Assembly: GCF_014652435.1 (NCBI RefSeq)
Contig: NZ_BMYU01000002.1
Span: forward strand, 124,001 to 188,000
DNA length: 64,000 nucleotides
Origin: Cognatundibacterium squillarum
GTDB taxonomy: Bacteria > Pseudomonadota > Gammaproteobacteria > Burkholderiales > Burkholderiaceae_D
Reading direction: 5' to 3'
Shown: positions 1 to 64,000 of the stretch, piece by piece
How positions within the stretch are numbered: position 1 is the stretch's first letter
Layout: each line of letters begins with the position of its first letter
Position numbers and translations under genes: made by a program
The notes under the pieces: generated by a model
Databases searched by the model: none
Told to the model about the DNA's origin: nothing
Seen by the model: only the letters and a program-made list of their open reading frames with translations

Positions 1-243
1 CTGAACAGTAAAGCGCAGCAGGCAACCCTGAAAGCGCTGGAAGTCGCCCGCAAACAGCGTGCAGCCGGTGCGATTCCGCTGCAGACAGTACTGCAGGCAC
101 AACTGGCAGAACAGCAAGCCAGTCTGGCTTTATTGCAGGCGCGGCTGAGCCGCTACGCGGACACGGTGGCCTTGTACGCGGCAATGGGTGTCAGCGTGCC
201 TGACAAGCTCGCAGCAACGGCATCGCCCGTCGCACAGCAATAA
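1..243 (+). CDS. TolC-family outer membrane efflux protein, C-terminal end (partial)
   Basis: Reading frame 1 is open from the window edge to a TAA at 241-243, giving the last 80 residues of a protein. The segment is a long amphipathic helix rich in Ala, Gln and Leu (VARKQRAAGAIPLQTV, then ALLQARLSRYADTVALYAAMG). This is the typical last helical hairpin of TolC/NodT outer-membrane factors, where the QRAAGA-type turn precedes the long coiled-coil helix. The family forms trimeric outer-membrane channels for RND or ABC efflux pumps. The inner-membrane partner would lie outside the window. The family call rests only on this C-terminal pattern. Confidence 0.75.
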   Translation: MNSKAQQATLKALEVARKQRAAGAIPLQTVLQAQLAEQQASLALLQARLSRYADTVALYAAMGVSVPDKLAATASPVAQQ

Positions 244-274
244 GGGGCTGCATCGCTGTTTTTTACACGCTGAT

Positions 275-359
275 TGTGCAGATGTCCGCATCCGGCATTT
301 CCTGAGGCCCGCACTTTCTGCCGACAAGCGCCGGATCGCTATGCAGAACACTGCATTTG
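275..359 (-). repeat. Dispersed intergenic repeat, short subfamily, copy 1
   Basis: Read on the minus strand it matches the copies at 8039, 9196 and 56000: an AATGC(A/G)G..TTC(A/T)GCA left end, a core with GTCGGCAGAAAGT, and a right end with CCGGATGCGGACATCTGCACA. It lies between the convergent 3' ends of the TolC-like gene and the histidine kinase. Confidence 0.7.
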
Positions 360-423
360 AGGCTGTCCGGCGCGTTTTAGGGGGAGAAGAATCGTCACCG
401 GGCAGGAATGGGCCGCCGGCCTA

Positions 424-2262
424 TCATAAGGCCCAGTGCATTGAGATCGTGGTACCAACCCCGTCAGTGCTGTCGATGCGGAGCCGGATTCCAAGTTCCG
501 ACGCACGCTGATGCAGATTCTTTAAGCCACGACCAACCCGTGCGGAGGCATCAAAGCCTGTGCCATTGTCCTGAATAAACAGAAAGTTATCTTCGGTATT
601 GGTTCCCGCATCCACCCAGATCTGACTGGCACCGGCATGCTTAATGATGTTTGTGAATATTTCGCGAATCATTTGTTCGAACTGTATCAGGTTGTTCGAA
701 CTCCACGCCGTGCTGGAAAATGGTTTAACCCGCCAGTTCAGCTGAATGCCGGCACGCTTGAAACGTGATTCGTGGCGGAAACGGAATTGTGCGAGTATGG
801 TCGTCAGATCCTCACCGCTGGGGCTCAGGGTATCGATTGTTGCACGTAAAGTATCAAGCGCTTCTTGCAGCTCATGTTCAATTTCAGTTTTCTGTTGTGG
901 TGCGGTTTGTACCAGCGACATCAGACTGACCAGTTGCGAACCGAGACCATCATGCATGTCTTTCATAATTCGTTCCCGCTCCAGCGTGACCGCTTCCTGT
1001 CTGGCCTGCTGAGCAAGTGCCTGATGGTGCTGTTCCAGAATTGCGCGCTGACGGCTGACTTCTACTTCCAGTACTTTTTGATACTGCGCGTCGCTGCGCA
1101 TAGCGCGCATATATTGCAGATTCAATACGATTCCAACCGCCAGGATAAAAAACAGTACGATCAGCGGCGTAAAGTAAAAACGCTGATAGGCATCTGCTGC
1201 ATCGGTCATCCAGACGTTCCAGTGGTCATAGACACCCAGTACCAGCATGACAAATCCTGCTAAAGATACGGCGATATTTCCCGGAGAAGGCGTGCGGAAT
1301 GCCTGAATCATGATGGAGATAAGCGCGCCGGTTCCTGCAACCACGACCAGGTCGATTCCCAGAGCCTTGTACACCGGAGGCGCTCCGAAGGCCAGCGCGA
1401 CAGAACTGCCAAGAAAGAATACCAGTGAGATCCATTGCGCGGCTTCCAGCCAGCGATACCGGATCTGATTGATGCGCATAGCAAGAATGCAAATCAGCGA
1501 CATCCAGACACCAAAACTCAGGTCAATCAGAAAAAACCAGATTGCGTAAGGTAGTGGCAATTCGTGCATGGACCACAGCCATGCTCGCAAGGCCCAGAAT
1601 CCGCAGGTAATGCCAAACAGCAACGCATTAAATGAGCGGTACAGCAGGGATGCGCTGAGACTCACAAAACACAAGATACTGCACACAACCACAATTGCGA
1701 CAGTCGACCAGATAAAAGTATCGACTTTTTGCTGATACAAAGGGGCGATATCTGTAAATTTTCCCGCAAGCATCTGGGATAAACCAGAGTAACGCCGGCA
1801 GTCACCGGCAACCTGAATGTAGAGCATTGTCGCGTTAGCAGACTGTTCAGTTGTCGGCAGCCGGAACATCATTGCATGATTACTGACATCCGTATCCGGA
1901 TTCAGAAAGTTTCCGGCTTCGGCAAATTGCTGATCGTTTAATAAAAGACGCAGACGATTTCCAGCGCGGTAAATTAATAAAGTACGGTCTTGCGGATCGG
2001 GAAAAACACTGAGCGGTACTCTGTATGTCCAAATATGATCGCGGCATGGCGTTTTTCTTCGCCAGACATCGGACAAACTAACGGTTTGCCACTGACCGGT
2101 TGCAGCATTTGCTTGACTGTACTGGCCCTCAGCAATTTCAGCCTGTAAGATTTTTACGGGAGCAGCATGGGCGATGGAGCAGAAAAATAAAATGACGGCG
2201 AGCGCAATCCCAGCCGTCACCATTTTCAGCCAACGGATTTCGTTTTCTGTTCGTGCCGTCAT
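424..2262 (-). CDS. NarL-type sensor histidine kinase with 7TM sensor
   Basis: A 612-residue membrane sensor kinase. I start at the ATG at 2262 because it follows the response regulator stop by 7 bp and begins a signal peptide; the upstream in-frame codons lie inside the regulator gene. After the signal peptide there is a periplasmic domain of about 150 residues, then seven hydrophobic segments (7TMR-DISM-like), then a short coiled coil. The HisKA_3 dimerisation box MKDMHDGLGSQL has its phospho-acceptor His at about residue 437. A C-terminal HATPase follows with NIIKHA and the G-box DNGTGFD. It should phosphorylate the regulator encoded directly upstream. The ligand cannot be read from the sequence. 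Confidence 0.9.
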   Translation of the reverse strand: MTARTENEIRWLKMVTAGIALAVILFFCSIAHAAPVKILQAEIAEGQYSQANAATGQWQTVSLSDVWRRKTPCRDHIWTYRVPLSVFPDPQDRTLLIYRAGNRLRLLLNDQQFAEAGNFLNPDTDVSNHAMMFRLPTTEQSANATMLYIQVAGDCRRYSGLSQMLAGKFTDIAPLYQQKVDTFIWSTVAIVVVCSILCFVSLSASLLYRSFNALLFGITCGFWALRAWLWSMHELPLPYAIWFFLIDLSFGVWMSLICILAMRINQIRYRWLEAAQWISLVFFLGSSVALAFGAPPVYKALGIDLVVVAGTGALISIMIQAFRTPSPGNIAVSLAGFVMLVLGVYDHWNVWMTDAADAYQRFYFTPLIVLFFILAVGIVLNLQYMRAMRSDAQYQKVLEVEVSRQRAILEQHHQALAQQARQEAVTLERERIMKDMHDGLGSQLVSLMSLVQTAPQQKTEIEHELQEALDTLRATIDTLSPSGEDLTTILAQFRFRHESRFKRAGIQLNWRVKPFSSTAWSSNNLIQFEQMIREIFTNIIKHAGASQIWVDAGTNTEDNFLFIQDNGTGFDASARVGRGLKNLHQRASELGIRLRIDSTDGVGTTISMHWAL

Positions 2263-2269
2263 TGCAAAC

Positions 2270-2941
2270 TCAGAGTAATCCCAACCGTGCTGCGGTGTTA
2301 ATTGCCTGCGTACGTGAATTGACGTAAAGCTTGCTGTAAATACTTTTAACATGATGGCGGACAGTATTCAGACTGATATGCAGATTGGCAGCGACTTCGC
2401 TGTAGGTATGGCCGATGGCGAGGTCTTTCAGAATTTCCAGTTCTTTACCGGTCAGATCATTCGGTGTCGGTACGCTCACCGGTTCGTTACCGGACAACGG
2501 TGCAGGACTGGCGTACTGACGCAGTTGTTTGAGGACGCGGCGGGCGATCTGAGGCGACATCGGCGAGCCGCCATTCAGTAAATCCTGCAGATGCTCTGCC
2601 AGATCATCGTCGCCCTGGCCTTTCAGTAAATACCCGGATGCGCCTGCTTCTACACAGCGAATCACATTTTCCTCATCACCGAATACCGAAATAATCAAAA
2701 TCTGACATGCCGGCTGACGTTGCAGCGTAAACGGGATCAGATCTATACCGGCACCATCGGGTAATCCCAGGTCCAGCAGTAAGACATCAATGGCATGTTC
2801 GCGAATCTGTTGCATCGCATCTGCCAGCCTGCTGCAGGCGAAAGCACACTGCCAGCCAGTATGTTCACTGATGGCCTTGCTGAAGCGGGTGAGGGTGCGT
2901 GGATTGTCTTCGACGATCCCGATTTTGACGTCCATAAGCAT
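2270..2941 (-). CDS. LuxR/NarL-family response regulator
   Basis: About 223 residues. The N-terminal receiver domain begins VKIGIVEDN with the acidic pocket, and the phospho-acceptor Asp sits in LLLDLGLPDG (residue 55 counted from the MDVK start). The C-terminal LuxR-type HTH has LTGKELEILKDLAIG and the recognition helix NTVRHHVKSIYSKL. Two in-frame ATGs at 2941 and 2935 both fit; further upstream residues do not resemble a receiver domain. It is the first gene of a regulator-kinase operon that ends 7 bp before the kinase. It shares a short divergent region with the secreted protein at 3195, a plausible target. Confidence 0.9.
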   Translation of the reverse strand: MLMDVKIGIVEDNPRTLTRFSKAISEHTGWQCAFACSRLADAMQQIREHAIDVLLLDLGLPDGAGIDLIPFTLQRQPACQILIISVFGDEENVIRCVEAGASGYLLKGQGDDDLAEHLQDLLNGGSPMSPQIARRVLKQLRQYASPAPLSGNEPVSVPTPNDLTGKELEILKDLAIGHTYSEVAANLHISLNTVRHHVKSIYSKLYVNSRTQAINTAARLGLL

Positions 2942-3194
2942 CACGAATTGAAAATTTGTGAACTGAACCGGCAGTGAGTAGCAGTAAACGTGCTGGAAGA
3001 TCACATCATATACACAGAACTTCACATCTTTACCACATTTTCATGTGATTTCAATGCGCCCTGCATTTTATAAGATGTTGTCGAAATGTATAAGAAATCA
3101 TTTTGATAAAACAATCCGGTGCTCTGCTGAGTATTCTGCTGCAGAAGTCAACATCAGACAGTACCGGAATCCCTCTTATGAAACAGGATCTCCG

Positions 3195-4490
3195 ATGAAA
3201 CATTCAGAAGTGCAGACGCGCAGTAAGAAATTACCCGCCGCCTTATGCCTTGCGGTATCAGGCGGTTTATTGATGTGCACCGCTCCGGTATATGCACAAA
3301 GCTTGTTTGGCAAGCTGGTTGAACAAGCGGTGCAAAAAGTTGCCCAGCCTTCCGCCAGCGGTGGTTTACAGCAAAATACGCTCAGTGCATCCGATAAGAA
3401 GCAGCTTGAAGAAGATAAAGCAGACGGCATGCTGGATCAGAAAAACGTTAAGTCTGATAAGCGTGGTATCAGTGGCATTTACTTCGCAAATGTCCCGATG
3501 GGTGGCGTTTCCCTGAATCAGGCAGGTGCATTTGCCGTTGGGAAATTCCTTGTCGAATACGATGATGCAACCGGAGTTGCAACAATCTGGACGCGCCACA
3601 GTTACGAAGCGACTGATCCGGCAAAGCTGGTGCCGAAAGCACAGTTCAGCCGGACTTCAACATATAAAGACCGCAATCTGCGCGCCTTGCAAACGACCAC
3701 GCATTTCTTGCTGAGAGAGGGAAATCCGGCGTCGCGCCAGCATTTTTTGTACGGGCAAATGAGCTATAAAACGGATCTGCAAGGCAATCTCGTTCCTGAA
3801 AAGTTACTGCCAACCGGTCTGGAAAGCTTTTTGGAACTCGAACCCGGCGTTTTATATGTCGGGTCTGCTCCGTATGCAGGAGATAAAACCAATCCCGACG
3901 GACACAACTTATTGCGCCAGGGCATTGTACTGCCAATGTTGGTAAAAGCAGGAAAAGAAGATGCTGCAAAGGCATGGACTGCAGAAAGAATTATTAAGCA
4001 ATACAGGATCGCCGATGCAGCGTTTGATACCGCGCTGGAAAATACTGCTGCGACAGCGGATCCGAATCTTGCTTTGCGTGAACCATCGTCTGAACTGCCG
4101 ACAAAAGCAGAAATGGAAGCCGCAAAGAATCAATGGAATATTCTGATCAGGACGCAAGCTGTCGGTGGAACACAGTCTGGCCGGACATTTAAACTGGTGT
4201 ACACCTATCCTGCAACATCATTCGAAAACCAGCATAAAAAACAATGGGTTAACAATACATACGCGGACACCGTTGTATCGCGCAGTCGTGTGTATGTTGC
4301 GGTCTTTCAGGATCAGGATAGTAAATACTGGACGAACCGTTTCTATCTGGTTGAAAAAGCACCACCCGGTGTGTTTTTTGCTGAACGCTGGGCAGGCAAT
4401 TACGAATATGCATTACCTGCCAGTGCAATTCCGCTGGCGATAGAAAAGTCTGCGGCACTGAAATATCAGTCCTCTGCAAAAACTAAATAA
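3195..4490 (+). CDS. Secreted protein of unknown function
   Basis: A 431-residue protein. The start at 3195 is preferred because it opens a clear Sec signal peptide (KKLPAALCLAVSGGLL, cleavage near VYAQS) with a CAGGATC-like ribosome site just before it. The mature part starts with a Lys/Glu/Asp-rich helix, then a mixed alpha/beta region containing IYFANVPMGGVSL and WTRHSYEATDP. I do not recognise a family. It is divergent from the NarL-type two-component operon and precedes the PKD lipoprotein by about 80 bp, so the two may be co-transcribed and regulated by that system. Confidence 0.7.
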   Translation: MKHSEVQTRSKKLPAALCLAVSGGLLMCTAPVYAQSLFGKLVEQAVQKVAQPSASGGLQQNTLSASDKKQLEEDKADGMLDQKNVKSDKRGISGIYFANVPMGGVSLNQAGAFAVGKFLVEYDDATGVATIWTRHSYEATDPAKLVPKAQFSRTSTYKDRNLRALQTTTHFLLREGNPASRQHFLYGQMSYKTDLQGNLVPEKLLPTGLESFLELEPGVLYVGSAPYAGDKTNPDGHNLLRQGIVLPMLVKAGKEDAAKAWTAERIIKQYRIADAAFDTALENTAATADPNLALREPSSELPTKAEMEAAKNQWNILIRTQAVGGTQSGRTFKLVYTYPATSFENQHKKQWVNNTYADTVVSRSRVYVAVFQDQDSKYWTNRFYLVEKAPPGVFFAERWAGNYEYALPASAIPLAIEKSAALKYQSSAKTK

Positions 4491-4569
4491 ATCAGATTCG
4501 CAATTTCTCTCTTGCTGGCAAGGCGCATCTGCTTGCCGGTACGGGATTCCTTACTCTCCGGAGAAAAAC

Positions 4570-5838
4570 ATGAAACGTAGTAATCAATTGATTTCACTGA
4601 TGTTCATCACAGCGGCAGTACTCAGTGGTTGTGGTGGTTCCTCTTCGACAGACAGCGCCGGAACTGTTCCCGGCCCCAAAGTAAATACAGCACCGGTAGC
4701 AAATGCCGGAAAAGCACAGAGCGTTTACACAGGCAGTTTAGTAACGCTGGATGCGACAAGCAGTACCGATGTGGACGGTGATACCCTCAAATACACCTGG
4801 AAATTGACCAGCCGTCCGGCGAAAAGTAATGCCTACCTATCCTCGTTGACAGATGCACGTCCGACATTCACCGCCGACGAAACAGGAAATTATGTGTTCA
4901 CTCTGGTTGTCAACGACGGTAAGGTGGACAGTGCACCGGCGACTGTGACTGTCGCTGCGACGGTTAAGAACATTATTCCGGTTGCAGATGCAGGCAAGGC
5001 GCAGAGCGTCGTCACCGGAAAACCGGTAACACTGGATGGAAGTCAGAGTTATGACGGCAACGGTGATACCATTACTTATAAGTGGAGCCTCAGTACAGTA
5101 CCAGCCGGTAGCAAAGCAAGTCTCTCGTCTGCAAGCGCGATGAATCCGACATTTACCCCGGATATCGACGGAAATTATATTGCGACGCTTATTGTGAATG
5201 ACGGGCAGTCAGACAGCGCGGCAGCTACTGTGACAGTGACTTCTGCAACCGTCAATTCTCCGCCGGTTGCTTTGACCGGAACAGGTCAGACAGTAACACC
5301 GGGAACGCAAGTAACACTGGATGGTAGCGGTAGCTATGATCCGAATGGCGATTCGCTGACGTACAAATGGACGCTGAGCGTACCAGAGTTCAGTAAAGCA
5401 AGCCTGTCGGCGAATAATGTGGCTCGCCCCGTACTGAAAACAGATGTCGTTGGGCCTTATATCGCGACGCTGGTTGTGAATGACGGAAAAGTAGATAGCC
5501 AGCCAGCATCGGTATCTATTATTGCGAAGTCAGCAAATAACGCGCCGGTGGCAAAGATTACACCAATTGGCAATGGTTTTTGGGAAGCTGGCCGCGAAGC
5601 ACTTGTCGATGGAACAGCAAGCTATGATGTTGATGGTGACCGGTTAAGTTATAACTGGACATTGGTTACCGTACCTGCCGGCAGTAAAGCTGTGTTCACG
5701 GGACTTGCTACAGTTCCGCGCACAACGTTCAGTGTGGATTTGCCGGGCACTTACACGGCACGCCTGATTGTGAATGATGGCACAGTGAACAGCGCACCGG
5801 TCGAAATCACCGTGACGGCGGTTACCGTAGCGAAGTAA
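4570..5838 (+). CDS. Lipoprotein with four PKD/Ig-like domains
   Basis: A 422-residue lipoprotein. The lipobox VLSGC places the lipidated Cys at residue 21, and a GGAG site precedes the ATG. After a short Ser-rich linker come four tandem domains of about 95 residues, starting near residues 39, 134, 229 and 322. Each opens with an APVA-like strand, carries a D(V/G/P)(D/N)GD turn followed by YxW, and ends in (I/V)VNDG...S.PA.V. This is the PKD/REJ-like beta-sandwich pattern. Such proteins usually mediate surface binding or adhesion. No catalytic domain is present. A terminator follows directly. Confidence 0.85.
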   Translation: MKRSNQLISLMFITAAVLSGCGGSSSTDSAGTVPGPKVNTAPVANAGKAQSVYTGSLVTLDATSSTDVDGDTLKYTWKLTSRPAKSNAYLSSLTDARPTFTADETGNYVFTLVVNDGKVDSAPATVTVAATVKNIIPVADAGKAQSVVTGKPVTLDGSQSYDGNGDTITYKWSLSTVPAGSKASLSSASAMNPTFTPDIDGNYIATLIVNDGQSDSAAATVTVTSATVNSPPVALTGTGQTVTPGTQVTLDGSGSYDPNGDSLTYKWTLSVPEFSKASLSANNVARPVLKTDVVGPYIATLVVNDGKVDSQPASVSIIAKSANNAPVAKITPIGNGFWEAGREALVDGTASYDVDGDRLSYNWTLVTVPAGSKAVFTGLATVPRTTFSVDLPGTYTARLIVNDGTVNSAPVEITVTAVTVAK

Positions 5839-5857
5839 TTTTCCCTGTTTTGCAGAG

Positions 5858-5883
5858 ACCCCGGCATCGTCCGGGGTTTTTTT
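5858..5883 (+). terminator. Rho-independent terminator after the PKD lipoprotein
   Basis: ACCCCGG, six-base loop, CCGGGGT, then seven T residues. It lies 20 bp after the stop codon. Confidence 0.9.
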
Positions 5884-6091
5884 GTCTCATTTTTGCTTTT
5901 TTCCGCATATTTATGCGCCCGGATACTGGTGCTCAATACAGGTGATGAAAAAAATCTCTCAGGCGCTATTCCGTTCGCTGTCATAGCAGCGCGGTCGCAT
6001 TTTTCAGGCTCTGTTCTGAAGTTTTGGTAATTTTTTTCTTTAACAGGAAAATTTATTTTCGTCGTTTTACGTGTTTTCCGACATTTTGCCG

Positions 6092-6107
6092 GAAGCGGTA
6101 GCGCTTC
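6092..6107. promoter_or_regulatory. Inverted repeat upstream of asparaginase gene
   Basis: GAAGCG-GTAG-CGCTTC is a perfect 6-bp inverted repeat about 45 bp before the start codon at 6151. It could be a repressor operator or a leader hairpin. No regulator for it is apparent in the window. Confidence 0.4.
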
Positions 6108-6138
6108 TACACTGCGTCATCTGAAAAAATTATTGTGA

Positions 6139-7224
<1,086 letters not shown>

Positions 7225-7328
7225 TGATTGTCTGAAGCAGGAACGAGCGTTGCAGTGGTGCTGCAACGTGGTAGTGGAGAGTACCGGTTTCCCCTCGTGG
7301 ACGGCACGTCAGGCCGTCACTCCGGTTT

Positions 7329-7363
7329 GGCAAGCGTGGCAAAGGCAACGCTTGCCTTTTTTT
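7329..7363 (+). terminator. Rho-independent terminator after asparaginase gene
   Basis: GGCAAGCGT pairs with ACGCTTGCC across a 10-base loop and is followed by a run of T residues. It may also terminate the convergent minus-strand gene at 7402. Confidence 0.85.
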
Positions 7364-7401
7364 ATGGTGCGGACAATCTGCGTCCGGCTTCAGGTAGCAA
7401 A

Positions 7402-7755
7402 TCAGGCTGAGTAACGGGTGCGGAGCAACTGTATCAGTTCCAGAATCACCGCAATGCCGTCATCCAGCACCGAAATGCATTGCGCAAATAATTCCAGATT
7501 GTGCCGTTGTTCGGTGGTGATCGCGACGGTATCCCAGTACAGCAACTGTTCATGCAGCAGCGTCGGCAAATCCGCCATTTCGCTGTAGATGCGCCGCAGC
7601 CGCGCCAGCGAGACTTCATCCAGCGTTTCCTGACTTTGCCGCAGTTTTTGCAGCGTGGTGATTTGTTCCTGCAGAAATTGCAGCTGACGTGAAATCGCTT
7701 CGAGCAGGGCAGGCAGGCGGGAAATCGGTTGCAGCTGAGAGGGTGGGTGGTTCAT
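7402..7755 (-). CDS. Small helical protein of unknown function
   Basis: A 117-residue, soluble, almost entirely helical protein rich in Leu, Gln and Glu, with heptad-like spacing (AISRQLQFLQEQITTLQKL). It has no signal peptide, membrane segment or Cys-rich motif. It is convergent with the asparaginase gene. A palindrome lies directly upstream of its start, which supports it as a regulated gene. I do not recognise the family. Confidence 0.65.
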   Translation of the reverse strand: MNHPPSQLQPISRLPALLEAISRQLQFLQEQITTLQKLRQSQETLDEVSLARLRRIYSEMADLPTLLHEQLLYWDTVAITTEQRHNLELFAQCISVLDDGIAVILELIQLLRTRYSA

Positions 7756-7771
7756 GTGCGGCTCTCGAAAC

Positions 7772-7793
7772 GAAGGTAACGGGTGTTACCTTC
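7772..7793. promoter_or_regulatory. Perfect palindrome before the 117-residue gene
   Basis: GAAGGTAAC-GGGT-GTTACCTTC has perfect 9-bp arms and ends about 17 bp before the start at 7755. It may be an operator or a 5'-leader hairpin. It is distinct from the nearby AAGGTGAG repeats, although AAGGT is shared. Confidence 0.55.
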
Positions 7794-7850
7794 TTTCATC
7801 TTAGGCCGCTTTCTTGCAAAAAACAGATTTTTCTGATGAACAGTAGTATT

Positions 7851-7984
7851 AAGGTGAGGATTTTGAATAGGGATCAAAAAATCAAAGGATTTACCTGAAA
7901 AACCTTGCATAAAAAGCTGTTTACGATGGTTTTTTGCCGGTATTCCGGCCGGATTTTTGTTCCAAAGGTGAGGACTTTGAATAT
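7851..7984 (+). repeat. 20-nt AAGGTGAG...GAATA repeats, two copies
   Basis: Copies lie at 7851-7870 (AAGGTGAGGATTTTGAATAG) and 7965-7984 (AAGGTGAGGACTTTGAATAT), separated by 94 bp of AT-rich sequence. They belong to the same family as the eight copies at 9088-9973, on the other side of the hydrolase gene. Confidence 0.85.
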
Positions 7985-7992
7985 CTGAAAAT

Positions 7993-8024
7993 AAAAAAAA
8001 CGGGCTGTGCGGCCCGTTTTTTGA
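7993..8024 (-). terminator. Bidirectional Rho-independent terminator
   Basis: AAAAAACGGGC, six-base loop, GCCCGTTTTTT. On the minus strand it would end the hydrolase transcript after repeat copy 8039-8122; the A/T tracts allow function in either direction. Confidence 0.8.
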
Positions 8025-8038
8025 TGTTTTCAGTGCGG

Positions 8039-8122
8039 AATGCGGTGTTCAGCACAGCGATCCGGCGGTCGTCGGCAGAAAGTCCGGGCCTCAGAAAATG
8101 CCGGATGACGATCTCTGCACAA
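8039..8122 (+). repeat. Dispersed intergenic repeat, short subfamily, copy 2
   Basis: AATGCGGTGTTCAGCACAG at the left end, GTCGGCAGAAAGTCCGGGCC in the core, CCGGATGACG and CTCTGCACA at the right end. It lies in the 3' untranslated part of the hydrolase gene. Confidence 0.8.
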
Positions 8123-8157
8123 ATCTCCGTCGATGCCGCGCGATTTTCACTGGGCGA

Positions 8158-8931
8158 TTACGCCAGCGCCGCCATGAAATTGCTCAGCATGGTCAGTACT
8201 TGCTGTTCGGCTTCGCGGTGCGGCACATGGTGGATACCCGCCATCAGCTCCAGTTGCGCAGATCCGCTGACGCCATCGGCGATACGTTTTGCCTGCGCAG
8301 TCGTCCCGTATTCATCCAGCTCACCGTGGATCACCAGCGTCGGGCACTTCACTGAAGGCAGAACCGGATCCAGTGACCAGTTATCGAAGGCGGCGCCCAG
8401 CCAGGTATCGATCCACGCGCTCAGTACCCACGCGGTTTTTTCGCCGTGATAACGGGCTAAACGCTTGAATTGCTCAGGATCTGCAAACAATTGCTGCGCT
8501 TCCAGAATACCGGCGCGGGTGATCGGCTCCAGCACGGACTGCGCCGATTCGGTGATCAGACCAACGCAGCGATCAGGGTACGCGGCTGCGACATTCACCG
8601 CCATTTCGCCGCCAACGCTGTGGCCCATCACGATGAACTGGTTGATTTCCTTGGCTATCAGCAATTCTGCAAACACGGTTTGCGCTTCTGCTTCGATGAA
8701 ATCGTCACCGATATAGCCATTGCGCGGTGCGGAATGGCCGAAACCGGCGCGGTCATACGCGATCACGCGGCGGCGCGTGGCCTGAGCCAGTAAGCCGGGA
8801 AACTGACGCCACAACTGTATACAACCGAGCGAATCATGCAGCAGCACAACCGGTGCCAGTGTGGAAAGCGTATGGGTGTCTTGCCAGACTTTGACCGCGA
8901 TCTGGCCGTACGGAGTTTTGATGTGTTGCAA
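8158..8931 (-). CDS. Alpha/beta hydrolase
   Basis: A 257-residue cytoplasmic alpha/beta-hydrolase-fold protein. The oxyanion region is VVLLHDSLG. The nucleophile elbow GHSVGGE carries the catalytic Ser. The acid lies in HGELDEYG and the catalytic His in GIHHVPH near the C-terminus. Length and order match the short esterase/lipase or proline-iminopeptidase-like group. Substrate cannot be deduced. The gene stands alone, with repeat copies on both sides and a terminator downstream. Confidence 0.88.
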   Translation of the reverse strand: MQHIKTPYGQIAVKVWQDTHTLSTLAPVVLLHDSLGCIQLWRQFPGLLAQATRRRVIAYDRAGFGHSAPRNGYIGDDFIEAEAQTVFAELLIAKEINQFIVMGHSVGGEMAVNVAAAYPDRCVGLITESAQSVLEPITRAGILEAQQLFADPEQFKRLARYHGEKTAWVLSAWIDTWLGAAFDNWSLDPVLPSVKCPTLVIHGELDEYGTTAQAKRIADGVSGSAQLELMAGIHHVPHREAEQQVLTMLSNFMAALA

Positions 8932-9087
8932 GGGGTTATTCCGGAAGAAAACAAAGTGAATCCGCAGTCAGCACAGCAAAGTGCGGGGGAAGGGCGGATG
9001 CAGAAAGGCCGCCATTTTAACTGAAATCAGCATTTTTTCTGCGATGCAGCATGAGGAGCAGGCAAGCAAGGCGCTCAAAAATCACTG

Positions 9088-9973
9088 AAGGTGAGAACTT
9101 TGAATAAGGAAAGTAAAAATCCGGCAGATTTTTTTCAAAGGTGAGGAATTTTAATAGCTGACGCTGAAAAAGTCCGGTGAAATCCCGCTACAGCCATGCA
9201 GAAATCGTCATCCGGCATTTTCTGAAGCTCGGACTTTCTGCCGACGACCGCCTGATTGCTGTGCTGAAACCCGCATTTCAGGCCAAAACGCCCGTTTTTG
9301 AAGCCTGTATGGCGTGATCAGACAGAAGAAAATCACCGCCAGTGCAGCAAGGTGAGGATTTTGAATAGGAAAAATAAAAAATCCTGCTTTGACGCACCCA
9401 GTTAAGAAACAATCCGCCGCGTGTTTAGGCGTGGATACGCGAACTTACGCCGGAATTCGGTGTGTATCACGATCTGTTTCAATTCGGCAGTGCGCAAACT
9501 TCCGCAACGATGCCGACGAAAAGCCTGATTTTCAGCACATTTTTCACTTTGCCATATTCGAATTTCTCACCTTTGCAAAAATCAGCGCTGTTCGGGCGAC
9601 AAAATCCGCACCTGTGAAAAAACGTACTGCTGCGTGTGTCCAGTATCCGGAAATTCTGTGCGGATATTGGCTGTTTCCGTCACTTAATCTGCATTATTTT
9701 GCGAAGGTGAGGAAAAAGAATAGCTTCGTATAGGGTATTTTTTAAAAGGTGAGGATTTTGAATAAGCGGATGCGTATTCCGCAAATCCAACAAAAAAGTT
9801 ATTTAAAAAACCATGAAAAGCAGCAAGAACAGCCAGAAATGCTGGATTTTGTTGCTAACTAAGCATCGAAAATGTAGTGTTCGGCGTCTGTTGCAGTCGT
9901 GTTTCTTTACGGAAGGTGAGAAAAAAGAATAGATTTTCGAAAAAATTTTTATTCAGGTGAGGGTTTTGAATAG
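9088..9973. repeat. Cluster of eight 20-nt AAGGTGAG...GAATA repeats
   Basis: Copies start at 9088, 9138, 9349, 9554 (minus strand), 9704, 9746, 9913 and 9954. AAGGTGAG and GAATA are the conserved ends. The middle is GGATTTT or GAACTTT in most copies, but AAAAA in the copies at 9704 and 9913. Start-to-start distances run from about 41 to 211 bp and are not regular. Two close pairs (9704/9746 and 9913/9954) repeat the same order: an A-middle copy, then a T-middle copy 41-42 bp later. Confidence 0.85.
9196..9278 (-). repeat. Dispersed intergenic repeat, short subfamily, copy 3
   Basis: Minus-strand copy, very close to the one at 8039-8122: ATCGTCATCCGGCATTTTCT, GGACTTTCTGCCGACGACCG and GCTGTGCTGAA are shared. 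The two copies flank the hydrolase gene as an inverted pair. Confidence 0.8.
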
Positions 9974-10104
9974 GTATTTTGTGAAAATCGCGACAAAAAT
10001 ACGCCTGAATGTCGTAACGGTACAATTTTGCAGCGCACTGTTTCGGTAGCATGCCGTGCAATTGCTCCGGTTCGCCGGGCGTATTTTTCAGGAGAGATGC
10101 TGTG

Positions 10105-10800
10105 ATGTATCCCGTTCGCTTAAAAGATGTCGGCAAGACTTATCACATGGATGCGGTCAGTGTGCCCGCACTCAGCCAGATTACCCTCGACGTTCGTCCC
10201 GGTCGTTTTACCGTATTGTCCGGCCCTTCCGGCAGCGGCAAAACCACGCTGCTGAACCTGATTGGCTGCCTCGACCGGCCCGACAGCGGCAATATAGAAA
10301 TCGCCGGTATTGATGTGCGCAGCATGAATGATGATCAGCTTTCCGATTTCCGCGCCCGTCACATCGGTTTTATTTTTCAGAATTTCAATTTACTGCCGGT
10401 GCTCACGGCGTTTGAAAACGTGGAATACCCGCTGATACTGGCCGGCGTGCCAGCCGCAGAACGCAAACAGCGCACCGAAGCTTTGCTGGAAGATGTGGGG
10501 CTGAGTAATCGCCGGAATAATTTGCCGGGACAGCTTTCCGGCGGGCAGCGTCAGCGGGTTGCGATTGCGCGCGCACTCGCCATCGGCCCGCGTCTGGTGC
10601 TGGCAGACGAGCCGACCGCCAATCTGGACAGCCAGACCGGTGCAGAAGTGATTGCACTGATGCGTCGTTTGCAGCGCGAACGCGATGTCAGCTTTGTGTT
10701 TTCCTCGCATGATCCGCAAATTCAGGCGGAAGCAGATGACGTTGTCTTTATCCGCGACGGAAAAATTGTCGGTACAGAACAAAGAGAGGTGAAAGCATGA
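10105..10800 (+). CDS. ABC transporter ATP-binding protein (LolD/MacB type)
   Basis: A 231-residue ATPase. The start at 10105 is chosen for the GGAGAG site just upstream and alignment with LolD-type N-termini. Walker A is GPSGSGKTT, the signature LSGGQRQRVAIARAL, and Walker B LVLADEPT with the catalytic Glu; the switch His lies in FSSHD. The Q-loop is FIFQNFNLLP. It would energise the FtsX-like permease whose start overlaps its stop by 4 bp. Systems of this class move substrates from the outer leaflet of the inner membrane or the periplasm rather than importing small solutes. Confidence 0.92.
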   Translation: MYPVRLKDVGKTYHMDAVSVPALSQITLDVRPGRFTVLSGPSGSGKTTLLNLIGCLDRPDSGNIEIAGIDVRSMNDDQLSDFRARHIGFIFQNFNLLPVLTAFENVEYPLILAGVPAAERKQRTEALLEDVGLSNRRNNLPGQLSGGQRQRVAIARALAIGPRLVLADEPTANLDSQTGAEVIALMRRLQRERDVSFVFSSHDPQIQAEADDVVFIRDGKIVGTEQREVKA

Positions 10801-12191
10801 ATACCCTGATGCTGGCAATTCGTAACTTGTTGCGCAATCGTCGCCGTTCGCTGACGACGATCTTAACGATGGTGGTGGGGCTGACGGCAATTTTGCTGTT
10901 CGGCGGTTATCGCTCCAATATTCTGTACGGTTCGCTGACCGGTTTTGTGCAATACACCGGCCATCTGCAAATTCAGCACAAAGGCTATTTTATTGATGGT
11001 GGCGATAATCCGACTGCTTACGGTATCCACGATTATCAACAGATTATTCAGACGCTGAAAGATGATCCGGCATTAAAAGATCAATTGTTTCTGATCACAC
11101 CGAATTTACGTCTGGGTGGTCTGGCGGGGAATTTCTCTGCCGGTGTTTCGCGCTCGGTGCTGGCAGAAGGTCTGGTGCCTGCAGAGCGGAATGCGATGAT
11201 GCAATGGAATCAGTACGGCGTAAAAAGCTATGCACTGCCGATTCCACTGGAAGGCAAGGGCAATGATGCCGTGGTGGTTGGTACGGGTGTCGCACGTAAA
11301 CTGAAGTTGTGTAGTTTACTTTCTGAGCATGATTGCATTCCTGCGGTCAGCAAAGCTAGGCAGGATGCGGGGCAAGTGCCGGATGATATTGCCGCGCTGT
11401 CGATGGCAGAAGGCGAACAAAAACCTGTGACACCGGCTTCAGAAAACCGTATCGAAGTGCTGGCAGCAACTGCCGGTGGTGCGCCGAACGTTGCCAGTCT
11501 GAATGTGATCAAAGCCAATAATATGGGCATCAAAGCGCTGGACGATGTGTATATGGCGATGCATCTGGAACAGGCGCAGCGGCTGATCTACGGCAACCAG
11601 CCGGGGCAGGTCACGGCGATCATGATTCAGCTGCAAAAAACGGAGCAGGTCGCGGCGGCACAAGCACGCATCACGGAACTGCTGAAACAGAAATTCCCGC
11701 AGCAGGAACTGGATGTGCTCGACTACGATACGCTGAACCCGATGTATAAACAGACCAATCAGTTCATGGATTCCATGTTCAGTTTTATCGCGATGCTGAT
11801 TGCAGTGATTGTGCTGTTCACGATTGGTAATACGATGGGAACGGCGGTAGTGGAACGCACCAATGAAATCGGAACCCTGCGTGCCATCGGCTTACGCCGC
11901 AGCGGTATCCGCCGCCTGTTTTTATGCGAAGCGCTGTTGCTCGGTGTGATTGGTTCTGTCCTCGGTGCGATCTCCGCTTTGATTCTGGCCTACATGATTA
12001 ATCACAGTGGCTGGACATGGAATCCGCCCGGTTATTCGTATGCGTATCTGATTCTGGTACGGGTAGGGCAGGATATTCCGCTGCTGGCTGGCAGTGTGCT
12101 GAGTATGATCGCTGTCACACTGTTATCTGCATGGCTGCCCGCAAACCGCGCGGCGAAGTTTGAAATTGTGGATGCGCTGCGCCATGTCTGA
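10797..12191 (+). CDS. FtsX/MacB-like ABC permease
   Basis: A 464-residue permease. The N-terminal segment has the Arg-rich NLLRNRRRSLTTIL start and one membrane helix. A periplasmic domain of about 270 residues follows, then three C-terminal helices with the FtsX signature ERTNEIGTLRAIGLRR. The ATG overlaps the ATPase stop (ATGA). The 4-TM topology matches MacB/LolC/LolE mechanotransmission transporters. Only one permease is present, so it should act as a homodimer. The substrate is probably a lipid or lipoprotein, judged from the downstream LolA-like and barrel genes. Confidence 0.9.
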   Translation: MNTLMLAIRNLLRNRRRSLTTILTMVVGLTAILLFGGYRSNILYGSLTGFVQYTGHLQIQHKGYFIDGGDNPTAYGIHDYQQIIQTLKDDPALKDQLFLITPNLRLGGLAGNFSAGVSRSVLAEGLVPAERNAMMQWNQYGVKSYALPIPLEGKGNDAVVVGTGVARKLKLCSLLSEHDCIPAVSKARQDAGQVPDDIAALSMAEGEQKPVTPASENRIEVLAATAGGAPNVASLNVIKANNMGIKALDDVYMAMHLEQAQRLIYGNQPGQVTAIMIQLQKTEQVAAAQARITELLKQKFPQQELDVLDYDTLNPMYKQTNQFMDSMFSFIAMLIAVIVLFTIGNTMGTAVVERTNEIGTLRAIGLRRSGIRRLFLCEALLLGVIGSVLGAISALILAYMINHSGWTWNPPGYSYAYLILVRVGQDIPLLAGSVLSMIAVTLLSAWLPANRAAKFEIVDALRHV

Positions 12192-12216
12192 TCATGTATT
12201 GTTCACGGAGAATGTG

Positions 12217-13002
12217 ATGAAGGTGTTTTCTCAGTATCGTCGGAAGTTTATGGTGTTGGCTGCAGCGATTGCCATCAGCCCCGCTGGTTATGCCATGTCG
12301 CCGCAGGAAATTCTGGCCGCCAGCGATGCGATTCGTAATCCGGACTTTCCGTTTGGTTTAACCAATACGCTGGTGGAATACCGTAAAGGCAAGGAAACGG
12401 AATCCAGTACGCTGGCGATTTATTCCAAAGCCGATCCGAAAGGCGGACAGTTCCGTTCGCTGGTGCGCTATGTCGCACCGGCACGCGATGCGAACAAGCT
12501 GATTTTATTCAGCGGCAAAGATATGTGGTTCTTTGATCCGTCCAGCAAAGCCAGTATCCGCCTGTCACCACAGCAACGCTTGCTCGGGCAGGCTTCCAAT
12601 GGCGACGTGGTCACGGTGAATTTCGCCAAGGATTATCAGGCAGTCAGCGCTACTGAGGAAGATACGCAGGATGGTGAGCGTCAGACCCGCCACGCCTACA
12701 AACTGGAACTGAACGCCAGCGGCGACGGCGCGGCATATCACCGGATTCTGATGTGGGTGGATAAAACCAGTATGCGTCCGGTGAAATCCCGTTTTTATGC
12801 GGAAAGCGGCAAATTACTGAAAACGGCCTACTACCGCCGCTATCAACCGATATTTGGTGTCGAACGTCCGACAGAAACCGTGATTATTGATGGTCTGGAA
12901 AGCGACTGGGTCACCGTGATGCGCTATTCCGACTGGGTAAAACGCGATGTGCCGGAAACCTGGTTGCAACGCGATTATCTGCCTCGTTTTAAACCGGAAT
13001 AA
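12217..13002 (+). CDS. Outer-membrane lipoprotein-sorting (LolA-like) periplasmic protein
   Basis: 261 residues. The start at 12217 is supported by a GGAG site and a signal peptide (VLAAAIAISPAGYAMS). The mature part has the LolA-like half-barrel pattern (PF17131-type): paired strands with YSKADPKGGQFRSLVRYV, then DMWFFDPSSKASIRLSPQQR, then VKSRFYAESGKLLKTAYYR. Such proteins carry a hydrophobic ligand across the periplasm. The gene lies 25 bp after the permease and 4 bp before the beta-barrel gene, which fits a trans-envelope transport chain. Confidence 0.85.
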   Translation: MKVFSQYRRKFMVLAAAIAISPAGYAMSPQEILAASDAIRNPDFPFGLTNTLVEYRKGKETESSTLAIYSKADPKGGQFRSLVRYVAPARDANKLILFSGKDMWFFDPSSKASIRLSPQQRLLGQASNGDVVTVNFAKDYQAVSATEEDTQDGERQTRHAYKLELNASGDGAAYHRILMWVDKTSMRPVKSRFYAESGKLLKTAYYRRYQPIFGVERPTETVIIDGLESDWVTVMRYSDWVKRDVPETWLQRDYLPRFKPE

Positions 13003-13006
13003 GTCT

Positions 13007-14305
13007 ATGCGAACCCATCGTCCCGCCAAACCTGTTCGCAGTAAGCTGCCTGTATTGCTGATGCTCTTACTGTCAGTGAACGCTTATGCCAGACCGGATG
13101 ATCCCGAACTGGAAGCGCTGACGCTGGCAGATAATATGCAAAAGAAGCCCGAAAAAGCCAGCGACTGGCGGGCTTTTGCTGAAGTTGCCAGCGGTTACTC
13201 ACGCTTGCGGGATGGCGGCGATGAAAATAGCCAGCGTCTTTCTGTCGATGTCCAGTTCGATAAAACCCTGACGCCAGCCTGGCGCTTGTTTTTCTCTGAT
13301 CGCGTGGATATCAGCTTGCCAGCCACGAGTAACGGCGACCGCGCAATCAATACACTGAAAGAAGCCGGTGTCAGCTGGAAACCCGCAGAAAATACCCTGC
13401 TGGATGCAGGCAGAATCAATGCCCGCTACGGCATTGCTCTCGGCTATAACCCGACCGACTTCTTCAAAAGCTACGCGGTGCGCTCTGCGGTATCGGTCGA
13501 TCCGGCCAGCCTCAGAGAAAACCGGCAGGGCAGTGTGATGTTGCGCGCTCAGCAGCTGTGGGACAGTGGTTCGCTGACGCTGATAGCATCACCACGACTG
13601 GCAGATTTACAGATGCAATCCGGATGGAATCCGAATATTGGTGCAACTAATCACAATGACCGCTATTTACTGGCAGTCAGCCAGAAAGTCGGCGATTTCA
13701 CGCCGCAGGGAATTATTTTTCAGGAAAAAGGACAGAAGCCGCGCTTCGGACTGAATCTCAGTCATTTACTGAACGACGCGACGGTTTTCAATCTGGAATG
13801 GTCGGGCGGCTACGCACCTAAACAAACGGATGCCGCATTTGCCGCCTACAATCCGGCATTCCACACCGGCGAACAGCAATGGCAACAACAGATCGCAAGC
13901 GGCATCAGCTACACCACCAGCAATAAACTGACGCTGACAGCAGAAGCCCACTACAACAGCGCCGCACCGGACAACCAAACTTGGCAGCAACTGCAAACCG
14001 GCCCCTTGCCATCCTATTTGTTGTACCGCGCATACAGCCAGCAAACCCAGAACCTCACCACCCGCCGCCAGCTATTCCTGCACGCCACCTGGCAAGACGC
14101 CATCATCCCCCATCTCGACCTCAGCACCATGATCACCCACATCCCCGAAGACCGCAGCCGCCGCTACTGGGTGGAGGCGCGGTTTAACAAAGCCCAATGG
14201 GAAATTGCGTTGCAAGTTCAACTAAACCAAGGTAGTAAGTACTCGGTCTTTGGGGCTGCTACAACGAAGAACGACATTCAGTTACTTTACAGACGTTTTA
14301 TGTAA
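13007..14305 (+). CDS. Outer-membrane beta-barrel protein of the ABC/LolA-like operon
   Basis: 432 residues. The signal peptide LPVLLMLLLSVNAYA is followed by alternating amphipathic strands with many aromatic belt residues, for example YLLAVSQKVGDFTPQGIIF, ending in LLYRRFM. This is the pattern of a 14-18 strand outer-membrane barrel. The start at 13007 has only a weak ribosome site, consistent with translational coupling to the gene 4 bp upstream. It is the last gene of the operon and probably the outer-membrane acceptor or channel. The final 80 codons are unusually rich in C-ending codons. Confidence 0.75.
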   Translation: MRTHRPAKPVRSKLPVLLMLLLSVNAYARPDDPELEALTLADNMQKKPEKASDWRAFAEVASGYSRLRDGGDENSQRLSVDVQFDKTLTPAWRLFFSDRVDISLPATSNGDRAINTLKEAGVSWKPAENTLLDAGRINARYGIALGYNPTDFFKSYAVRSAVSVDPASLRENRQGSVMLRAQQLWDSGSLTLIASPRLADLQMQSGWNPNIGATNHNDRYLLAVSQKVGDFTPQGIIFQEKGQKPRFGLNLSHLLNDATVFNLEWSGGYAPKQTDAAFAAYNPAFHTGEQQWQQQIASGISYTTSNKLTLTAEAHYNSAAPDNQTWQQLQTGPLPSYLLYRAYSQQTQNLTTRRQLFLHATWQDAIIPHLDLSTMITHIPEDRSRRYWVEARFNKAQWEIALQVQLNQGSKYSVFGAATTKNDIQLLYRRFM

Positions 14306-14418
14306 CAGTCTCATTCAGGCTGCTGCTAAACCAAATTTTTCAAATACACTGTGTAAAAGGACGTTATAATTCAATAATATAAATATATTACAATGTGGCA
14401 ACATTAGGAGGAAAAGTA

Positions 14419-14622
14419 ATGAAGTTTCAACATACCGCTTTTATGCTTCTTATTACGATTGTATTGTTTTCCACAAATGCTTATGGCTATGTGGGGCCGG
14501 GTATGGGAGTCGGCGCCATAGCAAGTGTCTTAGGAATTATTGTAGGATTTTTTATTCTGTTAATTGGAGCAGTCTGGTACCCATTCAAAAAGCTTATAAA
14601 AAAACTTAGAGGAAAAAAATGA
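14419..14622 (+). CDS. Small membrane protein of the YVGPG type
   Basis: 67 residues. The strong AGGAGG site before the ATG at 14419 decides the start. A signal-like helix ends at NAYGYVGPGMG; a second helix follows (IASVLGIIVGFFILLIGAVW) and a basic tail YPFKKLIKKLRGKK. I recall similar small proteins next to sulfotransferase and arylsulfotransferase-like genes in polysaccharide loci, which is what lies downstream here. Its function is unknown. It is the first gene of the AT-rich plus-strand arm. Confidence 0.75.
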   Translation: MKFQHTAFMLLITIVLFSTNAYGYVGPGMGVGAIASVLGIIVGFFILLIGAVWYPFKKLIKKLRGKK

Positions 14623-14972
14623 GCTTTTTTTTAGGGTTAGTGTGTATAAGTGTCACGATATTTTTATCGTATCATTTATTTTCAATTAACAGGTTGAAAA
14701 TTGTTTTTGCTAGAAATGCTATAGTAATTAATGAATTTCGACAGTTAAAAACTGATGATGAGAAACAGATATATCTGAAGAGAGTTGGAATTTGTATGAT
14801 CAAAGATTCTGCGGATTATGCAATTCGATTTTTATTTGTTTCATTTGTATATTTTATTCCAATATTTATCTATCAGTGGGATTTGGCTGAAATCATGTTT
14901 TATTCCATTGCGACAGCAATGTTTTTTTTATTTTTTTATAAATATCGTAAAATTATGAAAAATGAAGAATGA
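14619..14972 (+). CDS. Small multi-spanning membrane protein, unknown
   Basis: 117 residues with one N-terminal and two C-terminal hydrophobic segments separated by a basic cytoplasmic-looking region with FRQLKTDDEKQIYLKRVG. Its ATG overlaps the previous stop and its own stop overlaps the next start, so it is translationally coupled in the sulfotransferase operon. I do not recognise a family. Confidence 0.65.
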   Translation: MSFFLGLVCISVTIFLSYHLFSINRLKIVFARNAIVINEFRQLKTDDEKQIYLKRVGICMIKDSADYAIRFLFVSFVYFIPIFIYQWDLAEIMFYSIATAMFFLFFYKYRKIMKNEE

Positions 14973-16014
14973 AAACTCTTACTCTTTAATCGAAAAAGCG
15001 CTGCATTATTTGGCACTAGACTTTAAATTTACCAGAGAGTTTGCATTTGATTTGGAGTGTGATTTTTTTTTAAAAAAAAATAAAAAAATTGTAGAGATGT
15101 ATTATGACGAAAGATCCATACATGTCTGTGGACTTGCTCGGTCTGGTACTACCTTGTTACTTAATTTATTGTATGGTACAGGGCAATTTTATTCACTTTC
15201 ATATCGAAATATGCCTTTTGTAATGTCACCAAATTTTTGGAAATTAATATCAAATAACTTTAGAATTAAAGGTGAGTTAAAAGAAAGGGCGCACGGCGAC
15301 GGAATGCTGATAAATTTTGATAGTGTTGAAGCATTTGAGGAAATTTTTTGGTCAACTTTTTGTAAGGTAGATAAAAATAACAAAATTGCCTATGACATAA
15401 AAAGTCCTGACAAAGAAATTTTAGATAAATTTTCAAATTTTAAAAAAAATCTATTCTTGTCAAATTTCACATCAAATCGCTTAAGATATTTATCTAAAAA
15501 TAATAATAATTGCATAAGAATTAATGAGATTCTTTCAGATAGTAGCAGCGTAGTACTGTTAGTGTATCGAAATCCAATGGAGACCGCTAAATCCCTTTTG
15601 AGAATGCATGAAAATTTCTTGGATAAAAATTCATCGAAATTTGATAATAAATATTTTGAATGGTTAGGCCATCACGAGTTTGGTATAAATCAGAAACCAT
15701 TTATCTTAAATGGAAGGCGATTTAATAGTCAGTATGAAAAAAAAGATGTCCGGTATTGGTGTGAGTATTGGTATTTTTTTTATAAAAACACAGTTCAAAA
15801 TATATTAAATAAAGATAATTTGTATCTATTTGATTACGATAAATTGTGCAGCAATCCTAAAGAGCAACTGACGAAACTATCCGTTGTTAGTGATTCTGAC
15901 GTGAAGAATGTTGATTTACATATTAATTCAAATATTTTCACATCAAGTAGCTGTGGATTTGATGAAATAGATAGATTCTATGACTACTTAACTGATCATG
16001 AAAAAAACATATAA
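14962..16014 (+). CDS. PAPS-dependent sulfotransferase family protein
   Basis: 350 residues, no signal peptide. VCGLARSGTTLL (about residues 55-66) is the 5'-phosphosulfate-binding loop of PAPS sulfotransferases. VLLVYRNPMETAKSLLRMHE is the 3'-phosphate-binding strand and helix with the conserved Arg and Ser. The family transfers sulfate from PAPS to hydroxyls of carbohydrates or small molecules in the cytoplasm. The setting next to a polysaccharide biosynthesis operon suggests sulfation of the repeat unit, though the acceptor is not known. Very AT-rich codon use, like its neighbours. Confidence 0.82.
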   Translation: MKNENSYSLIEKALHYLALDFKFTREFAFDLECDFFLKKNKKIVEMYYDERSIHVCGLARSGTTLLLNLLYGTGQFYSLSYRNMPFVMSPNFWKLISNNFRIKGELKERAHGDGMLINFDSVEAFEEIFWSTFCKVDKNNKIAYDIKSPDKEILDKFSNFKKNLFLSNFTSNRLRYLSKNNNNCIRINEILSDSSSVVLLVYRNPMETAKSLLRMHENFLDKNSSKFDNKYFEWLGHHEFGINQKPFILNGRRFNSQYEKKDVRYWCEYWYFFYKNTVQNILNKDNLYLFDYDKLCSNPKEQLTKLSVVSDSDVKNVDLHINSNIFTSSSCGFDEIDRFYDYLTDHEKNI

Positions 16015-17389
16015 AATTTTGTACTTATTTTTTTTGATATTTTTTTTATATTTATTAAATACCATTTTATGGTGCTACTTAACTAGGTCAGTAATTCTTG
16101 AAGATGAAAGATATGTGCCGAATTTTCTTTCCGACAAAATTTTATTCTTAAGTAATTTTCCTCATGAAATTAATCAATTTTATCGCGAGCTCAAATATTG
16201 GGCAAGTGGTGACCCAGCAAGATTGATTAAGGAAAAAAGAATTATAGAAGATAATAAAATTCAAAGTAGCTTCCCTAATAAAGAAGATTCAGGTTATTTG
16301 TTGTTTTCAGGACTAGATTCAATTGAAAAAAAATCGGTAGTAAAATTAATAAAAATTTCAGATGGGAAAGAGGTTATTAAATGGTCCCCTGATTGGAATT
16401 TAATATTAAAGAAATCATCTCAGAAAAAATTTTCTGATTACGTAACATTGGAGTCCGCGAGAGCAGTTCATCCTATACTGCTTGATAACGGAGATATCAT
16501 ATTTAGTGCAGTCACTGCGCTGGTTAAAATGAGTCCATGTTCTTCTGAACCCATATGGCTTACAGATCAAATTGTCCACCATTCAGTTGAAATCGATGAC
16601 GAAGGAAACATATGGGCACCCTCGGTAGATGATTTTACATGGGATGGACTTCAGAAATTAAAGAATAGTATTCGTGACGATGCAATAGCTAAATTTTCCA
16701 AAGATGGAAAATTAATAAAAAAAATATCGATAATGAAAATATTATACGATAACAATTTATTAGCGTTAGCTCTCGGTTCGAATGGTTATGGCCTAAACCC
16801 TGATCCGATCCATCTGAATCAAATATCAATTGCACCTTCTGATACGCGGCACTGGCAGAAAGGAGATTTGCTAATTTCAGCGCGTCATTTAAGCACAGTT
16901 TTTTTATATCGGCCAAATACAAATAAAATAACATGGTACAAAACAGGGCCGTGGCTGTATCAACATTCAGCCAAATTTGTTGATGATCAGAAAATATCTA
17001 TTTTTAGTAATAATATTGTTAGTATTAAAAAAGGTGTGCAGGGATTTTTACGGGAAGAAGATATCAATAGAGTCTTTTTATATGATTTTGACACTAATAA
17101 AGTCAGTGAGCCTTATGAGAATCTATTAAAAAAGGATAGACCTAGAACGATTACGCAAGGAAGAGCAGAGATACTAAACGATGGAGGTTTATTTCTAGAG
17201 GATACTGAAGCTGGACGCTATCTAAGATACAGTAAAGACAAACTAATGTGGTCAAAAATAAATTATTACGACAACAACCACGTTGGCAATATTGCATGGG
17301 GGCGTTATATTTATGGAGCGGATGGTGAGAGGATCATAAAAATTGCAACCAGTCGTTGCAATTCACAAGAATTAATCAATGTGAAGTAA
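15998..17389 (+). CDS. Arylsulfotransferase (ASST)-like membrane-anchored protein
   Basis: 463 residues with a single N-terminal membrane anchor, so the bulk is periplasmic. The propeller-like body has VHHSVEIDDEGNIWAP, then PDPIHLNQISIAP, then ARHLSTVFLYRP and WLYQHSAKFVDD. This is the spaced His pattern of the ASST family, whose active site uses a catalytic His in a six-bladed propeller. It overlaps the sulfotransferase gene by 17 bp. It may act as a sulfate transferase or only as a propeller scaffold for the exported polymer. Family call good, activity uncertain. Confidence 0.75.
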   Translation: MKKTYKILYLFFLIFFLYLLNTILWCYLTRSVILEDERYVPNFLSDKILFLSNFPHEINQFYRELKYWASGDPARLIKEKRIIEDNKIQSSFPNKEDSGYLLFSGLDSIEKKSVVKLIKISDGKEVIKWSPDWNLILKKSSQKKFSDYVTLESARAVHPILLDNGDIIFSAVTALVKMSPCSSEPIWLTDQIVHHSVEIDDEGNIWAPSVDDFTWDGLQKLKNSIRDDAIAKFSKDGKLIKKISIMKILYDNNLLALALGSNGYGLNPDPIHLNQISIAPSDTRHWQKGDLLISARHLSTVFLYRPNTNKITWYKTGPWLYQHSAKFVDDQKISIFSNNIVSIKKGVQGFLREEDINRVFLYDFDTNKVSEPYENLLKKDRPRTITQGRAEILNDGGLFLEDTEAGRYLRYSKDKLMWSKINYYDNNHVGNIAWGRYIYGADGERIIKIATSRCNSQELINVK

Positions 17390-17443
17390 ATTTCAAGAAT
17401 ATTTTTACGAAATTTTAATGTTATAAATTGGTATTTCGGAAAA

Positions 17444-17482
17444 ATTCACTTATTCCTAAAAACTTTTTAGGAATAAGTGAAT
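17444..17482. terminator. 39-bp perfect palindrome between convergent operons
   Basis: ATTCACTTATTCCTAAAAA, one central C, then its exact reverse complement: a 19-bp perfect stem. It lies between the converging ASST-like and epimerase genes. The T-rich inner arms could give bidirectional termination, but there is no T-run after the stem, so another role is possible. Confidence 0.7.
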
Positions 17483-17538
17483 AATGAAGCTAGTTTTCAG
17501 AAAAACATGAACCTTTAGAGGGCCATTAATGTGGAAGG

Positions 17539-18531
17539 TTATTCTGAATAAAATAACTGCTCATTTGCGTGATCTTCTAAGAATTCATACTTTACTGTTC
17601 TATTCAGTCCATCTGACAGACTAACACTTGGTTTAAATCCGGTTTCTGATACGCTAGTGGAAAATTTAGAATCAGAGCAGAATTTTTTTACTCTGATGGA
17701 ACTAATTGGAAATTTTTTTGTTGTTATTATTGAGGCAAAATCGAAGATTTTCCCGATCGCATAACCAACTGAGTATGGCATTCTGATCCCAACTTTGTTA
17801 CCTCTGCCAAGTGTATTTTTAACTACTGACACTAATTCATTCATATTAAAATCCGGCTTGTCAATATAATTGTATATATGTAAGCCAGCAGGAAAAGAAA
17901 CTGAATGAGTAATAAAATCAGCGATATTCTGAACATATGCCATTGATTTTGAGTTTCTTCCATTCCCAATCATGACAAATTTTCCAGATGCGATTTGTTT
18001 TAGCAAGTTATATACATTGCCACGATTTTGCTCCCCGAAAATAACAGTTGGTCGAATAATGACCAAACACCGTTCATCGGGTTTTTCACTTTGCCATTTT
18101 CTAAAAACCTGCTCCGCAGCGTATTTTGTTTTTCCATATTCATTGAATGGATTAATTGCACCATTTTCGTCTGTATCTTGTGGTGCGAAGCCATAAACAG
18201 CAACTGAGCTTGTAAAAATAATCTTTGTAATATTTTTTTCTCGCGCGACATGGCAAATATTTTCTGCGCCGGTGACATTAACATCATGGTAAAGGCTTTT
18301 GGGAGTCACATCATCTCGGTGTTCCGCAGCAAGATTAATAATCACTGAACCGTAATCAATAGCACTATTTAAGGCAGTTACATCTCTGACATCCGCAACA
18401 GTGGATAATTCAGGGAATGACTTGCTTGTAACCTTATCGACAATCGAAAATGAATGAACATTTTTCGCTTTAATGCTTTTACACAGGCGAGTACCAACAA
18501 AACCACTACCACCAATTACATTAATCTTCAT
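17539..18531 (-). CDS. NAD-dependent epimerase/dehydratase
   Basis: 330 residues of the extended short-chain dehydrogenase family. The N-terminal INVIGGSGFVGTRL is the Rossmann GxxGxxG motif. Catalytic YGKTK provides Tyr and Lys, with Ser in FTSSVAVYG upstream. It most resembles WbpV/GalE-like sugar-nucleotide 4-epimerases or reductases of O-antigen loci. It is the last gene of the minus-strand polysaccharide operon and overlaps the Wzz gene by 11 bp. The exact sugar is not deducible. Confidence 0.87.
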   Translation of the reverse strand: MKINVIGGSGFVGTRLCKSIKAKNVHSFSIVDKVTSKSFPELSTVADVRDVTALNSAIDYGSVIINLAAEHRDDVTPKSLYHDVNVTGAENICHVAREKNITKIIFTSSVAVYGFAPQDTDENGAINPFNEYGKTKYAAEQVFRKWQSEKPDERCLVIIRPTVIFGEQNRGNVYNLLKQIASGKFVMIGNGRNSKSMAYVQNIADFITHSVSFPAGLHIYNYIDKPDFNMNELVSVVKNTLGRGNKVGIRMPYSVGYAIGKIFDFASIITTKKFPISSIRVKKFCSDSKFSTSVSETGFKPSVSLSDGLNRTVKYEFLEDHANEQLFYSE

Positions 18532-19630
18532 TGAATTTCCTAAAAGTAAGTATATTCAGTTTTTTTGCCTGAAAGAGAATTGACGATAATAATCCGAAAA
18601 CCATGAACCCAAATGCGAAAATCATTCGCTTTGGCTTATCTTTTGTGTCTGGTACTACTGCAGTGTCAAGCGTTTGGATTAAAGGATAATCTTTAGCCTC
18701 ATCTAATTTTGCAGCCTCGTATTGTTTTGAAATCAACTCAAATAGAGACTGATAATATTTTAAATCCCGTATTTTTTGGACATTGGTTGAAACTATTTCA
18801 CCATCTGGCTTTGTTGCTATTGACTGATGAGAACCATTTTCCAATTTGTCAAGTTCTGTCCGAAGACTGATGATCTCCTGGTTTAATCGCTTATATTCAT
18901 TATTATTTTGAGTTACGAAGGGCGCGATAGATTTGAGCTGAACTTCCTTTGCAGTGATTACTGCACGCAATTTGGCAGTAGTTTCAATAATACTTTTTGC
19001 TTGTATATCTACACTCATTAAGCCTGTCTTTTCAACGTTGGCCGAAATATCACGTTCTAATGCCAGAATTTTTTCCTTCGTTAAATTCACTTGCTTTTCC
19101 AAAAAAGATCTGCGTTTTGACGCATCAGAGATCGCAAGCTCACCCGTTAAAATAATTAATTCGTCAACAAATGCAGTCGCAATTTTTGCGGCTATTTCAG
19201 GATCATGGTCCCAAACATCGATTGATATTATGCCATCTTTCCCAGCTGCAATAGAGCTATTCTGCTCTAAAATTTTACGAGCAGAAGACATTAATTTTTG
19301 ATTGTATCGCTCCTTTAAATTAAAGCGACTAATTATTTTATCTGAGATAGCGCGACTTTTAAGGATTCCGATATATAAGTCATTAGGATTTTTTAGGCCT
19401 AACATTGAACTTCCTCCCCCGGCGACAGATCCTAGCTGACCAATGAGCATCGATGCCGAAGATTGGCTTTGTTGCGGAGGTAGTATTTTTATGTTTGATT
19501 TATACTCAGGTGCTATTAAATAGCTAGTGCCGACCCCCATTATACTGAATATAATCGAAGGAAGTATAATTTTTGGTAAAAACAATTTTATAATAAATGC
19601 ATAGTTTTTTGGTTTGTTAAATGTAAGCAA
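18521..19630 (-). CDS. Wzz-type polysaccharide chain-length determinant
   Basis: 369 residues with the PCP topology: one N-terminal membrane helix (residues about 15-38), a long periplasmic coiled-coil domain, and a C-terminal helix preceded by the Pro-rich AVVPDTKDKPKRM. The N-terminal half has DPEIAAKIATAFVDEL, typical of Wzz. No cytoplasmic tyrosine-kinase domain is present, so it is not a Wzc. It would set the length of the polymer made by the polymerase encoded 150 bp upstream. Confidence 0.88.
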   Translation of the reverse strand: MLTFNKPKNYAFIIKLFLPKIILPSIIFSIMGVGTSYLIAPEYKSNIKILPPQQSQSSASMLIGQLGSVAGGGSSMLGLKNPNDLYIGILKSRAISDKIISRFNLKERYNQKLMSSARKILEQNSSIAAGKDGIISIDVWDHDPEIAAKIATAFVDELIILTGELAISDASKRRSFLEKQVNLTKEKILALERDISANVEKTGLMSVDIQAKSIIETTAKLRAVITAKEVQLKSIAPFVTQNNNEYKRLNQEIISLRTELDKLENGSHQSIATKPDGEIVSTNVQKIRDLKYYQSLFELISKQYEAAKLDEAKDYPLIQTLDTAVVPDTKDKPKRMIFAFGFMVFGLLSSILFQAKKLNILTFRKFNED

Positions 19631-19779
19631 TTTATTCTCACTATTTTTTGGGTGCTAAAAATAATTATTAATTGTTTTTTTTGAATCTATTGAAATTATA
19701 ATTTTATTTTTACATGTAGTTAAAAACTGTTTTGTTAAATAAATTCATTTTTTAATGAAATTTCTTATTCTGTGTGAAA

Positions 19780-20748
19780 TTATTCAATTGCATTAAATAT
19801 CCATTCAAAATTAAGATACCACCACAAAAAACCTGTCAATAAAATAAATAATGTTAAAGTGATGTAGGAAATTGATCTATTGTTTTGAGGTAGATGTAGT
19901 TGCCAAAGAAATATAAGATATGGGACAAGATAGTAGTCGATTCTTGAAAATATTCCAGCGTATATTGGTGATAAAATCGATGGAACACTTAGTATAATAT
20001 ACATGTCAATGGAATCAACGAAGGACGTGTCTTTCTTATCATTGAAATATTTTATAAATAAAAAAAATGCGGTGTTTACAAGTTGCTTCGCTGCATACTT
20101 AAAGCTTGATTCTGCACCAACTTCACCATAAGTTGAGACTGCGTCATTGAATGAGAAATTAGATATTATTGTAAATATTAGTATGAAAAATAGAACAAAA
20201 AAAATTTTCAGATTTTTATTTAATTTCGCAGTGCATAAAAAATAAAATAAAAACATTAAAAAAGCATACTGATGACTGAGTATAGATAGGCATGCAGCCA
20301 AAATTCTTAATCTCTTCTCTAGTATAAAGTAAAGAAAGAAAGAGATTGAAAATAATTGACGTTGAAAATTTAATCCAAGATGAATTCCATAAAATGAAAA
20401 GGAGAAGAAGCTTAAAATTAAAATTGAACTAATGATGGATATTTTTTTTCTTGCTATTATATATGTTAATAATGTTAAATTAAATCCAATTACTATTATT
20501 ATGTATTGTGAAAATAAATCTGGATTGAATATTGATAATATCCAAAACATTGTTGGTTCAAGTTCGTAAATATTTTTCCAAGAATCATCTTGTAAAATGG
20601 AAAAATAATATGAAGCGTCTCCCCTAAATAATTCGAAGTCGCCGGTTAGTTGCTCGTATAAGTATAGGATTAAAAAAATGGCTAAGAAACAAATTGTTAG
20701 TTTGATGTATGTATAGCCTTTTTTTTCATTGTTTAATAGGCTTAGCAT
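19780..20748 (-). CDS. EpsG/Wzy-like polysaccharide polymerase
   Basis: 322 residues and about nine membrane segments. LGLNFQRQLFSISFFLYF followed by ILSHQYAFLM is the Arg...His pattern of EpsG-type polymerases. As usual for polymerases, sequence similarity is weak and the assignment relies on topology and the operon: it lies between a glycosyltransferase gene (1 bp away) and the chain-length determinant, and no other polymerase candidate is present. Extremely AT-rich. Confidence 0.7.
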   Translation of the reverse strand: MLSLLNNEKKGYTYIKLTICFLAIFLILYLYEQLTGDFELFRGDASYYFSILQDDSWKNIYELEPTMFWILSIFNPDLFSQYIIIVIGFNLTLLTYIIARKKISIISSILILSFFSFSFYGIHLGLNFQRQLFSISFFLYFILEKRLRILAACLSILSHQYAFLMFLFYFLCTAKLNKNLKIFFVLFFILIFTIISNFSFNDAVSTYGEVGAESSFKYAAKQLVNTAFFLFIKYFNDKKDTSFVDSIDMYIILSVPSILSPIYAGIFSRIDYYLVPYLIFLWQLHLPQNNRSISYITLTLFILLTGFLWWYLNFEWIFNAIE

Positions 20749-20749
20749 T

Positions 20750-21592
20750 CTATTTTCTAAGAATTTTAATATATAAGTATTTAAGTATTTTTTGTGGTAA
20801 TAGCCTAAAGGCTAGTCTAAGTGTTATTGATGCTGCTAAGTCATTGAATTTAATTGATTTCTCTTTAAAGGCTCTAAAGAAGAACTGTATTTCAGATTTT
20901 ATATACGAAAATCCTCTCCTGCGATCGAGCATTCCGTTACCAACCCTTGCATCAACGAGAATATCTTCCAAATTTTTGGCGTTGCCATTTAGCTTGAGTA
21001 GCCTGAGCCATAAATCATAGTCTTCAAAACCTATACTATGTCGATATCCGCCAGCTTCTAATGCAGCGGACTTGCGAAACATAACAGTCATTTGATTAAA
21101 TGGATTTCTCCTGCGTACTTTATTTCTTATTTCCTCATTTGTCAGAGGGACATTCCTTCGCTGTTTCAGATCACCAGGAGTAAGATTAAATTCTTCAATG
21201 CACCCACCGATAATCAGAAGATTTGAATCTCTTTTGAATTCTTCTATTTGTTTTTCAAATCTATAAGGTTTTGAAATGTCGTCACCGTCCATAATAGCAA
21301 CCAGCTCATGAGTGCATTGAGGTAATGCAATCCGAAGAGCCTCCCCGCGGCCAACATTTTGATTAATTTGAACTAATTTAAGTGGCAACTTTGTTTTTGC
21401 TTCATTTAGAATTGTTGTAAGCTGTTCCCCGACAGGTCCATCTTGAACAACAACAACTTCATTTGCTGGAATAGTTTGGTTTCCAATACTTTCAAGTGCT
21501 TCTTTAAAATGGGTTGGATTATCTCTATGATAGAGAGAAATTAAACATGTCAACTGTAAGCTGGAAATATTTTTCTCTTGTGTCATTTTCAT
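20750..21592 (-). CDS. Family 2 glycosyltransferase
   Basis: 280 residues of the GT-A fold. CLISLYHRDNPTHFKEAL starts the nucleotide-binding strand; EVVVVQDGP follows, then NQNVGRGEALRIAL and the metal-binding AIMDGDDIS. FEDYDLWLRL is the acceptor-side ED motif. An inverting transferase acting on the inner face of the inner membrane, presumably adding one sugar of the repeat unit. ATGs at 21592 and 21586 are both possible; neither has a clear ribosome site. Confidence 0.88.
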   Translation of the reverse strand: MKMTQEKNISSLQLTCLISLYHRDNPTHFKEALESIGNQTIPANEVVVVQDGPVGEQLTTILNEAKTKLPLKLVQINQNVGRGEALRIALPQCTHELVAIMDGDDISKPYRFEKQIEEFKRDSNLLIIGGCIEEFNLTPGDLKQRRNVPLTNEEIRNKVRRRNPFNQMTVMFRKSAALEAGGYRHSIGFEDYDLWLRLLKLNGNAKNLEDILVDARVGNGMLDRRRGFSYIKSEIQFFFRAFKEKSIKFNDLAASITLRLAFRLLPQKILKYLYIKILRK

Positions 21593-21617
21593 TTGATATA
21601 TTAAATTCTAACGTCTC

Positions 21618-22574
21618 TTAGTGCATTGCAACGTCAAGATAAGCTTTAGCGATAACTTTGGGAGCAAATAAACCAGCATCCCATGGCTGACAGTTTATAG
21701 AATACGCTTTCTGTAATTGTCTCTTTATGAAGCTTGGACTGAAATTGAGTTCGAATAAAAAAATTCTCTTTTCAATTAAAGAAAGATCAATATCCAAACC
21801 GCCACCGGAGGCTGGCATAAGAACATTGCACCCTTGCGATAACGCTTCCATGTAACATAAGCCTAATGCCTCTGTTTCACAGCCAGAAATAAATACTTTT
21901 GTTTTTTGTAGAATACTTAGTATAAAGTCCTGATTTTGCGAGCCATGGAAAATTACTCGATCGTTGAAACGATTTATCTTTTTACGCAATTGGCCTTCAA
22001 GTTCACCACTACCAACAATGTGAAATTGTAATTCAGGTTCTTCGCTTAAAAAATCTAAAATTGGGTCTATTATTTTGTCAACATTTTTAACCGAATGTAG
22101 TCTTCCAACATACGTAATTAATTTTCTTTCTGAATTGCGTGCCTCGGAATTAAGAAATATTTTTGTTAGTGGGTTTTTAATTACTGAATTGCTTTTAATA
22201 TTGAATATTGCTCTTAAGTGAACTGCAACGTAATTTGAAACAGAAACGAGTTTCGAAAATTTGCTGGCAAAAAAAAGACTTATTAGAATTCCCAAAAATT
22301 TAAATTTCCCTTGGCCATCTATTCGGGGAAAACCATGTGCTACACAAATAGCATTTTTAGATATCGGTGCTAAAAATACTGAAGTTGTACTAAAAATTTT
22401 TAAAATAGTCGGATCTCTTAGTAGCCTAATTGATTTTGCTAGTTCAAATGGTGACATCACTTCTGCATCTATATCTAATTCCCGAAATCCAATTGCTAGG
22501 GCTTGTGCAAAAGATTCGAGTCCTCCTGTTTCACGACCACCCGAAATTAGAACACGCGCTATTTTATTATTCAT
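21618..22574 (-). CDS. Family 4 glycosyltransferase
   Basis: 318 residues, GT-B fold, retaining. The start at 22574 forms an ATGA overlap with the stop of the flippase gene. RVLISGGRETGGLESFAQAL is the N-terminal Gly-rich acceptor loop. LITYVGRLHSVKNVD begins the C-terminal domain, and ETEALGLCYMEALSQG is the E-x7-E donor-binding motif. It probably adds one sugar to the lipid-linked repeat unit. Confidence 0.87.
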   Translation of the reverse strand: MNNKIARVLISGGRETGGLESFAQALAIGFRELDIDAEVMSPFELAKSIRLLRDPTILKIFSTTSVFLAPISKNAICVAHGFPRIDGQGKFKFLGILISLFFASKFSKLVSVSNYVAVHLRAIFNIKSNSVIKNPLTKIFLNSEARNSERKLITYVGRLHSVKNVDKIIDPILDFLSEEPELQFHIVGSGELEGQLRKKINRFNDRVIFHGSQNQDFILSILQKTKVFISGCETEALGLCYMEALSQGCNVLMPASGGGLDIDLSLIEKRIFLFELNFSPSFIKRQLQKAYSINCQPWDAGLFAPKVIAKAYLDVAMH

Positions 22575-23497
22575 AACCAATTCGTCACTAAAAGTAGCAG
22601 AAGATATATTAAATCTATTGCAATGTTATTTCCAATAAATAATGACATGTTCATATCAATAATAACTGGTAAAAAAACCATATATTTCGGTGAAATATTT
22701 TTATATACACTGAAAAATATTGCAAATATAATTATAAATATAATTGAGCAATTTTTTTTCCATTTTTCATTAAAGAATTTTTTTCTTATAATGTATGGGA
22801 ATGTAAAAGAATATCCAGACCTTATTACACGCTCTAAAGTTGCAAAATCTTTTGAGTAATTTATTATTTGAAATATGATATCTGCTTGAATTTTTGATGA
22901 AAGATATGTTGTAAAAAATTGGATGACAAGTTTTGTGGTGGCTGTTAATGTACGAGGAGACGATTTCAGCGTACTTTTTACATTCAGTTTTGGGTAATAA
23001 AATACATAGGAAAAAGCTCCGTACGCGATTAAAGGCAAAAAGTAAAATATTGCTATTTGATTAATTGAAAATTTCGGACTCCAGTATAGGACAATTGGTG
23101 CAAATACTAGTCTTAATATAAGTGGAATTGTTATTACTTTATTGTATTTCAATAACAAAGGAAGATGGGCCGGTACAGAAGTAACACTTAAAATTGCAAG
23201 TATTTCTGGAAAAGATATATACCCTAAACAATATGTTAAAAAACCGAGCCCAGTCACGGTAATTCTTGTGACTAGGCTTCGATTTTCAGATGCTTTATTT
23301 GGATCAGATTGATGCTGATTTAACGAATATGAAGTTATGAAAATACCAAAAAATCCAAAACTCACCTCAGCTTTTACGATCTGTGAGAAAGTAGAAGCAT
23401 CAAAAGCTCTTAAAAAACAATAGTACCAAACAAACGTACTAAGCCAATTAGTTATTTGGAATACTAATATGTCTAAGTTCTTTTTCGACGGAAGCAT
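22571..23497 (-). CDS. Putative Wzx-like flippase or multi-spanning membrane protein
   Basis: 308 residues with about eight hydrophobic segments and no recognisable catalytic motif. Position in a Wzx/Wzy-type operon, between the exporter gene and a glycosyltransferase, suggests the lipid-linked-oligosaccharide flippase. It is short for Wzx, which normally has 400-500 residues and 12-14 helices, so either this is a reduced form or another function applies. It overlaps the next gene by 4 bp. Base composition is among the most AT-rich in the window. Confidence 0.5.
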   Translation of the reverse strand: MLPSKKNLDILVFQITNWLSTFVWYYCFLRAFDASTFSQIVKAEVSFGFFGIFITSYSLNQHQSDPNKASENRSLVTRITVTGLGFLTYCLGYISFPEILAILSVTSVPAHLPLLLKYNKVITIPLILRLVFAPIVLYWSPKFSINQIAIFYFLPLIAYGAFSYVFYYPKLNVKSTLKSSPRTLTATTKLVIQFFTTYLSSKIQADIIFQIINYSKDFATLERVIRSGYSFTFPYIIRKKFFNEKWKKNCSIIFIIIFAIFFSVYKNISPKYMVFLPVIIDMNMSLFIGNNIAIDLIYLLLLLVTNWL

Positions 23498-23590
23498 GTA
23501 TTCATATAATATTTTGAAAAATTAATAATATCGCTACGCTAAATTATCTAAGGATTACGAAAATATTTTTCGAATTATTTGGACTGGTAA

Positions 23591-25852
23591 TTATTGGCGT
23601 AGGCTTTTAATTGCGGCAGCACTAATTCCGAATCCTGAGAGAATTTGTGCCCAATCTTTGAGTCCGCTAGTAAATACTTTGTAGGGGGTTTCTTTGTTTA
23701 AGCGTTCAGGAACGACGATTGTATCTCCAGGCATCAATGTATAAGAGTTAATGCTGGAAAACCATCCGCGTCCTGTCGAAGATAAAACAGTTCCATTCGC
23801 ACGTAATATAAAGATATTTTCTGTATCAGCGTCAGGCGTCAATCCAGAATTTTGTAAATATTTATCAACTGTAGCTCCTTTTTGCCAGATTAAAGATGAT
23901 TCTTGATTTACAGCACCAAATATATGAACAAAATCCGGGCGGCTTGGAATAATAAGCTGATCACCGTTTTCGAGCTTTAGTATTGGTAACTTATTTAAAC
24001 CTTCATTATTTTCACTTGGATCTAAATCTAAAGAAATTCGACCGGTAGCTTTTAGATCTCGAAGTCTGGCAATCGCATTAGCACTAGATTCTTTAGCAAC
24101 CTGAATCCGTGCCGATGCTGTTGCTGCGTCATTGCTTGTGTCGTTTGCAGCAACTTTGACGTTTTCTGAGCGCACCTGTGCTTCGAGACGTCGGACTGCT
24201 TTTTCAAGGTTAATTTGCTGTTCTTTTCGTACCTGCTCTCGGTAAAATTCTGCGCCAAAAATATAAGCATTATTTGTCGCACCACCCGCTTTAGCAATTA
24301 AGGACTGGATCGTATCACCCGGCGTCATCTCGTAAACACCAGGGATGTTAACTTCACCCTCTACTCTGACAACAACTTTGCGCTTTGACGCCGGGACCCG
24401 TATATCATTTTGTGAAAATACCGTTACAACGTCGCCGGGCTGAAGTGTCAAGTTGTCGGGACTATTGATGTCAGCCATCGCGCGACCAAGATTAAATGAA
24501 ACCAGGCTGATACTTTGGGTTTCTTTATCGGTCCGTTCGATAACGGCGTATTCCCAGTTGATTTCATCGGACAAATTGCCGATTCTTGCGGCTATTGAAT
24601 TACTGTTTTGATTTGTAGCTGCGACATCAAGACCTTCAAAATTTCGTCTTGCAATTGTAGCTCGCGTAGTCAGTGCTTCTCGGTTTGGTATCAGATCTCT
24701 GATGCGCATTCCGTTTGTATATGGAATACGTAGTTGTTGATTTACATTTCCACGTAAGGAGACTGCATTCGAAAAATCTGGTGTAATAGGGCTAATTGTG
24801 ACGATATCACCGCTCTTCAAACTTTTATTTAGACCTTGGTTATCCAGCTTGAACTCTTCGACGTTTCGAGGTTGTGACTTCGTCGGATCAATTCGTTCCA
24901 AAAATACGCGTCGCGGATCTGCAATAACTGGCAAACCACCAGCTATTTCGAGAATATTGTTGAGTGCTTCATTTTGTGATTTCAGTTCGTAGATCGCTGG
25001 TGTATTTACCTTTCCAGTCAGTGCGATGTGACCTATCGCAGCAGGAATGAAAATAGTATCGCCATCTTGCAGTTTAATGTCTCCGGACTTATCGCCTTTG
25101 GCAATGAAAGAGTAGATGTCTAAGTTACCAACAGTTTTACCGTTACGCTTTACCTGAACATTCCGCATAGAGCCAACGGAATTTGGTCCACCGCTTGCCA
25201 GAAGGGCTGTAACCAAAGTGGAAAATCCAGACACGGTGTACGAGCCAGGGCGTTTGGCGTGACCTACGACATATACCGTGATCGCACGCAGACGACCGAA
25301 TGTGACACTCATTGAAAAGTCACGATAAAGTTTTGCGACACTGGCTTTGATAACAGACTCTGCATCACCCGCTTTTACACCGGCAAGCGAGATAGTTCCT
25401 ACGGTAGGTAAAGTGATGTTGCCGCTACGGTCGATTGTCGTTTTATAGTCAATATCGACGCCACCCCACGCGCGGATTACCACTTCATCGCCGGGCCCTA
25501 AAGCGTAGTCTGTTGGCAAAGGGGTGTTCTGCAAGGGAGCGAAACTGGAAGGGGATCCGGAGAAAAAGTCCTGTCCATATAAATTCAGAATTTTTCCGGT
25601 GGAATATTGTACAAAAGCCTGAAACTCGCTTTTATCGCTTTTATCCGTATTTCCGGCATTTACACGTTGTGCAACTACAGGCTCGTTGGAGACGCTTTGA
25701 ATGCTGCTTTGGTTTGAAATTTTCGGCGTTTTGAACACTTCGTTGGGGATGGCAGATATTTCGGTTGACGTAGGTTCAGCTTGCTGTGCATTTGCACTGC
25801 TGAGTAGCAGCAATGTTAAAGTGGGTATAAATTGCTTCATTGTTTTCTGCAT
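23591..25852 (-). CDS. SLBB-domain polysaccharide export protein (Wza-like)
   Basis: 753 residues with a signal peptide (MKQFIPTLTLLLLSSANA; ATGs at 25852 and 25840 are possible). The polysaccharide export domain begins YALGPGDEVVIRAWGGVDID and includes RSGNITLPTVGTISLAG. Several SLBB domains follow (VVGHAKRPGSYTVSG, VRVEGEVNIPGVYEMTPGD and others), giving a protein twice the length of classical Wza. No lipobox Cys is seen. It forms the periplasmic and outer-membrane part of the export channel. Base composition is close to the genome norm, unlike the next six genes. Confidence 0.92.
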   Translation of the reverse strand: MQKTMKQFIPTLTLLLLSSANAQQAEPTSTEISAIPNEVFKTPKISNQSSIQSVSNEPVVAQRVNAGNTDKSDKSEFQAFVQYSTGKILNLYGQDFFSGSPSSFAPLQNTPLPTDYALGPGDEVVIRAWGGVDIDYKTTIDRSGNITLPTVGTISLAGVKAGDAESVIKASVAKLYRDFSMSVTFGRLRAITVYVVGHAKRPGSYTVSGFSTLVTALLASGGPNSVGSMRNVQVKRNGKTVGNLDIYSFIAKGDKSGDIKLQDGDTIFIPAAIGHIALTGKVNTPAIYELKSQNEALNNILEIAGGLPVIADPRRVFLERIDPTKSQPRNVEEFKLDNQGLNKSLKSGDIVTISPITPDFSNAVSLRGNVNQQLRIPYTNGMRIRDLIPNREALTTRATIARRNFEGLDVAATNQNSNSIAARIGNLSDEINWEYAVIERTDKETQSISLVSFNLGRAMADINSPDNLTLQPGDVVTVFSQNDIRVPASKRKVVVRVEGEVNIPGVYEMTPGDTIQSLIAKAGGATNNAYIFGAEFYREQVRKEQQINLEKAVRRLEAQVRSENVKVAANDTSNDAATASARIQVAKESSANAIARLRDLKATGRISLDLDPSENNEGLNKLPILKLENGDQLIIPSRPDFVHIFGAVNQESSLIWQKGATVDKYLQNSGLTPDADTENIFILRANGTVLSSTGRGWFSSINSYTLMPGDTIVVPERLNKETPYKVFTSGLKDWAQILSGFGISAAAIKSLRQ

Positions 25853-25931
25853 ATGAGATTAATCTTTTCTTCAACCTGAGTGCTGGTTAGGATCGAGCCC
25901 GGGTTTGTCTACAGTAAGTAACTTCTTTGAA

Positions 25932-27056
25932 TCAAATCGTTGGCTTTGAAATTTCTGAGTTAATTTGGTTTTTTCGGCCACTTTTCATCCAGGACTTTAA
26001 TTTGAATTTGACAATCATCGAATAAAGAGCGCCGTAAATTAACACAAATAAGCCCATGAATATGAATATCCTTGTGGAATTGTTCCATACAAAAAGGGCA
26101 GGGATGGTGCCGAAAAGGGAAACTATCCAAAGATAAGGGGACGTCATGGAATTTTGGCGGATTTTAAGCGCAGGTGTTTTATCTGAACACTTCACCAGTC
26201 GGCGATAGATCAAGCTATGTAAATGTATTGCATCTGGTTCACCGACCGGATGGCCGCGAACAAATTTGCGTCTGTAAATTGAAAAAATGGTTTCCCAGAC
26301 GGGATAGATCACAACCAAAACAGGGAACCATGGGGATACGCCCGGATTGCGGTTTACTAACAGAACGAGCAGTTCGGCAATCGCAAAGCCCCAAAGGTAG
26401 GCGCCACCATCACCTGCAAAAATTTTGCCGCCCGGAAAATTCCAGACGAAAAATCCCAAAGTTGCGAATAATAAAAGCAATGATTGGGTGAGGATAAAAT
26501 TGTCTCCTACCTGAAACGCAACGTAAGCGATCACGGTAAGCAGCATCATAGTTACACCACTAGCGAGCCCATTAAATCCATCGATGATGTTCAGCGAGTG
26601 AGTTGTTCCTCCTACGCCTATCATGATGATTAGCGCATTCAGTAAAATGTAAGTTTGCGTGAACTGGTCAATTATTCCGATGTTTAAAGGATATAGCTTA
26701 GCGTTAATCAACCACATGCCAACTAACGCCGAGATAAATGCGGCAATCAGGCGTTTCAATGCACTGACTTTTTTTGTGAAATCTTCAGTCATACCGGCAA
26801 GCCAGACCGGGAGGAGCGAACATAAAAAATACCAGCTGTTTGTCTGTTTCTCACTGAAGTAGAGATAAACCATACCTGAAACAACGGCCAGCATAACGGG
26901 TAGGCCACCAATTCTGGGGGTAGCGCTAGCGTGCATTTTTTGCGGACCCGATGCAACGTGATCAGTGGATATGTGAGCGTGTATATGCTGAAAGTTAACC
27001 AGCAGATAGCAAGTCAGGAATGAAACAATAAGTGTAAGTAAGGATGCTGTGAGCAT
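25932..27056 (-). CDS. WecA-like undecaprenyl-phosphate sugar-1-phosphate transferase
   Basis: 374 residues, about 10-11 membrane helices, MraY/WecA family. NIIDGFNGLASGV is the catalytic Asp-containing loop and FAGDGGAYLWGFA is the Mg-binding motif. HLHSLIYRRLV is the C-terminal His-rich loop that recognises the nucleotide sugar. It transfers a HexNAc-1-phosphate to undecaprenyl phosphate and so starts repeat-unit assembly. It is the promoter-proximal gene of the minus-strand operon. Confidence 0.9.
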   Translation of the reverse strand: MLTASLLTLIVSFLTCYLLVNFQHIHAHISTDHVASGPQKMHASATPRIGGLPVMLAVVSGMVYLYFSEKQTNSWYFLCSLLPVWLAGMTEDFTKKVSALKRLIAAFISALVGMWLINAKLYPLNIGIIDQFTQTYILLNALIIMIGVGGTTHSLNIIDGFNGLASGVTMMLLTVIAYVAFQVGDNFILTQSLLLLFATLGFFVWNFPGGKIFAGDGGAYLWGFAIAELLVLLVNRNPGVSPWFPVLVVIYPVWETIFSIYRRKFVRGHPVGEPDAIHLHSLIYRRLVKCSDKTPALKIRQNSMTSPYLWIVSLFGTIPALFVWNNSTRIFIFMGLFVLIYGALYSMIVKFKLKSWMKSGRKNQINSEISKPTI

Positions 27057-27547
27057 TTTTAGTAACAGTTTTGTGCGCTGCGCAAAAGGCTTTAGTAGAT
27101 AAACAGAAGATCTGTGTATCCAGAATTTGAGCCTATCGCAGCCAAATTAATTTTGCACATTTTAACGGATTTTTACTTTAAAAAGTTGAAAAAAAACTAA
27201 CTAAATGACGTAAAAGTGCCTGAAATTCTTGAGATTTTGGGATTTTTCTCGATTTCTCATTAAATACCATTTGTATGACCAGAAAATTACCATAATAAAA
27301 GCGTCGAATTTAGATTATGTAAAATAAAGTGCGGGTTTGTGATAAAACAACACAATTCGAAATATAAGTTTGGAAAATTTGCTGCGAAGCAAATTTTCTT
27401 AAATTTTCATGCGTTTGCGCTTAAATCTGTAAGCACGCTCCAGACGTGGACTGCTAAGCTCTGTGCGTAATTCGAATAAAAAATATAAAAAATTGCCAAG
27501 CAAAATTGGCATACATGTGTCCTAACCCGTCTGGAGTGTTTTTGCAA
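27057..27547. other. Divergent AT-rich promoter region
   Basis: 490 bp between the minus-strand polysaccharide operon and the plus-strand RCC1 lipoprotein gene. It is AT-rich, with no coding signal, and contains the hairpin at 27373-27398. Both operons must be transcribed from here. I could not identify promoter boxes with confidence. Confidence 0.6.
27373..27398. promoter_or_regulatory. 11-bp perfect hairpin with GCGA loop
   Basis: GAAAATTTGCT, loop GCGA, AGCAAATTTTC. The loop is a GNRA tetraloop on the plus strand. It lies 150 bp before the RCC1 lipoprotein start. It could be part of an mRNA leader or an operator. Confidence 0.5.
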
Positions 27548-29218
27548 ATGAAAAGTAAATCGAGTTTGCCAGCAGTTCGTTTGAAGCAGTTGGCACTGGC
27601 ACTGAGTGCCGCAGGTTTCAGTTCCGCATTGATTGGTTGTGGAGGCGGTGGTTCTGACGCTACTGTCACTCCACCTCCTCCGCCAACTGTATCTATCGAT
27701 GTGTTTGGTGCGCGAGGTGGTTATTTGACTGCGATTGTAAGTTCCACAAATTGTTCCACTACCCCGACAGTGTCATGGGCGACTACGTCTGGAGTTGCAG
27801 CTGGTACAGGAACTTCTATTCAGGACAGTCAGCCAAATGCTGCGTTGGTGGCGACGGCTACTTGTTCTTCAGCAACGAGCACTCAAACTCTGGCCGCAAA
27901 CGCTGTCTATGCCGGCTCAGCAGCTTTTGCTGTTATGCAAAACGGAAGCGCTGTTGCATGGGGCAACCCGGTTTGGGGAGGAAACACTTCTACGGCTGCA
28001 GCAATAACGAACATCTCACAAGTCATTCCATCTGAGCGAGGGTTTGCTGCGCTGCTGAATGACGGCACTGTTAAAACCTGGGGAAGCAGCTTTGTCGCCG
28101 TATCCGATCCAACCCTCGCATATCCTGCAACAGGAGCAATTACAACCGACCCGCTGACTAACGTAGCGACTGTAATACCCGGAAAAATTGCATTGTTCGC
28201 TATAAAGAAAGATGGCACCGTTGCTGCATGGGGACGTGCGCGTGGACTCGGCGGACCTCGTGATTTTCCGATGACAGATCAGGTTTACGGGTTTAGTCCG
28301 GCAGTTAAGGCTGCAATGACTGGCGTAAAGACCATTGTTGCAAATGAAGGGTCATACGCTGCATTGAAAAATGATGGCACAGTTGTCACATTTGGTAATC
28401 CCGATACCGGTGGCGACTCCAGCTATGTAAAAGCTATTCTGACCAACGTGACGCAAATTGTTGGTGGAAATTTTGATTTCCTGGCTCTCCGCAAAGATGG
28501 TACGGTTGTCAACTGGGGCTATGGATACGCTTCAAGTGGCGATCAGTCTATACCTGTTCCAAATGCAACCGACGTTTCTAAGCTGTTTATGAATGGTTAT
28601 GCTGGTGCAGCGATTAACTCCAAAAACGAAGCGTTTGCATTTGGTTACACACCACAGATTGATTCTGCTGATACCAAATCCATTGCATCGCAATTAACGA
28701 ACGTTTCGAATATCTTTGCAACAGAGTCTGCGTTTGCTGCATTGAAGTCTGACGGTTCGGTTGTTGCCTGGGGCGACTCTGTGCGAATGAACGATAGCCT
28801 GACGAAAGTGCAGGCCTCCTTGACTAACGTAAAGTCAATTGCGACGTCTGAATATGCCTTTGCTGCTTTAAAAGGAGATGGAACCGTTGTTACTTGGGGT
28901 GATCCTCAAAATGGCGGAGACAGTAGTTCAGTTGTAGCAAATTTGAACAAAGTTGTCGCGGTTACTGCAAATAAATACGCATTTGCGGCGCTTAAATCTG
29001 ATGGTACGGTTGTGACTTGGGGTATGGGTAGTAAAGGTGGTGATAGTGCATCAGTAGCTTCAAAACTCGTTAATATTCGTGCAATTTATGCAACTCCGTT
29101 TGGTGCTTTCCTGGCGATTGCGAAAGATGGATCCTACGTTACTTGGGGTGATGCGTGGGTTGGTGGCGATAGTTCGGCGATCGCATCGAAACTGACAAAA
29201 ATCACATACGCTAACTAA
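27548..29218 (+). CDS. Lipoprotein with RCC1-like repeats
   Basis: 556 residues. The start at 27548 opens a lipoprotein signal with SALIGC (Cys at about 31) and a Gly/Pro-rich linker. The rest holds about ten RCC1-like propeller repeats of 45-50 residues with the motif AFAALKSDGTVVTWGD, each followed by GGDSS..V...L.NV. A seven-bladed propeller or a longer solenoid is expected. No enzyme domain is seen; it is probably a surface binding protein. The subtilisin gene follows by 47 bp and may be co-expressed. Confidence 0.85.
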   Translation: MKSKSSLPAVRLKQLALALSAAGFSSALIGCGGGGSDATVTPPPPPTVSIDVFGARGGYLTAIVSSTNCSTTPTVSWATTSGVAAGTGTSIQDSQPNAALVATATCSSATSTQTLAANAVYAGSAAFAVMQNGSAVAWGNPVWGGNTSTAAAITNISQVIPSERGFAALLNDGTVKTWGSSFVAVSDPTLAYPATGAITTDPLTNVATVIPGKIALFAIKKDGTVAAWGRARGLGGPRDFPMTDQVYGFSPAVKAAMTGVKTIVANEGSYAALKNDGTVVTFGNPDTGGDSSYVKAILTNVTQIVGGNFDFLALRKDGTVVNWGYGYASSGDQSIPVPNATDVSKLFMNGYAGAAINSKNEAFAFGYTPQIDSADTKSIASQLTNVSNIFATESAFAALKSDGSVVAWGDSVRMNDSLTKVQASLTNVKSIATSEYAFAALKGDGTVVTWGDPQNGGDSSSVVANLNKVVAVTANKYAFAALKSDGTVVTWGMGSKGGDSASVASKLVNIRAIYATPFGAFLAIAKDGSYVTWGDAWVGGDSSAIASKLTKITYAN

Positions 29219-29265
29219 GACCAGCAAAAATCAAGCTAAGACCATCTAATTGGAGAATTGTAAGA

Positions 29266-30789
29266 ATGAAAAAGATGCTTAAAACACTGACCCCGATTGC
29301 AGTCGCTGCGTTAGGATTCTGTCTGAGTCAAGGCGCAATGGCAAATGCAGTAAATCCTGCAAAAGCTGTAAAAACGAATTTATCGGCACCAAAAGAAGAC
29401 AACCTGGATCAGATCATTGTGAAATACCGCAATGATCACATGAATGCTGAGGCATTTGCCTCTGCATCCGGTAAACAAAATGAACTTGTAAATTTGCAGG
29501 CTCAACGTCTTGGCAAGCTTCAGCAAATTGGCGCAGGTATGGGAGTTGCGTTTACAGTGAAACGCCAGCTCGCAACTGGCGGTTGGGTATATAAAGCTTC
29601 CGCGGGTTTGAAAACATCACAGATGCTGAGTTTTGCTAAAAAGCTGGCAGCTTCAGATTCGTCGATCGAATATGCTGAGCCTGACTATATTATGCGCAGA
29701 CTTTCTGTGCCGACAGATCCTTTTTACGCAACTAACCAGTGGGATATGCAGGATGCGCCAAAGCAACCTGGTGCGATTAATCTTCCCGCCGCATGGGATA
29801 TCACACAAGGTAAAGGCATTGTTGTTGCCGTGGCTGATACAGGCTACGTACCTCACGAAGATTTGACGGCAAATCTTGTGCCGGCGCAAGGTGGTACTGC
29901 TGGACAGTATGGTTATAATTTTATTACTGACTACAACAGAGCGCGCTTGCCAAAACCACAGACAGGATCTTCCGTTCGCGGCCCGGATGCTATCGATATG
30001 GGGGACTGGTCAGATGGTACAAGTTGTGCTGCGGAAGATAGTACATGGCATGGTACACATGTGGCCGGTACCATTGCTGCGGCTGCTAACAACGGAAAAG
30101 GAATTTCTGGCGTTGCTCCACTGGCAAAGGTCCTGCCGTTGCGTGTTTTAGGACTGTGCGGTGGTTCAACTTCAGATATCTCTGACGCGGTTGCCTGGTC
30201 TGCCGGTTTGACAGTTCCAAACATGCCGGTGAATACAACCAAGGCAAATGTTGTCAACTTATCGCTTGGTGGTATTCATGCGTGTAGCCGTACAACAGCA
30301 GCTGCATTTCAGTCTGTGATGGCAGCAGGTACAATCGTTGTTGTGGCAGCAGGTAATGAATCGATCGATGCTAAGTTATCCAGTCCGGCAAATTGCCCTG
30401 GCGTCATTACGGTTGCGTCCAATGACATCAGCGGGGCACGCTCCAGTTATTCCAACTATGGTGGCACTGTCACTGTTGCTGCACCCGGCGGTGGATTTAC
30501 ATCGGCAAGTGATCTGATTTTCTCGACTTTACCTTCCGGCAAAACAAGTTACACTGCGATGACCCCTGCTGAAGTGAATGCCTATGGCACAATGGCCGGT
30601 ACTTCTCAGGCAACACCGCACGTGGCTGGTGTTGTGGCTCTGATGCTTTCTGTTAATCCTAAGTTGACGCAGGCGCAAGTAAAAGACATTCTGATGAAAA
30701 CATCGCGTCGTCCACCGGCAAACTGCCCTGCATGTGGCGCTGGTATTATTGATGCAACTGCTGCTGTGAATGCAGCGAAAGCGCAGTAA
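29266..30789 (+). CDS. Secreted subtilisin-like serine protease (S8)
   Basis: 507 residues: signal peptide (cleavage near GAMANA), a propeptide of about 100 residues, then the S8 catalytic domain. The triad is visible: Asp191 in VVAVADTGY, His262 in WHGTHVAGTIAA and Ser447 in GTSQATPHVAGVVALM. The oxyanion Asn is in VVAAGNESID. Several Cys (TSC, RVLGLCGGS, HACSR, NCPGV) suggest disulfides in the secreted enzyme. No C-terminal adhesion or P-domain. A GGAG ribosome site precedes the ATG. Confidence 0.94.
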   Translation: MKKMLKTLTPIAVAALGFCLSQGAMANAVNPAKAVKTNLSAPKEDNLDQIIVKYRNDHMNAEAFASASGKQNELVNLQAQRLGKLQQIGAGMGVAFTVKRQLATGGWVYKASAGLKTSQMLSFAKKLAASDSSIEYAEPDYIMRRLSVPTDPFYATNQWDMQDAPKQPGAINLPAAWDITQGKGIVVAVADTGYVPHEDLTANLVPAQGGTAGQYGYNFITDYNRARLPKPQTGSSVRGPDAIDMGDWSDGTSCAAEDSTWHGTHVAGTIAAAANNGKGISGVAPLAKVLPLRVLGLCGGSTSDISDAVAWSAGLTVPNMPVNTTKANVVNLSLGGIHACSRTTAAAFQSVMAAGTIVVVAAGNESIDAKLSSPANCPGVITVASNDISGARSSYSNYGGTVTVAAPGGGFTSASDLIFSTLPSGKTSYTAMTPAEVNAYGTMAGTSQATPHVAGVVALMLSVNPKLTQAQVKDILMKTSRRPPANCPACGAGIIDATAAVNAAKAQ

Positions 30790-30837
30790 CTTCGATAAAG
30801 TGAATTCAGGCTGCAATCGATAGTCTGAATTGAAACG

Positions 30838-30875
30838 AAAAACCGGATTCTGTTTAAAGAATCCGGTTTTTTTTT
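30838..30875 (+). terminator. Rho-independent terminator after the subtilisin gene
   Basis: AACCGGATTC and GAATCCGGTT form a 10-bp stem (extended by A/T pairs) with an eight-base loop and nine T residues. Confidence 0.93.
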
Positions 30876-30946
30876 ACGCCTGTACTTTTGCAGCGTTAGC
30901 TTTTGGGAAATCTGCAGTTAAGTTGAGGGAAGAGATTATTCCGTGC

Positions 30947-31357
30947 TTACGGGATTACGGAGTTGTGCTTCGAGAAAACCTGAACTTTTGTACTATCCGG
31001 TGTTTTTGACGCCATGGCCAGTTTTTGTGTTTGCTGGAACTCATCCATGATGAATGCAAGATTATTTTTGTCAGGTGGCGGATATGCAAAGATTCGTGTT
31101 CCACCATTTTCCTGCGATGCGACAACTCTCAGTTGCTTTTGTGTTAAATAATTGCTTATTCGATCACTATCTTCTTTTTTAGTTGAAAATACACTGATGT
31201 AGTACTCTTTGTGGTTTGCAGACTGCGTATCTGACTCCGTTAATCCTGGTACTTCTTTTACATCAACGTTATCTTTCAGGCAGGCGCTCAGAGAAGCTGC
31301 TACTACGCAGATAAAGAGGGCAACGCTGATTTTGTGAGCCGGGAGGCGTGGAATCAT
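30947..31357 (-). CDS. Small lipoprotein of unknown function
   Basis: 136 residues from the ATG at 31357. The lipobox ASLSAC places the lipidated Cys at residue 26. The remainder looks like a SPOR-like or inhibitor-like alpha/beta domain: KEYYISVFSTKKEDSDRI, then LRVVASQENGGTRIFAYPP. It is convergent with the subtilisin gene. The role is unknown; a link to the protease is possible only by position. Confidence 0.65.
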   Translation of the reverse strand: MIPRLPAHKISVALFICVVAASLSACLKDNVDVKEVPGLTESDTQSANHKEYYISVFSTKKEDSDRISNYLTQKQLRVVASQENGGTRIFAYPPPDKNNLAFIMDEFQQTQKLAMASKTPDSTKVQVFSKHNSVIP

Positions 31358-31463
31358 GGTGTGAAAAGTTAAATATTGCAGGTGCATGAATATGGTAGCA
31401 AACTGCTAAATACTGTGCCGAATTATTGAATTTAAAGTTGTTTTTTGTTGGGTATTCAACAAA

Positions 31464-32411
31464 TCAGAACAGTGTTTGTAACCCACGGATAATTAAGTAG
31501 GCCAGCAAACACAGTGTGATAAACCACATTGGCGGGTGAATAAGCACCGTAATGATCGCTACAGCGTCCAGCAGGCTGACCGCGGCCGTTAGTAATTCCC
31601 GCCCTATTCTTGATGCGTCCGGTTGTACAGGGTAAAGCAGAGTCTCGATTGCTTTGGCAAGTACGCCAAATGAAAACAATATCAGTACCAGCATGACTAT
31701 GCTCTGGTTCGGAATTCCGGATATGAATGCATTTTGTCCGGTTTCGTCTGCCAGCAATCTCGGAAAAAGCTGCAATCCACTGGTTGCGTAAGCAGCTAAA
31801 GGCAACATCAGAACAATTGCCCAGATTTTCCGGAGAGAAATGCTTTGTTTGTGCAGTGATGCAAAGTGACTGGCGATATGAAAGGTGAAGATCAACCCTG
31901 CAATCCAAGCCAGTAAAACCGGAAATCCTTCACTAAAAACCAGACCAGCAAGTAAAAAATAGCATGCTCTGACTGCAGCGCTGAAAATGACGGCAAGTAC
32001 GGGTTTTTCAGAGAACTGAAATTGTAGAGACATCAGAACAAATAATCCCACGATCAGCCAGCGTGAGTCATGCCGTGACAATGATTGAATTGTGAAACAG
32101 CCAACAAAAACCATGGCCACACCGACTACCGCAAGCAATCCGACAGGAATGCTGTTGATGAACGACTGACTGTTGATAGTCGCTGCAGAATTGCCCGGGC
32201 GCATCATGAAAATGAGGCTTTGGCCGGTATTTACAAACAACATAGAAAATACCAGCGCAATAATATGTTCTCTGGATGGCAGACTGGCAGCAGTATATGC
32301 ACCGATCAGGCTGGCAGACAGAACGTTACTGGCAAGCGCAGGCCATTCGGTAACCTTGTTTAAAGATACAGAATTCAAAATTTGACCCGCCCATCCCCGC
32401 ATCTCTGTCAT
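31464..32411 (-). CDS. Multi-spanning membrane protein, possibly degenerate UbiA-like
   Basis: 315 residues and eight to nine helices. The N-terminal LNKVTEWPALASNVLSASLI resembles the start of UbiA-type prenyltransferases (R.SNLPTVWTNVLAG...). However, the region where UbiA proteins carry NDxxDxxxD reads NTGQSLIFMMRPG, without any Asp. If related, it has lost the prenyl-diphosphate-binding site. Otherwise it is an unclassified membrane protein. It is probably transcribed after the gene at 32687. Confidence 0.55.
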   Translation of the reverse strand: MTEMRGWAGQILNSVSLNKVTEWPALASNVLSASLIGAYTAASLPSREHIIALVFSMLFVNTGQSLIFMMRPGNSAATINSQSFINSIPVGLLAVVGVAMVFVGCFTIQSLSRHDSRWLIVGLFVLMSLQFQFSEKPVLAVIFSAAVRACYFLLAGLVFSEGFPVLLAWIAGLIFTFHIASHFASLHKQSISLRKIWAIVLMLPLAAYATSGLQLFPRLLADETGQNAFISGIPNQSIVMLVLILFSFGVLAKAIETLLYPVQPDASRIGRELLTAAVSLLDAVAIITVLIHPPMWFITLCLLAYLIIRGLQTLF

Positions 32412-32601
32412 CCTTTACGCAAACCGTACGGGAAGAATTGCAAGCTCTGTGCCAAAGGCGCTTGGGCAGATACACATGTTTGGAAAATTACCTATTGATA
32501 ATTTTAAGCTGGAAATGCCATGAAAAAAGACGCAGCATCAGCAGTATGTGCTCGGAAAGCATTCGTTTTGTCTGAACTGGTTCAGCGAATCTGGGTAGTT
32601 A

Positions 32602-32692
32602 TAAAAATCAGGCCGATATCTCGCATGGTAGTCAGAGATATTGCCATGCTATTTACGTGTAAATACACGTAAATAGCATGTAAAAATCAGGC
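32602..32692. repeat. Direct repeat flanking a perfect 16-bp hairpin
   Basis: TAAAAATCAGGC occurs at 32602-32613 and 32681-32692; the second copy overlaps the stop of the gene at 32687. Between them are a 7-bp inverted repeat (ATATCTC/GAGATAT, 32616-32641) and a perfect 16-bp stem, CATGCTATTTACGTGT, loop AAAT, at 32645-32680. No T-run follows on either strand. Confidence 0.7.
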
Positions 32693-33166
32693 TGAGTAAG
32701 CGTGCTCATCAGATGTATCTGATCCGGCATGCTGAATCCAGAGCGCATTCACAATTTGTACCTGATCGAAACCGGCTTCGGTTAACGCAGCGTGAAGTTC
32801 TGATTCACTGGCACGCGAAAAGATTTCATCGTTTTTCAACAATCCGATCAGTGTCAGCGCTGTCATCGGACCATAGCTTCGCTGGATGGCGAAAGCTGTT
32901 GCATCCAGCGGTTGCCCGGCCCTCGCCAGGGTACTGACCATGATTTCCGGCGATATGTGATGAGAGTAGGCGCGTTTGATGACGTGGGTAAGATGTAATG
33001 CACCAATATTTCTGAGGCCCGCCAGTGGCGCGGAGTCCTGGTCAGTAGTCCGCCGGTGAATTTGCAGTTGTAAATTGAGTTCAGCGACGGCCGCGACAGG
33101 ATCCTTTTGCTCCCGCGCTTTTTCTGAAAACAACAAAAGCAGACTATCGGTTAAAGGATCAGTCAT
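32687..33166 (-). CDS. Soluble helical protein of unknown function
   Basis: 159 residues. The ATG at 33166 is preferred over 33184 because GGAGAG sits five bases before it. The protein is cytoplasmic and mostly helical, with HLTHVIKRAYSHHISPEIMV and a C-terminal SRASESELHAALTEAGFDQV. I do not recognise the family. It heads a minus-strand pair with the membrane protein at 31464, separated by 275 bp containing a strong hairpin. Confidence 0.65.
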   Translation of the reverse strand: MTDPLTDSLLLLFSEKAREQKDPVAAVAELNLQLQIHRRTTDQDSAPLAGLRNIGALHLTHVIKRAYSHHISPEIMVSTLARAGQPLDATAFAIQRSYGPMTALTLIGLLKNDEIFSRASESELHAALTEAGFDQVQIVNALWIQHAGSDTSDEHAYSA

Positions 33167-33538
33167 TCTTTCTCTCCAAGTCATTTCACGTTGTTATACA
33201 GCGCAAGGCTGTTCTTCTGCATCGGCAGCATGCCAGTAAAGGCAATAGGTACATTTTGCCGTGCATTCTAGGCATTTTTTTTCCGATTTTGTAAATATTC
33301 ATTTCCTTTAGGGCAATTTTCTCTGTGCTGAATTTGCATTGTTTTATATGCAATTTAGATGAATTGCCGCTATACACGGAGCGTATCTGAGTCCATCAGC
33401 GATACCGTTTAGTCTCTGTTTCAGCCGGTTTATCAGCGTAAGAAGCTGCTCATCTCAATCTGAAGAATTGTGCAGATTTCATTGTTAGACTCGATTTGTT
33501 AGTTCACTTTGTTTAACAAATTCCTTCAGGAGATGCAC
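33167..33538. other. Intergenic divergent region
   Basis: Non-coding, AT-rich. It contains the inverted repeat ATTTGTTA...TAACAAAT (33494-33521) just before the ribosome site of the gene at 33539. That repeat could be an operator for this gene. Confidence 0.5.
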
Positions 33539-34279
33539 ATGAAAATTTCTAATAAGCAATTAACTCCGTTTTTTTCCGGCGCAATGACAGCTGCCATTGT
33601 GATCGGGACGACAGTATTTTTAACGGGAGCAAAAGACGGGCCAGTTAAGGCACAGTTCGATGAAATTACGGTAGGACGTATAAATATTGTTGAGCCGGAT
33701 GGTACAAAGCGCCTGATTATCGCGAACAAAGCGCAGTTCCCCGGGGCTTTTGAGCAAGGAAAAGAAATACCAAGACCAGATCGTGCCAGTTTTGCCGGAA
33801 TGATATTTCTCGATGAGGAAGGAAATGAAAACGGTGGCTTTATTCAGAAAGGCAGTAAAGATGCTGATGGAAAAATCCGTGCAGGTCTTTCACTGACTTT
33901 TGATCGCTATCGACAGGATCAGGCTTTGCAGTTACTGCATACAAACAATGAAAAATCGGCCAGCTCAGCGATTATGATTAATGATGTTCCCCATCACTTG
34001 ACGACCTCGCTCAAACAAATATCTGAATTCGGTGAGGCATCCGGAAAAATGTCGTCGCAAGAGAAAGCTGCTTACTGGCAAAAGCTCAGTGATGAGGGGC
34101 GATTGTCCGAAAACCGCATTCGTCTCGGTACGACAGCTGATAAGGCATCTGCTCTGGCGCTGAAAGATGCCCGCGGCAGAACGCGGATGTTGCTGATTGT
34201 GAATGCAGATGGCAACACGCAGATTAATATGCTTGATGAAAATGGGAAAATCGTAAAATCGATGAAAGCAATTGATTAA
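33539..34279 (+). CDS. Membrane-anchored conserved protein of unknown function
   Basis: 246 residues. The start at 33539 is set by AGGAG eight bases upstream. One N-terminal membrane helix (FFSGAMTAAIVIGTTVFLTG) is followed by a periplasmic domain. FDEITVGRINIVEPDGTKR, then FPGAFEQGKEIPRPDR, then GMIFLDEEGNENGGFI recall a conserved family that I cannot name. C-terminal strands again carry LKDARGRTRMLL. Function unknown. It is monocistronic, with a strong terminator. Confidence 0.75.
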   Translation: MKISNKQLTPFFSGAMTAAIVIGTTVFLTGAKDGPVKAQFDEITVGRINIVEPDGTKRLIIANKAQFPGAFEQGKEIPRPDRASFAGMIFLDEEGNENGGFIQKGSKDADGKIRAGLSLTFDRYRQDQALQLLHTNNEKSASSAIMINDVPHHLTTSLKQISEFGEASGKMSSQEKAAYWQKLSDEGRLSENRIRLGTTADKASALALKDARGRTRMLLIVNADGNTQINMLDENGKIVKSMKAID

Positions 34280-34345
34280 AGGCGCTGTAAGCGGAAAGCG
34301 CCGGTTTTTTGTGTCACTTGCTTGAGTGTAATTACCTTCACTAAT

Positions 34346-34384
34346 CCAGGATAACCGGGCTTACCGCCCGGTATCCTGGTTTTA
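34346..34384 (+). terminator. Rho-independent terminator after the gene at 33539
   Basis: CCAGGAT-A-ACCGGGC pairs with GCCCGGT-ATCCTGG (14 bp with one bulged A) and is followed by TTTTATTT. Confidence 0.85.
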
Positions 34385-34561
34385 TTTACACAATAGTCCG
34401 CATGTAACTTCTGATGATTTGCGATATATTGAAAGAATTATGCTTATTTATTAGATAAATTGAAAAAATAATGCATAAAAATAGATGTATCCGGCTAATA
34501 AGGGCTAATTTCTGACCCGAGGTTTCCGTAAAATCCACCCTGTCTTACAGGGAGAGTAAAC

Positions 34562-35164
34562 GTGGAACACTGGTTGTTATATTTCAGCGCTGTTTGTGCG
34601 GTCTTCTTATTGCCCGGACCGGACATGGCACTGGTCATGAATAATGCGATACAGCGCGGTTTTCGTGCCGGCGTCTGGACGTCTGCAGGACTGGCATTTT
34701 CCCGTTCAGCCCATGTGGTTTTATCCGGTGTTGGCTTGTCTGCATTGTTTCACGTATTTCCGGTCTTGCTGGAAGTCGCAAAGTTTGCCGGCGCCGCATT
34801 TTTAATCTGGCTGGCTTACGGTAGTTTACGCAGTAATACAGATCAGAATCCGGATAAACCGGCGTTTGAAGGAAAAGTGGCATTTCGCCAGGGATTGCTG
34901 ACAAATCTGATGAATCCAAAGGCGCTGATGTTTTGCGGCGTTTTTTTACCGCAGTTTATCCGGCCAGGTGAAACACTGGCTGCAGAGTACCTGAAGCTTG
35001 GCTCCGGCCTGGTGGTATCCGGCTGGTTGTTTGATCTGATTTACGCCGGACTGGCTGCGCGGGCAGCCAGCTATCTGAGCGGGCCGTCACGTACCCGCAC
35101 ACTGATCAACAGGATGTTTGCCGGTATTTTTGCGATGACCGCGTTTAAACTGATCCTGAGCTGA
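34562..35164 (+). CDS. LysE/RhtB-family amino acid exporter
   Basis: 200 residues starting at a GTG with GGGAG before it. FLLPGPDMALVMNNAIQRGF is the LysE N-terminal signature, followed by RAGVWTSAGLA and a conserved LLTNLMNPKALMF. Six hydrophobic segments. The family exports amino acids such as lysine, threonine or homoserine; the specific substrate is not deducible. Confidence 0.92.
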   Translation: MEHWLLYFSAVCAVFLLPGPDMALVMNNAIQRGFRAGVWTSAGLAFSRSAHVVLSGVGLSALFHVFPVLLEVAKFAGAAFLIWLAYGSLRSNTDQNPDKPAFEGKVAFRQGLLTNLMNPKALMFCGVFLPQFIRPGETLAAEYLKLGSGLVVSGWLFDLIYAGLAARAASYLSGPSRTRTLINRMFAGIFAMTAFKLILS

Positions 35165-35184
35165 TTCCCTTGCGATAGCCCGTT

Positions 35185-35787
35185 TCAGAGACAGGCTTTG
35201 GTTTTGGTCAGCAATTCTGACATTGCTGCCGAATAAACCGCTTCATTGTCCTGTGTGGCATCCTGTGCGGGTAACCAGTTGATATACATCGTCAGAATCT
35301 GCTGCCGTTTTGCCGAAATAAGGCTGTGAACACCAACCAGCCCTTTTCCCAGCACCGGATTACGCAGTCCCAGTTCAGTTATTGCCGGCGTGATATTGCG
35401 TGTCATCGTTTCCGGTGTGGCACCGAATTTTTGATATTCACGTGCAATGATGTCGGCATCGGATGCAATCTGACCATTTGCTGATTGCTCCAGGTGCAGT
35501 TTGATTCTGATCTGCTGCCCGGCTGCGCTCCAGAAAAATCTTACCCCATCGGTCACTGAGATTTTTTCCGTACCTTGTGTGGTCTGAACGGTACGGTAAG
35601 CGGGGTTGTTTTGTCGCCTTGTCAGATCACTGAATTGCAGGCCTTGTTCGCGGAAGCAAGTCATCGTGTTATCGATGGCTGATGGTTCCGCATCAGATGC
35701 GGTTGCCAGACCGCAATGCATGAAGCTGAAAGCCATGATTGCCAGCACTGTTTTTAAGCGATTACCTGCTACCGGATTTGTTTTCAC
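35185..35787 (-). CDS. Secreted protein of unknown function
   Basis: 200 residues from a GTG at 35787 that has AGGGAG six bases upstream; an ATG at 35814 lies before this site and is less likely. A signal peptide (LKTVLAIMAFSFMHCGLATA) is followed by a small mixed domain with VRFFWSAAGQQIRIKLHLEQ. It is convergent with the LysE gene. Family not recognised. Confidence 0.65.
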   Translation of the reverse strand: MKTNPVAGNRLKTVLAIMAFSFMHCGLATASDAEPSAIDNTMTCFREQGLQFSDLTRRQNNPAYRTVQTTQGTEKISVTDGVRFFWSAAGQQIRIKLHLEQSANGQIASDADIIAREYQKFGATPETMTRNITPAITELGLRNPVLGKGLVGVHSLISAKRQQILTMYINWLPAQDATQDNEAVYSAAMSELLTKTKACL

Positions 35788-36040
35788 CGTGATCTCCCTG
35801 ATTGTTTTGCGCATCTTAGCAATCTCTTGCCCGCTTGCATTGCTATCTCAACTGCATCCTTTGTCAGAATCCGCCGTAGCGAATCCCGCAGTACTTTTTT
35901 CCTTTTTCACCGAGGTGCATGCTGCAAGTAATACATTGCAGGTCAGACGAAAACGGCATACCGCCGCTGAATTAAGCTGTGTGATTTGAATCGCAACGGC
36001 ATTTGTGATTAGATTGAAAAATAACAAAACGGAGACACCG

Positions 36041-36916
36041 ATGGCTAAACTTTACCCTGTTCTTACCCTGACCCTGCTGGCCAGCGCAACGCTGACAGGT
36101 TGCATGAATATTCATGTTGCAGATAATGCGTTTTTACGGCCGGACAGCGCAACCGGATATCAGTACGCGGGGCCGGTCAGCGATGAAAAAATTCAGAAAG
36201 CCAGCCCGGGCGCCAGGCTGAATAATCTGGAACTGGTTTCCGGCGGGCAGCAAAGTCTGAAAGGGATTGAGGCATTGCCGTCGCGCCCGCTGAGCGGCGT
36301 ATCCGTGCTGTATTTTGGCGGCAATCTTTCGCATGCAGATGACACAATTCCGATGCTGTTGCGGACCACCGCCAGCTGCGCAGTTCCGCTGTACACCTTT
36401 GATTACCGTGGCTATGGCCGCACACCGGGCACACCTGACACTAAGGCGCTGAAGGAAGATGCCTTAAAGATTTATGACGAAGTCCGCTCGCGCGTACAAG
36501 GCAAACTGATTGTGCACGGCCATTCGCTCGGCAGTTTTATGGCGGGTTATATCGCACAACACCGTCAGCCGGACGGACTGGTACTGGAAACCACAGCGAC
36601 ACGGGTGGACGAAGTCGTTCCGCTGATGACACCGTTGTTACTGCGTCCGTTTACCAAAGTCACGTATGCGCCAACGATTCTGGAAATCGATAACCGGGTT
36701 GCGGTCAGCCAGTACCGGGGCAAGGCGCTGGTGATCAGCGGAGAGAAAGATCAGCAAACACCGGCAGAACTCGGACAAGCTGTTTTCAACGCGATTCCCT
36801 CTCTGGATAAACAGTTCATGAATATTGCCGGTGCCGGACACAGTGGACTGATGGCGCGCGCGGATGTGCAGCAATCGTATTGTGCTGTTGTCAATCAGCT
36901 GGCACAAACCCGCTGA
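36041..36916 (+). CDS. Alpha/beta hydrolase lipoprotein
   Basis: 291 residues. GGAGAC precedes the ATG. The lipobox ATLTGC gives a lipidated Cys21. The hydrolase core follows: VLYFGGNLS oxyanion region, FDYRGYGRTPG, the nucleophile GHSLGSFM with Ser162, the acid in ISGEKDQQTP, and the catalytic His in GAGHSGLM. It resembles the membrane-anchored serine hydrolases of the BEM46/YfhR type. The enzyme is probably periplasmic, tethered to a membrane. Substrate unknown. Confidence 0.87.
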   Translation: MAKLYPVLTLTLLASATLTGCMNIHVADNAFLRPDSATGYQYAGPVSDEKIQKASPGARLNNLELVSGGQQSLKGIEALPSRPLSGVSVLYFGGNLSHADDTIPMLLRTTASCAVPLYTFDYRGYGRTPGTPDTKALKEDALKIYDEVRSRVQGKLIVHGHSLGSFMAGYIAQHRQPDGLVLETTATRVDEVVPLMTPLLLRPFTKVTYAPTILEIDNRVAVSQYRGKALVISGEKDQQTPAELGQAVFNAIPSLDKQFMNIAGAGHSGLMARADVQQSYCAVVNQLAQTR

Positions 36917-37004
36917 TTGTTGCCAATCCTCGGTTTTATATAGGTAAATTTGCAAAACAATGTAAAATCAGTGCTACAACAATCACTTTTCAGGGGAATT
37001 CAAT

Positions 37005-37682
37005 ATGCAACTCGCGGGCAGCGAACATTCGTTTGGCGGTTCACGTGAACGCTTTATCGCCAAGGTATTTAATCACTTGGGTGGTGCTTTACTGGCATTT
37101 ACCGCGCTGGAAGTATTCTTTTTTACTTCCGGTATTGCAAATGCCATTATGGGCGCTTTGAAATTTGTGCCGTGGATGGCCATCCTCGGCGCCTTCATGA
37201 TCGTCGGCTGGATTGCAACCCGTGCCGCGCATACTGCGGAAAGTCTGAGCAGCCAGTATCTGGCGCTGGGCGCTTACATTCTGGCGGAAGCCGTTATTTT
37301 TGTGCCATTGCTGACGATTGCCAGCAAAGTTGCACCGGGTGCGATTGCGAACGCCGGTCTGATCACCGTACTGGCAACGCTGGGTCTGGTGGGCGTGGCT
37401 TACGTATCCCGTAAAGACTTTTCTTTCCTCGGTACCATTCTGAAGTGGGCTGGTCTGGTCGCAATTGTACTGATCATTTGCAGCGCGGTTTTCGGTTTCA
37501 CACTGGGCATTATTTTCAGTGTTGCGATGGTAGGTTTTGCCGGTGCAGCGATTTTGTACGACGCTTCGGAAGTCATTCACCATTATCCGGAAGACCGCTA
37601 TGTCGGTGCAGCACTGCAATTGTTTGCATCCGTTGCGCTGATGTTCTGGTATGTACTGCGTATTTTCATCAGCCGCGATTAA
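37005..37682 (+). CDS. Bax inhibitor-1/YccA family membrane protein
   Basis: 225 residues with seven hydrophobic segments. FNHLGGALLAFTALEVFFFT opens the first helix. The conserved IIFSVAMVGFAGAAILYDAS, then the C-terminal ALQLFASVALMFWYVLRI, match the BI-1 family, whose members form pH-sensitive Ca2+ leak channels or modulate FtsH. The N-terminal segment is short and soluble. It is monocistronic, with a terminator 20 bp downstream. Confidence 0.9.
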   Translation: MQLAGSEHSFGGSRERFIAKVFNHLGGALLAFTALEVFFFTSGIANAIMGALKFVPWMAILGAFMIVGWIATRAAHTAESLSSQYLALGAYILAEAVIFVPLLTIASKVAPGAIANAGLITVLATLGLVGVAYVSRKDFSFLGTILKWAGLVAIVLIICSAVFGFTLGIIFSVAMVGFAGAAILYDASEVIHHYPEDRYVGAALQLFASVALMFWYVLRIFISRD

Positions 37683-37701
37683 TTCGCAGCGTTGAACAAA
37701 T

Positions 37702-37734
37702 AAAAAACCGGCCGATTACTGGCCGGTTTTTTTA
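37702..37734 (+). terminator. Rho-independent terminator after the BI-1 gene
   Basis: AACCGGCC, seven-base loop, GGCCGGTT with flanking A- and T-runs. It may act in both directions for the convergent MarR-type gene. Confidence 0.92.
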
Positions 37735-37768
37735 CGTCTGCACACTGAGCACAGGCGGGCGCCTCAGA

Positions 37769-38602
37769 TTATGCGGCGATCAGCTCCACTTGCAGCGCAG
37801 GCAGCTGACCTGCACTGATCGCGATCAGCCGGTCGATATTCGGATGTTTGCCCGGATGCTGATGTGCGTCTGCAGTGTGTTCTGCATACCATGTAATACC
37901 GGCTTCGGCCGCCTCTTTGCTGATACTGCCGAATTGCTGAAACAGCGCATGGTACACGCGCACACTGCCCGCTGAACCGGGCTGATTCAGAATGTCAGCA
38001 ATCACCAGATCGCCGTCTTTCAGACGTAAGCCGCGTAAATGATCGATTGTTGGCAGCGTTGCCAGTTTTTCTGCAAATTGCATTTCTTTCCTTTCGGTTG
38101 CATGGGAATTCTGTAACACATCAGCCGTATCCGTTGCCGATAAGCGCAGCGCAACCTGACTCAGCCAGCGCCGCACCGTGGATTGTTCATCATCGCTGAA
38201 GCCCGCCATCATTTGCTGTTCTGCCTGCATCACCTGTGTCCTTGCCGCTTGCAGCAGGGTGAGTCCGTGTTCGGTCAGTGCGATTTGCTGAATACGGCCA
38301 TGGGTCGCATGTTTTTCGCGCTGTATGGTACCGGCTTTTTGCAGATTACTGACAATCAGACTGACAGTTTGCGGCGTCAGCAACGACAAACGTGCAAGAT
38401 CCGCGTTCGAGCAACCGGGGTAAGCATGCAGCATGGTCAGCACCGAGAACTGTGGCAGGGTTAAACCGGTCGGTGTAAGGCAGGTTTCCACATAGCTGCG
38501 ATGCGCCTGCGCTGCCTGACGTAACAGATAGCCGGCATAGCCATGCTCACCACGTTTGCCCTCGCCTGTGCGCGGAACCGGATTTTCTTGATTAAAAAGC
38601 AT
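37769..38602 (-). CDS. MarR-family regulator fused to a DUF2322-like domain
   Basis: 277 residues from the ATG at 38602. Residues 1-150 are a MarR winged helix: LTLPQFSVLTMLHAYPGC, LARLSLLTPQTVSLIVSNLQ and the wing EKHATHGRIQQIALT. Residues about 174-277 resemble DUF2322 (LPTIDHLRGLRLKDGDL, PGSAGSVRVYHALF, PGKHPNIDRLIAI). The join has an internal ATG at 38083 preceded by AAAGGAAAG, so the C-terminal domain may also be made alone. It is divergent from the AhpD-like gene, which it probably represses. Confidence 0.82.
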   Translation of the reverse strand: MLFNQENPVPRTGEGKRGEHGYAGYLLRQAAQAHRSYVETCLTPTGLTLPQFSVLTMLHAYPGCSNADLARLSLLTPQTVSLIVSNLQKAGTIQREKHATHGRIQQIALTEHGLTLLQAARTQVMQAEQQMMAGFSDDEQSTVRRWLSQVALRLSATDTADVLQNSHATERKEMQFAEKLATLPTIDHLRGLRLKDGDLVIADILNQPGSAGSVRVYHALFQQFGSISKEAAEAGITWYAEHTADAHQHPGKHPNIDRLIAISAGQLPALQVELIAA

Positions 38603-38603
38603 A

Positions 38604-38640
38604 ATATCAGTGCTCTGATATAATATTCGAACTCTGATAT
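38604..38640. promoter_or_regulatory. Putative MarR operator between the divergent genes
   Basis: ATATCAG-TGCT-CTGATAT is a perfect 7-bp inverted repeat (38604-38621); CTCTGATAT recurs at 38632-38640. The sites cover the space just before the MarR-type start, as expected for autoregulation and control of the AhpD-like gene. Confidence 0.7.
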
Positions 38641-38677
38641 TGTCGCATAAACCGTTTTTTCTGAACAAGGAACTGAC

Positions 38678-39169
38678 ATGACAACGCAAGCAACAACCGC
38701 AGAAACGACACAGGAAACAACGCAGGGCTTTTCATATACCCGCCTGCAACAGGAGCATGCTGCAGCAACGGCAGCACTGGGACAGTTCGGCAAAGCGATT
38801 AAAGACAGTGGCTTATCGCCGCAACTGACCGAGCTGGTGAAAGTGCGCGCTTCACAGAAAAACGCTTGCGCATTCTGTCTGCAATTTCATGTGAATCTGG
38901 CGCGTTCGCTGAACGTGCCGCAGGCACAGCTCGATCAGCTGGCAACCTGGCAGGAATCGCCTTTGTTCAGTGCCGCAGAAAAAGCCGCGCTGGCATGGAC
39001 AGAAGCGCTGACCAGCACACCCGCCCTGCCCGATCCGGCGCTGATGCCACGACTGCGTGAACACTTTTCCGAAGCAGATTGCGTGAACCTGACGCTGGCA
39101 ATCGCCCACATTAACGCCTGGAACCGCATCGCCGGCCCGCTCGGCTTTACCCCGCCGCCTGCACAGTAA
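38678..39169 (+). CDS. AhpD-like carboxymuconolactone decarboxylase family protein
   Basis: 163 residues, cytoplasmic. LTELVKVRASQKNACAFCLQ followed by FHVNLAR is the AhpD core with the redox CxxC and the conserved His. AhpD-like proteins reduce peroxides or relay electrons. The Thr/Gln-rich N-terminus is a non-conserved extension. A divergent MarR-type regulator suggests induction by oxidants or electrophiles. Confidence 0.88.
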   Translation: MTTQATTAETTQETTQGFSYTRLQQEHAAATAALGQFGKAIKDSGLSPQLTELVKVRASQKNACAFCLQFHVNLARSLNVPQAQLDQLATWQESPLFSAAEKAALAWTEALTSTPALPDPALMPRLREHFSEADCVNLTLAIAHINAWNRIAGPLGFTPPPAQ

Positions 39170-39199
39170 GCGCAGAGAACGCCATAGAACGCCAAAACA

Positions 39200-39308
39200 C
39201 CCCAAATGCGGCATCCTGCACAGAAAAAACGGCATTTTTCGCGGATGTCGGCAGAAACAGTGGCGCTCCGGGCAGGTGTTTTTTTGCCCGGATGCGGATC
39301 TCTGCACA
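39200..39308 (+). repeat. Dispersed intergenic repeat, long subfamily, left copy of a near-identical pair
   Basis: 109 bp, identical to 53658-53766 except for one base (CTCTG versus CGCTG near the right end). Left end AAATGCGGCATCCTGCACAG and right end GATGCGGATCTCTGCACA are imperfect direct repeats of each other. Internal CCGGGCA/TGCCCGG can form a hairpin. It ends 7 bp before the CusR-type box. Confidence 0.92.
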
Positions 39309-39315
39309 ACAGCAT

Positions 39316-39335
39316 AAATGACAAGTTTGTCATTT
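39316..39335 (+). promoter_or_regulatory. CusR/CopR-type box of the two-component/phosphoesterase operon
   Basis: AAATGACAAGTTTGTCATTT: 9-bp perfect arms matching the known CusR/CopR consensus AATGACAA-N2-TTGTCATT. A -10 element TACAAT lies at 39355-39360 with no good -35, so the box centre falls at about -41.5, a class II activator position. The first gene of the operon starts 105 bp after the box start. Confidence 0.85.
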
Positions 39336-39420
39336 CACCGGCTTAGTGCGGCGTTACAATGAACCGGTACCAACCCGGCGTGTGCCGGACCTGATCCAGA
39401 AGATCTTTTTCGGAGTGCTT

Positions 39421-39837
39421 ATGTTGCCGGTTCATTTTGTTCGCTTGTGCCTGCCCGTGTTGGTGACACTGATGCCCTGCGCGTCTGCATTCGCGCAGAA
39501 TACGCCCCCTGCACCACCGAATCCCCGCGCTGTACCGCCTGCTTCAGCGCCACCGGCTGCGCTGAGCGCAGCACAATTGCAGAAAGTGAAAGAAATTCTC
39601 GCGCCGTACAAGGCGTCAAAACTCAGTGCAGATGATGCAAAACTGATTAAGCGGCAATTGCGTGACGCTGGTATGCGCCCCAGCCCTGCGCTGGAAGATG
39701 CGATGCGTGCAGCAGGTCTGCCATTGCAAAAACTGGATGAGCTGGATCCACGTCCGCCGGGGCCACCACCTGATGCGCCTCCTGCGGCTGTTCCGGCACC
39801 AACACCGGCATCGAAAGCGGCGGTCAGTCGTCGCTGA
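39421..39837 (+). CDS. Small secreted Pro/Ala-rich protein
   Basis: 138 residues. The start at 39421 has GGAG nearby and opens a signal peptide (LCLPVLVTLMPCASAFAQ). The Pro-rich linker is followed by LSAAQLQKVKEILAPYKASK and LSADDAKLIKRQLRDAGMRP, a small helical domain, and ends in another Pro-rich tail. No metal-binding Cys, Met or His cluster is seen. It leads the operon of the CusR/CusS-like pair, 13 bp before the regulator gene. Function unknown; an accessory periplasmic role is plausible. Confidence 0.75.
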   Translation: MLPVHFVRLCLPVLVTLMPCASAFAQNTPPAPPNPRAVPPASAPPAALSAAQLQKVKEILAPYKASKLSADDAKLIKRQLRDAGMRPSPALEDAMRAAGLPLQKLDELDPRPPGPPPDAPPAAVPAPTPASKAAVSRR

Positions 39838-39850
39838 AGGGCAGATTACG

Positions 39851-40534
39851 ATGAAGATTCTGCTGATTGAAGATGAAGCACGCATCGCGAATTTTGTGTG
39901 TGCCGGACTCGCTGGCCGTGGCTATACCATGTGTCATTGCAGCGACGGGCGCAGCGGTTTGCAGGCAGCGATGCAACGCACACATGACCTGATTCTGCTG
40001 GATGTGATGCTGCCGGAAATGGACGGGCTTACGCTGCTCAGAAAGTTACGCGAACAGGGAATTCTGACCCCGGTCATTCTGCTGACAGCCCGGAATGAAT
40101 TACAGGACCGAATCGAAGGATTAAATCTGGGTGCCGATGATTATCTTGCCAAACCATTTTTCGTCGAAGAGCTGGCTGCGCGGATACAGGCTATCCAGCG
40201 TCGCCTCAGTGGTGATCATCAGCATTTGCTGCAGGTCGGGCCTTTGCAGCTGGACCGGCTGAACCGTCAGGTCCGGTGTCATCAGCACGATATTGATCTG
40301 ACTTCCCGTGAGTTCACGTTACTGGAATTTCTGATGCGCTCAAATGGTCAGACGCTGACTCGCGGACAGATTCTCGAGCACGTCTGGGGCTACGATTTTG
40401 ATCCGAGTACCAATGTGGTGGATGTTTGTATCCGGCGATTACGCAGCAAAATTGCAGAGCTTGATCCGGATTTGTCTCCTATCGAGTCGGTGCGCGGTAC
40501 CGGCTATCGTTTCCGGACGGGAGTTTCCGTCTGA
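39851..40534 (+). CDS. OmpR-family response regulator, CusR/CopR-like
   Basis: 227 residues. The receiver domain is MKILLIEDEARIANFV with phospho-acceptor Asp51 in LLDVMLPEMDG and Lys in DDYLAKPF. The winged-helix domain has LTSREFTLLEFLMRSNGQTL, the recognition region NVVDVCIRRLRSKI and IESVRGTGYRF. Length and motifs match the CusR/CopR/PcoR subgroup. Two copies of the matching box occur in this module, one upstream of its own operon, so it is probably an autoregulated activator of both operons. Confidence 0.93.
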   Translation: MKILLIEDEARIANFVCAGLAGRGYTMCHCSDGRSGLQAAMQRTHDLILLDVMLPEMDGLTLLRKLREQGILTPVILLTARNELQDRIEGLNLGADDYLAKPFFVEELAARIQAIQRRLSGDHQHLLQVGPLQLDRLNRQVRCHQHDIDLTSREFTLLEFLMRSNGQTLTRGQILEHVWGYDFDPSTNVVDVCIRRLRSKIAELDPDLSPIESVRGTGYRFRTGVSV

Positions 40535-41973
40535 TGCGACTCACATTCCGCTTTAAGCTGTTTGTTGCATCGCTGTCGGTTGTGTCCATGCTGATGGCTG
40601 CCGTTTTGTGGGCTGGCTGGGCGGCATTGTTGCGTCAGGAACAGGATAGGCTGGATGCGAGACTGTGTCAGGAAGCCAGACGTGTCAGTCATGCAGAACG
40701 GCGGGACGAGTCTGCGCAGCGACTGGCGGCAGATATGGCAGCTAAACTGCACTTACCGTCTGCTGATCAACTGATGTTTCTTCAGCGGTTTCCGGATGGA
40801 AAAACCGGTATGCAATTCGGTCAGTGGCCAGCAGAGCTGCAAGTCACGGAGATCGTCCCGGAGCACGCTGGCCGCGACACCGTACAGCGTGACGGTGCCG
40901 GGCAGCCAGATTCCTGCCGTTTGAAAACCCGGCAATGGCAGCAAGTTTCATGGCGTGTGGCAGTGCTCACGGCCAGTGAAGGCGAAGGTCTGGTTGCTGC
41001 AGATCTGGCCGATACCGGTGCTGAGCTGCGCGAGGCAGTACAGCAGCAATTACCGCCGGTGCTGGCTCTGGCCTTGCTGCTGACGGGGGTTGCCGCGTGG
41101 TTACTGGCGGGGCTGGCCTTACGTCCGGTTAACCGTTTGCGCGAATCAATGCGCAGTCTGACTCCCAGAGATCTCGGGCAGCGGCTGAGTGATGCCGGGG
41201 CTGACGCAGAATTTGCGGAGCTCATTGCCACTTATAACAACATGCTTGAAAGGCTGGAAATCAGTTTTCATCAGGCTTCGCGTTTCTCGGGCGATGCAGC
41301 GCATGAGCTGAGAACGCCGCTGACCATTCTGCGCGGGCAGCTGGAACAGATTCTGAGCCAGACCAGTGATACCACGCGTCAATCTGAGCTGGCCGAGATT
41401 CTGGATCAGGTGGGCAAGCTCAACGGAATTACCCGGCGGCTGTTATTGTTATCGCGGGCAGATGCCGGTCAGTTACCACTCCATCCTGAATGGCTGAATC
41501 TCAGCGACTTACTGGATGATCTGATCAGTGATGCCCGGATGCTGGTCGCAAATCAGCAACTCGAAGCCAGCATTCCCCGGCAATTGCAACTGCAGGCTGA
41601 TAACGTGTTATTGCAGCAATTACTGAATAATCTGATCAGTAATGCGGTGCGCTATTGCTGCCCCGGCGGATGGATCCGAATCCATGCACAGCAGCGTGAT
41701 ACGGAGATGGTCGTGATGTTCAGTAATCAGTGTCTGCCGGTTCCGGCTGCTGAGCGTGCACGGTTTTTTGAACGCTTTTATCGCGCCGCCAATGCCGCAG
41801 GCCATGCGGATGGCAGTGGCCTCGGACTCAGTCTGGCGCTGGAAATTGCGCGGGCACATCACGGCAGCCTGCGTTTGCTGGACACCCCTGACAATGAAGT
41901 CAGTCTTGAGCTTCGCCTGCCGTTGACGCAAGCGCCGGACATCAGGCTGCCGGATGACAAAGATGTCATTTAA
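40534..41973 (+). CDS. Membrane sensor histidine kinase, CusS-like
   Basis: 479 residues; the start overlaps the stop of the regulator (TGATG). Two membrane helices (about residues 8-30 and 170-192) flank a periplasmic sensor domain. HAMP follows, then the H-box FSGDAAHELRTPLTIL with His257, the N-box LLNNLISNAVRYC and the G-box GSGLGLSLALEIA. The periplasmic loop lacks an obvious His/Met cluster like that of CusS, so the ligand is not certain to be Cu or Ag. Confidence 0.92.
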   Translation: MRLTFRFKLFVASLSVVSMLMAAVLWAGWAALLRQEQDRLDARLCQEARRVSHAERRDESAQRLAADMAAKLHLPSADQLMFLQRFPDGKTGMQFGQWPAELQVTEIVPEHAGRDTVQRDGAGQPDSCRLKTRQWQQVSWRVAVLTASEGEGLVAADLADTGAELREAVQQQLPPVLALALLLTGVAAWLLAGLALRPVNRLRESMRSLTPRDLGQRLSDAGADAEFAELIATYNNMLERLEISFHQASRFSGDAAHELRTPLTILRGQLEQILSQTSDTTRQSELAEILDQVGKLNGITRRLLLLSRADAGQLPLHPEWLNLSDLLDDLISDARMLVANQQLEASIPRQLQLQADNVLLQQLLNNLISNAVRYCCPGGWIRIHAQQRDTEMVVMFSNQCLPVPAAERARFFERFYRAANAAGHADGSGLGLSLALEIARAHHGSLRLLDTPDNEVSLELRLPLTQAPDIRLPDDKDVI

Positions 41974-42030
41974 GGCTGTCTGCAGCTGCATACACTCGTT
42001 CCTGACTGTTTATATCATCAGGAGACAACC

Positions 42031-42276
42031 ATGCTGCGCTCACTCTTCTTACGTCATTTTTCTTTCGCAATCCTCTTACTGCTGAGTTGTACCGCCGCGC
42101 TGGCGGGCACTGGCAAACACGCAGCCGCTAAGGCGCAGATTCAGGCAGATAAACAACAGCTCGCTGCTGATAAAGCCGCAGGTGCGCCCCGCTCAGTGAT
42201 TGAGGCTGATAAAGCGCGTTTGCAGGCCGACAAGGCTGCGGCACGCCGTGCGCGTCCGGTTCGCACTCAGCCCTGA
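42031..42276 (+). CDS. Small secreted Ala/Lys-rich protein
   Basis: 81 residues: signal peptide (cleavage near AALAGTG), then a single charged helix with repeated (Q/E)ADK: IQADKQQLAADKAAG, IEADKARLQADKAAARR. AGGAGA precedes the ATG. It lies between the kinase and the first phosphoesterase and is almost certainly co-transcribed. Function unknown; the repeats suggest a coiled-coil or polyanion-binding peptide. Confidence 0.72.
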   Translation: MLRSLFLRHFSFAILLLLSCTAALAGTGKHAAAKAQIQADKQQLAADKAAGAPRSVIEADKARLQADKAAARRARPVRTQP

Positions 42277-42301
42277 CCAGGATTGTCTGAAAGGAACTAC
42301 G

Positions 42302-44047
42302 ATGTTGCTTTGCTCCCGCTTTCGCCGCCGTAAAAGCCTGTTTTTTGCAGGCATAAGCCTGCTGAGTGTTCTTGCTGCCTGTGGTGGTGGCGGTACATCG
42401 TCAGGAGATACCAGTGGCGCTACGCCGCCGGTAAAAATCAGTCCGCCCGGTGCGCCGCAGAATGTACAGCTGACCAGTGGCGACAGTATGCTGAGTCTGC
42501 GTTTCAGTCCGCCGCTGAACGATGGAGGCGCACCTGTCAGCGCATACAACGGCAGTTGCACTGCTGATGGCCAGACACGCAGCGTCAGTGCAAGCACCGG
42601 GCCGTTGCTGATTGACGGTCTGCGCAACGGAACAACTTACACGTGTACCCTGACCGCACTTAACAGTGCCGGAAGCGGTCCGGCGGTCAGTATCAGTGGT
42701 ACGCCGGCAGCCATTATCAGTAACGGTGAATTTACGGGAAATATTGTGCTCGGAACACCGTCAGATACCAGTATTCATGCCAATGTTTATGCTGTCGCAC
42801 AGAGTGGCAGTATCAGTTTGCGCGCAGGAACCCGGTCCGGCATTTATGACATCAGCACACAGCCCGTTACCCTGAATGCGGGTCAGCCGGCTGACATTCT
42901 GCTGGACTCACTGAAACCGGATACCCGCTACTTCTATCGTCTGCAGTACCGCAGTACTGACGGCAGTATCTCTTCGACCAGTGACGAATACAGTTTTCAT
43001 ACAGCACGCGCTTCGGGTAGCAGTTTTGTATTTGCAATTCAGGGCGATTCTCATCCTGAGCGGCTGAATACACAATTTAATGATGCGCTGTATCAGCGGA
43101 CTTTACTGACCGCAGCTGCAGATCAGCCGGATTTTTACATTACCAGTGGTGATGATTTCAGTGTGGATACACTGGATCCGAATACGGTAACGAAAGATCA
43201 GGTGACTGGTCGCTATACCCTGCAGCGGCCTTACCTCGGCCTGATCGGACGTACTGCGCCGGTTTTCCTGGTGAATGGCAATCATGAACAGGCAGCACGG
43301 TATTTGCTGAATGGCACACCGGACAATGTGGCAGTCTGGGCTCAAACTGCGCGCAACCAGTATTTCTCACAACCGGCACCGGACCGCTTTTATTCCGGGA
43401 ATAACACGCAGGTACCCTTTATCGGTAACTTGCGCAATTACTTCGCCTGGACCTGGGGAGACGCCTTATTTGTTGTGATTGATCCCTACTGGGAGTCGCC
43501 GGTATGTGTTGATAACCCGTTTTACGGTGGCGTGAAGCGTTCAAATCTGTGGGATATCACGCATGGCGATACGCAGTATCAGTGGCTGAAAACCACACTG
43601 GAACAAAGCAAGGCGCGATACAAATTCGTTTTTGCACATCATGTGATGGGAACCGGTCGTGGCGGTATCGAACTGGCAAAAAGCTACGAATGGGGTGAAA
43701 CCAGTGCGCTGTTCGGCAGCAATCGTCCCGGCTGGACGATGCCGATTCATCAACTGATGGTGGCAAACAAGGTCAGTATTTTCTTCCAGGGGCATGATCA
43801 TATCTGGGTGCGCCAGCAACTGGACGGCGTGACCTATCAGACCTTATCAGAGCCGGCTGATCCTAATTACACGCTGTGGAATGCGGATGCGTATCTGAGT
43901 GGTGATAAATATCCGAATACCGGCTATACCCGCGTCAGCGTTTCACCCGCCGGTGTCAAAGTGGAGTACGTGCGCACCTATCTTCCGAAAGATGAGGGAC
44001 CGGGTAAGGTCAGTGGCAGCGTGGCGTTCAGTTATACCTTGCCATGA
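42302..44047 (+). CDS. Fn3-metallophosphoesterase lipoprotein (type A)
   Basis: 581 residues, AAGGA before the ATG. Lipobox SVLAAC; then an Fn3 domain (GAPQNVQLTSGDSMLSLRF ... LTALNSAGSGPA), then a purple-acid-phosphatase-type N-terminal sandwich, then the calcineurin-like domain. Metal ligands are visible in QGDSHPER, SGDDFSVD, VNGNHEQ, AHHVMGTGRG and FQGHDHIW. Probably a surface or periplasmic phosphoesterase. It forms a sequence pair with the fourth enzyme at 47321. Substrate unknown. Confidence 0.88.
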   Translation: MLLCSRFRRRKSLFFAGISLLSVLAACGGGGTSSGDTSGATPPVKISPPGAPQNVQLTSGDSMLSLRFSPPLNDGGAPVSAYNGSCTADGQTRSVSASTGPLLIDGLRNGTTYTCTLTALNSAGSGPAVSISGTPAAIISNGEFTGNIVLGTPSDTSIHANVYAVAQSGSISLRAGTRSGIYDISTQPVTLNAGQPADILLDSLKPDTRYFYRLQYRSTDGSISSTSDEYSFHTARASGSSFVFAIQGDSHPERLNTQFNDALYQRTLLTAAADQPDFYITSGDDFSVDTLDPNTVTKDQVTGRYTLQRPYLGLIGRTAPVFLVNGNHEQAARYLLNGTPDNVAVWAQTARNQYFSQPAPDRFYSGNNTQVPFIGNLRNYFAWTWGDALFVVIDPYWESPVCVDNPFYGGVKRSNLWDITHGDTQYQWLKTTLEQSKARYKFVFAHHVMGTGRGGIELAKSYEWGETSALFGSNRPGWTMPIHQLMVANKVSIFFQGHDHIWVRQQLDGVTYQTLSEPADPNYTLWNADAYLSGDKYPNTGYTRVSVSPAGVKVEYVRTYLPKDEGPGKVSGSVAFSYTLP

Positions 44048-44073
44048 GTGGCATTCTCAGACGGAGCAAATCC

Positions 44074-45855
44074 ATGCAAACAGGAAAAATTCCGGCATTT
44101 GCCGGTAGTCTGATACTCACTGCCTTGCTGAGCGCATGTGGTGGCGGAGGCGGCGGTGCGGACAGCGCGGGCAGTACATCCGGCGGCAGTGGGAATGGCA
44201 ATAACGCTGGCGGAAATGCGACCCTGCCCGGTGTGCCACAGTCTCTGGTTGCGACACCCGGTAATGCGCAGGCAACCCTGAATTTCAGTGCTCCCGCCAG
44301 TGATGGCGGATCACCGGTTCTGCGCTATGCAGTAAGTTGCAGCGGTGGCGGAACCAGCGTACAAAATACTGCAAATACGCCGCCGGTTGTGGTCACAGGT
44401 TTGAGTAACGGTACTGCATATCAATGCACGGTCAGTGCGGTCAATGCAGTTGGCAGTGGTCCTGCCGCCAGTGTGTCTGTCACTCCGCAGGCAGCGGTTT
44501 CGGGAACAGCTTTTCAGGGATCGCTGTTACTTGGCGCACCCTCTTCCGATGGCTTGATCATCAGCGTGTTGTCGGCATCACAGAATGGCAGCGTCGCCAT
44601 CAGTTACGGCCGAAATGCCGGCATTTACGAAGGGCAGACTGTATTCAGCACTTTACAGGCAGGCACACCGGCTAGAATCCGGCTCAGCGGGCTGCAGGCC
44701 GATCAGGCCTATTACTACCGCTTGCAGTATCAGGCGGCAGGCAGCACCCAGACCGTTGCCGGCAATGAGTACAGTTTCCGTACTGCACGATCATCGGGGC
44801 AGACGTTCAGCTTTACGATACAGGCAGATTCCCATCTTGATGAAAATTCGGATTTAAACCAGTACCAGCGCACACTGATGAATGTGCTCGCGGATAAACC
44901 CGACTTCCACATTGATCTGGGCGACACGTTTATGACGGAGAAACATACGGCACCATTCACGGCAGTGGTGCAGAGTGCGCCTGATCAGGCAACTGTACGT
45001 GCACGGTATGCTTATGAACGCGGTAACTTCGGCCTGATTTCTCATTCGGTACCGCTGTTTCTTGCGAATGGCAATCATGAAGGCGAAGCAGGCTGGCTGA
45101 ATAACGGTACTGCTGCCAGTCTGCCGGTATGGGCCACACTGGCAAGGCAGGAATTTTTTGCGAATCCTGCGCCGGACAGCTGGTTCAGCGGTGATCCGGT
45201 TGCGGAAGCCTTTGTCGGGCTAAGGCAATCCTGGTATGCATGGCAATGGGGTGATGCACAGTTTATTGTGCTTGATCCTTACTGGAACAGTATGACGCAA
45301 GCCAGCCGAGATGGCTGGAATCTGACCCTTGGCGACCGGCAATACCAATGGCTGACAGCGGTACTGGCGGCCAGTAAAGCGAAGTTTAAATTTATCTTTC
45401 TGCATAATCTGGTCGGTGGACTGGATGGACAAATGCGTGGTGGTATTGAAGCCGCACCTTTCTATGAATGGGGTGGAAAAAATGCGGATGGTACAGACGG
45501 ATTTGCTGCCCGCAGGCCCGGCTGGGCAATGCCGGTACATGCATTGCTGGTGAAAAATAAGGTGACAGCCGTTTTTCACGGCCATGACCACCTGTATGCG
45601 AAGCAGATTCTGGACGGTATTGTGTATCAGGAAGTGCCGCAACCCAGTGCGGTGAATACCGGCAGCGGGGCATCACTGGCAAGCACTTATCATTACAATT
45701 CCGGTACGATACTCAGCAGTGCGGGTCATATCCGCGTCACCGTAACACCAACCGGTGTAAAAGCAGAATATGTTCGTGCATGGTTACCTGCTGCAGAAAA
45801 CGCAAGCCGGAAAAATGCACAGATTGATGACAGCTGGACTGTTGCCGCACCTTAG
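44074..45855 (+). CDS. Fn3-metallophosphoesterase lipoprotein (type B)
   Basis: 593 residues from the ATG at 44074 (CGGAGC upstream); an ATG at 44044 that overlaps the previous stop is the alternative. Lipobox ALLSAC and a Gly-rich linker, Fn3 (APASDGGSPVLRYAVSC ... AVNAVGSGPAA), an acid-phosphatase-type sandwich, then the metal-binding domain: QADSHLDE, LGDTFMTEK, ANGNHEGEA, FLHNLVGG and FHGHDHLY. It differs from type A in the first motif and in the third (HN instead of HH). It pairs with the third enzyme. Confidence 0.88.
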   Translation: MQTGKIPAFAGSLILTALLSACGGGGGGADSAGSTSGGSGNGNNAGGNATLPGVPQSLVATPGNAQATLNFSAPASDGGSPVLRYAVSCSGGGTSVQNTANTPPVVVTGLSNGTAYQCTVSAVNAVGSGPAASVSVTPQAAVSGTAFQGSLLLGAPSSDGLIISVLSASQNGSVAISYGRNAGIYEGQTVFSTLQAGTPARIRLSGLQADQAYYYRLQYQAAGSTQTVAGNEYSFRTARSSGQTFSFTIQADSHLDENSDLNQYQRTLMNVLADKPDFHIDLGDTFMTEKHTAPFTAVVQSAPDQATVRARYAYERGNFGLISHSVPLFLANGNHEGEAGWLNNGTAASLPVWATLARQEFFANPAPDSWFSGDPVAEAFVGLRQSWYAWQWGDAQFIVLDPYWNSMTQASRDGWNLTLGDRQYQWLTAVLAASKAKFKFIFLHNLVGGLDGQMRGGIEAAPFYEWGGKNADGTDGFAARRPGWAMPVHALLVKNKVTAVFHGHDHLYAKQILDGIVYQEVPQPSAVNTGSGASLASTYHYNSGTILSSAGHIRVTVTPTGVKAEYVRAWLPAAENASRKNAQIDDSWTVAAP

Positions 45856-45865
45856 CCGGGGATCT

Positions 45866-47308
45866 ATGAAAAAACGCGATGTGATCAATGCCACACTGTG
45901 TGCAGCTTTGCTGAGTTTGCTGACCGCTGGACAACTGGCGGCACAAACCGCAACAGGACCGGATACAGAACAGAAAAATGGCAGGCGTGCCGGTCCGCCG
46001 CATCAGCCGCCGCCCTTCCCTGCTCCGGAAAATGCGGATGTGATCGTCGGCCGACCGTCAAGCGCATCCGTAACACTGAGTGTTCGGCGCAATGATGCAG
46101 ACGGCACTGCGGAATTGCTGTACTGGGCTGAGGGCAGCAATCCGGCTTCTGCCACGATAGCGGGTCCTTTTCCCTTAAGTCAGGCAGAACCGCGCAACCT
46201 GCATTTGCAGGGATTACGTGCTGATACGGTCTATTTCTATCAGTTAAGAGTATCAGGCCAGACCGGCAAATTACCGGAGGGGCGTTTCCGCACGGCCAGA
46301 TCTGCAGGTCAGCCTTTTCAGTTCACCATCACGGCCGATTCTCATCTGGATCAGAACACCAGTACCGCCTTGTATCGTGAAACACTGAATAATATCCGCC
46401 AGCGTGAGCCAGATTTTCACATTGATCTGGGCGATACCTTCATGACTGATAAGTATCCGTCGCGCGACGACGCGCTGCGCCAGTATCAGGCGCAGCGTAT
46501 CTTTTTCAGCAGTATGGCGGACCGGGTTCCGTTGTTTCTGGTACTTGGCAATCATGATGGTGAGGACGTGAAACTGCGGCGCGGCCCGGATAATCTGGCC
46601 GTCTGGGCAAATACTCAGCGACGGCGGTATTTTCCGAATCCGCAGCCGGACAGTTTTTACAGCGGCGCACCAGTACATGAAGGCGCATCCGCATTGGAAG
46701 ATTACTATGCGTGGCAATGGGGCGATGCGCAGATGATAGTTCTTAACCCTTACTGGTACGGGCCGGAGCGCCGTGCACCGGAGCGCTGGAATCTGTCACT
46801 GGGTGACCAGCAATACGCATGGCTGGAGCAAACGCTGCGCCAGAGTAAGGCGGCCTATATTTTTGTGTTCATTCATCAGTTAGCGGGTGGTGCAGACCGT
46901 CAGGGACGTGGTGGTGCGGAGGCGGTTCCGTTTGGTGAATGGGGCGGACTGAATGCAGACGGTACACCGGGTATGGCAGCGAATCGTCCGGGCTGGAAAG
47001 AGCCGGTACATGCCTTATTGCATCGTTATCGTGTCAGTGCGGTATTTCACGGGCACGATCATCTGTATGCCAGCCAGCAACGTGACGGAATTATTTATCA
47101 GGAAGTGCCGCAGCCTGCACACAGCGGTGGCGGCGATGAAAAATCGGCGACGGAATATGGTTATCTGAGCGGTACGGTACTGGCAAAAGCAGGATTTATG
47201 CAGGTCAGTGTCAGTCCGCAAATGGCGCGGGTTGCACTGTATCCGGCGGGTGCTGATACGTCGGCCGCACCGCTGCACAGTTATCAGATTGCGCCGCGCA
47301 AACCCTGA
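45866..47308 (+). CDS. Secreted metallophosphoesterase (type B, no Fn3)
   Basis: 480 residues. Signal peptide ending AGQLAAQ, no lipobox and no Fn3 domain; the acid-phosphatase-type sandwich starts soon after a Pro-rich linker (PPHQPPPFPAPENADVIVG). Metal-binding motifs are TADSHLDQ, LGDTFMTDK, LGNHDGED, FIHQLAGG and FHGHDHLY. Closest to the gene just upstream, so probably a tandem duplicate that lost Fn3 and lipidation. Gap of 10 bp to that gene. Confidence 0.88.
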   Translation: MKKRDVINATLCAALLSLLTAGQLAAQTATGPDTEQKNGRRAGPPHQPPPFPAPENADVIVGRPSSASVTLSVRRNDADGTAELLYWAEGSNPASATIAGPFPLSQAEPRNLHLQGLRADTVYFYQLRVSGQTGKLPEGRFRTARSAGQPFQFTITADSHLDQNTSTALYRETLNNIRQREPDFHIDLGDTFMTDKYPSRDDALRQYQAQRIFFSSMADRVPLFLVLGNHDGEDVKLRRGPDNLAVWANTQRRRYFPNPQPDSFYSGAPVHEGASALEDYYAWQWGDAQMIVLNPYWYGPERRAPERWNLSLGDQQYAWLEQTLRQSKAAYIFVFIHQLAGGADRQGRGGAEAVPFGEWGGLNADGTPGMAANRPGWKEPVHALLHRYRVSAVFHGHDHLYASQQRDGIIYQEVPQPAHSGGGDEKSATEYGYLSGTVLAKAGFMQVSVSPQMARVALYPAGADTSAAPLHSYQIAPRKP

Positions 47309-47320
47309 ACAGGATCCGTT

Positions 47321-48841
47321 ATGCAAAGCTTCAGCTTCCGCCGCACATGGTGTTCATTATGCTTACTTGCTGCGATGTATACACCGCAGTCTGCGTTGCA
47401 GGCACAAAATCAGGAAGATCCGCCATCGCAGGGACAACGCAAAGGACAGGGTAAACAGCGCACTGCGTCTTTACCCGTTGAAATACAGGCACAGCAACAG
47501 CTGTCGGTCATACTTGCCCGCCCTGCCACAGACCGCATCACGATGAATTTACTGGCGCAGGAAGACCAGCCGGTCAGCGTGATGTATGCAAGTGGCAGCG
47601 CTGAGCCGGTACGCAGTGCATCGTTACAGCTGAAGGCTGGCCAGCCTGCAGAATTGCTGATTTCCGGTTTGCTTCCTGCCCGGACTTACCACTATCGTTT
47701 GTGTACACCCCGCAATCACGATTGTGCTGATGCAGAAACGAAAGAAGAAACCGGTTTTTTCCGGACTGCCAAAGCGCCCGGGCAATCATTTATGTTTGCA
47801 CTGCAAGGCGACTCTCATCCTGAACGTGCACACCAGTTTGATGCGGCACTGTATGTACAGACGCTGCAGAGAGCAGCCTCTGCCGGACCGGATTTTTATC
47901 TGATGATGGGGGATGATTTCAGTGTCGATACTCTGCATGAACTGAACCGCGCTACTGTAATGCAGCGTTATCAGTATCAGCGTCCGTTTCTCGGCCTGAT
48001 AGGACGGTCTGCGCCTTTGTTTCTGGTCAACGGAAATCATGAACAGGCAGCGGCGGCGAATCTGAATGGCAGCGCAGAGAATGTCGCAGTCTGGGCGCAG
48101 AATGCACGTAATCAGTACTATTCTCAGCCAGCGCCGGATGCTTTTTATACCGGTAACAAAGAACCTGTGCCGCATATCGGTTTATTAAGAAATTACTTTG
48201 CATGGCACTGGGGCGATGCTTTATTTGTTGTGATCGATCCTTACTGGCACTCTGCCTCTGTGGTCGATAACAAGCCGGGAAAACATGAAAAAAGCGGCGA
48301 CAAACGGGGGCAGCGCGATCTGTGGGATATCACGCTCGGTGACAGCCAGTATCAGTGGCTGCGTCAGACCCTGGAAAGCAGTACGGCCACGTATAAATTT
48401 ATATTCAGTCACCATGTGCTGGGCACGGGGCGTGGCGGTACAGAACAGGCCGGGTTGTATGAATGGGGTGGAAAAGACAAGCGTGGTGTCAGTGAATTTG
48501 CGCAGCGTCGTCCCGGCTGGACTTTGCCATTGCACCAGTTATTTGTGAAGCACAAAGTGACTGCATTTTTTCAGGGCCATGATCATATTTTTGCGCATCA
48601 GGAACTGGACGGTGTGGTTTATCAGACGGTACCGGAGCCTGCGGATCCTGATTACAAGCTTTACTTTGCAGATGCTTACCGCAGTGGAAAACTGTTACCT
48701 AACTCCGGCCATGTGCGCGTGTATGTCGCTCCTGACAAAGTCCGTGTTGAGTATCTGCGCTCCTATCTTCCGAAAGATGTTTCGCCTGAGCGCACTGACG
48801 GCGAAGTAGCTTACAGCTACGAAATTCCGGCCCGTCGCTGA
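47321..48841 (+). CDS. Secreted metallophosphoesterase (type A, no Fn3)
   Basis: 506 residues with a signal peptide (WCSLCLLAAMYTPQSALQAQ) and a basic Gln-rich linker. Acid-phosphatase-type sandwich, then QGDSHPER, MGDDFSVD, VNGNHEQAA, SHHVLGTGRG and FQGHDHIF. The type A motifs and the LRNYFAWHWGDALFVVIDPY stretch match the first enzyme, at 42302. It lacks Fn3. Last gene of the first operon. Confidence 0.88.
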   Translation: MQSFSFRRTWCSLCLLAAMYTPQSALQAQNQEDPPSQGQRKGQGKQRTASLPVEIQAQQQLSVILARPATDRITMNLLAQEDQPVSVMYASGSAEPVRSASLQLKAGQPAELLISGLLPARTYHYRLCTPRNHDCADAETKEETGFFRTAKAPGQSFMFALQGDSHPERAHQFDAALYVQTLQRAASAGPDFYLMMGDDFSVDTLHELNRATVMQRYQYQRPFLGLIGRSAPLFLVNGNHEQAAAANLNGSAENVAVWAQNARNQYYSQPAPDAFYTGNKEPVPHIGLLRNYFAWHWGDALFVVIDPYWHSASVVDNKPGKHEKSGDKRGQRDLWDITLGDSQYQWLRQTLESSTATYKFIFSHHVLGTGRGGTEQAGLYEWGGKDKRGVSEFAQRRPGWTLPLHQLFVKHKVTAFFQGHDHIFAHQELDGVVYQTVPEPADPDYKLYFADAYRSGKLLPNSGHVRVYVAPDKVRVEYLRSYLPKDVSPERTDGEVAYSYEIPARR

Positions 48842-48880
48842 TGCCGCGGATACTGACGCACCCGTAACCGGATGTTTGCA

Positions 48881-48900
48881 AAATGACGAACTTGTCATTT
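48881..48900 (+). promoter_or_regulatory. Second CusR/CopR-type box
   Basis: AAATGACGAACTTGTCATTT, one arm base different from the box at 39316. The -10 TAGAAT at 48920-48925 lies at exactly the same distance as in the first promoter, and the start codon at 48986 is again 105 bp from the box start. Confidence 0.85.
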
Positions 48901-48985
48901 GCCGCTCAGAGGGATTTTCTAGAATGCAATCAATGTGCTGTCAGACAGCGCGCTTTGTCTTCTGAACTTAATCCGGAGTTTGATG

Positions 48986-50836
48986 ATGCTGATACGTCCT
49001 GCCTCTCAGGGTATTTCTGTGATACTCGCTTTGTTGCTGGCTGCCTGTGGTGGCGGTGCAGGTGGTGCCAGTACCGATAATGGTGCGCCTCAGGGGCCGG
49101 TTGTATCCGCGACGGTTCCGGGTACACCGCAGGGCCTGACAGCCACTGCCGGTGATGCCAGTGTCAGCCTGCAATTTACCGCGCCTGCCAGCGATGGCGG
49201 CAGCAAAATTCTCAGCTATCAGGCGACTTGCAATGCGGCACAAAGCACCGTCAGCACCAGCGGTACGGCCAGCCCCTTAACGCTGACCGGCATGACAAAT
49301 GGCACGACTTACAGTTGCAGTGTGCGGGCGGTCAATGCCGTAGGCAGCGGTACGGCCAGTTCCGCTGTCAGCGTCACACCGCAGGCAGCACAGCCGCCTT
49401 CGGCCGGTTTTACTCTCAGCAGTCTGGCCGGCACGAATGGTGCGGCAATGGCGGCGGATTACACCTGTGACGGTACCGGCTCCTCGATTCCTTTAAGCTG
49501 GAGCAATCTGCCGGCCGGTACGAAGGAGCTTGCCGTGCTGATGACGACTTTGCCGGGTGACGGCACGACCAAATGGAACTGGGTGCTGTATGGTATTCCC
49601 GCAAGCGTCAGCAGTCTGAAAAAAGACAGCTTCGGTATTGGTATCAACGGTGTCGGCAGTGACGGCCCGCAGGCAGCGTATCAGCCACCGTGTTCTCAGG
49701 GACCGGGGGCAAAAGTATACACACTGACGGTATATGCCTTGTCCGGCAGTCCGGTGCTGAATGTCCCGGCTGCGCAGGTTACCGGTTCTGTGCTCAGTGC
49801 TGCGATTGCGCCGCTGACACTCGGCAGCGCATCGATCAGCCTCAGTTTTACCCGGACTACCATGACGGGCAGCAGTACTGCCTGTCAGAATATCCGCAAT
49901 TCGATGGCAGCATCCGGCAGTGGCTATGCACTGGTCAGTTGCGATGCAAATTATGCCTATGTCAGTTCAACCGGCATCGCCACCCATACGATGATGAACG
50001 GGATTACTGCGACCAATCTGCAAGTGCCGACCGTACAGAATTTTCTGGGGGCAAATGGCTGGAAAATCCCGCTGAATCCTGCGATTGCTGCCACACCGAC
50101 TTCTGTTAACGACGGACCTGTCGGTGTTGCGATTAACGGGGTTCCGATCTTCAATCCCTGTAAGCAAGGCGGCTGTCAGTTTGGTGATACCAAAGTGCTG
50201 GGCGAACTCGATATCTGTAATGGTCACGCGGGCCGTGCAGATGATTACCACTACCATGCGGCGCCAGTCTGTCTGATGGCGGCTAAGCCAGCCAGTTACT
50301 GGGATACGCATCCGCTGGGCTGGGCGCTCGATGGATTTGCAATCTTCGGATACAACAACCCGGATGGCACAACTGCAACCCGCGACAATATCTGCGGCGG
50401 CAATACGGTTGCTGTCGCGAATGCACCGGCCGGCTACAGCTATCACGTGACGGATGCATCGCCCTATGTGTTGTCCTGTCTGCGCGGTACCCCTAGTCCT
50501 GATCTGGCAGGCCAGAGCGCCAAGTATGCGCCGATGCGGCAGCCTCCGGTAACGCCGTTCAGCGTCTCCGGCATGAGCTTAAGTACAGATCCGGCAGACG
50601 GTTATCAGGTATTGCGCTTCACATCAGCAAACAGTTTTGTGAGCACGGAGACCGGCAGCGACAGCTATACCAATGCAGCCGGTACTTACCAGATTCGCTA
50701 CAAAGTGCTGACCGGCAGCGAACTGGCCGCTGCACTGGCACAACCGAAAAATGCCGGAAAAAGCATATGCTGGAATTTTCAGTTTATGAATGGCAGCGGA
50801 ACAACAACGCAACCGACCATTGCCTATTGCCGATAG
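48986..50836 (+). CDS. Fn3-PEBP-YHYH lipoprotein
   Basis: 616 residues (ATG at 48986, with 48983 also possible; GGAG precedes both). Lipobox LLLAAC. An Fn3 domain follows that is very close to those of the phosphoesterases (APASDGGSKILSYQATC, VRAVNAVGSGTAS). Next is a PEBP/YbhB-like domain (SIPLSWSNLPAGTKELAVLM, WNWVLYGIPASVSSL) of about 150 residues. The C-terminal half is a YHYH domain: LDICNGHAGRADDYHYHAAP and LGWALDGFAIFGYNN. The His cluster could bind metal. This three-part architecture is unusual. Confidence 0.86.
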   Translation: MLIRPASQGISVILALLLAACGGGAGGASTDNGAPQGPVVSATVPGTPQGLTATAGDASVSLQFTAPASDGGSKILSYQATCNAAQSTVSTSGTASPLTLTGMTNGTTYSCSVRAVNAVGSGTASSAVSVTPQAAQPPSAGFTLSSLAGTNGAAMAADYTCDGTGSSIPLSWSNLPAGTKELAVLMTTLPGDGTTKWNWVLYGIPASVSSLKKDSFGIGINGVGSDGPQAAYQPPCSQGPGAKVYTLTVYALSGSPVLNVPAAQVTGSVLSAAIAPLTLGSASISLSFTRTTMTGSSTACQNIRNSMAASGSGYALVSCDANYAYVSSTGIATHTMMNGITATNLQVPTVQNFLGANGWKIPLNPAIAATPTSVNDGPVGVAINGVPIFNPCKQGGCQFGDTKVLGELDICNGHAGRADDYHYHAAPVCLMAAKPASYWDTHPLGWALDGFAIFGYNNPDGTTATRDNICGGNTVAVANAPAGYSYHVTDASPYVLSCLRGTPSPDLAGQSAKYAPMRQPPVTPFSVSGMSLSTDPADGYQVLRFTSANSFVSTETGSDSYTNAAGTYQIRYKVLTGSELAAALAQPKNAGKSICWNFQFMNGSGTTTQPTIAYCR

Positions 50837-50870
50837 ATACCATTCTGATCAAGGTTGAGGCCGAGAAAAT

Positions 50871-51458
50871 ATGAAAAAAAGTAATTTAAAGACGATTTTC
50901 TGCGCAACGCTGACAGCGATACTGTTGACTGCAGGTCCGGTTTGTTTTGCGCATGAAGCAGAAGTGAATAAAGCAACGCTGGTTTTGCGCGAGGGGAATC
51001 ACCTGTCGCTGAGCCTGTTCATGCGACTTGACGACAGCATGTATCGTATGAGTCTGAAAAAGACGACCTATCAGGAATTTCTACTGGCACATGCGTCAAT
51101 GCCTGCACAAGAATTTGCACGACGCTGGTTGCAGGTGCAGGAGCAATTGCAAAATGCGGTCGTGATCAGGGATAAGCAGAATCAGATCCTGAAACTGCGC
51201 AACTGGGTGTGGCCCACTCCGGACAAAGTGCAGGCGGTGATTCAGGAAAATCTGATGCAGGCAACGGTTGCTTCTGGTTCACATCAGCATACGCCTCTGC
51301 TGGAGATACGGGCTGAGGCCAGTGCAGTCGCAGCCGCAGCCGTGAGTAGTGTGACGCTGCAGGTGCACCCGGTCTGGCAACCTTTGCTAGTCGTCTCATA
51401 CCGTCCTGTTCAGACAGTGCTTGATATCGGCGAACCACCGGTCAGCATCCGGTTCTGA
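50871..51458 (+). CDS. Small secreted protein of unknown function
   Basis: 195 residues with signal peptide (TAILLTAGPVCFA, then HEAEVNKATLVLREGNHLSL). A beta-rich N-terminal half, a helix with YQEFLLAHASMPAQEFARRW, and a C-terminal strand set with PVWQPLLVVSYRPVQTV. It lies 34 bp after the YHYH gene and 67 bp before the TonB receptor gene, so it is probably a periplasmic partner of one of them. Family not recognised. Confidence 0.72.
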   Translation: MKKSNLKTIFCATLTAILLTAGPVCFAHEAEVNKATLVLREGNHLSLSLFMRLDDSMYRMSLKKTTYQEFLLAHASMPAQEFARRWLQVQEQLQNAVVIRDKQNQILKLRNWVWPTPDKVQAVIQENLMQATVASGSHQHTPLLEIRAEASAVAAAAVSSVTLQVHPVWQPLLVVSYRPVQTVLDIGEPPVSIRF

Positions 51459-51525
51459 ACTGGGTGGTCTGTACGAAGTACTGTGCGTTAAGTGTAGCGG
51501 AGCGCAATTTCTTTTCTGCCCCAAG

Positions 51526-53580
51526 ATGAAAAACAGTGCAAGTTTTAAGTTACTGTCGTTTGTTACACCATTCATGCTAGTGAATGCCGCGTTTGCCGAT
51601 GATCCGGCCATTCAGCGTATTCTTGTGGAAGGTTCGCGGACCAGTCAGATGGGCATCGCTGATACCGCCAGTCAGGGAGTTGTGTCAGCACGTGAGCTGG
51701 AGCAGCGTACCGTTTACCGACCAGGCGAAATTCTGGAGGCCGCACCCGGTCTAATTGTCAGTCAGCATAGCGGAGAGGGTAAAGCAAACCAGTTTTTTCT
51801 GCGCGGCTTGAATCTGGACCATGGCACCGATCTGGCTAGCTACGTCAATGACATGCCGGTCAATCAGCGCAGTCACGCGCACGGGCAAGGCTGGACGGAT
51901 CTGAACTTCCTGATCCCGGAACTGGTTGGACGTCTTGAGTACAGTAAGGGTCCTTACTCAGCACGTTCAGGCGATTTCTCATCTGCCGGCACAGCATCAA
52001 TTAGCTATATCAATCGTTTACCCGACAACCGATTGGTACTGAGTGGCGGTCAGAACGGATATCGTCGTGTTCTGCTGGCGGCATCATCCGTTCTTGGTGA
52101 CGGTAATGTACTGTATGCACTGGAATCGATGCGTAATGACGGACCATTTACCCGTGGTGATAACTATCGGAAATATAATGTTGTACTGCGATACAGCGAA
52201 GGCTACGCCGCCAATGGATGGAATATGACAGCGATGGTCTACGGCGCAAACTGGAAAGCGACGGACCAGATTCCTAAACGGGCCGTCGACCAGGGAATGC
52301 TGGGAAGGTTTGACGCGATCAATGCCAGCGATGGCGGCGCAGCGAACCGCCAGAGTTTGTCGGGTAGCTGGCGTCAGACGAGTTCCGGCTCTGTCAGCAA
52401 ATTCAATGCATATCTGATTCGGGGAAAACTGGATTTATTTTCTGATTTCACTTATTTCATGCGTGATCCGCTGAATGGTGATCAGTTTGCACAGCCTGAT
52501 CAGCGGGTAACATCCGGATTCGCTGCAAGCCATACCTGGCACAGTCACAATTCGATAGGTCTGGAGTCGGACTGGACCTTAGGCGTGACCGGGCAGAATG
52601 ATAATATCAGCAATGGTTTGTACCAAAGCAAGGCAAGGCAGCAGACCGCCATTATTCGCAGGGACAGAATTGTCGAAACCAGTGCTGCAGCGTATGTTGA
52701 GAATGCGACGCGCTGGACAGATACTTTCCGCACTGTCGCAGGCTTACGAGCAGACCGATACCGGTTCGATGTGAGAAGTGATTCAGCTGCCAATTCCGGA
52801 CGCGTGATGACCGGGATTGCCAGCCCCTCATGCAATCTGATTTTCGGACCCTGGGCGCAGACCGAGTTATATGTGAATGCCGGTCACGGTTTTCACAGTA
52901 ATGACGCACGCGGCACAGTTGCAAAAATTGATCCTGTCAATGGTGACAGCCTGAAACCAGTGCCGGGTCTGGTGCGTTCCAAAGGCGTGGAAATCGGGCT
53001 CAGAACCGAAATGTTTTCGCAGATGCAAACGACGGTATCGTTGTACCGCCTCGATTTTGATTCGGAGCTGGTATATGCAGGTGATGCCGGAACAACTGAA
53101 CCGGGCCGTCCGAGCCGGCGTTACGGCATTGAGTTCTCTAATTATCTGAAGTTAAATAAATGGCTTTCGATAGACTTGGATGCCGCTTATGCACGTGCAC
53201 GCGCGCGTGACCATGATCCTTTGGCAGGTGATTACGTCGAGGGTGCTGTTGAGGGTGTCGGGCAACTGGCGCTTTCGGTCGATCAGCTGGGGCCGTGGTC
53301 AGGTGCGCTCAGGCTGCGTTATTTTGGTCCGCGTCCGTTATCGACTGACAACCGTATCCGCTCCCATTCTGGCGTTACCCTGAATGGCCGACTGGCATAT
53401 CAGCTGCATCCGGCAGCACGTATTGAATTGGAAGGGTTTAACCTGACTAACCGTGCAGTATCGGCGATTGATTATTATTACGCTTCTCAGCTGCCGGGAG
53501 AGCCGCGCCCAGTCTATGATGTGCATTTTCATCCGCAGGAATCCAGATCATTCCGTATCAGTCTGATCGCAAGCTGGTGA
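51526..53580 (+). CDS. TonB-dependent outer-membrane receptor
   Basis: 684 residues; the start at 51526 opens a signal peptide (FVTPFMLVNAAFADD). The TonB box region is IQRILVEGSR. The plug domain has RPGEILEAAPGLIVSQHSG, FFLRGLNLDHGTDLASYVND and RLEYSKGPYSARSGDF. A 22-strand barrel follows and the last residue is Trp (LIASW). As the last gene of the second CusR-box operon it should import the released product or a metal complex. Ligand not deducible. Confidence 0.92.
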   Translation: MKNSASFKLLSFVTPFMLVNAAFADDPAIQRILVEGSRTSQMGIADTASQGVVSARELEQRTVYRPGEILEAAPGLIVSQHSGEGKANQFFLRGLNLDHGTDLASYVNDMPVNQRSHAHGQGWTDLNFLIPELVGRLEYSKGPYSARSGDFSSAGTASISYINRLPDNRLVLSGGQNGYRRVLLAASSVLGDGNVLYALESMRNDGPFTRGDNYRKYNVVLRYSEGYAANGWNMTAMVYGANWKATDQIPKRAVDQGMLGRFDAINASDGGAANRQSLSGSWRQTSSGSVSKFNAYLIRGKLDLFSDFTYFMRDPLNGDQFAQPDQRVTSGFAASHTWHSHNSIGLESDWTLGVTGQNDNISNGLYQSKARQQTAIIRRDRIVETSAAAYVENATRWTDTFRTVAGLRADRYRFDVRSDSAANSGRVMTGIASPSCNLIFGPWAQTELYVNAGHGFHSNDARGTVAKIDPVNGDSLKPVPGLVRSKGVEIGLRTEMFSQMQTTVSLYRLDFDSELVYAGDAGTTEPGRPSRRYGIEFSNYLKLNKWLSIDLDAAYARARARDHDPLAGDYVEGAVEGVGQLALSVDQLGPWSGALRLRYFGPRPLSTDNRIRSHSGVTLNGRLAYQLHPAARIELEGFNLTNRAVSAIDYYYASQLPGEPRPVYDVHFHPQESRSFRISLIASW

Positions 53581-53657
53581 TCCGTATATGCGGAGGCCCT
53601 CATGCCCGGCAGAGTCGGTGCAGTTTGTCCGGGATGGTCCGCATCAGCGTCTAAATA

Positions 53658-53766
53658 CCCCAAATGCGGCATCCTGCACAGAAAAAACGGCATTTTTCGC
53701 GGATGTCGGCAGAAACAGTGGCGCTCCGGGCAGGTGTTTTTTTGCCCGGATGCGGATCGCTGCACA
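53658..53766 (+). repeat. Dispersed intergenic repeat, long subfamily, right copy of a near-identical pair
   Basis: 108 of 109 bases match 39200-39308, same orientation. It lies between the convergent 3' ends of the two TonB receptor genes. Together the two copies bracket the whole 39.3-53.6 kb module. Confidence 0.92.
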
Positions 53767-53786
53767 GTCCGTGCGCCCTGCCCGCT

Positions 53787-55826
53787 TTACTGGCTCAGTG
53801 TCAGCACCAGTCGCCAGGTGCGGGGTTTACCAGGCTGGAAACTGTTTTCGCTGTCCATATTCCAGTTGTCACGGTTAAACAGATTCGAAACCTGCAAGCG
53901 TAGCTGCGCCTGCATGTCCTGCACACGGAACTGGTAACGCGCACCAAGCTGTACCAGCACTTTTTTCGGCAAACGGCTGCCGGTGGTTTCGGACGTGGTT
54001 TGCGGCCCGCTGTACTGCAGACCCAGATCGAACGAAGTATCCGCCAGTTGTTGCGGGTGGTAATCCAGATAGCTGCGCCATTCCAGCGGAATACTGCCTG
54101 CCGGACGGATTGTTGTACCGCCTTGTGTACGACTCAGCGTCGCATCCTGCCACACTGCCGCCATCACCATATTCAGTTGCGGATGCAGATTACCGGCGAT
54201 ACTGCCTTCCAGTCCGCGATGTCTGACCGTACCGGTCAGGGCAAAAGCTTGCGCCGCGTTATAGCCGTAGTACGGTTTGCTGACATCAAAATAGCCGAGC
54301 ACGGCATTGAAGCGCTGCGCATTCAGTTCACCCTGCCAGCGCACACCCAGATCATGCTGGCGGGTGCGGATCGGTGGCAGCACTTCAAAGCGGTTACTCG
54401 CACTGACCGGCGCGACACCGCTTTCTTCCAGTCCCTGCGTCTGGCCGCCGTACACCGACAGCGTATCGCTGAGACGGTGGCTCAGATGCCAGTAAGGCTG
54501 CAGCTGACTTTCTTCAATTCTGCGCTCGGTTTGTGTCCCGCCATCGCGGGTTTGCTTTTCATAACGGGTTTGCATGATACCCAGATTCAGCTGCCATGCC
54601 GGATGCGCAAACGCATATGCCAGCCCCTGACTGCTTTGCTGCACATTGTCCGAGGATTTTGCGGTGTAGCTGAACGCGCCGGGCCGGTTTAATGCGGGCA
54701 AACCGGTTTCCGCAGACACGCTGCCGCCATCGGTTTCTGCCTCGCCGCCATAGCGCTGTTGCGCATGCCGGCCACGCCAGATCAGGTGCAGCCAGTGGCT
54801 GTTGTCCGCTGTCTGCCAGCGTTTGCTCAGACGGATTTCAGCGCTGCGTGAATCCCGTTCATTGCCCTGCTCACTGATCAGGCTGCGCTGCCATTGCTGC
54901 GCAGCGGTCTGGGAGAAAACCTGATCAAACGATTGCCGGTGTTTTGCATGCGAACGTATCAGGCTGGTACGCCATTGCCAGTCTTCCGGCCATTGCTGAT
55001 GCGCGATCACACCGTAAGTGCGCGCATTGCCGGAGGCGCGCAGCCACGGTGCATGCAGCGCCGCCGGATACGACAAATGCAGCGCGGATGCAGGCGGCAG
55101 CTGGCCATCTGTGGTTTGCCAGTAAGGATGCGGCGTTTCGTACGGCGTCTGATCCAGACTGTAAAACGGCAGGATTTCAAACGGTGCTACTGCATTTTCA
55201 GCAGAGCGGATACGCCCGACCACGGCGGCGGAGCGATAAAACGAGGCTTCGCGACCCGGCGTGATTTCCTGATACAAAGAGCCTGCTACCGACACGCCGT
55301 AGCGCAGCCCGTCTGTGCCGGGATTCAAAGGCAGTAACAGATTCACATCGGTGGCGCGGTCGCCGCGTCCGCGTGCCGACTGTTCCATTTCAAAACCGAT
55401 ATTCCATTCGCGCTGATCACCGGCTTTACGCAATTCATAATCAACGATGCCGGTCGGTGCCGGAAACGCGTAGCCGCTGACCGTGGCGCCGACCCGCACT
55501 TTGGAACCATCGGTCAGCAAGTGTCCCAGATAGGCGGCGCGGTCAAAATACATGCCTTCAATCCGCAAATTACCAGCTTTGGACGGCGAAAAGCCGCGCA
55601 CATTGCCATCATCGTAAATGCCGATCGATTCTTTGCCGGACTGATTGCCAAAGCCATCTTCCGCACCGCTGATTGCATTGTTTTTATCGGCGCTTGTTTT
55701 GACGGCAGTTTTGTCGGCGTTGCCGCTGTCATCCGCCAGGACATGCGTTGCAGCAGCCAGACCCAGCGCAGCGCAAATCAGGCGCGGAAGCAATGCCGGC
55801 CGGAAAACAGAAGTCGTTTTTTTCAT
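53787..55826 (-). CDS. TonB-dependent outer-membrane receptor
   Basis: 679 residues with a signal peptide (ICAALGLAAATHVLADD). A Lys/Asp/Ser-rich segment precedes the plug, which has SIGIYDDGNVRGFSPSKAG and IEGMYFDRAAYLGHLLTDGS. The barrel ends RTWRLVLTLSQ. The plug motif resembles siderophore-type receptors without a cobalamin signature. No purine-rich ribosome site precedes the ATG; a hairpin occupies that place. It stands alone, convergent with the CusR-box module. Substrate unknown. Confidence 0.88.
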   Translation of the reverse strand: MKKTTSVFRPALLPRLICAALGLAAATHVLADDSGNADKTAVKTSADKNNAISGAEDGFGNQSGKESIGIYDDGNVRGFSPSKAGNLRIEGMYFDRAAYLGHLLTDGSKVRVGATVSGYAFPAPTGIVDYELRKAGDQREWNIGFEMEQSARGRGDRATDVNLLLPLNPGTDGLRYGVSVAGSLYQEITPGREASFYRSAAVVGRIRSAENAVAPFEILPFYSLDQTPYETPHPYWQTTDGQLPPASALHLSYPAALHAPWLRASGNARTYGVIAHQQWPEDWQWRTSLIRSHAKHRQSFDQVFSQTAAQQWQRSLISEQGNERDSRSAEIRLSKRWQTADNSHWLHLIWRGRHAQQRYGGEAETDGGSVSAETGLPALNRPGAFSYTAKSSDNVQQSSQGLAYAFAHPAWQLNLGIMQTRYEKQTRDGGTQTERRIEESQLQPYWHLSHRLSDTLSVYGGQTQGLEESGVAPVSASNRFEVLPPIRTRQHDLGVRWQGELNAQRFNAVLGYFDVSKPYYGYNAAQAFALTGTVRHRGLEGSIAGNLHPQLNMVMAAVWQDATLSRTQGGTTIRPAGSIPLEWRSYLDYHPQQLADTSFDLGLQYSGPQTTSETTGSRLPKKVLVQLGARYQFRVQDMQAQLRLQVSNLFNRDNWNMDSENSFQPGKPRTWRLVLTLSQ

Positions 55827-55837
55827 AACAGGAAAGG

Positions 55838-55856
55838 CGGTGCAGAAGATGCACCG
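55838..55856 (-). promoter_or_regulatory. Hairpin directly before the TonB receptor start
   Basis: On the minus strand CGGTGCA-TCTTC-TGCACCG forms a 7-bp stem that ends 11 bases before the ATG at 55826, where a ribosome site would be expected. A translational control element is possible. Confidence 0.5.
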
Positions 55857-55999
55857 GCGGGAAGTACAGGCAATGTGCTATCAGACTGGCACGGACAAAC
55901 AAGGTTCCCGCGTTTCCTTAATTTTTTATTACGGGCTGGATATTGCCTGTTTCGTCCTGACACCGCTGACGGGCAAGTACTTTAGCCCTGACAGCACAT

Positions 56000-56083
56000 A
56001 AATGCGGTTTTCAGCATAGCCATTGCCTGCTTGCCGGCGTGATCCGCGGGCCTCACTAAATTGCGGATGACGGAAGCAGCACA
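56000..56083 (+). repeat. Dispersed intergenic repeat, degenerate short-subfamily copy
   Basis: AAATGCGGTTTTCAGCATAG at the left, GGGCCTCACTAAATTGCGGA and GCAGCACA at the right, matching copies at 8039 and 9196 with many changes. Confidence 0.6.
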
Positions 56084-56090
56084 GCACGCC

Positions 56091-56567
56091 TCAGCGCTGA
56101 TTGCCCTGCTTGCCGGTGCTGTGCTGATCAGATTTCACCAGACGTAATCTGGCTTGCGGATAGTGATGCAGGGCCAGCGCCAGAAACGACACGATCAGCA
56201 GCACGCTGTATTCCGCACCACCATTGCCGGGGCCGACCACAAACCAGCCCTCTTTCGCATGCACCAGCACAATGCCCATGCCGTAAATAAATGCAAATAA
56301 CAAACCCAGCGGCGTGACCAGCTTACCGAGTATCAGCAGCACCGAACCGATGATTTCGCTGCCGGTGACAAACATTGCCAGCGCCGTACCAATTACAAAT
56401 CCGTGGCCGTTCAGAAATTCACCGAAAGGCAGCACGCCGCCATTAAAAACGCGGGTCCAGCCATGTGCTGCAATGATGCCGGCCACCGTCAGCCGCAGCA
56501 TCAGCCAGCCCAGCTGAGAACGGTGTTCATGATGGCGTAAATAGTTCAGATCAAAACGTGGCTGCAT
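56091..56567 (-). CDS. DoxX-family membrane protein
   Basis: 158 residues; GGAGAAA before the ATG at 56567 decides the start. Four hydrophobic helices with LGWLMLRLTVAGIIAAHGWT, TGSEIIGSVLLILGKLVTPL and GGAEYSVLLIVSFLALALHH, typical of DoxX/YphA-type proteins (subunits or relatives of thiosulfate:quinone oxidoreductase). Specific role unknown. Monocistronic. Confidence 0.85.
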   Translation of the reverse strand: MQPRFDLNYLRHHEHRSQLGWLMLRLTVAGIIAAHGWTRVFNGGVLPFGEFLNGHGFVIGTALAMFVTGSEIIGSVLLILGKLVTPLGLLFAFIYGMGIVLVHAKEGWFVVGPGNGGAEYSVLLIVSFLALALHHYPQARLRLVKSDQHSTGKQGNQR

Positions 56568-56978
56568 CGCACTTTCTCCGGTAACCGAATGGATTTCGAA
56601 TGTGCCGGAAAATCTCCGGCAGCTGCAGATTTCACTGTACACGATGCGCTTCAGGGACTTTTCATTCGCTGATGAAATTGCAACACAAAAATCGCATTTC
56701 CAGCCAGTCTGCAGGTAAAAACGCGACGTCCGGCACCGCATGTGCAACGGTGTTCAGGATACGGACAGTATCAGTCGCAGCACCTTGCCCGAGCCGTTTT
56801 CGGTCATTTTTAGCCAGAATGCGGCATTCAGCACAGAAAAAAGTGGGTTATTCACGGACGTCCGCAGAAACAGTGGGCGAGCGGGCAGGTGTAAAAATGG
56901 CCGGATGCGGAGTCCGGCACAATAGTGGGGGACGTGGCCGCTGCAGTTCAGGGGATAATGCAGCGACCACATAACCGC
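56568..56978. other. Intergenic region with a dispersed-repeat copy
   Basis: Non-coding, between the DoxX start and the S41 protease stop, both on the minus strand. It carries the repeat copy at 56818-56922 and the DoxX promoter. Nothing else was recognised. Confidence 0.6.
56818..56922 (+). repeat. Dispersed intergenic repeat, long subfamily
   Basis: Starts AATGCGGCATTCAGCACAGA and ends GATGCGGAGTCCGGCACAA. Its last 62 bases, from GTCCGCAGAAACAGTGGGCG on, are identical to those of the copy at 63481-63586. Confidence 0.9.
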
Positions 56979-58070
56979 TCAGCCCGGGTAATACACCGGA
57001 AACAGGGTCTTCGGTGAGCGGGTTTTTTCCAGCGTTTTCTGCAAGGTGTCGCGGTGTTCATCGTCGCGCGGCTTTTCCAGCAATTGTTGCAGTAAATGCT
57101 GATAGGCGACCGGCAAAGCATCGGCGGCTTTAGCGCGGATATCCGGCTGTACGCCCTTGCCTTCCCAGTTGGTGCCTGTGACCGGATTCACTGCCCGACC
57201 AAACGGGATCGCGGCGACCAGTCCGATTTGGATGCTGTGCGGTGCCACCGGATTGGCGCCGCCGCCTGTGGTTTCACCGACGATGGTGCCGCGCTGGTGG
57301 GTCTGAAAATCATAAGCGCATTCTTCGCCACCGGAAAACGTGTCGGACGATGTCAGTACCGTGACTTTCCCGCCATAGCGAACTGACAGATTATCCTGCG
57401 TCCAGAATGCGCGGGTGGCGTTTTCCGGCCGGTTGTAAATGCTGTTGATCACGCGGTTATCGCCTTCCGGAAAGAAATAACTCATCAGCAGCGCCACCGA
57501 TTCCGGGCTACCGCCGTGATTGCGGCGCAAATCCAGAATCAGGCCATCAGTGCCGGACAGAATCAGCATCGCCGCCTCATAGGCTTTGGCAACAGAAAAA
57601 GTCGGCCCGAAACCGCGAATTTCCAGATAGCCGATATTGCCGGGCAAGCGTTCCAGGCGGCCGATACCGAATGCGCGCATCGCCGCATCCGCTTTTATTT
57701 CGGCGACTTCTGCGACTGATGGCCCCTGAAACGGTTTGGCATCCGGTACAAAGCCGGGTTCAAAATCGACCCGGAAATGTTTGTCATGGCTGAGTGCCTG
57801 TAAATCCTTCCCCAGACGTTCAGCAAAGGCTTGCGGGCTGACCACGTCTTTGTACGCATCCTGATCGGCACGTTTGCGGATTTCAGCTGCAAGCTGTTCT
57901 GCTTTGTCCGGAAACACATAATTGGCCGCGACTTTATCCGCCAGCGTGTACAGACTGGCTTTGCGCTGCGCAGCATCCAGTGCGCCGGCGGCTTGTGCTC
58001 CGAGGCTGAATAACAGCAAACCGGTGGCGATAGCAGAGGTAAGAAAAGGCGTGCGCTTGCGTGATTTCAT
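56979..58070 (-). CDS. Secreted S41-family peptidase
   Basis: 363 residues. AGGAGAC precedes the ATG. A signal peptide (ATGLLLFSLGAQAAG) is followed by a helical domain and the tail-specific protease core: GNIGYLEIRGFGPTFS, LILDLRRNHGGSPESVALL, the nucleophile in LTSSDTFSGGEECAYDF, and GETTGGGANPV. No PDZ domain is evident, as in the IRBP-like branch of S41. A BlaI-type operator lies 36 bp before the start, so it belongs to the regulon of the BlaI gene upstream. Confidence 0.9.
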   Translation of the reverse strand: MKSRKRTPFLTSAIATGLLLFSLGAQAAGALDAAQRKASLYTLADKVAANYVFPDKAEQLAAEIRKRADQDAYKDVVSPQAFAERLGKDLQALSHDKHFRVDFEPGFVPDAKPFQGPSVAEVAEIKADAAMRAFGIGRLERLPGNIGYLEIRGFGPTFSVAKAYEAAMLILSGTDGLILDLRRNHGGSPESVALLMSYFFPEGDNRVINSIYNRPENATRAFWTQDNLSVRYGGKVTVLTSSDTFSGGEECAYDFQTHQRGTIVGETTGGGANPVAPHSIQIGLVAAIPFGRAVNPVTGTNWEGKGVQPDIRAKAADALPVAYQHLLQQLLEKPRDDEHRDTLQKTLEKTRSPKTLFPVYYPG

Positions 58071-58105
58071 GATGTCTCCTGAAGGTTGAGGATGAGTGCT
58101 GTCAT

Positions 58106-58123
58106 CTACTAAAGTTTTAGTAG
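58106..58123. promoter_or_regulatory. BlaI-type operator before the S41 peptidase gene
   Basis: CTACTAAA-GT-TTTAGTAG, a perfect 8-bp inverted repeat. The core TACTAAA-N2-TTTAGTA is repeated before the BlaI gene at 60140-60155. Confidence 0.85.
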
Positions 58124-58179
58124 TTAGATTTTTTAAAAAGCGGCACAGATATGCCGCTCTGACTGCAGGGAAAGAAAAC

Positions 58180-59658
58180 TCAGGCGGGGCCGGAAGCCGT
58201 CGCGGGTGGCAAGGCTTGCAGGTCTATGCTGTCGACTTTCCAGACCTTATCCGGTTTGGTTGCATGTACCACCACCATCGCTGAACCCTGGCTGCCGCTG
58301 ACCGGAATGTGATATTTCACGTAACTGGTACCGGGTTCAAACCAGTGTTCGCGAATGTAGATGCGTCCGTACACTGGCTGGCCGAATTGCAAATCTGCTC
58401 CGGCATGGCGGCGGATACCGGGATCATTTTGCAACTGCGCCAGTACGGCCTGATACGGTTCGGATTCGGACAGTGGCGGAATAGCGGCCGGTAATTCCGG
58501 TGCCTGCGGCACATCCGGCGCTTGCGGCAATGATGGCAGTTTCGGGAATGCAGGTAATTCCGGCAGCGAAGGCAATTCAGGAATTTCCGGTGCGGTGGCG
58601 ATCTCGATCTGGGTGGCTTTCAGAACCATATCGGGTAATACCGGTGCCACTGCTACGCCGCCTGCAAAGCTCAGTGCCATCAGCACCGCCAGCGGCATAC
58701 TGAAACGTACGGCCGGACTGTCTGGCTGCTTGAGCAGACGCATAATGCGCTGACGAAAACGGCTGCCCTTACCTGCATCATCCTGCGCCTGATTAACGGT
58801 GGCGAATTGCCAGCGATGGCTGCGACGGCTTGTCTGTTGTCGCTGGATACGGGCCAGCAGGGTCAGTGCTTCGGCCAGAATCAGCGGATCGGTACCGGTA
58901 CTGCGCAGCGCCAGATCATCGGTCGCATGTTCGCGATCCGTACGGATTTGTTTTGATAACCACCAGACTGCCGGATGAAAAAACAGGATGGTTTCTGCCA
59001 GTAACTGAATCTGGTTCCACAGCCAGTCAAGGCGGCGGATATGCGCCAGTTCGTGCGCCAGAATCGCACGCAGATGTTGCACCGGTAATTGCTGTAAAAC
59101 CTGATGTGGCAGCGCAATCACCGGATGCCACAGATACGCAGTCCAGGGTTCCAGACGGTCTTGCAGCAATCGCAGACTGACCTGACGCCGTATCTGCATT
59201 TGCTGACGCAGCGTTTGCAGCATGGCGCTCAGTTCTGCTGGCACACTGGCACTGAGTTGCTGTTGCCAGCGGCGCAGATACAGCATCGCCACCGTCCAGC
59301 GCAGCAGCATCACGGAGAAACCGGACAGCCACGCTAAGGAAATCCAGCCTGCCAGTGCCAGCGTATCGCTGCCCTCAGCCATCAGCACATCCGCCGGAAC
59401 CACCGCCGCAATACCTATTGCGGAAGTCTGTAAAGCATCCGGAATATCGCCGGTTTGTAATACGGAAAAGAAGATTTTCAGCGGAATCAGCAGCATCAGC
59501 AGGATGCACAGCATGCCGCTCAGATGCCGTTGCGCGGCGCTGTGCTGACGGGCGATACGGAAATACACAAATGCGCCGGTGGCAATCAGGGCGCTGCTCC
59601 AGCACGCGGTCAGTAAAGCCTGACACAGTGCGGTTTGTACAAGCTGAATCGATATCAT
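58180..59658 (-). CDS. BlaR1-like M56 metallopeptidase with Pro-rich tail
   Basis: 492 residues, GGAGAG before the ATG. Four N-terminal membrane helices surround the cytoplasmic zinc protease domain with HELAHIRRLDWLW (HExxH) and the downstream ligand Glu in DREHATDDLAL. After one further helix, a periplasmic tail has a run of Pro-Glu-Leu-Pro-type repeats (about residues 375-415) and a small C-terminal beta domain. In the family, signal binding activates the protease, which removes BlaI from DNA. No penicillin-binding domain is present, so the inducer is not a beta-lactam bound in the usual way. Confidence 0.87.
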   Translation of the reverse strand: MISIQLVQTALCQALLTACWSSALIATGAFVYFRIARQHSAAQRHLSGMLCILLMLLIPLKIFFSVLQTGDIPDALQTSAIGIAAVVPADVLMAEGSDTLALAGWISLAWLSGFSVMLLRWTVAMLYLRRWQQQLSASVPAELSAMLQTLRQQMQIRRQVSLRLLQDRLEPWTAYLWHPVIALPHQVLQQLPVQHLRAILAHELAHIRRLDWLWNQIQLLAETILFFHPAVWWLSKQIRTDREHATDDLALRSTGTDPLILAEALTLLARIQRQQTSRRSHRWQFATVNQAQDDAGKGSRFRQRIMRLLKQPDSPAVRFSMPLAVLMALSFAGGVAVAPVLPDMVLKATQIEIATAPEIPELPSLPELPAFPKLPSLPQAPDVPQAPELPAAIPPLSESEPYQAVLAQLQNDPGIRRHAGADLQFGQPVYGRIYIREHWFEPGTSYVKYHIPVSGSQGSAMVVVHATKPDKVWKVDSIDLQALPPATASGPA

Positions 59659-59709
59659 TGCTGCTCTCCTTCAGAGGGAAACCGGTATCACCCCGGCGGG
59701 CAGAAAATC

Positions 59710-60096
59710 TTACTGACGACGCTGACGCGCTTCGGCAATCAGCGCACTCAGCGCATCCAGTTCCGCATCGCTGGCAGGCTGGCTGTCCAGTGCGCTTTGC
59801 ACCATTTGCAGCGCCGAGCCGGAAAAGGCTTTATGCAATAAATCTGACACCAGCGCCTGCTGCACTTCCGGTTCCGGATACGCAGCGCTGTAGCGGTGGC
59901 TGCGTTCCGATGCGTCACGGGTGACCAGTCCTTTTTCATGCATGATAGTCAGCATTTTCAGTACGGTGGTGTACGCGTTTTCTTTTTGCTGCAGCAAGGC
60001 TTCGTGTACTTCACGCACCGTACACGGCTGCGCCTGTTGCCATAGCACCCGCAAAATCGCGAGTTCGGCATCGGTCGGGGTAAGCGGCATATTCAT
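59710..60096 (-). CDS. BlaI/MecI-family transcriptional repressor
   Basis: 128 residues. AGGAG lies six bases before the ATG at 60096. Winged-helix domain LTPTDAELAILRVLWQQAQP, recognition helix YTTVLKMLTIMHEKGLV, then a C-terminal dimerisation helix region with ALVSDLLHKAFSGSALQMVQ. It represses its own operon and, by the matching operator, the S41 peptidase gene; the M56 protease encoded 51 bp downstream should inactivate it. Confidence 0.93.
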   Translation of the reverse strand: MNMPLTPTDAELAILRVLWQQAQPCTVREVHEALLQQKENAYTTVLKMLTIMHEKGLVTRDASERSHRYSAAYPEPEVQQALVSDLLHKAFSGSALQMVQSALDSQPASDAELDALSALIAEARQRRQ

Positions 60097-60139
60097 CAAT
60101 GGCTCCTGCTGCGTAAGAATTAATCAACTAAAATAATAG

Positions 60140-60155
60140 TACTAAACTTTTAGTA
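60140..60155. promoter_or_regulatory. BlaI-type operator before the BlaI gene
   Basis: TACTAAA-CT-TTTAGTA, 7-bp arms, 44 bp before the repressor start. A weaker ACTA...TAGT half-pair at 60127-60140 lies next to it. Confidence 0.85.
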
Positions 60156-60290
60156 GTTAACGCAAACAGTTTTTTGATGATGGCAATTGTGTTGTTTTAA
60201 GGCGTGTGCAGGGATGCTTAAAAAACGACGGTGACTGTCTGCTGAATGAACTGCAGGTCAGACAATCACCGGATTCCGTTAGCTGCAGGC

Positions 60291-61322
60291 TTAGCGCGCG
60301 CTAAGTTCTTGCCGGATGATTTCCGCACCGGCACATAAGGCACTCAGCTTTCCTCTGGCAACAGAACGGGCTAAGGGTGCCATTCCGCAGTTGGTGCTCG
60401 GATACAGTTTGCCGGCATCAACAAACTGCAGTGCTGCCCGCAGAGTGGAGGCGACTTCTTCCGGTGTTTCGATCAGATTGCTTGCGACGTCGATGGCGCC
60501 GACCATCACTTTTTTTCCGCGAACCAGTTCCATCAGTTCCATCGGCACACGGGAGCGATGGCATTCCAGCGAAATGATATCGATGGACGATGCCTGCAGT
60601 GCGGGGAATGTTGCTTCGTATTGCCGCCACGCAGAACCCAGCGTTTGTTTCCAGTCGGTATTGGCTTTGATGCCGTAGCCGTAACAGATATGCACTGCGG
60701 TTTCGCACTTCAGCCCTTCCGCTGCCTTTTCTAAGCATGCAATACCCCAGTCGTTGACTTCATCAAAGAAAACATTAAATGCGGGTTCATCAAACTGAAT
60801 AATATCGACTCCCGCAGCCTCTAATTCGCGCGCTTCCTGATTCAGTGCTCTGGCGAATTCCCAGGCCAGTTTTTCACGATTCCGGTAATGACTGTCGTAC
60901 AGGGTATCGACCATTGTCATCGGGCCGGGCAGTGCCCACTTGATGGTTTTCGTGGTTTGCTGACGCAGAAACCGGGCATCTTCGACGAAAACCGGTTTGC
61001 GGCGCGAAACCGCGCCAACCACCGTCGGCACACTCGCATCATAACGATTACGGATTCTGACGGTTTCACGCTTTTCAAAATCGACACCGTCCAGATGTTC
61101 GATAAATGTGGTGACGAAATGCTGGCGCGTCTGTTCGCCATCGCTGACGATATCAATGCCTGCCAGACTTTGTTCCTGCAGCGACAGCAGCAAGGCATCC
61201 CGTTTGGCTTCATGTAATGCCTCGCCCTCCTGCTTCCACGGGGACCACAGTTTTTCAGGTTCGGCCAGCCACGACGGTTTGGGCAGACTGCCGGCGGTTG
61301 AGGTGGGTAGTAAAGTGTTCAT
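60291..61322 (-). CDS. mesD: Core MetE-type methionine synthase MesD
   Basis: 343 residues, equal to the C-terminal catalytic half of MetE only. TAGSLPKPSW opens the barrel, SDGEQTRQHFVTTFIEHLDG follows, and zinc and substrate residues lie in FDEPAFN, VHICYGYG, ISLECHRSR and YPSTNCGMAPL. Stand-alone core MetE proteins with a DUF1852 partner are the MesD/MesX methionine synthases described in aerobic bacteria; that partner is encoded 29 bp upstream. It methylates homocysteine to methionine; the family is thought not to use folylpolyglutamate like MetE. Confidence 0.9.
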   Translation of the reverse strand: MNTLLPTSTAGSLPKPSWLAEPEKLWSPWKQEGEALHEAKRDALLLSLQEQSLAGIDIVSDGEQTRQHFVTTFIEHLDGVDFEKRETVRIRNRYDASVPTVVGAVSRRKPVFVEDARFLRQQTTKTIKWALPGPMTMVDTLYDSHYRNREKLAWEFARALNQEARELEAAGVDIIQFDEPAFNVFFDEVNDWGIACLEKAAEGLKCETAVHICYGYGIKANTDWKQTLGSAWRQYEATFPALQASSIDIISLECHRSRVPMELMELVRGKKVMVGAIDVASNLIETPEEVASTLRAALQFVDAGKLYPSTNCGMAPLARSVARGKLSALCAGAEIIRQELSAR

Positions 61323-61351
61323 CGCGAATCGGCTTCCTTTGTGATGGATGT

Positions 61352-62329
61352 TTACCCGGCAAGGGCTGAATTTTGCGCAAAAAACGCGCTGCAGGGCCGG
61401 ATGAAATGTTCTTTGGCAAAATTCCCCTGTTCCACGGCCAGGCGGCTGCGTTCTTCGCGGTCATACACAATCCGTGTCAATGAAAAATCGGTATTGTTCA
61501 GACTGGGCCGGTAAGTCTTACCTGCCGGGGAGTTGGCGTTATAAATTTCCGGGCGATAAATTTTCTGAAAACTGTCCATTGTGCTGATGGTGCTGATCAG
61601 TTCCAGACTGCTGTAATCGCTGAGTAAATCGCCGCTGAAGTAAAAGGCCAGTGGCGCAGCACTGCCCGGCGGCATGAAATAGCGCACGCTGAGTCCCATT
61701 TTGCTGAAATAGGCGTCGGTCAGCGAGTATGCATCCTGTACGTATTCTGCCCCGAGTACCGGATGCCGGTTTTCTGTGCGCTGGTAGGTCCGGTTACCGG
61801 AAACACTCAGGCAAATCACAGGTTGTTTGCCGAAATGGGCTTTATAAATATCTGAATTGACAAAATGCTGATACAGCCTGCCGTGAAGCTCACCGAAATC
61901 ATCCGGCACGCTGAAACCGGGCAGATGTTTGTTGTGTTCCGGCAGCAGTACGCTGAAATCATAATCCCTGACATACGACGAGAAATTGTTACCGACGATA
62001 CCGGCGATTTGCTGCTGACTGCTGCGGTCGGTAATGCTGGTTTTCAGTAATTCAATTAAGGGCAAGGCACTGGTGTGTTCATCACTGGTATGGATGCCGA
62101 CGGAAATAATGTCCAGCGCCACAGCATAACGGTCACCCGTCGGGTTATCCCAGTGCGCCAGCGCATTGAAGCGGTTGTTAATCATCCGGAAGGTATTGCG
62201 TAAATTCTCTTCACGCTGCTGCCCGCGCGCTAAATTGGCAAAATTCGTGGTGATGCGCGTGCTGTTTGCCGGCTGGTAATGTTCATCGAAAGGAATACTT
62301 TTGATGCTGAATCGTAAGTCATTATTCAT
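61352..62329 (-). CDS. mesX: MesX (DUF1852), partner of MesD
   Basis: 325 residues, cytoplasmic. LRFSIKSIPFDEHYQPANST and TTNFANLARGQQREENLRNT at the N-terminus, then NPTGDRYAVALDIISVGIHT, LPLIELLKTSITDRSSQQQI and VICLSVSGNRTYQRTENRHP, are those of DUF1852 proteins. In the known systems MesX is needed together with MesD and the reaction requires oxygen. It is the first gene of the pair and divergent from a MetR-like regulator gene. Confidence 0.9.
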   Translation of the reverse strand: MNNDLRFSIKSIPFDEHYQPANSTRITTNFANLARGQQREENLRNTFRMINNRFNALAHWDNPTGDRYAVALDIISVGIHTSDEHTSALPLIELLKTSITDRSSQQQIAGIVGNNFSSYVRDYDFSVLLPEHNKHLPGFSVPDDFGELHGRLYQHFVNSDIYKAHFGKQPVICLSVSGNRTYQRTENRHPVLGAEYVQDAYSLTDAYFSKMGLSVRYFMPPGSAAPLAFYFSGDLLSDYSSLELISTISTMDSFQKIYRPEIYNANSPAGKTYRPSLNNTDFSLTRIVYDREERSRLAVEQGNFAKEHFIRPCSAFFAQNSALAG

Positions 62330-62508
62330 CGTGATCTCCGCTTACTGTTGGCGTGTCTGCGCCGGATTTACCGGTTTTCTGTGTTGGCGGCCAGCCGCGT
62401 TCCGCATCGCTGGCAATAACTTTTCGTCACAGAATGCTGGCATCGTAAAGAGTGCAAACAATGAAGTAAAATGGTCTTTTCTCACAGTTCTATGAATTTT
62501 TGTCATTT

Positions 62509-63405
62509 ATGCTGGAGCGCATACATTTAGCCATCCTGCTGGAGGTGGAAAAACAAGGTTCGCTGACGGCGGCAGCCGAGGTCTTGCATGTCACGCAGTC
62601 GGCACTCAGTCACAGTATGAAAAGACTGGAACAGCAACTGGGCACTGCGCTCTGGCTGCGCGAAGGCCGTAGCCTGCGTCTGACACAGGCTGGCCAGTAT
62701 CTGCATGCGGTGGCGCAACGCTTGTTACCGCAACTGGATCTGGCGGAAGCGCGTTTGCGTCAGTTTGCGCAGGGAGAACGGGGAACGCTGCGTATCGGGA
62801 TGGAATGCCACCCTTGTTACCAGTGGCTGCTGAAAATCGTGTCCGGCTATCTGGCACAGTGGCCGCTGGTGGATGTGGATGTGAAGCAGAAATTTCAGTT
62901 TGGCGGCATTGGTGCGCTGTTCGGATTTGAAATTGACTTGCTGGTGACGCCGGACCCCTTGCATAAACCCGGCCTGTTTTTTGAGCCGGTATTCGATTAT
63001 GAGCAAGTGCTGGTGGTGCATAAGGATCATCCGTGGGCCAATCAGGAAGCAGTCAGTCCGCAGCAACTGACGGAAGAAACCCTGATTACTTATCCGGTAC
63101 CGGTCGAGCGGCTGGATATTTACAACCTGTTTTTGCTGCCGGCAAAGGTCACGCCGCGCAGACACAAAACCATAGAAACCACCGACATCATGCTGCAAAT
63201 GGTGGCCAGCGGACGCGGCGTTACTGCGCTGCCAAAATGGCTGGTAACCGATTACGCCCCGCATTTGCAGCTGCGCACGCTGAGACTGGGGGCATCAGGC
63301 ATACAGAAGCACATTTATCTGGGTACCCGCGAAGCCGAGCGCGACATCGACTATCTGCAATCTTTTATTGCGATGGCCCGCAATGCAAAAAGCTATACCG
63401 CATGA
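62509..63405 (+). CDS. LysR-family regulator, MetR-like
   Basis: 298 residues from the ATG at 62509 (a TTG at 62500 is the alternative). The winged helix is LAILLEVEKQGSLTAAAEVL and HVTQSALSHSMKRLEQQLG. The effector domain has GTLRIGMECHPCYQWLLKIV, in which the Glu-Cys-His segment is typical of MetR, the homocysteine-sensing activator of methionine genes. Divergent placement from mesX-mesD makes those genes its likely target. Confidence 0.88.
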   Translation: MLERIHLAILLEVEKQGSLTAAAEVLHVTQSALSHSMKRLEQQLGTALWLREGRSLRLTQAGQYLHAVAQRLLPQLDLAEARLRQFAQGERGTLRIGMECHPCYQWLLKIVSGYLAQWPLVDVDVKQKFQFGGIGALFGFEIDLLVTPDPLHKPGLFFEPVFDYEQVLVVHKDHPWANQEAVSPQQLTEETLITYPVPVERLDIYNLFLLPAKVTPRRHKTIETTDIMLQMVASGRGVTALPKWLVTDYAPHLQLRTLRLGASGIQKHIYLGTREAERDIDYLQSFIAMARNAKSYTA

Positions 63406-63480
63406 GCAGGTTACCGGCTGCTGCTGCCGCTATGCGGAGCCTGATCCGGCTTTGACGCTGCAAGAACGGTAAAACCCCTG

Positions 63481-63586
63481 AAATGCGGCATTCAGCACAG
63501 AAAAATGCCGGTTTTTCACCGATGTCCGCAGAAACAGTGGGCGAGCGGGCAGGTGTAAAAATGGCCGGATGCGGAGTCCGGCACAA
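63481..63586 (+). repeat. Dispersed intergenic repeat, long subfamily
   Basis: AAATGCGGCATTCAGCACAG to GATGCGGAGTCCGGCACAA; it lies between the convergent 3' ends of the MetR-like and sbcC genes. Its right two-thirds are identical to the copy at 56818. Confidence 0.9.
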
Positions 63587-63597
63587 TTTGCTCTGCT

Positions 63598-64000
63598 TCA
63601 GCCGCTGACTTTCAGCGTGGACGTACCCAGCCCGTGTCCTTTACTGACGATGATTTGCACCGGAATCCGCTCTTTCAGGCCTTCGATATGGCTGATCACA
63701 CCGATGCATTTGCCGCTGGCGTTCAGACTGTCCAGCGCATCAAGTGCAATATCCAGCGTGTCCGGGTCCAGTGTGCCGAAACCTTCATCCAGAAATAAAG
63801 AGTCAATCGAGGTCTGATGGCTGACCAGATCTGATAAACCAAGCGCCAGTGCCAGACTGACCAGAAAACTTTCACCACCGGATAAAGTGCGGGTATCGCG
63901 CGTGACATCGGCTTGCCAGGTATCGACGATTTCCAACTCCAGTTCGCCGCTGGATTTGCGCTGCAGCAGGTAGCGGCCATGCAATTTCGCCAGATGCCGG
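63598..64000 (-). CDS. sbcC: Exonuclease subunit SbcC, C-terminal end (partial)
   Basis: 134 codons, open to the window edge, so the start lies outside. The C-terminal ABC half of SbcC is clear: LHGRYLLQRKSSGELELEIV, the signature TLSGGESFLVSLALALGLSD, Walker B SLFLDEGFGTLD and the switch ISHIEGLKERIP. SbcCD cleaves hairpin and palindromic DNA. Of interest, the window holds several long perfect palindromes. Confidence 0.95.
   Translation of the reverse strand, partial: RHLAKLHGRYLLQRKSSGELELEIVDTWQADVTRDTRTLSGGESFLVSLALALGLSDLVSHQTSIDSLFLDEGFGTLDPDTLDIALDALDSLNASGKCIGVISHIEGLKERIPVQIIVSKGHGLGTSTLKVSG

Follow-up and report, generated by a model that had tools for sequence, protein, structure and literature searches.

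Eleven genes at positions 39200-53766 of the window, the whole 64,000-nt stretch of DNA analysed here, include a two-component pair. Three promoters of the cluster carry a CusR-type palindrome, the strict pattern of which was found nowhere else in the genome. We tentatively interpret these genes as a self-contained surface regulon responding to copper (or to a similar soft metal or thiol), a reading whose chance we put slightly below even. The earlier note had proposed one functional module of eleven genes. All eleven were open, in order and on the + strand, and their unity was supported by co-occurrence and by a metallophosphoesterase (MPE)-YHYH fusion elsewhere. In addition, the recurrence of cassette parts across many phyla points to an undescribed surface system.

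CusR-type sites and transcription units

Box 1 (AAATGACAAGTTTGTCATTT, 39316..39335) is located about 85 bases upstream of the first gene, small1, and another box (AAATGACGAACTTGTCATTT, 48881..48900) about 82 bases upstream of the YHYH gene. The preference of Escherichia coli CusR is given as AAAATGACAAnnTTGTCATTTT (PMC11195947); box 1 agreed with this site at 18 of the 20 specified positions, the two outermost being different. A genome scan with AAATGACRANNTTGTCATTT, allowing up to 3 mismatches, recovered the sites at 39316 and 48881 with 0 mismatches (one of them with 1 in the reverse reading), and all of the remaining matches had 3 mismatches, including a third box (41952..41971), which lies in the last part of the kinase gene and precedes small2 by about 60 bases. 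The strict pattern ATGACRNNNNYGTCAT, which was composed after the sites were known, gave 3 matches in the 4.19 Mb searched, all in the module (39318, 41954 and 48883), while its reversed control gave 2 in the genome; in the 64-kb window, the 3 matches compare with 0.04 expected. DNA resembling AAAATGACAANNTTGTCATTTT, as in a CusRS-type site, was present at the target promoters, and all three related sites of the genome belonged to the module. These results supported a single CusR-type regulator site common to the module, as had been proposed. The shared box of the suggested two operons was retained, but their number was not: because of the third box at 41952, three boxed units (39421-41973, 42031-48841 and 48983-53580) are likely.

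We also searched 85 sequences (the window and 84 loci, 1.37 Mb) with the strict pattern and obtained 13 matches, compared with 0.33 in mononucleotide shuffles. Twelve of the 13 came from sequences with an orthologous regulator (7 of 9 such sequences, window included), where they preceded the response regulator, MPE1 or YHYH gene, and one was a stray in locus L036. Strict boxes were found at module genes in 6 of the 8 relatives with an orthologous regulator. The pattern was less tidy in three other genomes than in that of the window: G176 had 5 sites, of which a single one lay at its own module; G060 had 3 sites, none at its own module, which has no such regulator; and G069 had the regulator and 0 sites.

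The two-component pair

The response regulator (39851..40534, +) is of the OmpR type and CusR/HprR-like, possessing Response_reg and Trans_reg_C domains (Pfam), and the sensor kinase (40534..41973, +) possesses HAMP, HisKA and HATPase_c domains (Pfam). Neither reached its heavy-metal subfamily cut-off: the regulator scored 227.5 bits against TIGR01387 (cut-off 279.2, which no regulator in this genome passed) and the kinase 229.3 bits against TIGR01386 (cut-off 292.55). The sensor domain of CusS uses His/Met metal ligands. In 8 aligned kinases, no His or Met of the sensor region was invariant, and two Cys (Cys45 and Cys128), which lie between the membrane helices, were. Thus, the description of the kinase as a CusS-like sensor did not hold in the strict sense. 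A search for kinase relatives on plasmids revealed no match at 1e-30.

The pair resembles E. coli CusRS and HprRS in having an OmpR-type regulator, a HAMP kinase and a palindrome agreeing with the CusR site as given above (PMC11195947). However, it adjoins surface phosphoesterases and a YHYH gene rather than cusCFBA or msrPQ, and it differs in its Cys pair, in the lack of conserved His/Met and in its scores under the subfamily cut-offs. HprR, the regulator of an H2O2/HOCl system, is said to have the same recognition sequence as CusR (PMC9302797); the E. coli site given there, CATTACAAAATTGTAATG, differs from the module boxes.

Phosphoesterases and the YHYH protein

The four enzymes are all encoded on the + strand. 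MPE1 (type A, 42302..44047) and MPE2 (type B, 44044..45855) constitute pair I, each with a lipobox, an fn3 domain and a sub-threshold PAP N domain, while MPE3 (type B, 45866..47308) and MPE4 (type A, 47321..48841), both secreted as judged by eye, constitute pair II. Metallophos (Pfam) exceeded its cut-off in all four and fn3 solely in MPE1 and MPE2; the DSH, GD, GNH[DE], H and GHDH motifs, present in every one, place them in the calcineurin-like superfamily. In a tree of 142 domains, MPE3 grouped with domains of L138, L028 and L057 (support 99), MPE4 grouped with the same three loci (support 98), and both stood apart from MPE1 and MPE2, ruling out a local tandem duplication. To judge from their sequences, the four enzymes are two old A/B pairs, and the earlier picture of four equivalent enzymes was not supported.

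The nearest solved structures by profile were purple acid phosphatases (PAPs). The module enzymes share a calcineurin-like catalytic domain with PAP/PhoD-like phosphatases, and their PAP N-domain and PhoD matches are under cut-off. PAPs are characterized by the motifs DxG and GDxxY. All four module enzymes have DSH as motif I and GDTFM or GDDFS as motif II, without the PAP tyrosine, and by these motifs they are not PAPs.

The fn3-PEBP-YHYH protein (48983..50836, +) has a lipobox and fn3, PBP and YHYH domains (Pfam), and its scores of 68.9 bits for YHYH (PF14240, cut-off 25) and 57.8 bits for PBP place it in these families. D, H, YHYH and DG are invariant across 29 aligned rows of the YHYH domain, and the protein probably binds metal. 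Significant Foldseek matches all fell on the PEBP half and none on the YHYH domain. We found almost no literature on this family; phage YHYH proteins, which share the domain with its conserved His/Asp, are predicted to bind Zn and to be hydrolases (PMC7824862), whereas the module protein is a lipoprotein that also contains fn3 and PEBP domains, not a tail protein.

YHYH genes were located within 6 kb in 33 of 80 related loci. Overall, the domain occurred in 8 of 195 genomes and in 3 of the 4 enzyme-bearing ones (P = 1.8e-4, relatedness ignored), and a genome of the same genus encodes an MPE-YHYH fusion as one 1125-aa protein. These three observations argue for one system. In the G069 cassette, an fn3-CCP_MauG protein takes the place of YHYH.

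The Ang-1-like protein, the TonB receptor and small proteins

The gene at 50871..51458 (+) encodes a 195-aa secreted protein with no Pfam or profile family over cut-off. Its AF2 model (pLDDT 80.2) is predicted to fold like an Ang-1 domain: Foldseek against the PDB returned 9gce (prob 1.00, E 6.7e-5, TM 0.51/0.58) as the sole significant match, the next having an E of 0.09. The 9GCE structure is the Cu-bound Ang-1 domain of HupE/UreJ-2 permeases, with a Cu Kd of 74 nM and His1 as a ligand (PMC12537917). In 12 of 13 family members, the signal peptide (cleavage judged by eye) is followed by an A-H pair at the expected position, and the mature protein has a probable N-terminal His (His28). The likeness to the Ang-1 'anglerase' domain and to DUF6702, an N-terminal-His metal binder (PMC12537917), comprises the predicted fold, this probable His, and a second strand followed by three helices. 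However, the module protein is free-standing, without a permease domain and without detectable sequence homology. No homology was detected with 21 HupE N-domains (hhalign prob 0.6; taken from L136 and from 20 of the 25 loci fetched, the start of one domain being doubtful), a profile search against PDB chains made no connection, and this genome had no HupE_UreJ_2 match. A DUF6702 relationship, hinted at by the position before the TonB receptor, was unsupported by sequence (hhalign prob 1.5).

The TonB-dependent receptor (51526..53580, +; TonB plug and barrel by Pfam) has relatives that are common in the bacterial family and that adjoin DUF6702-type genes (Pfam confirmed for L171), as it adjoins the 195-aa gene here. 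The earlier note had counted it as part of the module. Although the core of enzymes and YHYH recurs together, no relative of the receptor was found near the 80 cassettes, and it was rejected as a core component; it is probably a local addition. Other TonB-type genes were seen by eye in L025, L042 and L082.

Two small genes, small1 (39421..39837, +) and small2 (42031..42276, +), both secreted by eye, matched no family over cut-off. By blastp, small1 was 36-43% identical to ORFs of L049, L058, L077 and L080, and it resembles LTXXQ-type c8 proteins from other phyla in their N-terminal region.

Module boundaries

Both ends of the module fall at copies of a 119-nt dispersed repeat (39190..39308 and 53648..53766, 97% identical), of which the genome had 40 scored matches, the next best at 84%. 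The G+C content (0.53-0.56 in the module, 0.48-0.53 to its left and 0.56-0.58 to its right) is not telling. No RNA families or tRNAs were found in the window. In an empty-site search of 29 further genomes from the genus, none contained close relatives of both flank proteins used as queries.

Evaluation of alternative explanations

In the regulon reading, the kinase would respond to Cu or another thiol-reactive metal, or else to an oxidant, via its two invariant periplasmic Cys, and the phosphorylated regulator would turn on three units, supplying two A/B pairs of surface metallophosphoesterases, the PEBP-YHYH protein, the Ang-1-like N-terminal-histidine metal binder and the TonB receptor. The enzymes would cleave phosphate esters at the cell surface, metal-holding ligands among them; the Ang-1-like protein would catch released metal, which may be buffered or handed on, and the receptor may join the same trade in this genome. 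The metal link proposed earlier is better supported than before because of the box, the Ang-1-like predicted fold (9gce match) and the probable N-terminal His (A-H pair). Neighbouring genes of some relatives also argue for it: HupE near 10 of 80 cassettes, Metal_resist (5) and ECF-type (3) matches before a few, and LTXXQ beside some; the DUF6702-type neighbours of receptor relatives argue for the receptor's share. Against this reading stand the missed heavy-metal cut-offs, the lack of invariant His/Met, the recognition sequence that HprR is said to have in common with CusR, with its differing E. coli site, and an Ang-1 match of predicted fold alone, with the profiles unconnected. Against it also stand the untidy boxes in other genomes, the lack of a regulator match within 6 kb in 66 of 80 loci, the few ECF and Metal_resist matches, and the sulfatase (18 of 80) and arylsulfotransferase (14 of 80) genes by many cassettes.

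CusR-type systems respond to metal excess. This favours detoxification by mineral trapping, in which metal-induced surface phosphatases free phosphate that precipitates Cu or another metal outside, YHYH and Ang-1-like proteins bind the rest, and nothing is imported. The enzymes look lipid-anchored or secreted, and in L083 and L135 the cassette faces convergent genes resembling, by eye, those for a PiT phosphate transporter with its DUF47 partner. However, the TonB receptor points inwards, HupE permeases and Ang domains are interpreted as uptake parts (PMC12537917), and none of the eleven genes was assigned to efflux by Pfam or profile; we consider trapping rather unlikely. A regulon for envelope redox or thiol stress, with HprRS-like sensing by the Cys pair and with LTXXQ-type proteins and enzymes repairing or remodelling the surface, would fit the two invariant Cys, the recognition sequence common to HprR and CusR, the fn3-CCP_MauG protein of G069 and the LTXXQ-type partners; yet the Cys pair may be a structural disulfide alone, and the predicted fold, HupE and Metal_resist partners indicate metals, leaving it less probable still. 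The four phosphoesterases and the sulfatase and arylsulfotransferase neighbours might instead belong to a nutrient system scavenging phosphate (and sulfate) esters under a borrowed regulator. This is the least probable of the three, with a box of CusR type (PMC11195947), metal-type partners at several loci and no excess of Pho boxes in the 64 kb (6 matches with 3 mismatches against 5.26 expected).

A wider proposal, doubtful although better placed than these, is an undescribed extracellular system crossing phyla, in which A/B pairs and the YHYH metalloprotein, in one case joined in a single polypeptide, would jointly strip phosphate (and, via swapped-in partners, sulfate) from metal-holding organic ligands, the metal would be taken by an N-terminal-histidine protein together with a permease or receptor, and lineage-specific drivers would be of CusR type or, at some loci, ECF/Metal_resist type. 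Among the literature matches listed, none described the module; most subscription journals lay outside the search. For the YHYH family, the module supplies a regulator, a signal open to testing and, in the paired phosphoesterases, a concrete genetic partner; it also links copper-type sensing with surface phosphoester cleavage, which are usually separate subjects. The modelled fold suggests that a recently described Cu-binding domain also occurs on its own, as a secreted protein. The cassette parts were found together in several phyla, some of the genomes coming, to judge from their titles, from lakes or ponds, and so may bear on the joint microbial handling of metal and organic phosphate.

Conservation of the module in related loci

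Sequence comparison indicates that the eleven-gene module at 39200-53766 is a real, conserved, regulator-tied system, which we would class among the metal-type two-component regulons; literature searches found no published description of its effector set. The sequences show the gene set, the boxes, the enzyme pairing, the fusion and the match of a predicted fold, whereas the copper or thiol-reactive signal, the metal capture and the substrate are presumptive. The window is part of contig 2 of a 4.19 Mb genome in 20 contigs, and the eleven module genes lie on the + strand in the order small1 (39421..39837), response regulator (39851..40534), kinase (40534..41973), small2 (42031..42276), metallophosphoesterases MPE1 to MPE4 (42302..44047, 44044..45855, 45866..47308 and 47321..48841), fn3-PEBP-YHYH (48983..50836), a secreted protein of 195 aa (50871..51458) and a TonB receptor (51526..53580). 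The block is bracketed by two copies (39190-39308 and 53648-53766) of a dispersed 119-nt repeat, with a further copy at 56803-56921 and 40 scored matches genome-wide. Because the flanking copies are far more alike (97-98%) than the others (next best copy, 84%), recombination between these two could have brought the module in or removed it.

A search with an alignment of the four enzymes revealed at least 461 relatives, of which the best 80 loci, nearly all from metagenome-assembled genomes, were kept. Neighbours were counted by tblastn at 1e-4 up to 6 kb from an enzyme, and the counts are lower bounds because some contigs are short. Among these best 80 of at least 461, two or more enzymes were present in at least 57 loci. 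The earlier note had treated these families as one functional module; its grouping of the enzymes with YHYH was upheld (at least 33 of the 80), but not that with the window's own TonB receptor (0 of the 80, some on short contigs). The other neighbours of the best 80 occurred in at least the following numbers of loci: DUF1566-like proteins (labelled by eye), 27; PEBP, 19; sulfatase, 18; the recurring families c3 (no family) and c8, 18 and 15; arylsulfotransferase, 14; regulator, 14; kinase, 11; HupE, 10; 195-aa family, 8; Metal_resist, 5; ECF, 3; and small1, 2. Several weak regulator matches (30-40%) may be unrelated. Anywhere in a locus, the 195-aa family was found in nine loci, all nine with YHYH. 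Family c8 is an LTXXQ-type protein (PF07813), which bears a small1-like N-terminal stretch in L049, L058, L077 and L080. Two Bacteroidetes loci (L059, L064) run ECF-type sigma factor, a further ORF, Metal_resist protein (over the PF13801 cut-off in L064), two enzymes, YHYH and HupE, and a Chloroflexota plasmid carries regulator, kinase, a c8-like protein, PEBP and two enzymes. Other TonB-type genes were recognised by eye in L025, L042 and L082. In L083 (14950-16659) and L135 (16792-18487), the genes convergent with the module resemble, by eye, those for a PiT-type phosphate transporter and the DUF47 protein that partners it.

An independent sample comprised 195 genomes of the family, own genome included. 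Enzymes were present in four (E up to 1e-30) and YHYH in eight; the three genomes with both had them adjacent (hypergeometric P = 1.8e-4, relatedness ignored), and five YHYH genomes were without such an enzyme. The module is sporadic within the family. In the fourth enzyme genome, G069, an fn3-CCP_MauG protein takes the place of YHYH. In the otherwise similar L138 cassette, a haem protein of three fn3 domains and CCP_MauG stands there (6095-8824, -). At a second locus of G176, from the same genus, a single 1125-aa frame reads DUF4214-Metallophos-YHYH (L136 7794-11171, -), and the adjoining HupE permease gene (11403-12515, +) encodes A-H after the signal peptide.

Regulator, kinase and boxes

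The best matches of both regulator and kinase were heavy-metal subfamilies, below curated cut-offs; the regulator is the genome's top match to that subfamily. The metal ligands of CusS are His and Met. In the stretch between the membrane helices, eight aligned kinases share two Cys, with neither a His nor a Met kept (the kinase of L021, called in another frame, was omitted). The signal would be copper or a thiol-reactive compound.

The regulator box that the earlier note had seen before both putative operons proved genuine: 39316 and 48881 are the only zero-mismatch places in the genome, and a third copy lies inside the module (41952..41971). The pattern ATGACRNNNNYGTCAT, composed after the sites had been seen, has three genomic matches, all within the module and about 60-85 bases upstream of a start codon, against two for the reversed pattern; 0.04 were expected in the window. 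Across the window and 84 related loci (1.37 Mb), there were 13 matches versus 0.33 in mononucleotide shuffles: three in the window, four in L028, one each in L021, L026, L027, L083 and L135, and a stray one in L036. An orthologous regulator is encoded in nine of these sequences, the window and eight others at 58-68% identity, and seven of the nine have the strict box; L023 has half-sites at the correct spacing and L138 none. The layout of L028 is that of the window, with boxes upstream of regulator, YHYH and enzymes. Other genomes are less regular: the strict pattern occurs five times in G176, once at its module; three times in G060, never at its module, which is without such a regulator; and not in G069, though its module contains the regulator. 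According to PMC11195947, E. coli CusR prefers AAAATGACAAnnTTGTCATTTT. Box 1 (39316..39335) is identical to it at 18 of 20 specified positions, the outermost two being mismatched. PMC9302797 describes a recognition sequence common to HprR and CusR and names CATTACAAAATTGTAATG as the E. coli site.

Metallophosphoesterases

Each of MPE1-4 retains all five motifs of metallophosphoesterases, with DSH as motif I and GDTFM or GDDFS as motif II. Purple acid phosphatases have a tyrosine in motif II. Profile comparison places them closest among solved structures (E 3.3e-6), yet motif II shows this tyrosine to be absent from MPE1-4, and PAP N-domain matches were under the cut-off. Read by eye, MPE1, MPE2 and the YHYH protein have an N-terminal lipobox, and the N-termini of MPE3 and MPE4 look secreted.

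A tree built from 142 catalytic domains by a quick method separated the rows of type A from those of type B, with one change per group; the type labels came from a sequence motif, and 71 rows were unlabelled. MPE3 (B) and MPE4 (A) cluster with rows of L138, L028 and L057, all loci with c8. In proteobacterial loci, the relatives of MPE1 (A) and MPE2 (B) accompany YHYH; in Geobacteraceae and Holophagaceae loci (e.g. L029, L030, L034, L036) they accompany c8. Both pairs, in the order A-B-B-A, occur in the window and L028. L041 (1-11426) has enzyme ORFs of great length, 2069 and 1667 aa, and L096 (5242-11380) has four consecutive enzyme genes.

The YHYH protein, the 195-aa protein and the receptor

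An alignment of 29 YHYH rows shows no variation in D, H, YHYH and DG, which agrees with the metal site that PMC7824862 predicts. The protein model (pLDDT 77.2) significantly matched PEBP structures only. Separate PEBP and YHYH genes lie side by side on Rhodobacterales plasmids (L182 6926-10348, L183 6322-7948), and the window's PEBP-YHYH protein looks as if two such genes had been joined into one.

The AlphaFold2 model of the 195-aa protein (pLDDT 80.2, 7 rows) had one significant PDB match, 9gce (E 6.7e-5, prob 1.00, TM 0.51/0.58; next 0.09), the Cu-bound Ang-1 domain of a HupE/UreJ-2 protein; profile comparisons found no sequence homology. PMC12537917 reports that Ang-1 binds Cu with a Kd of 74 nM through His1 and Asn41 and that three helices follow strand 2 and precede strand 3; the predicted model has the same arrangement. 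The mature His1 would be His28, and A-H stands at that place in 12 of the 13 members of the family, the window's protein among them, the exception being a second copy in L041. Glu69, invariant in seven rows, would be mature residue 42 and is a candidate second ligand; the protein would serve metal capture.

Of the 195 genomes, 108 encode relatives of the receptor at E up to 1e-60. Twelve stretches were fetched, and the receptor was called in ten; M1-type and DUF6702-like genes adjoin it in L171, L176, L177 and L179 (by eye), both confirmed by Pfam for L171. A HupE match lies up to 7 kb from a receptor relative in 8 of 31 genomes holding both, and in six of the eight this relative is less close, at 47-52% identity. 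HupE_UreJ_2 has no match in the own genome. The DUF6702-like and HupE neighbours suggest that the receptor clan is associated with N-terminal-His metal proteins, here with the Ang-1-like one. Convergent with the module is a TonB-siderophore-type barrel protein (53787-55826, -; below cut-off, Pfam plug match absent); of the 29 other genomes searched in the genus, two have relatives more than 50% identical to it.
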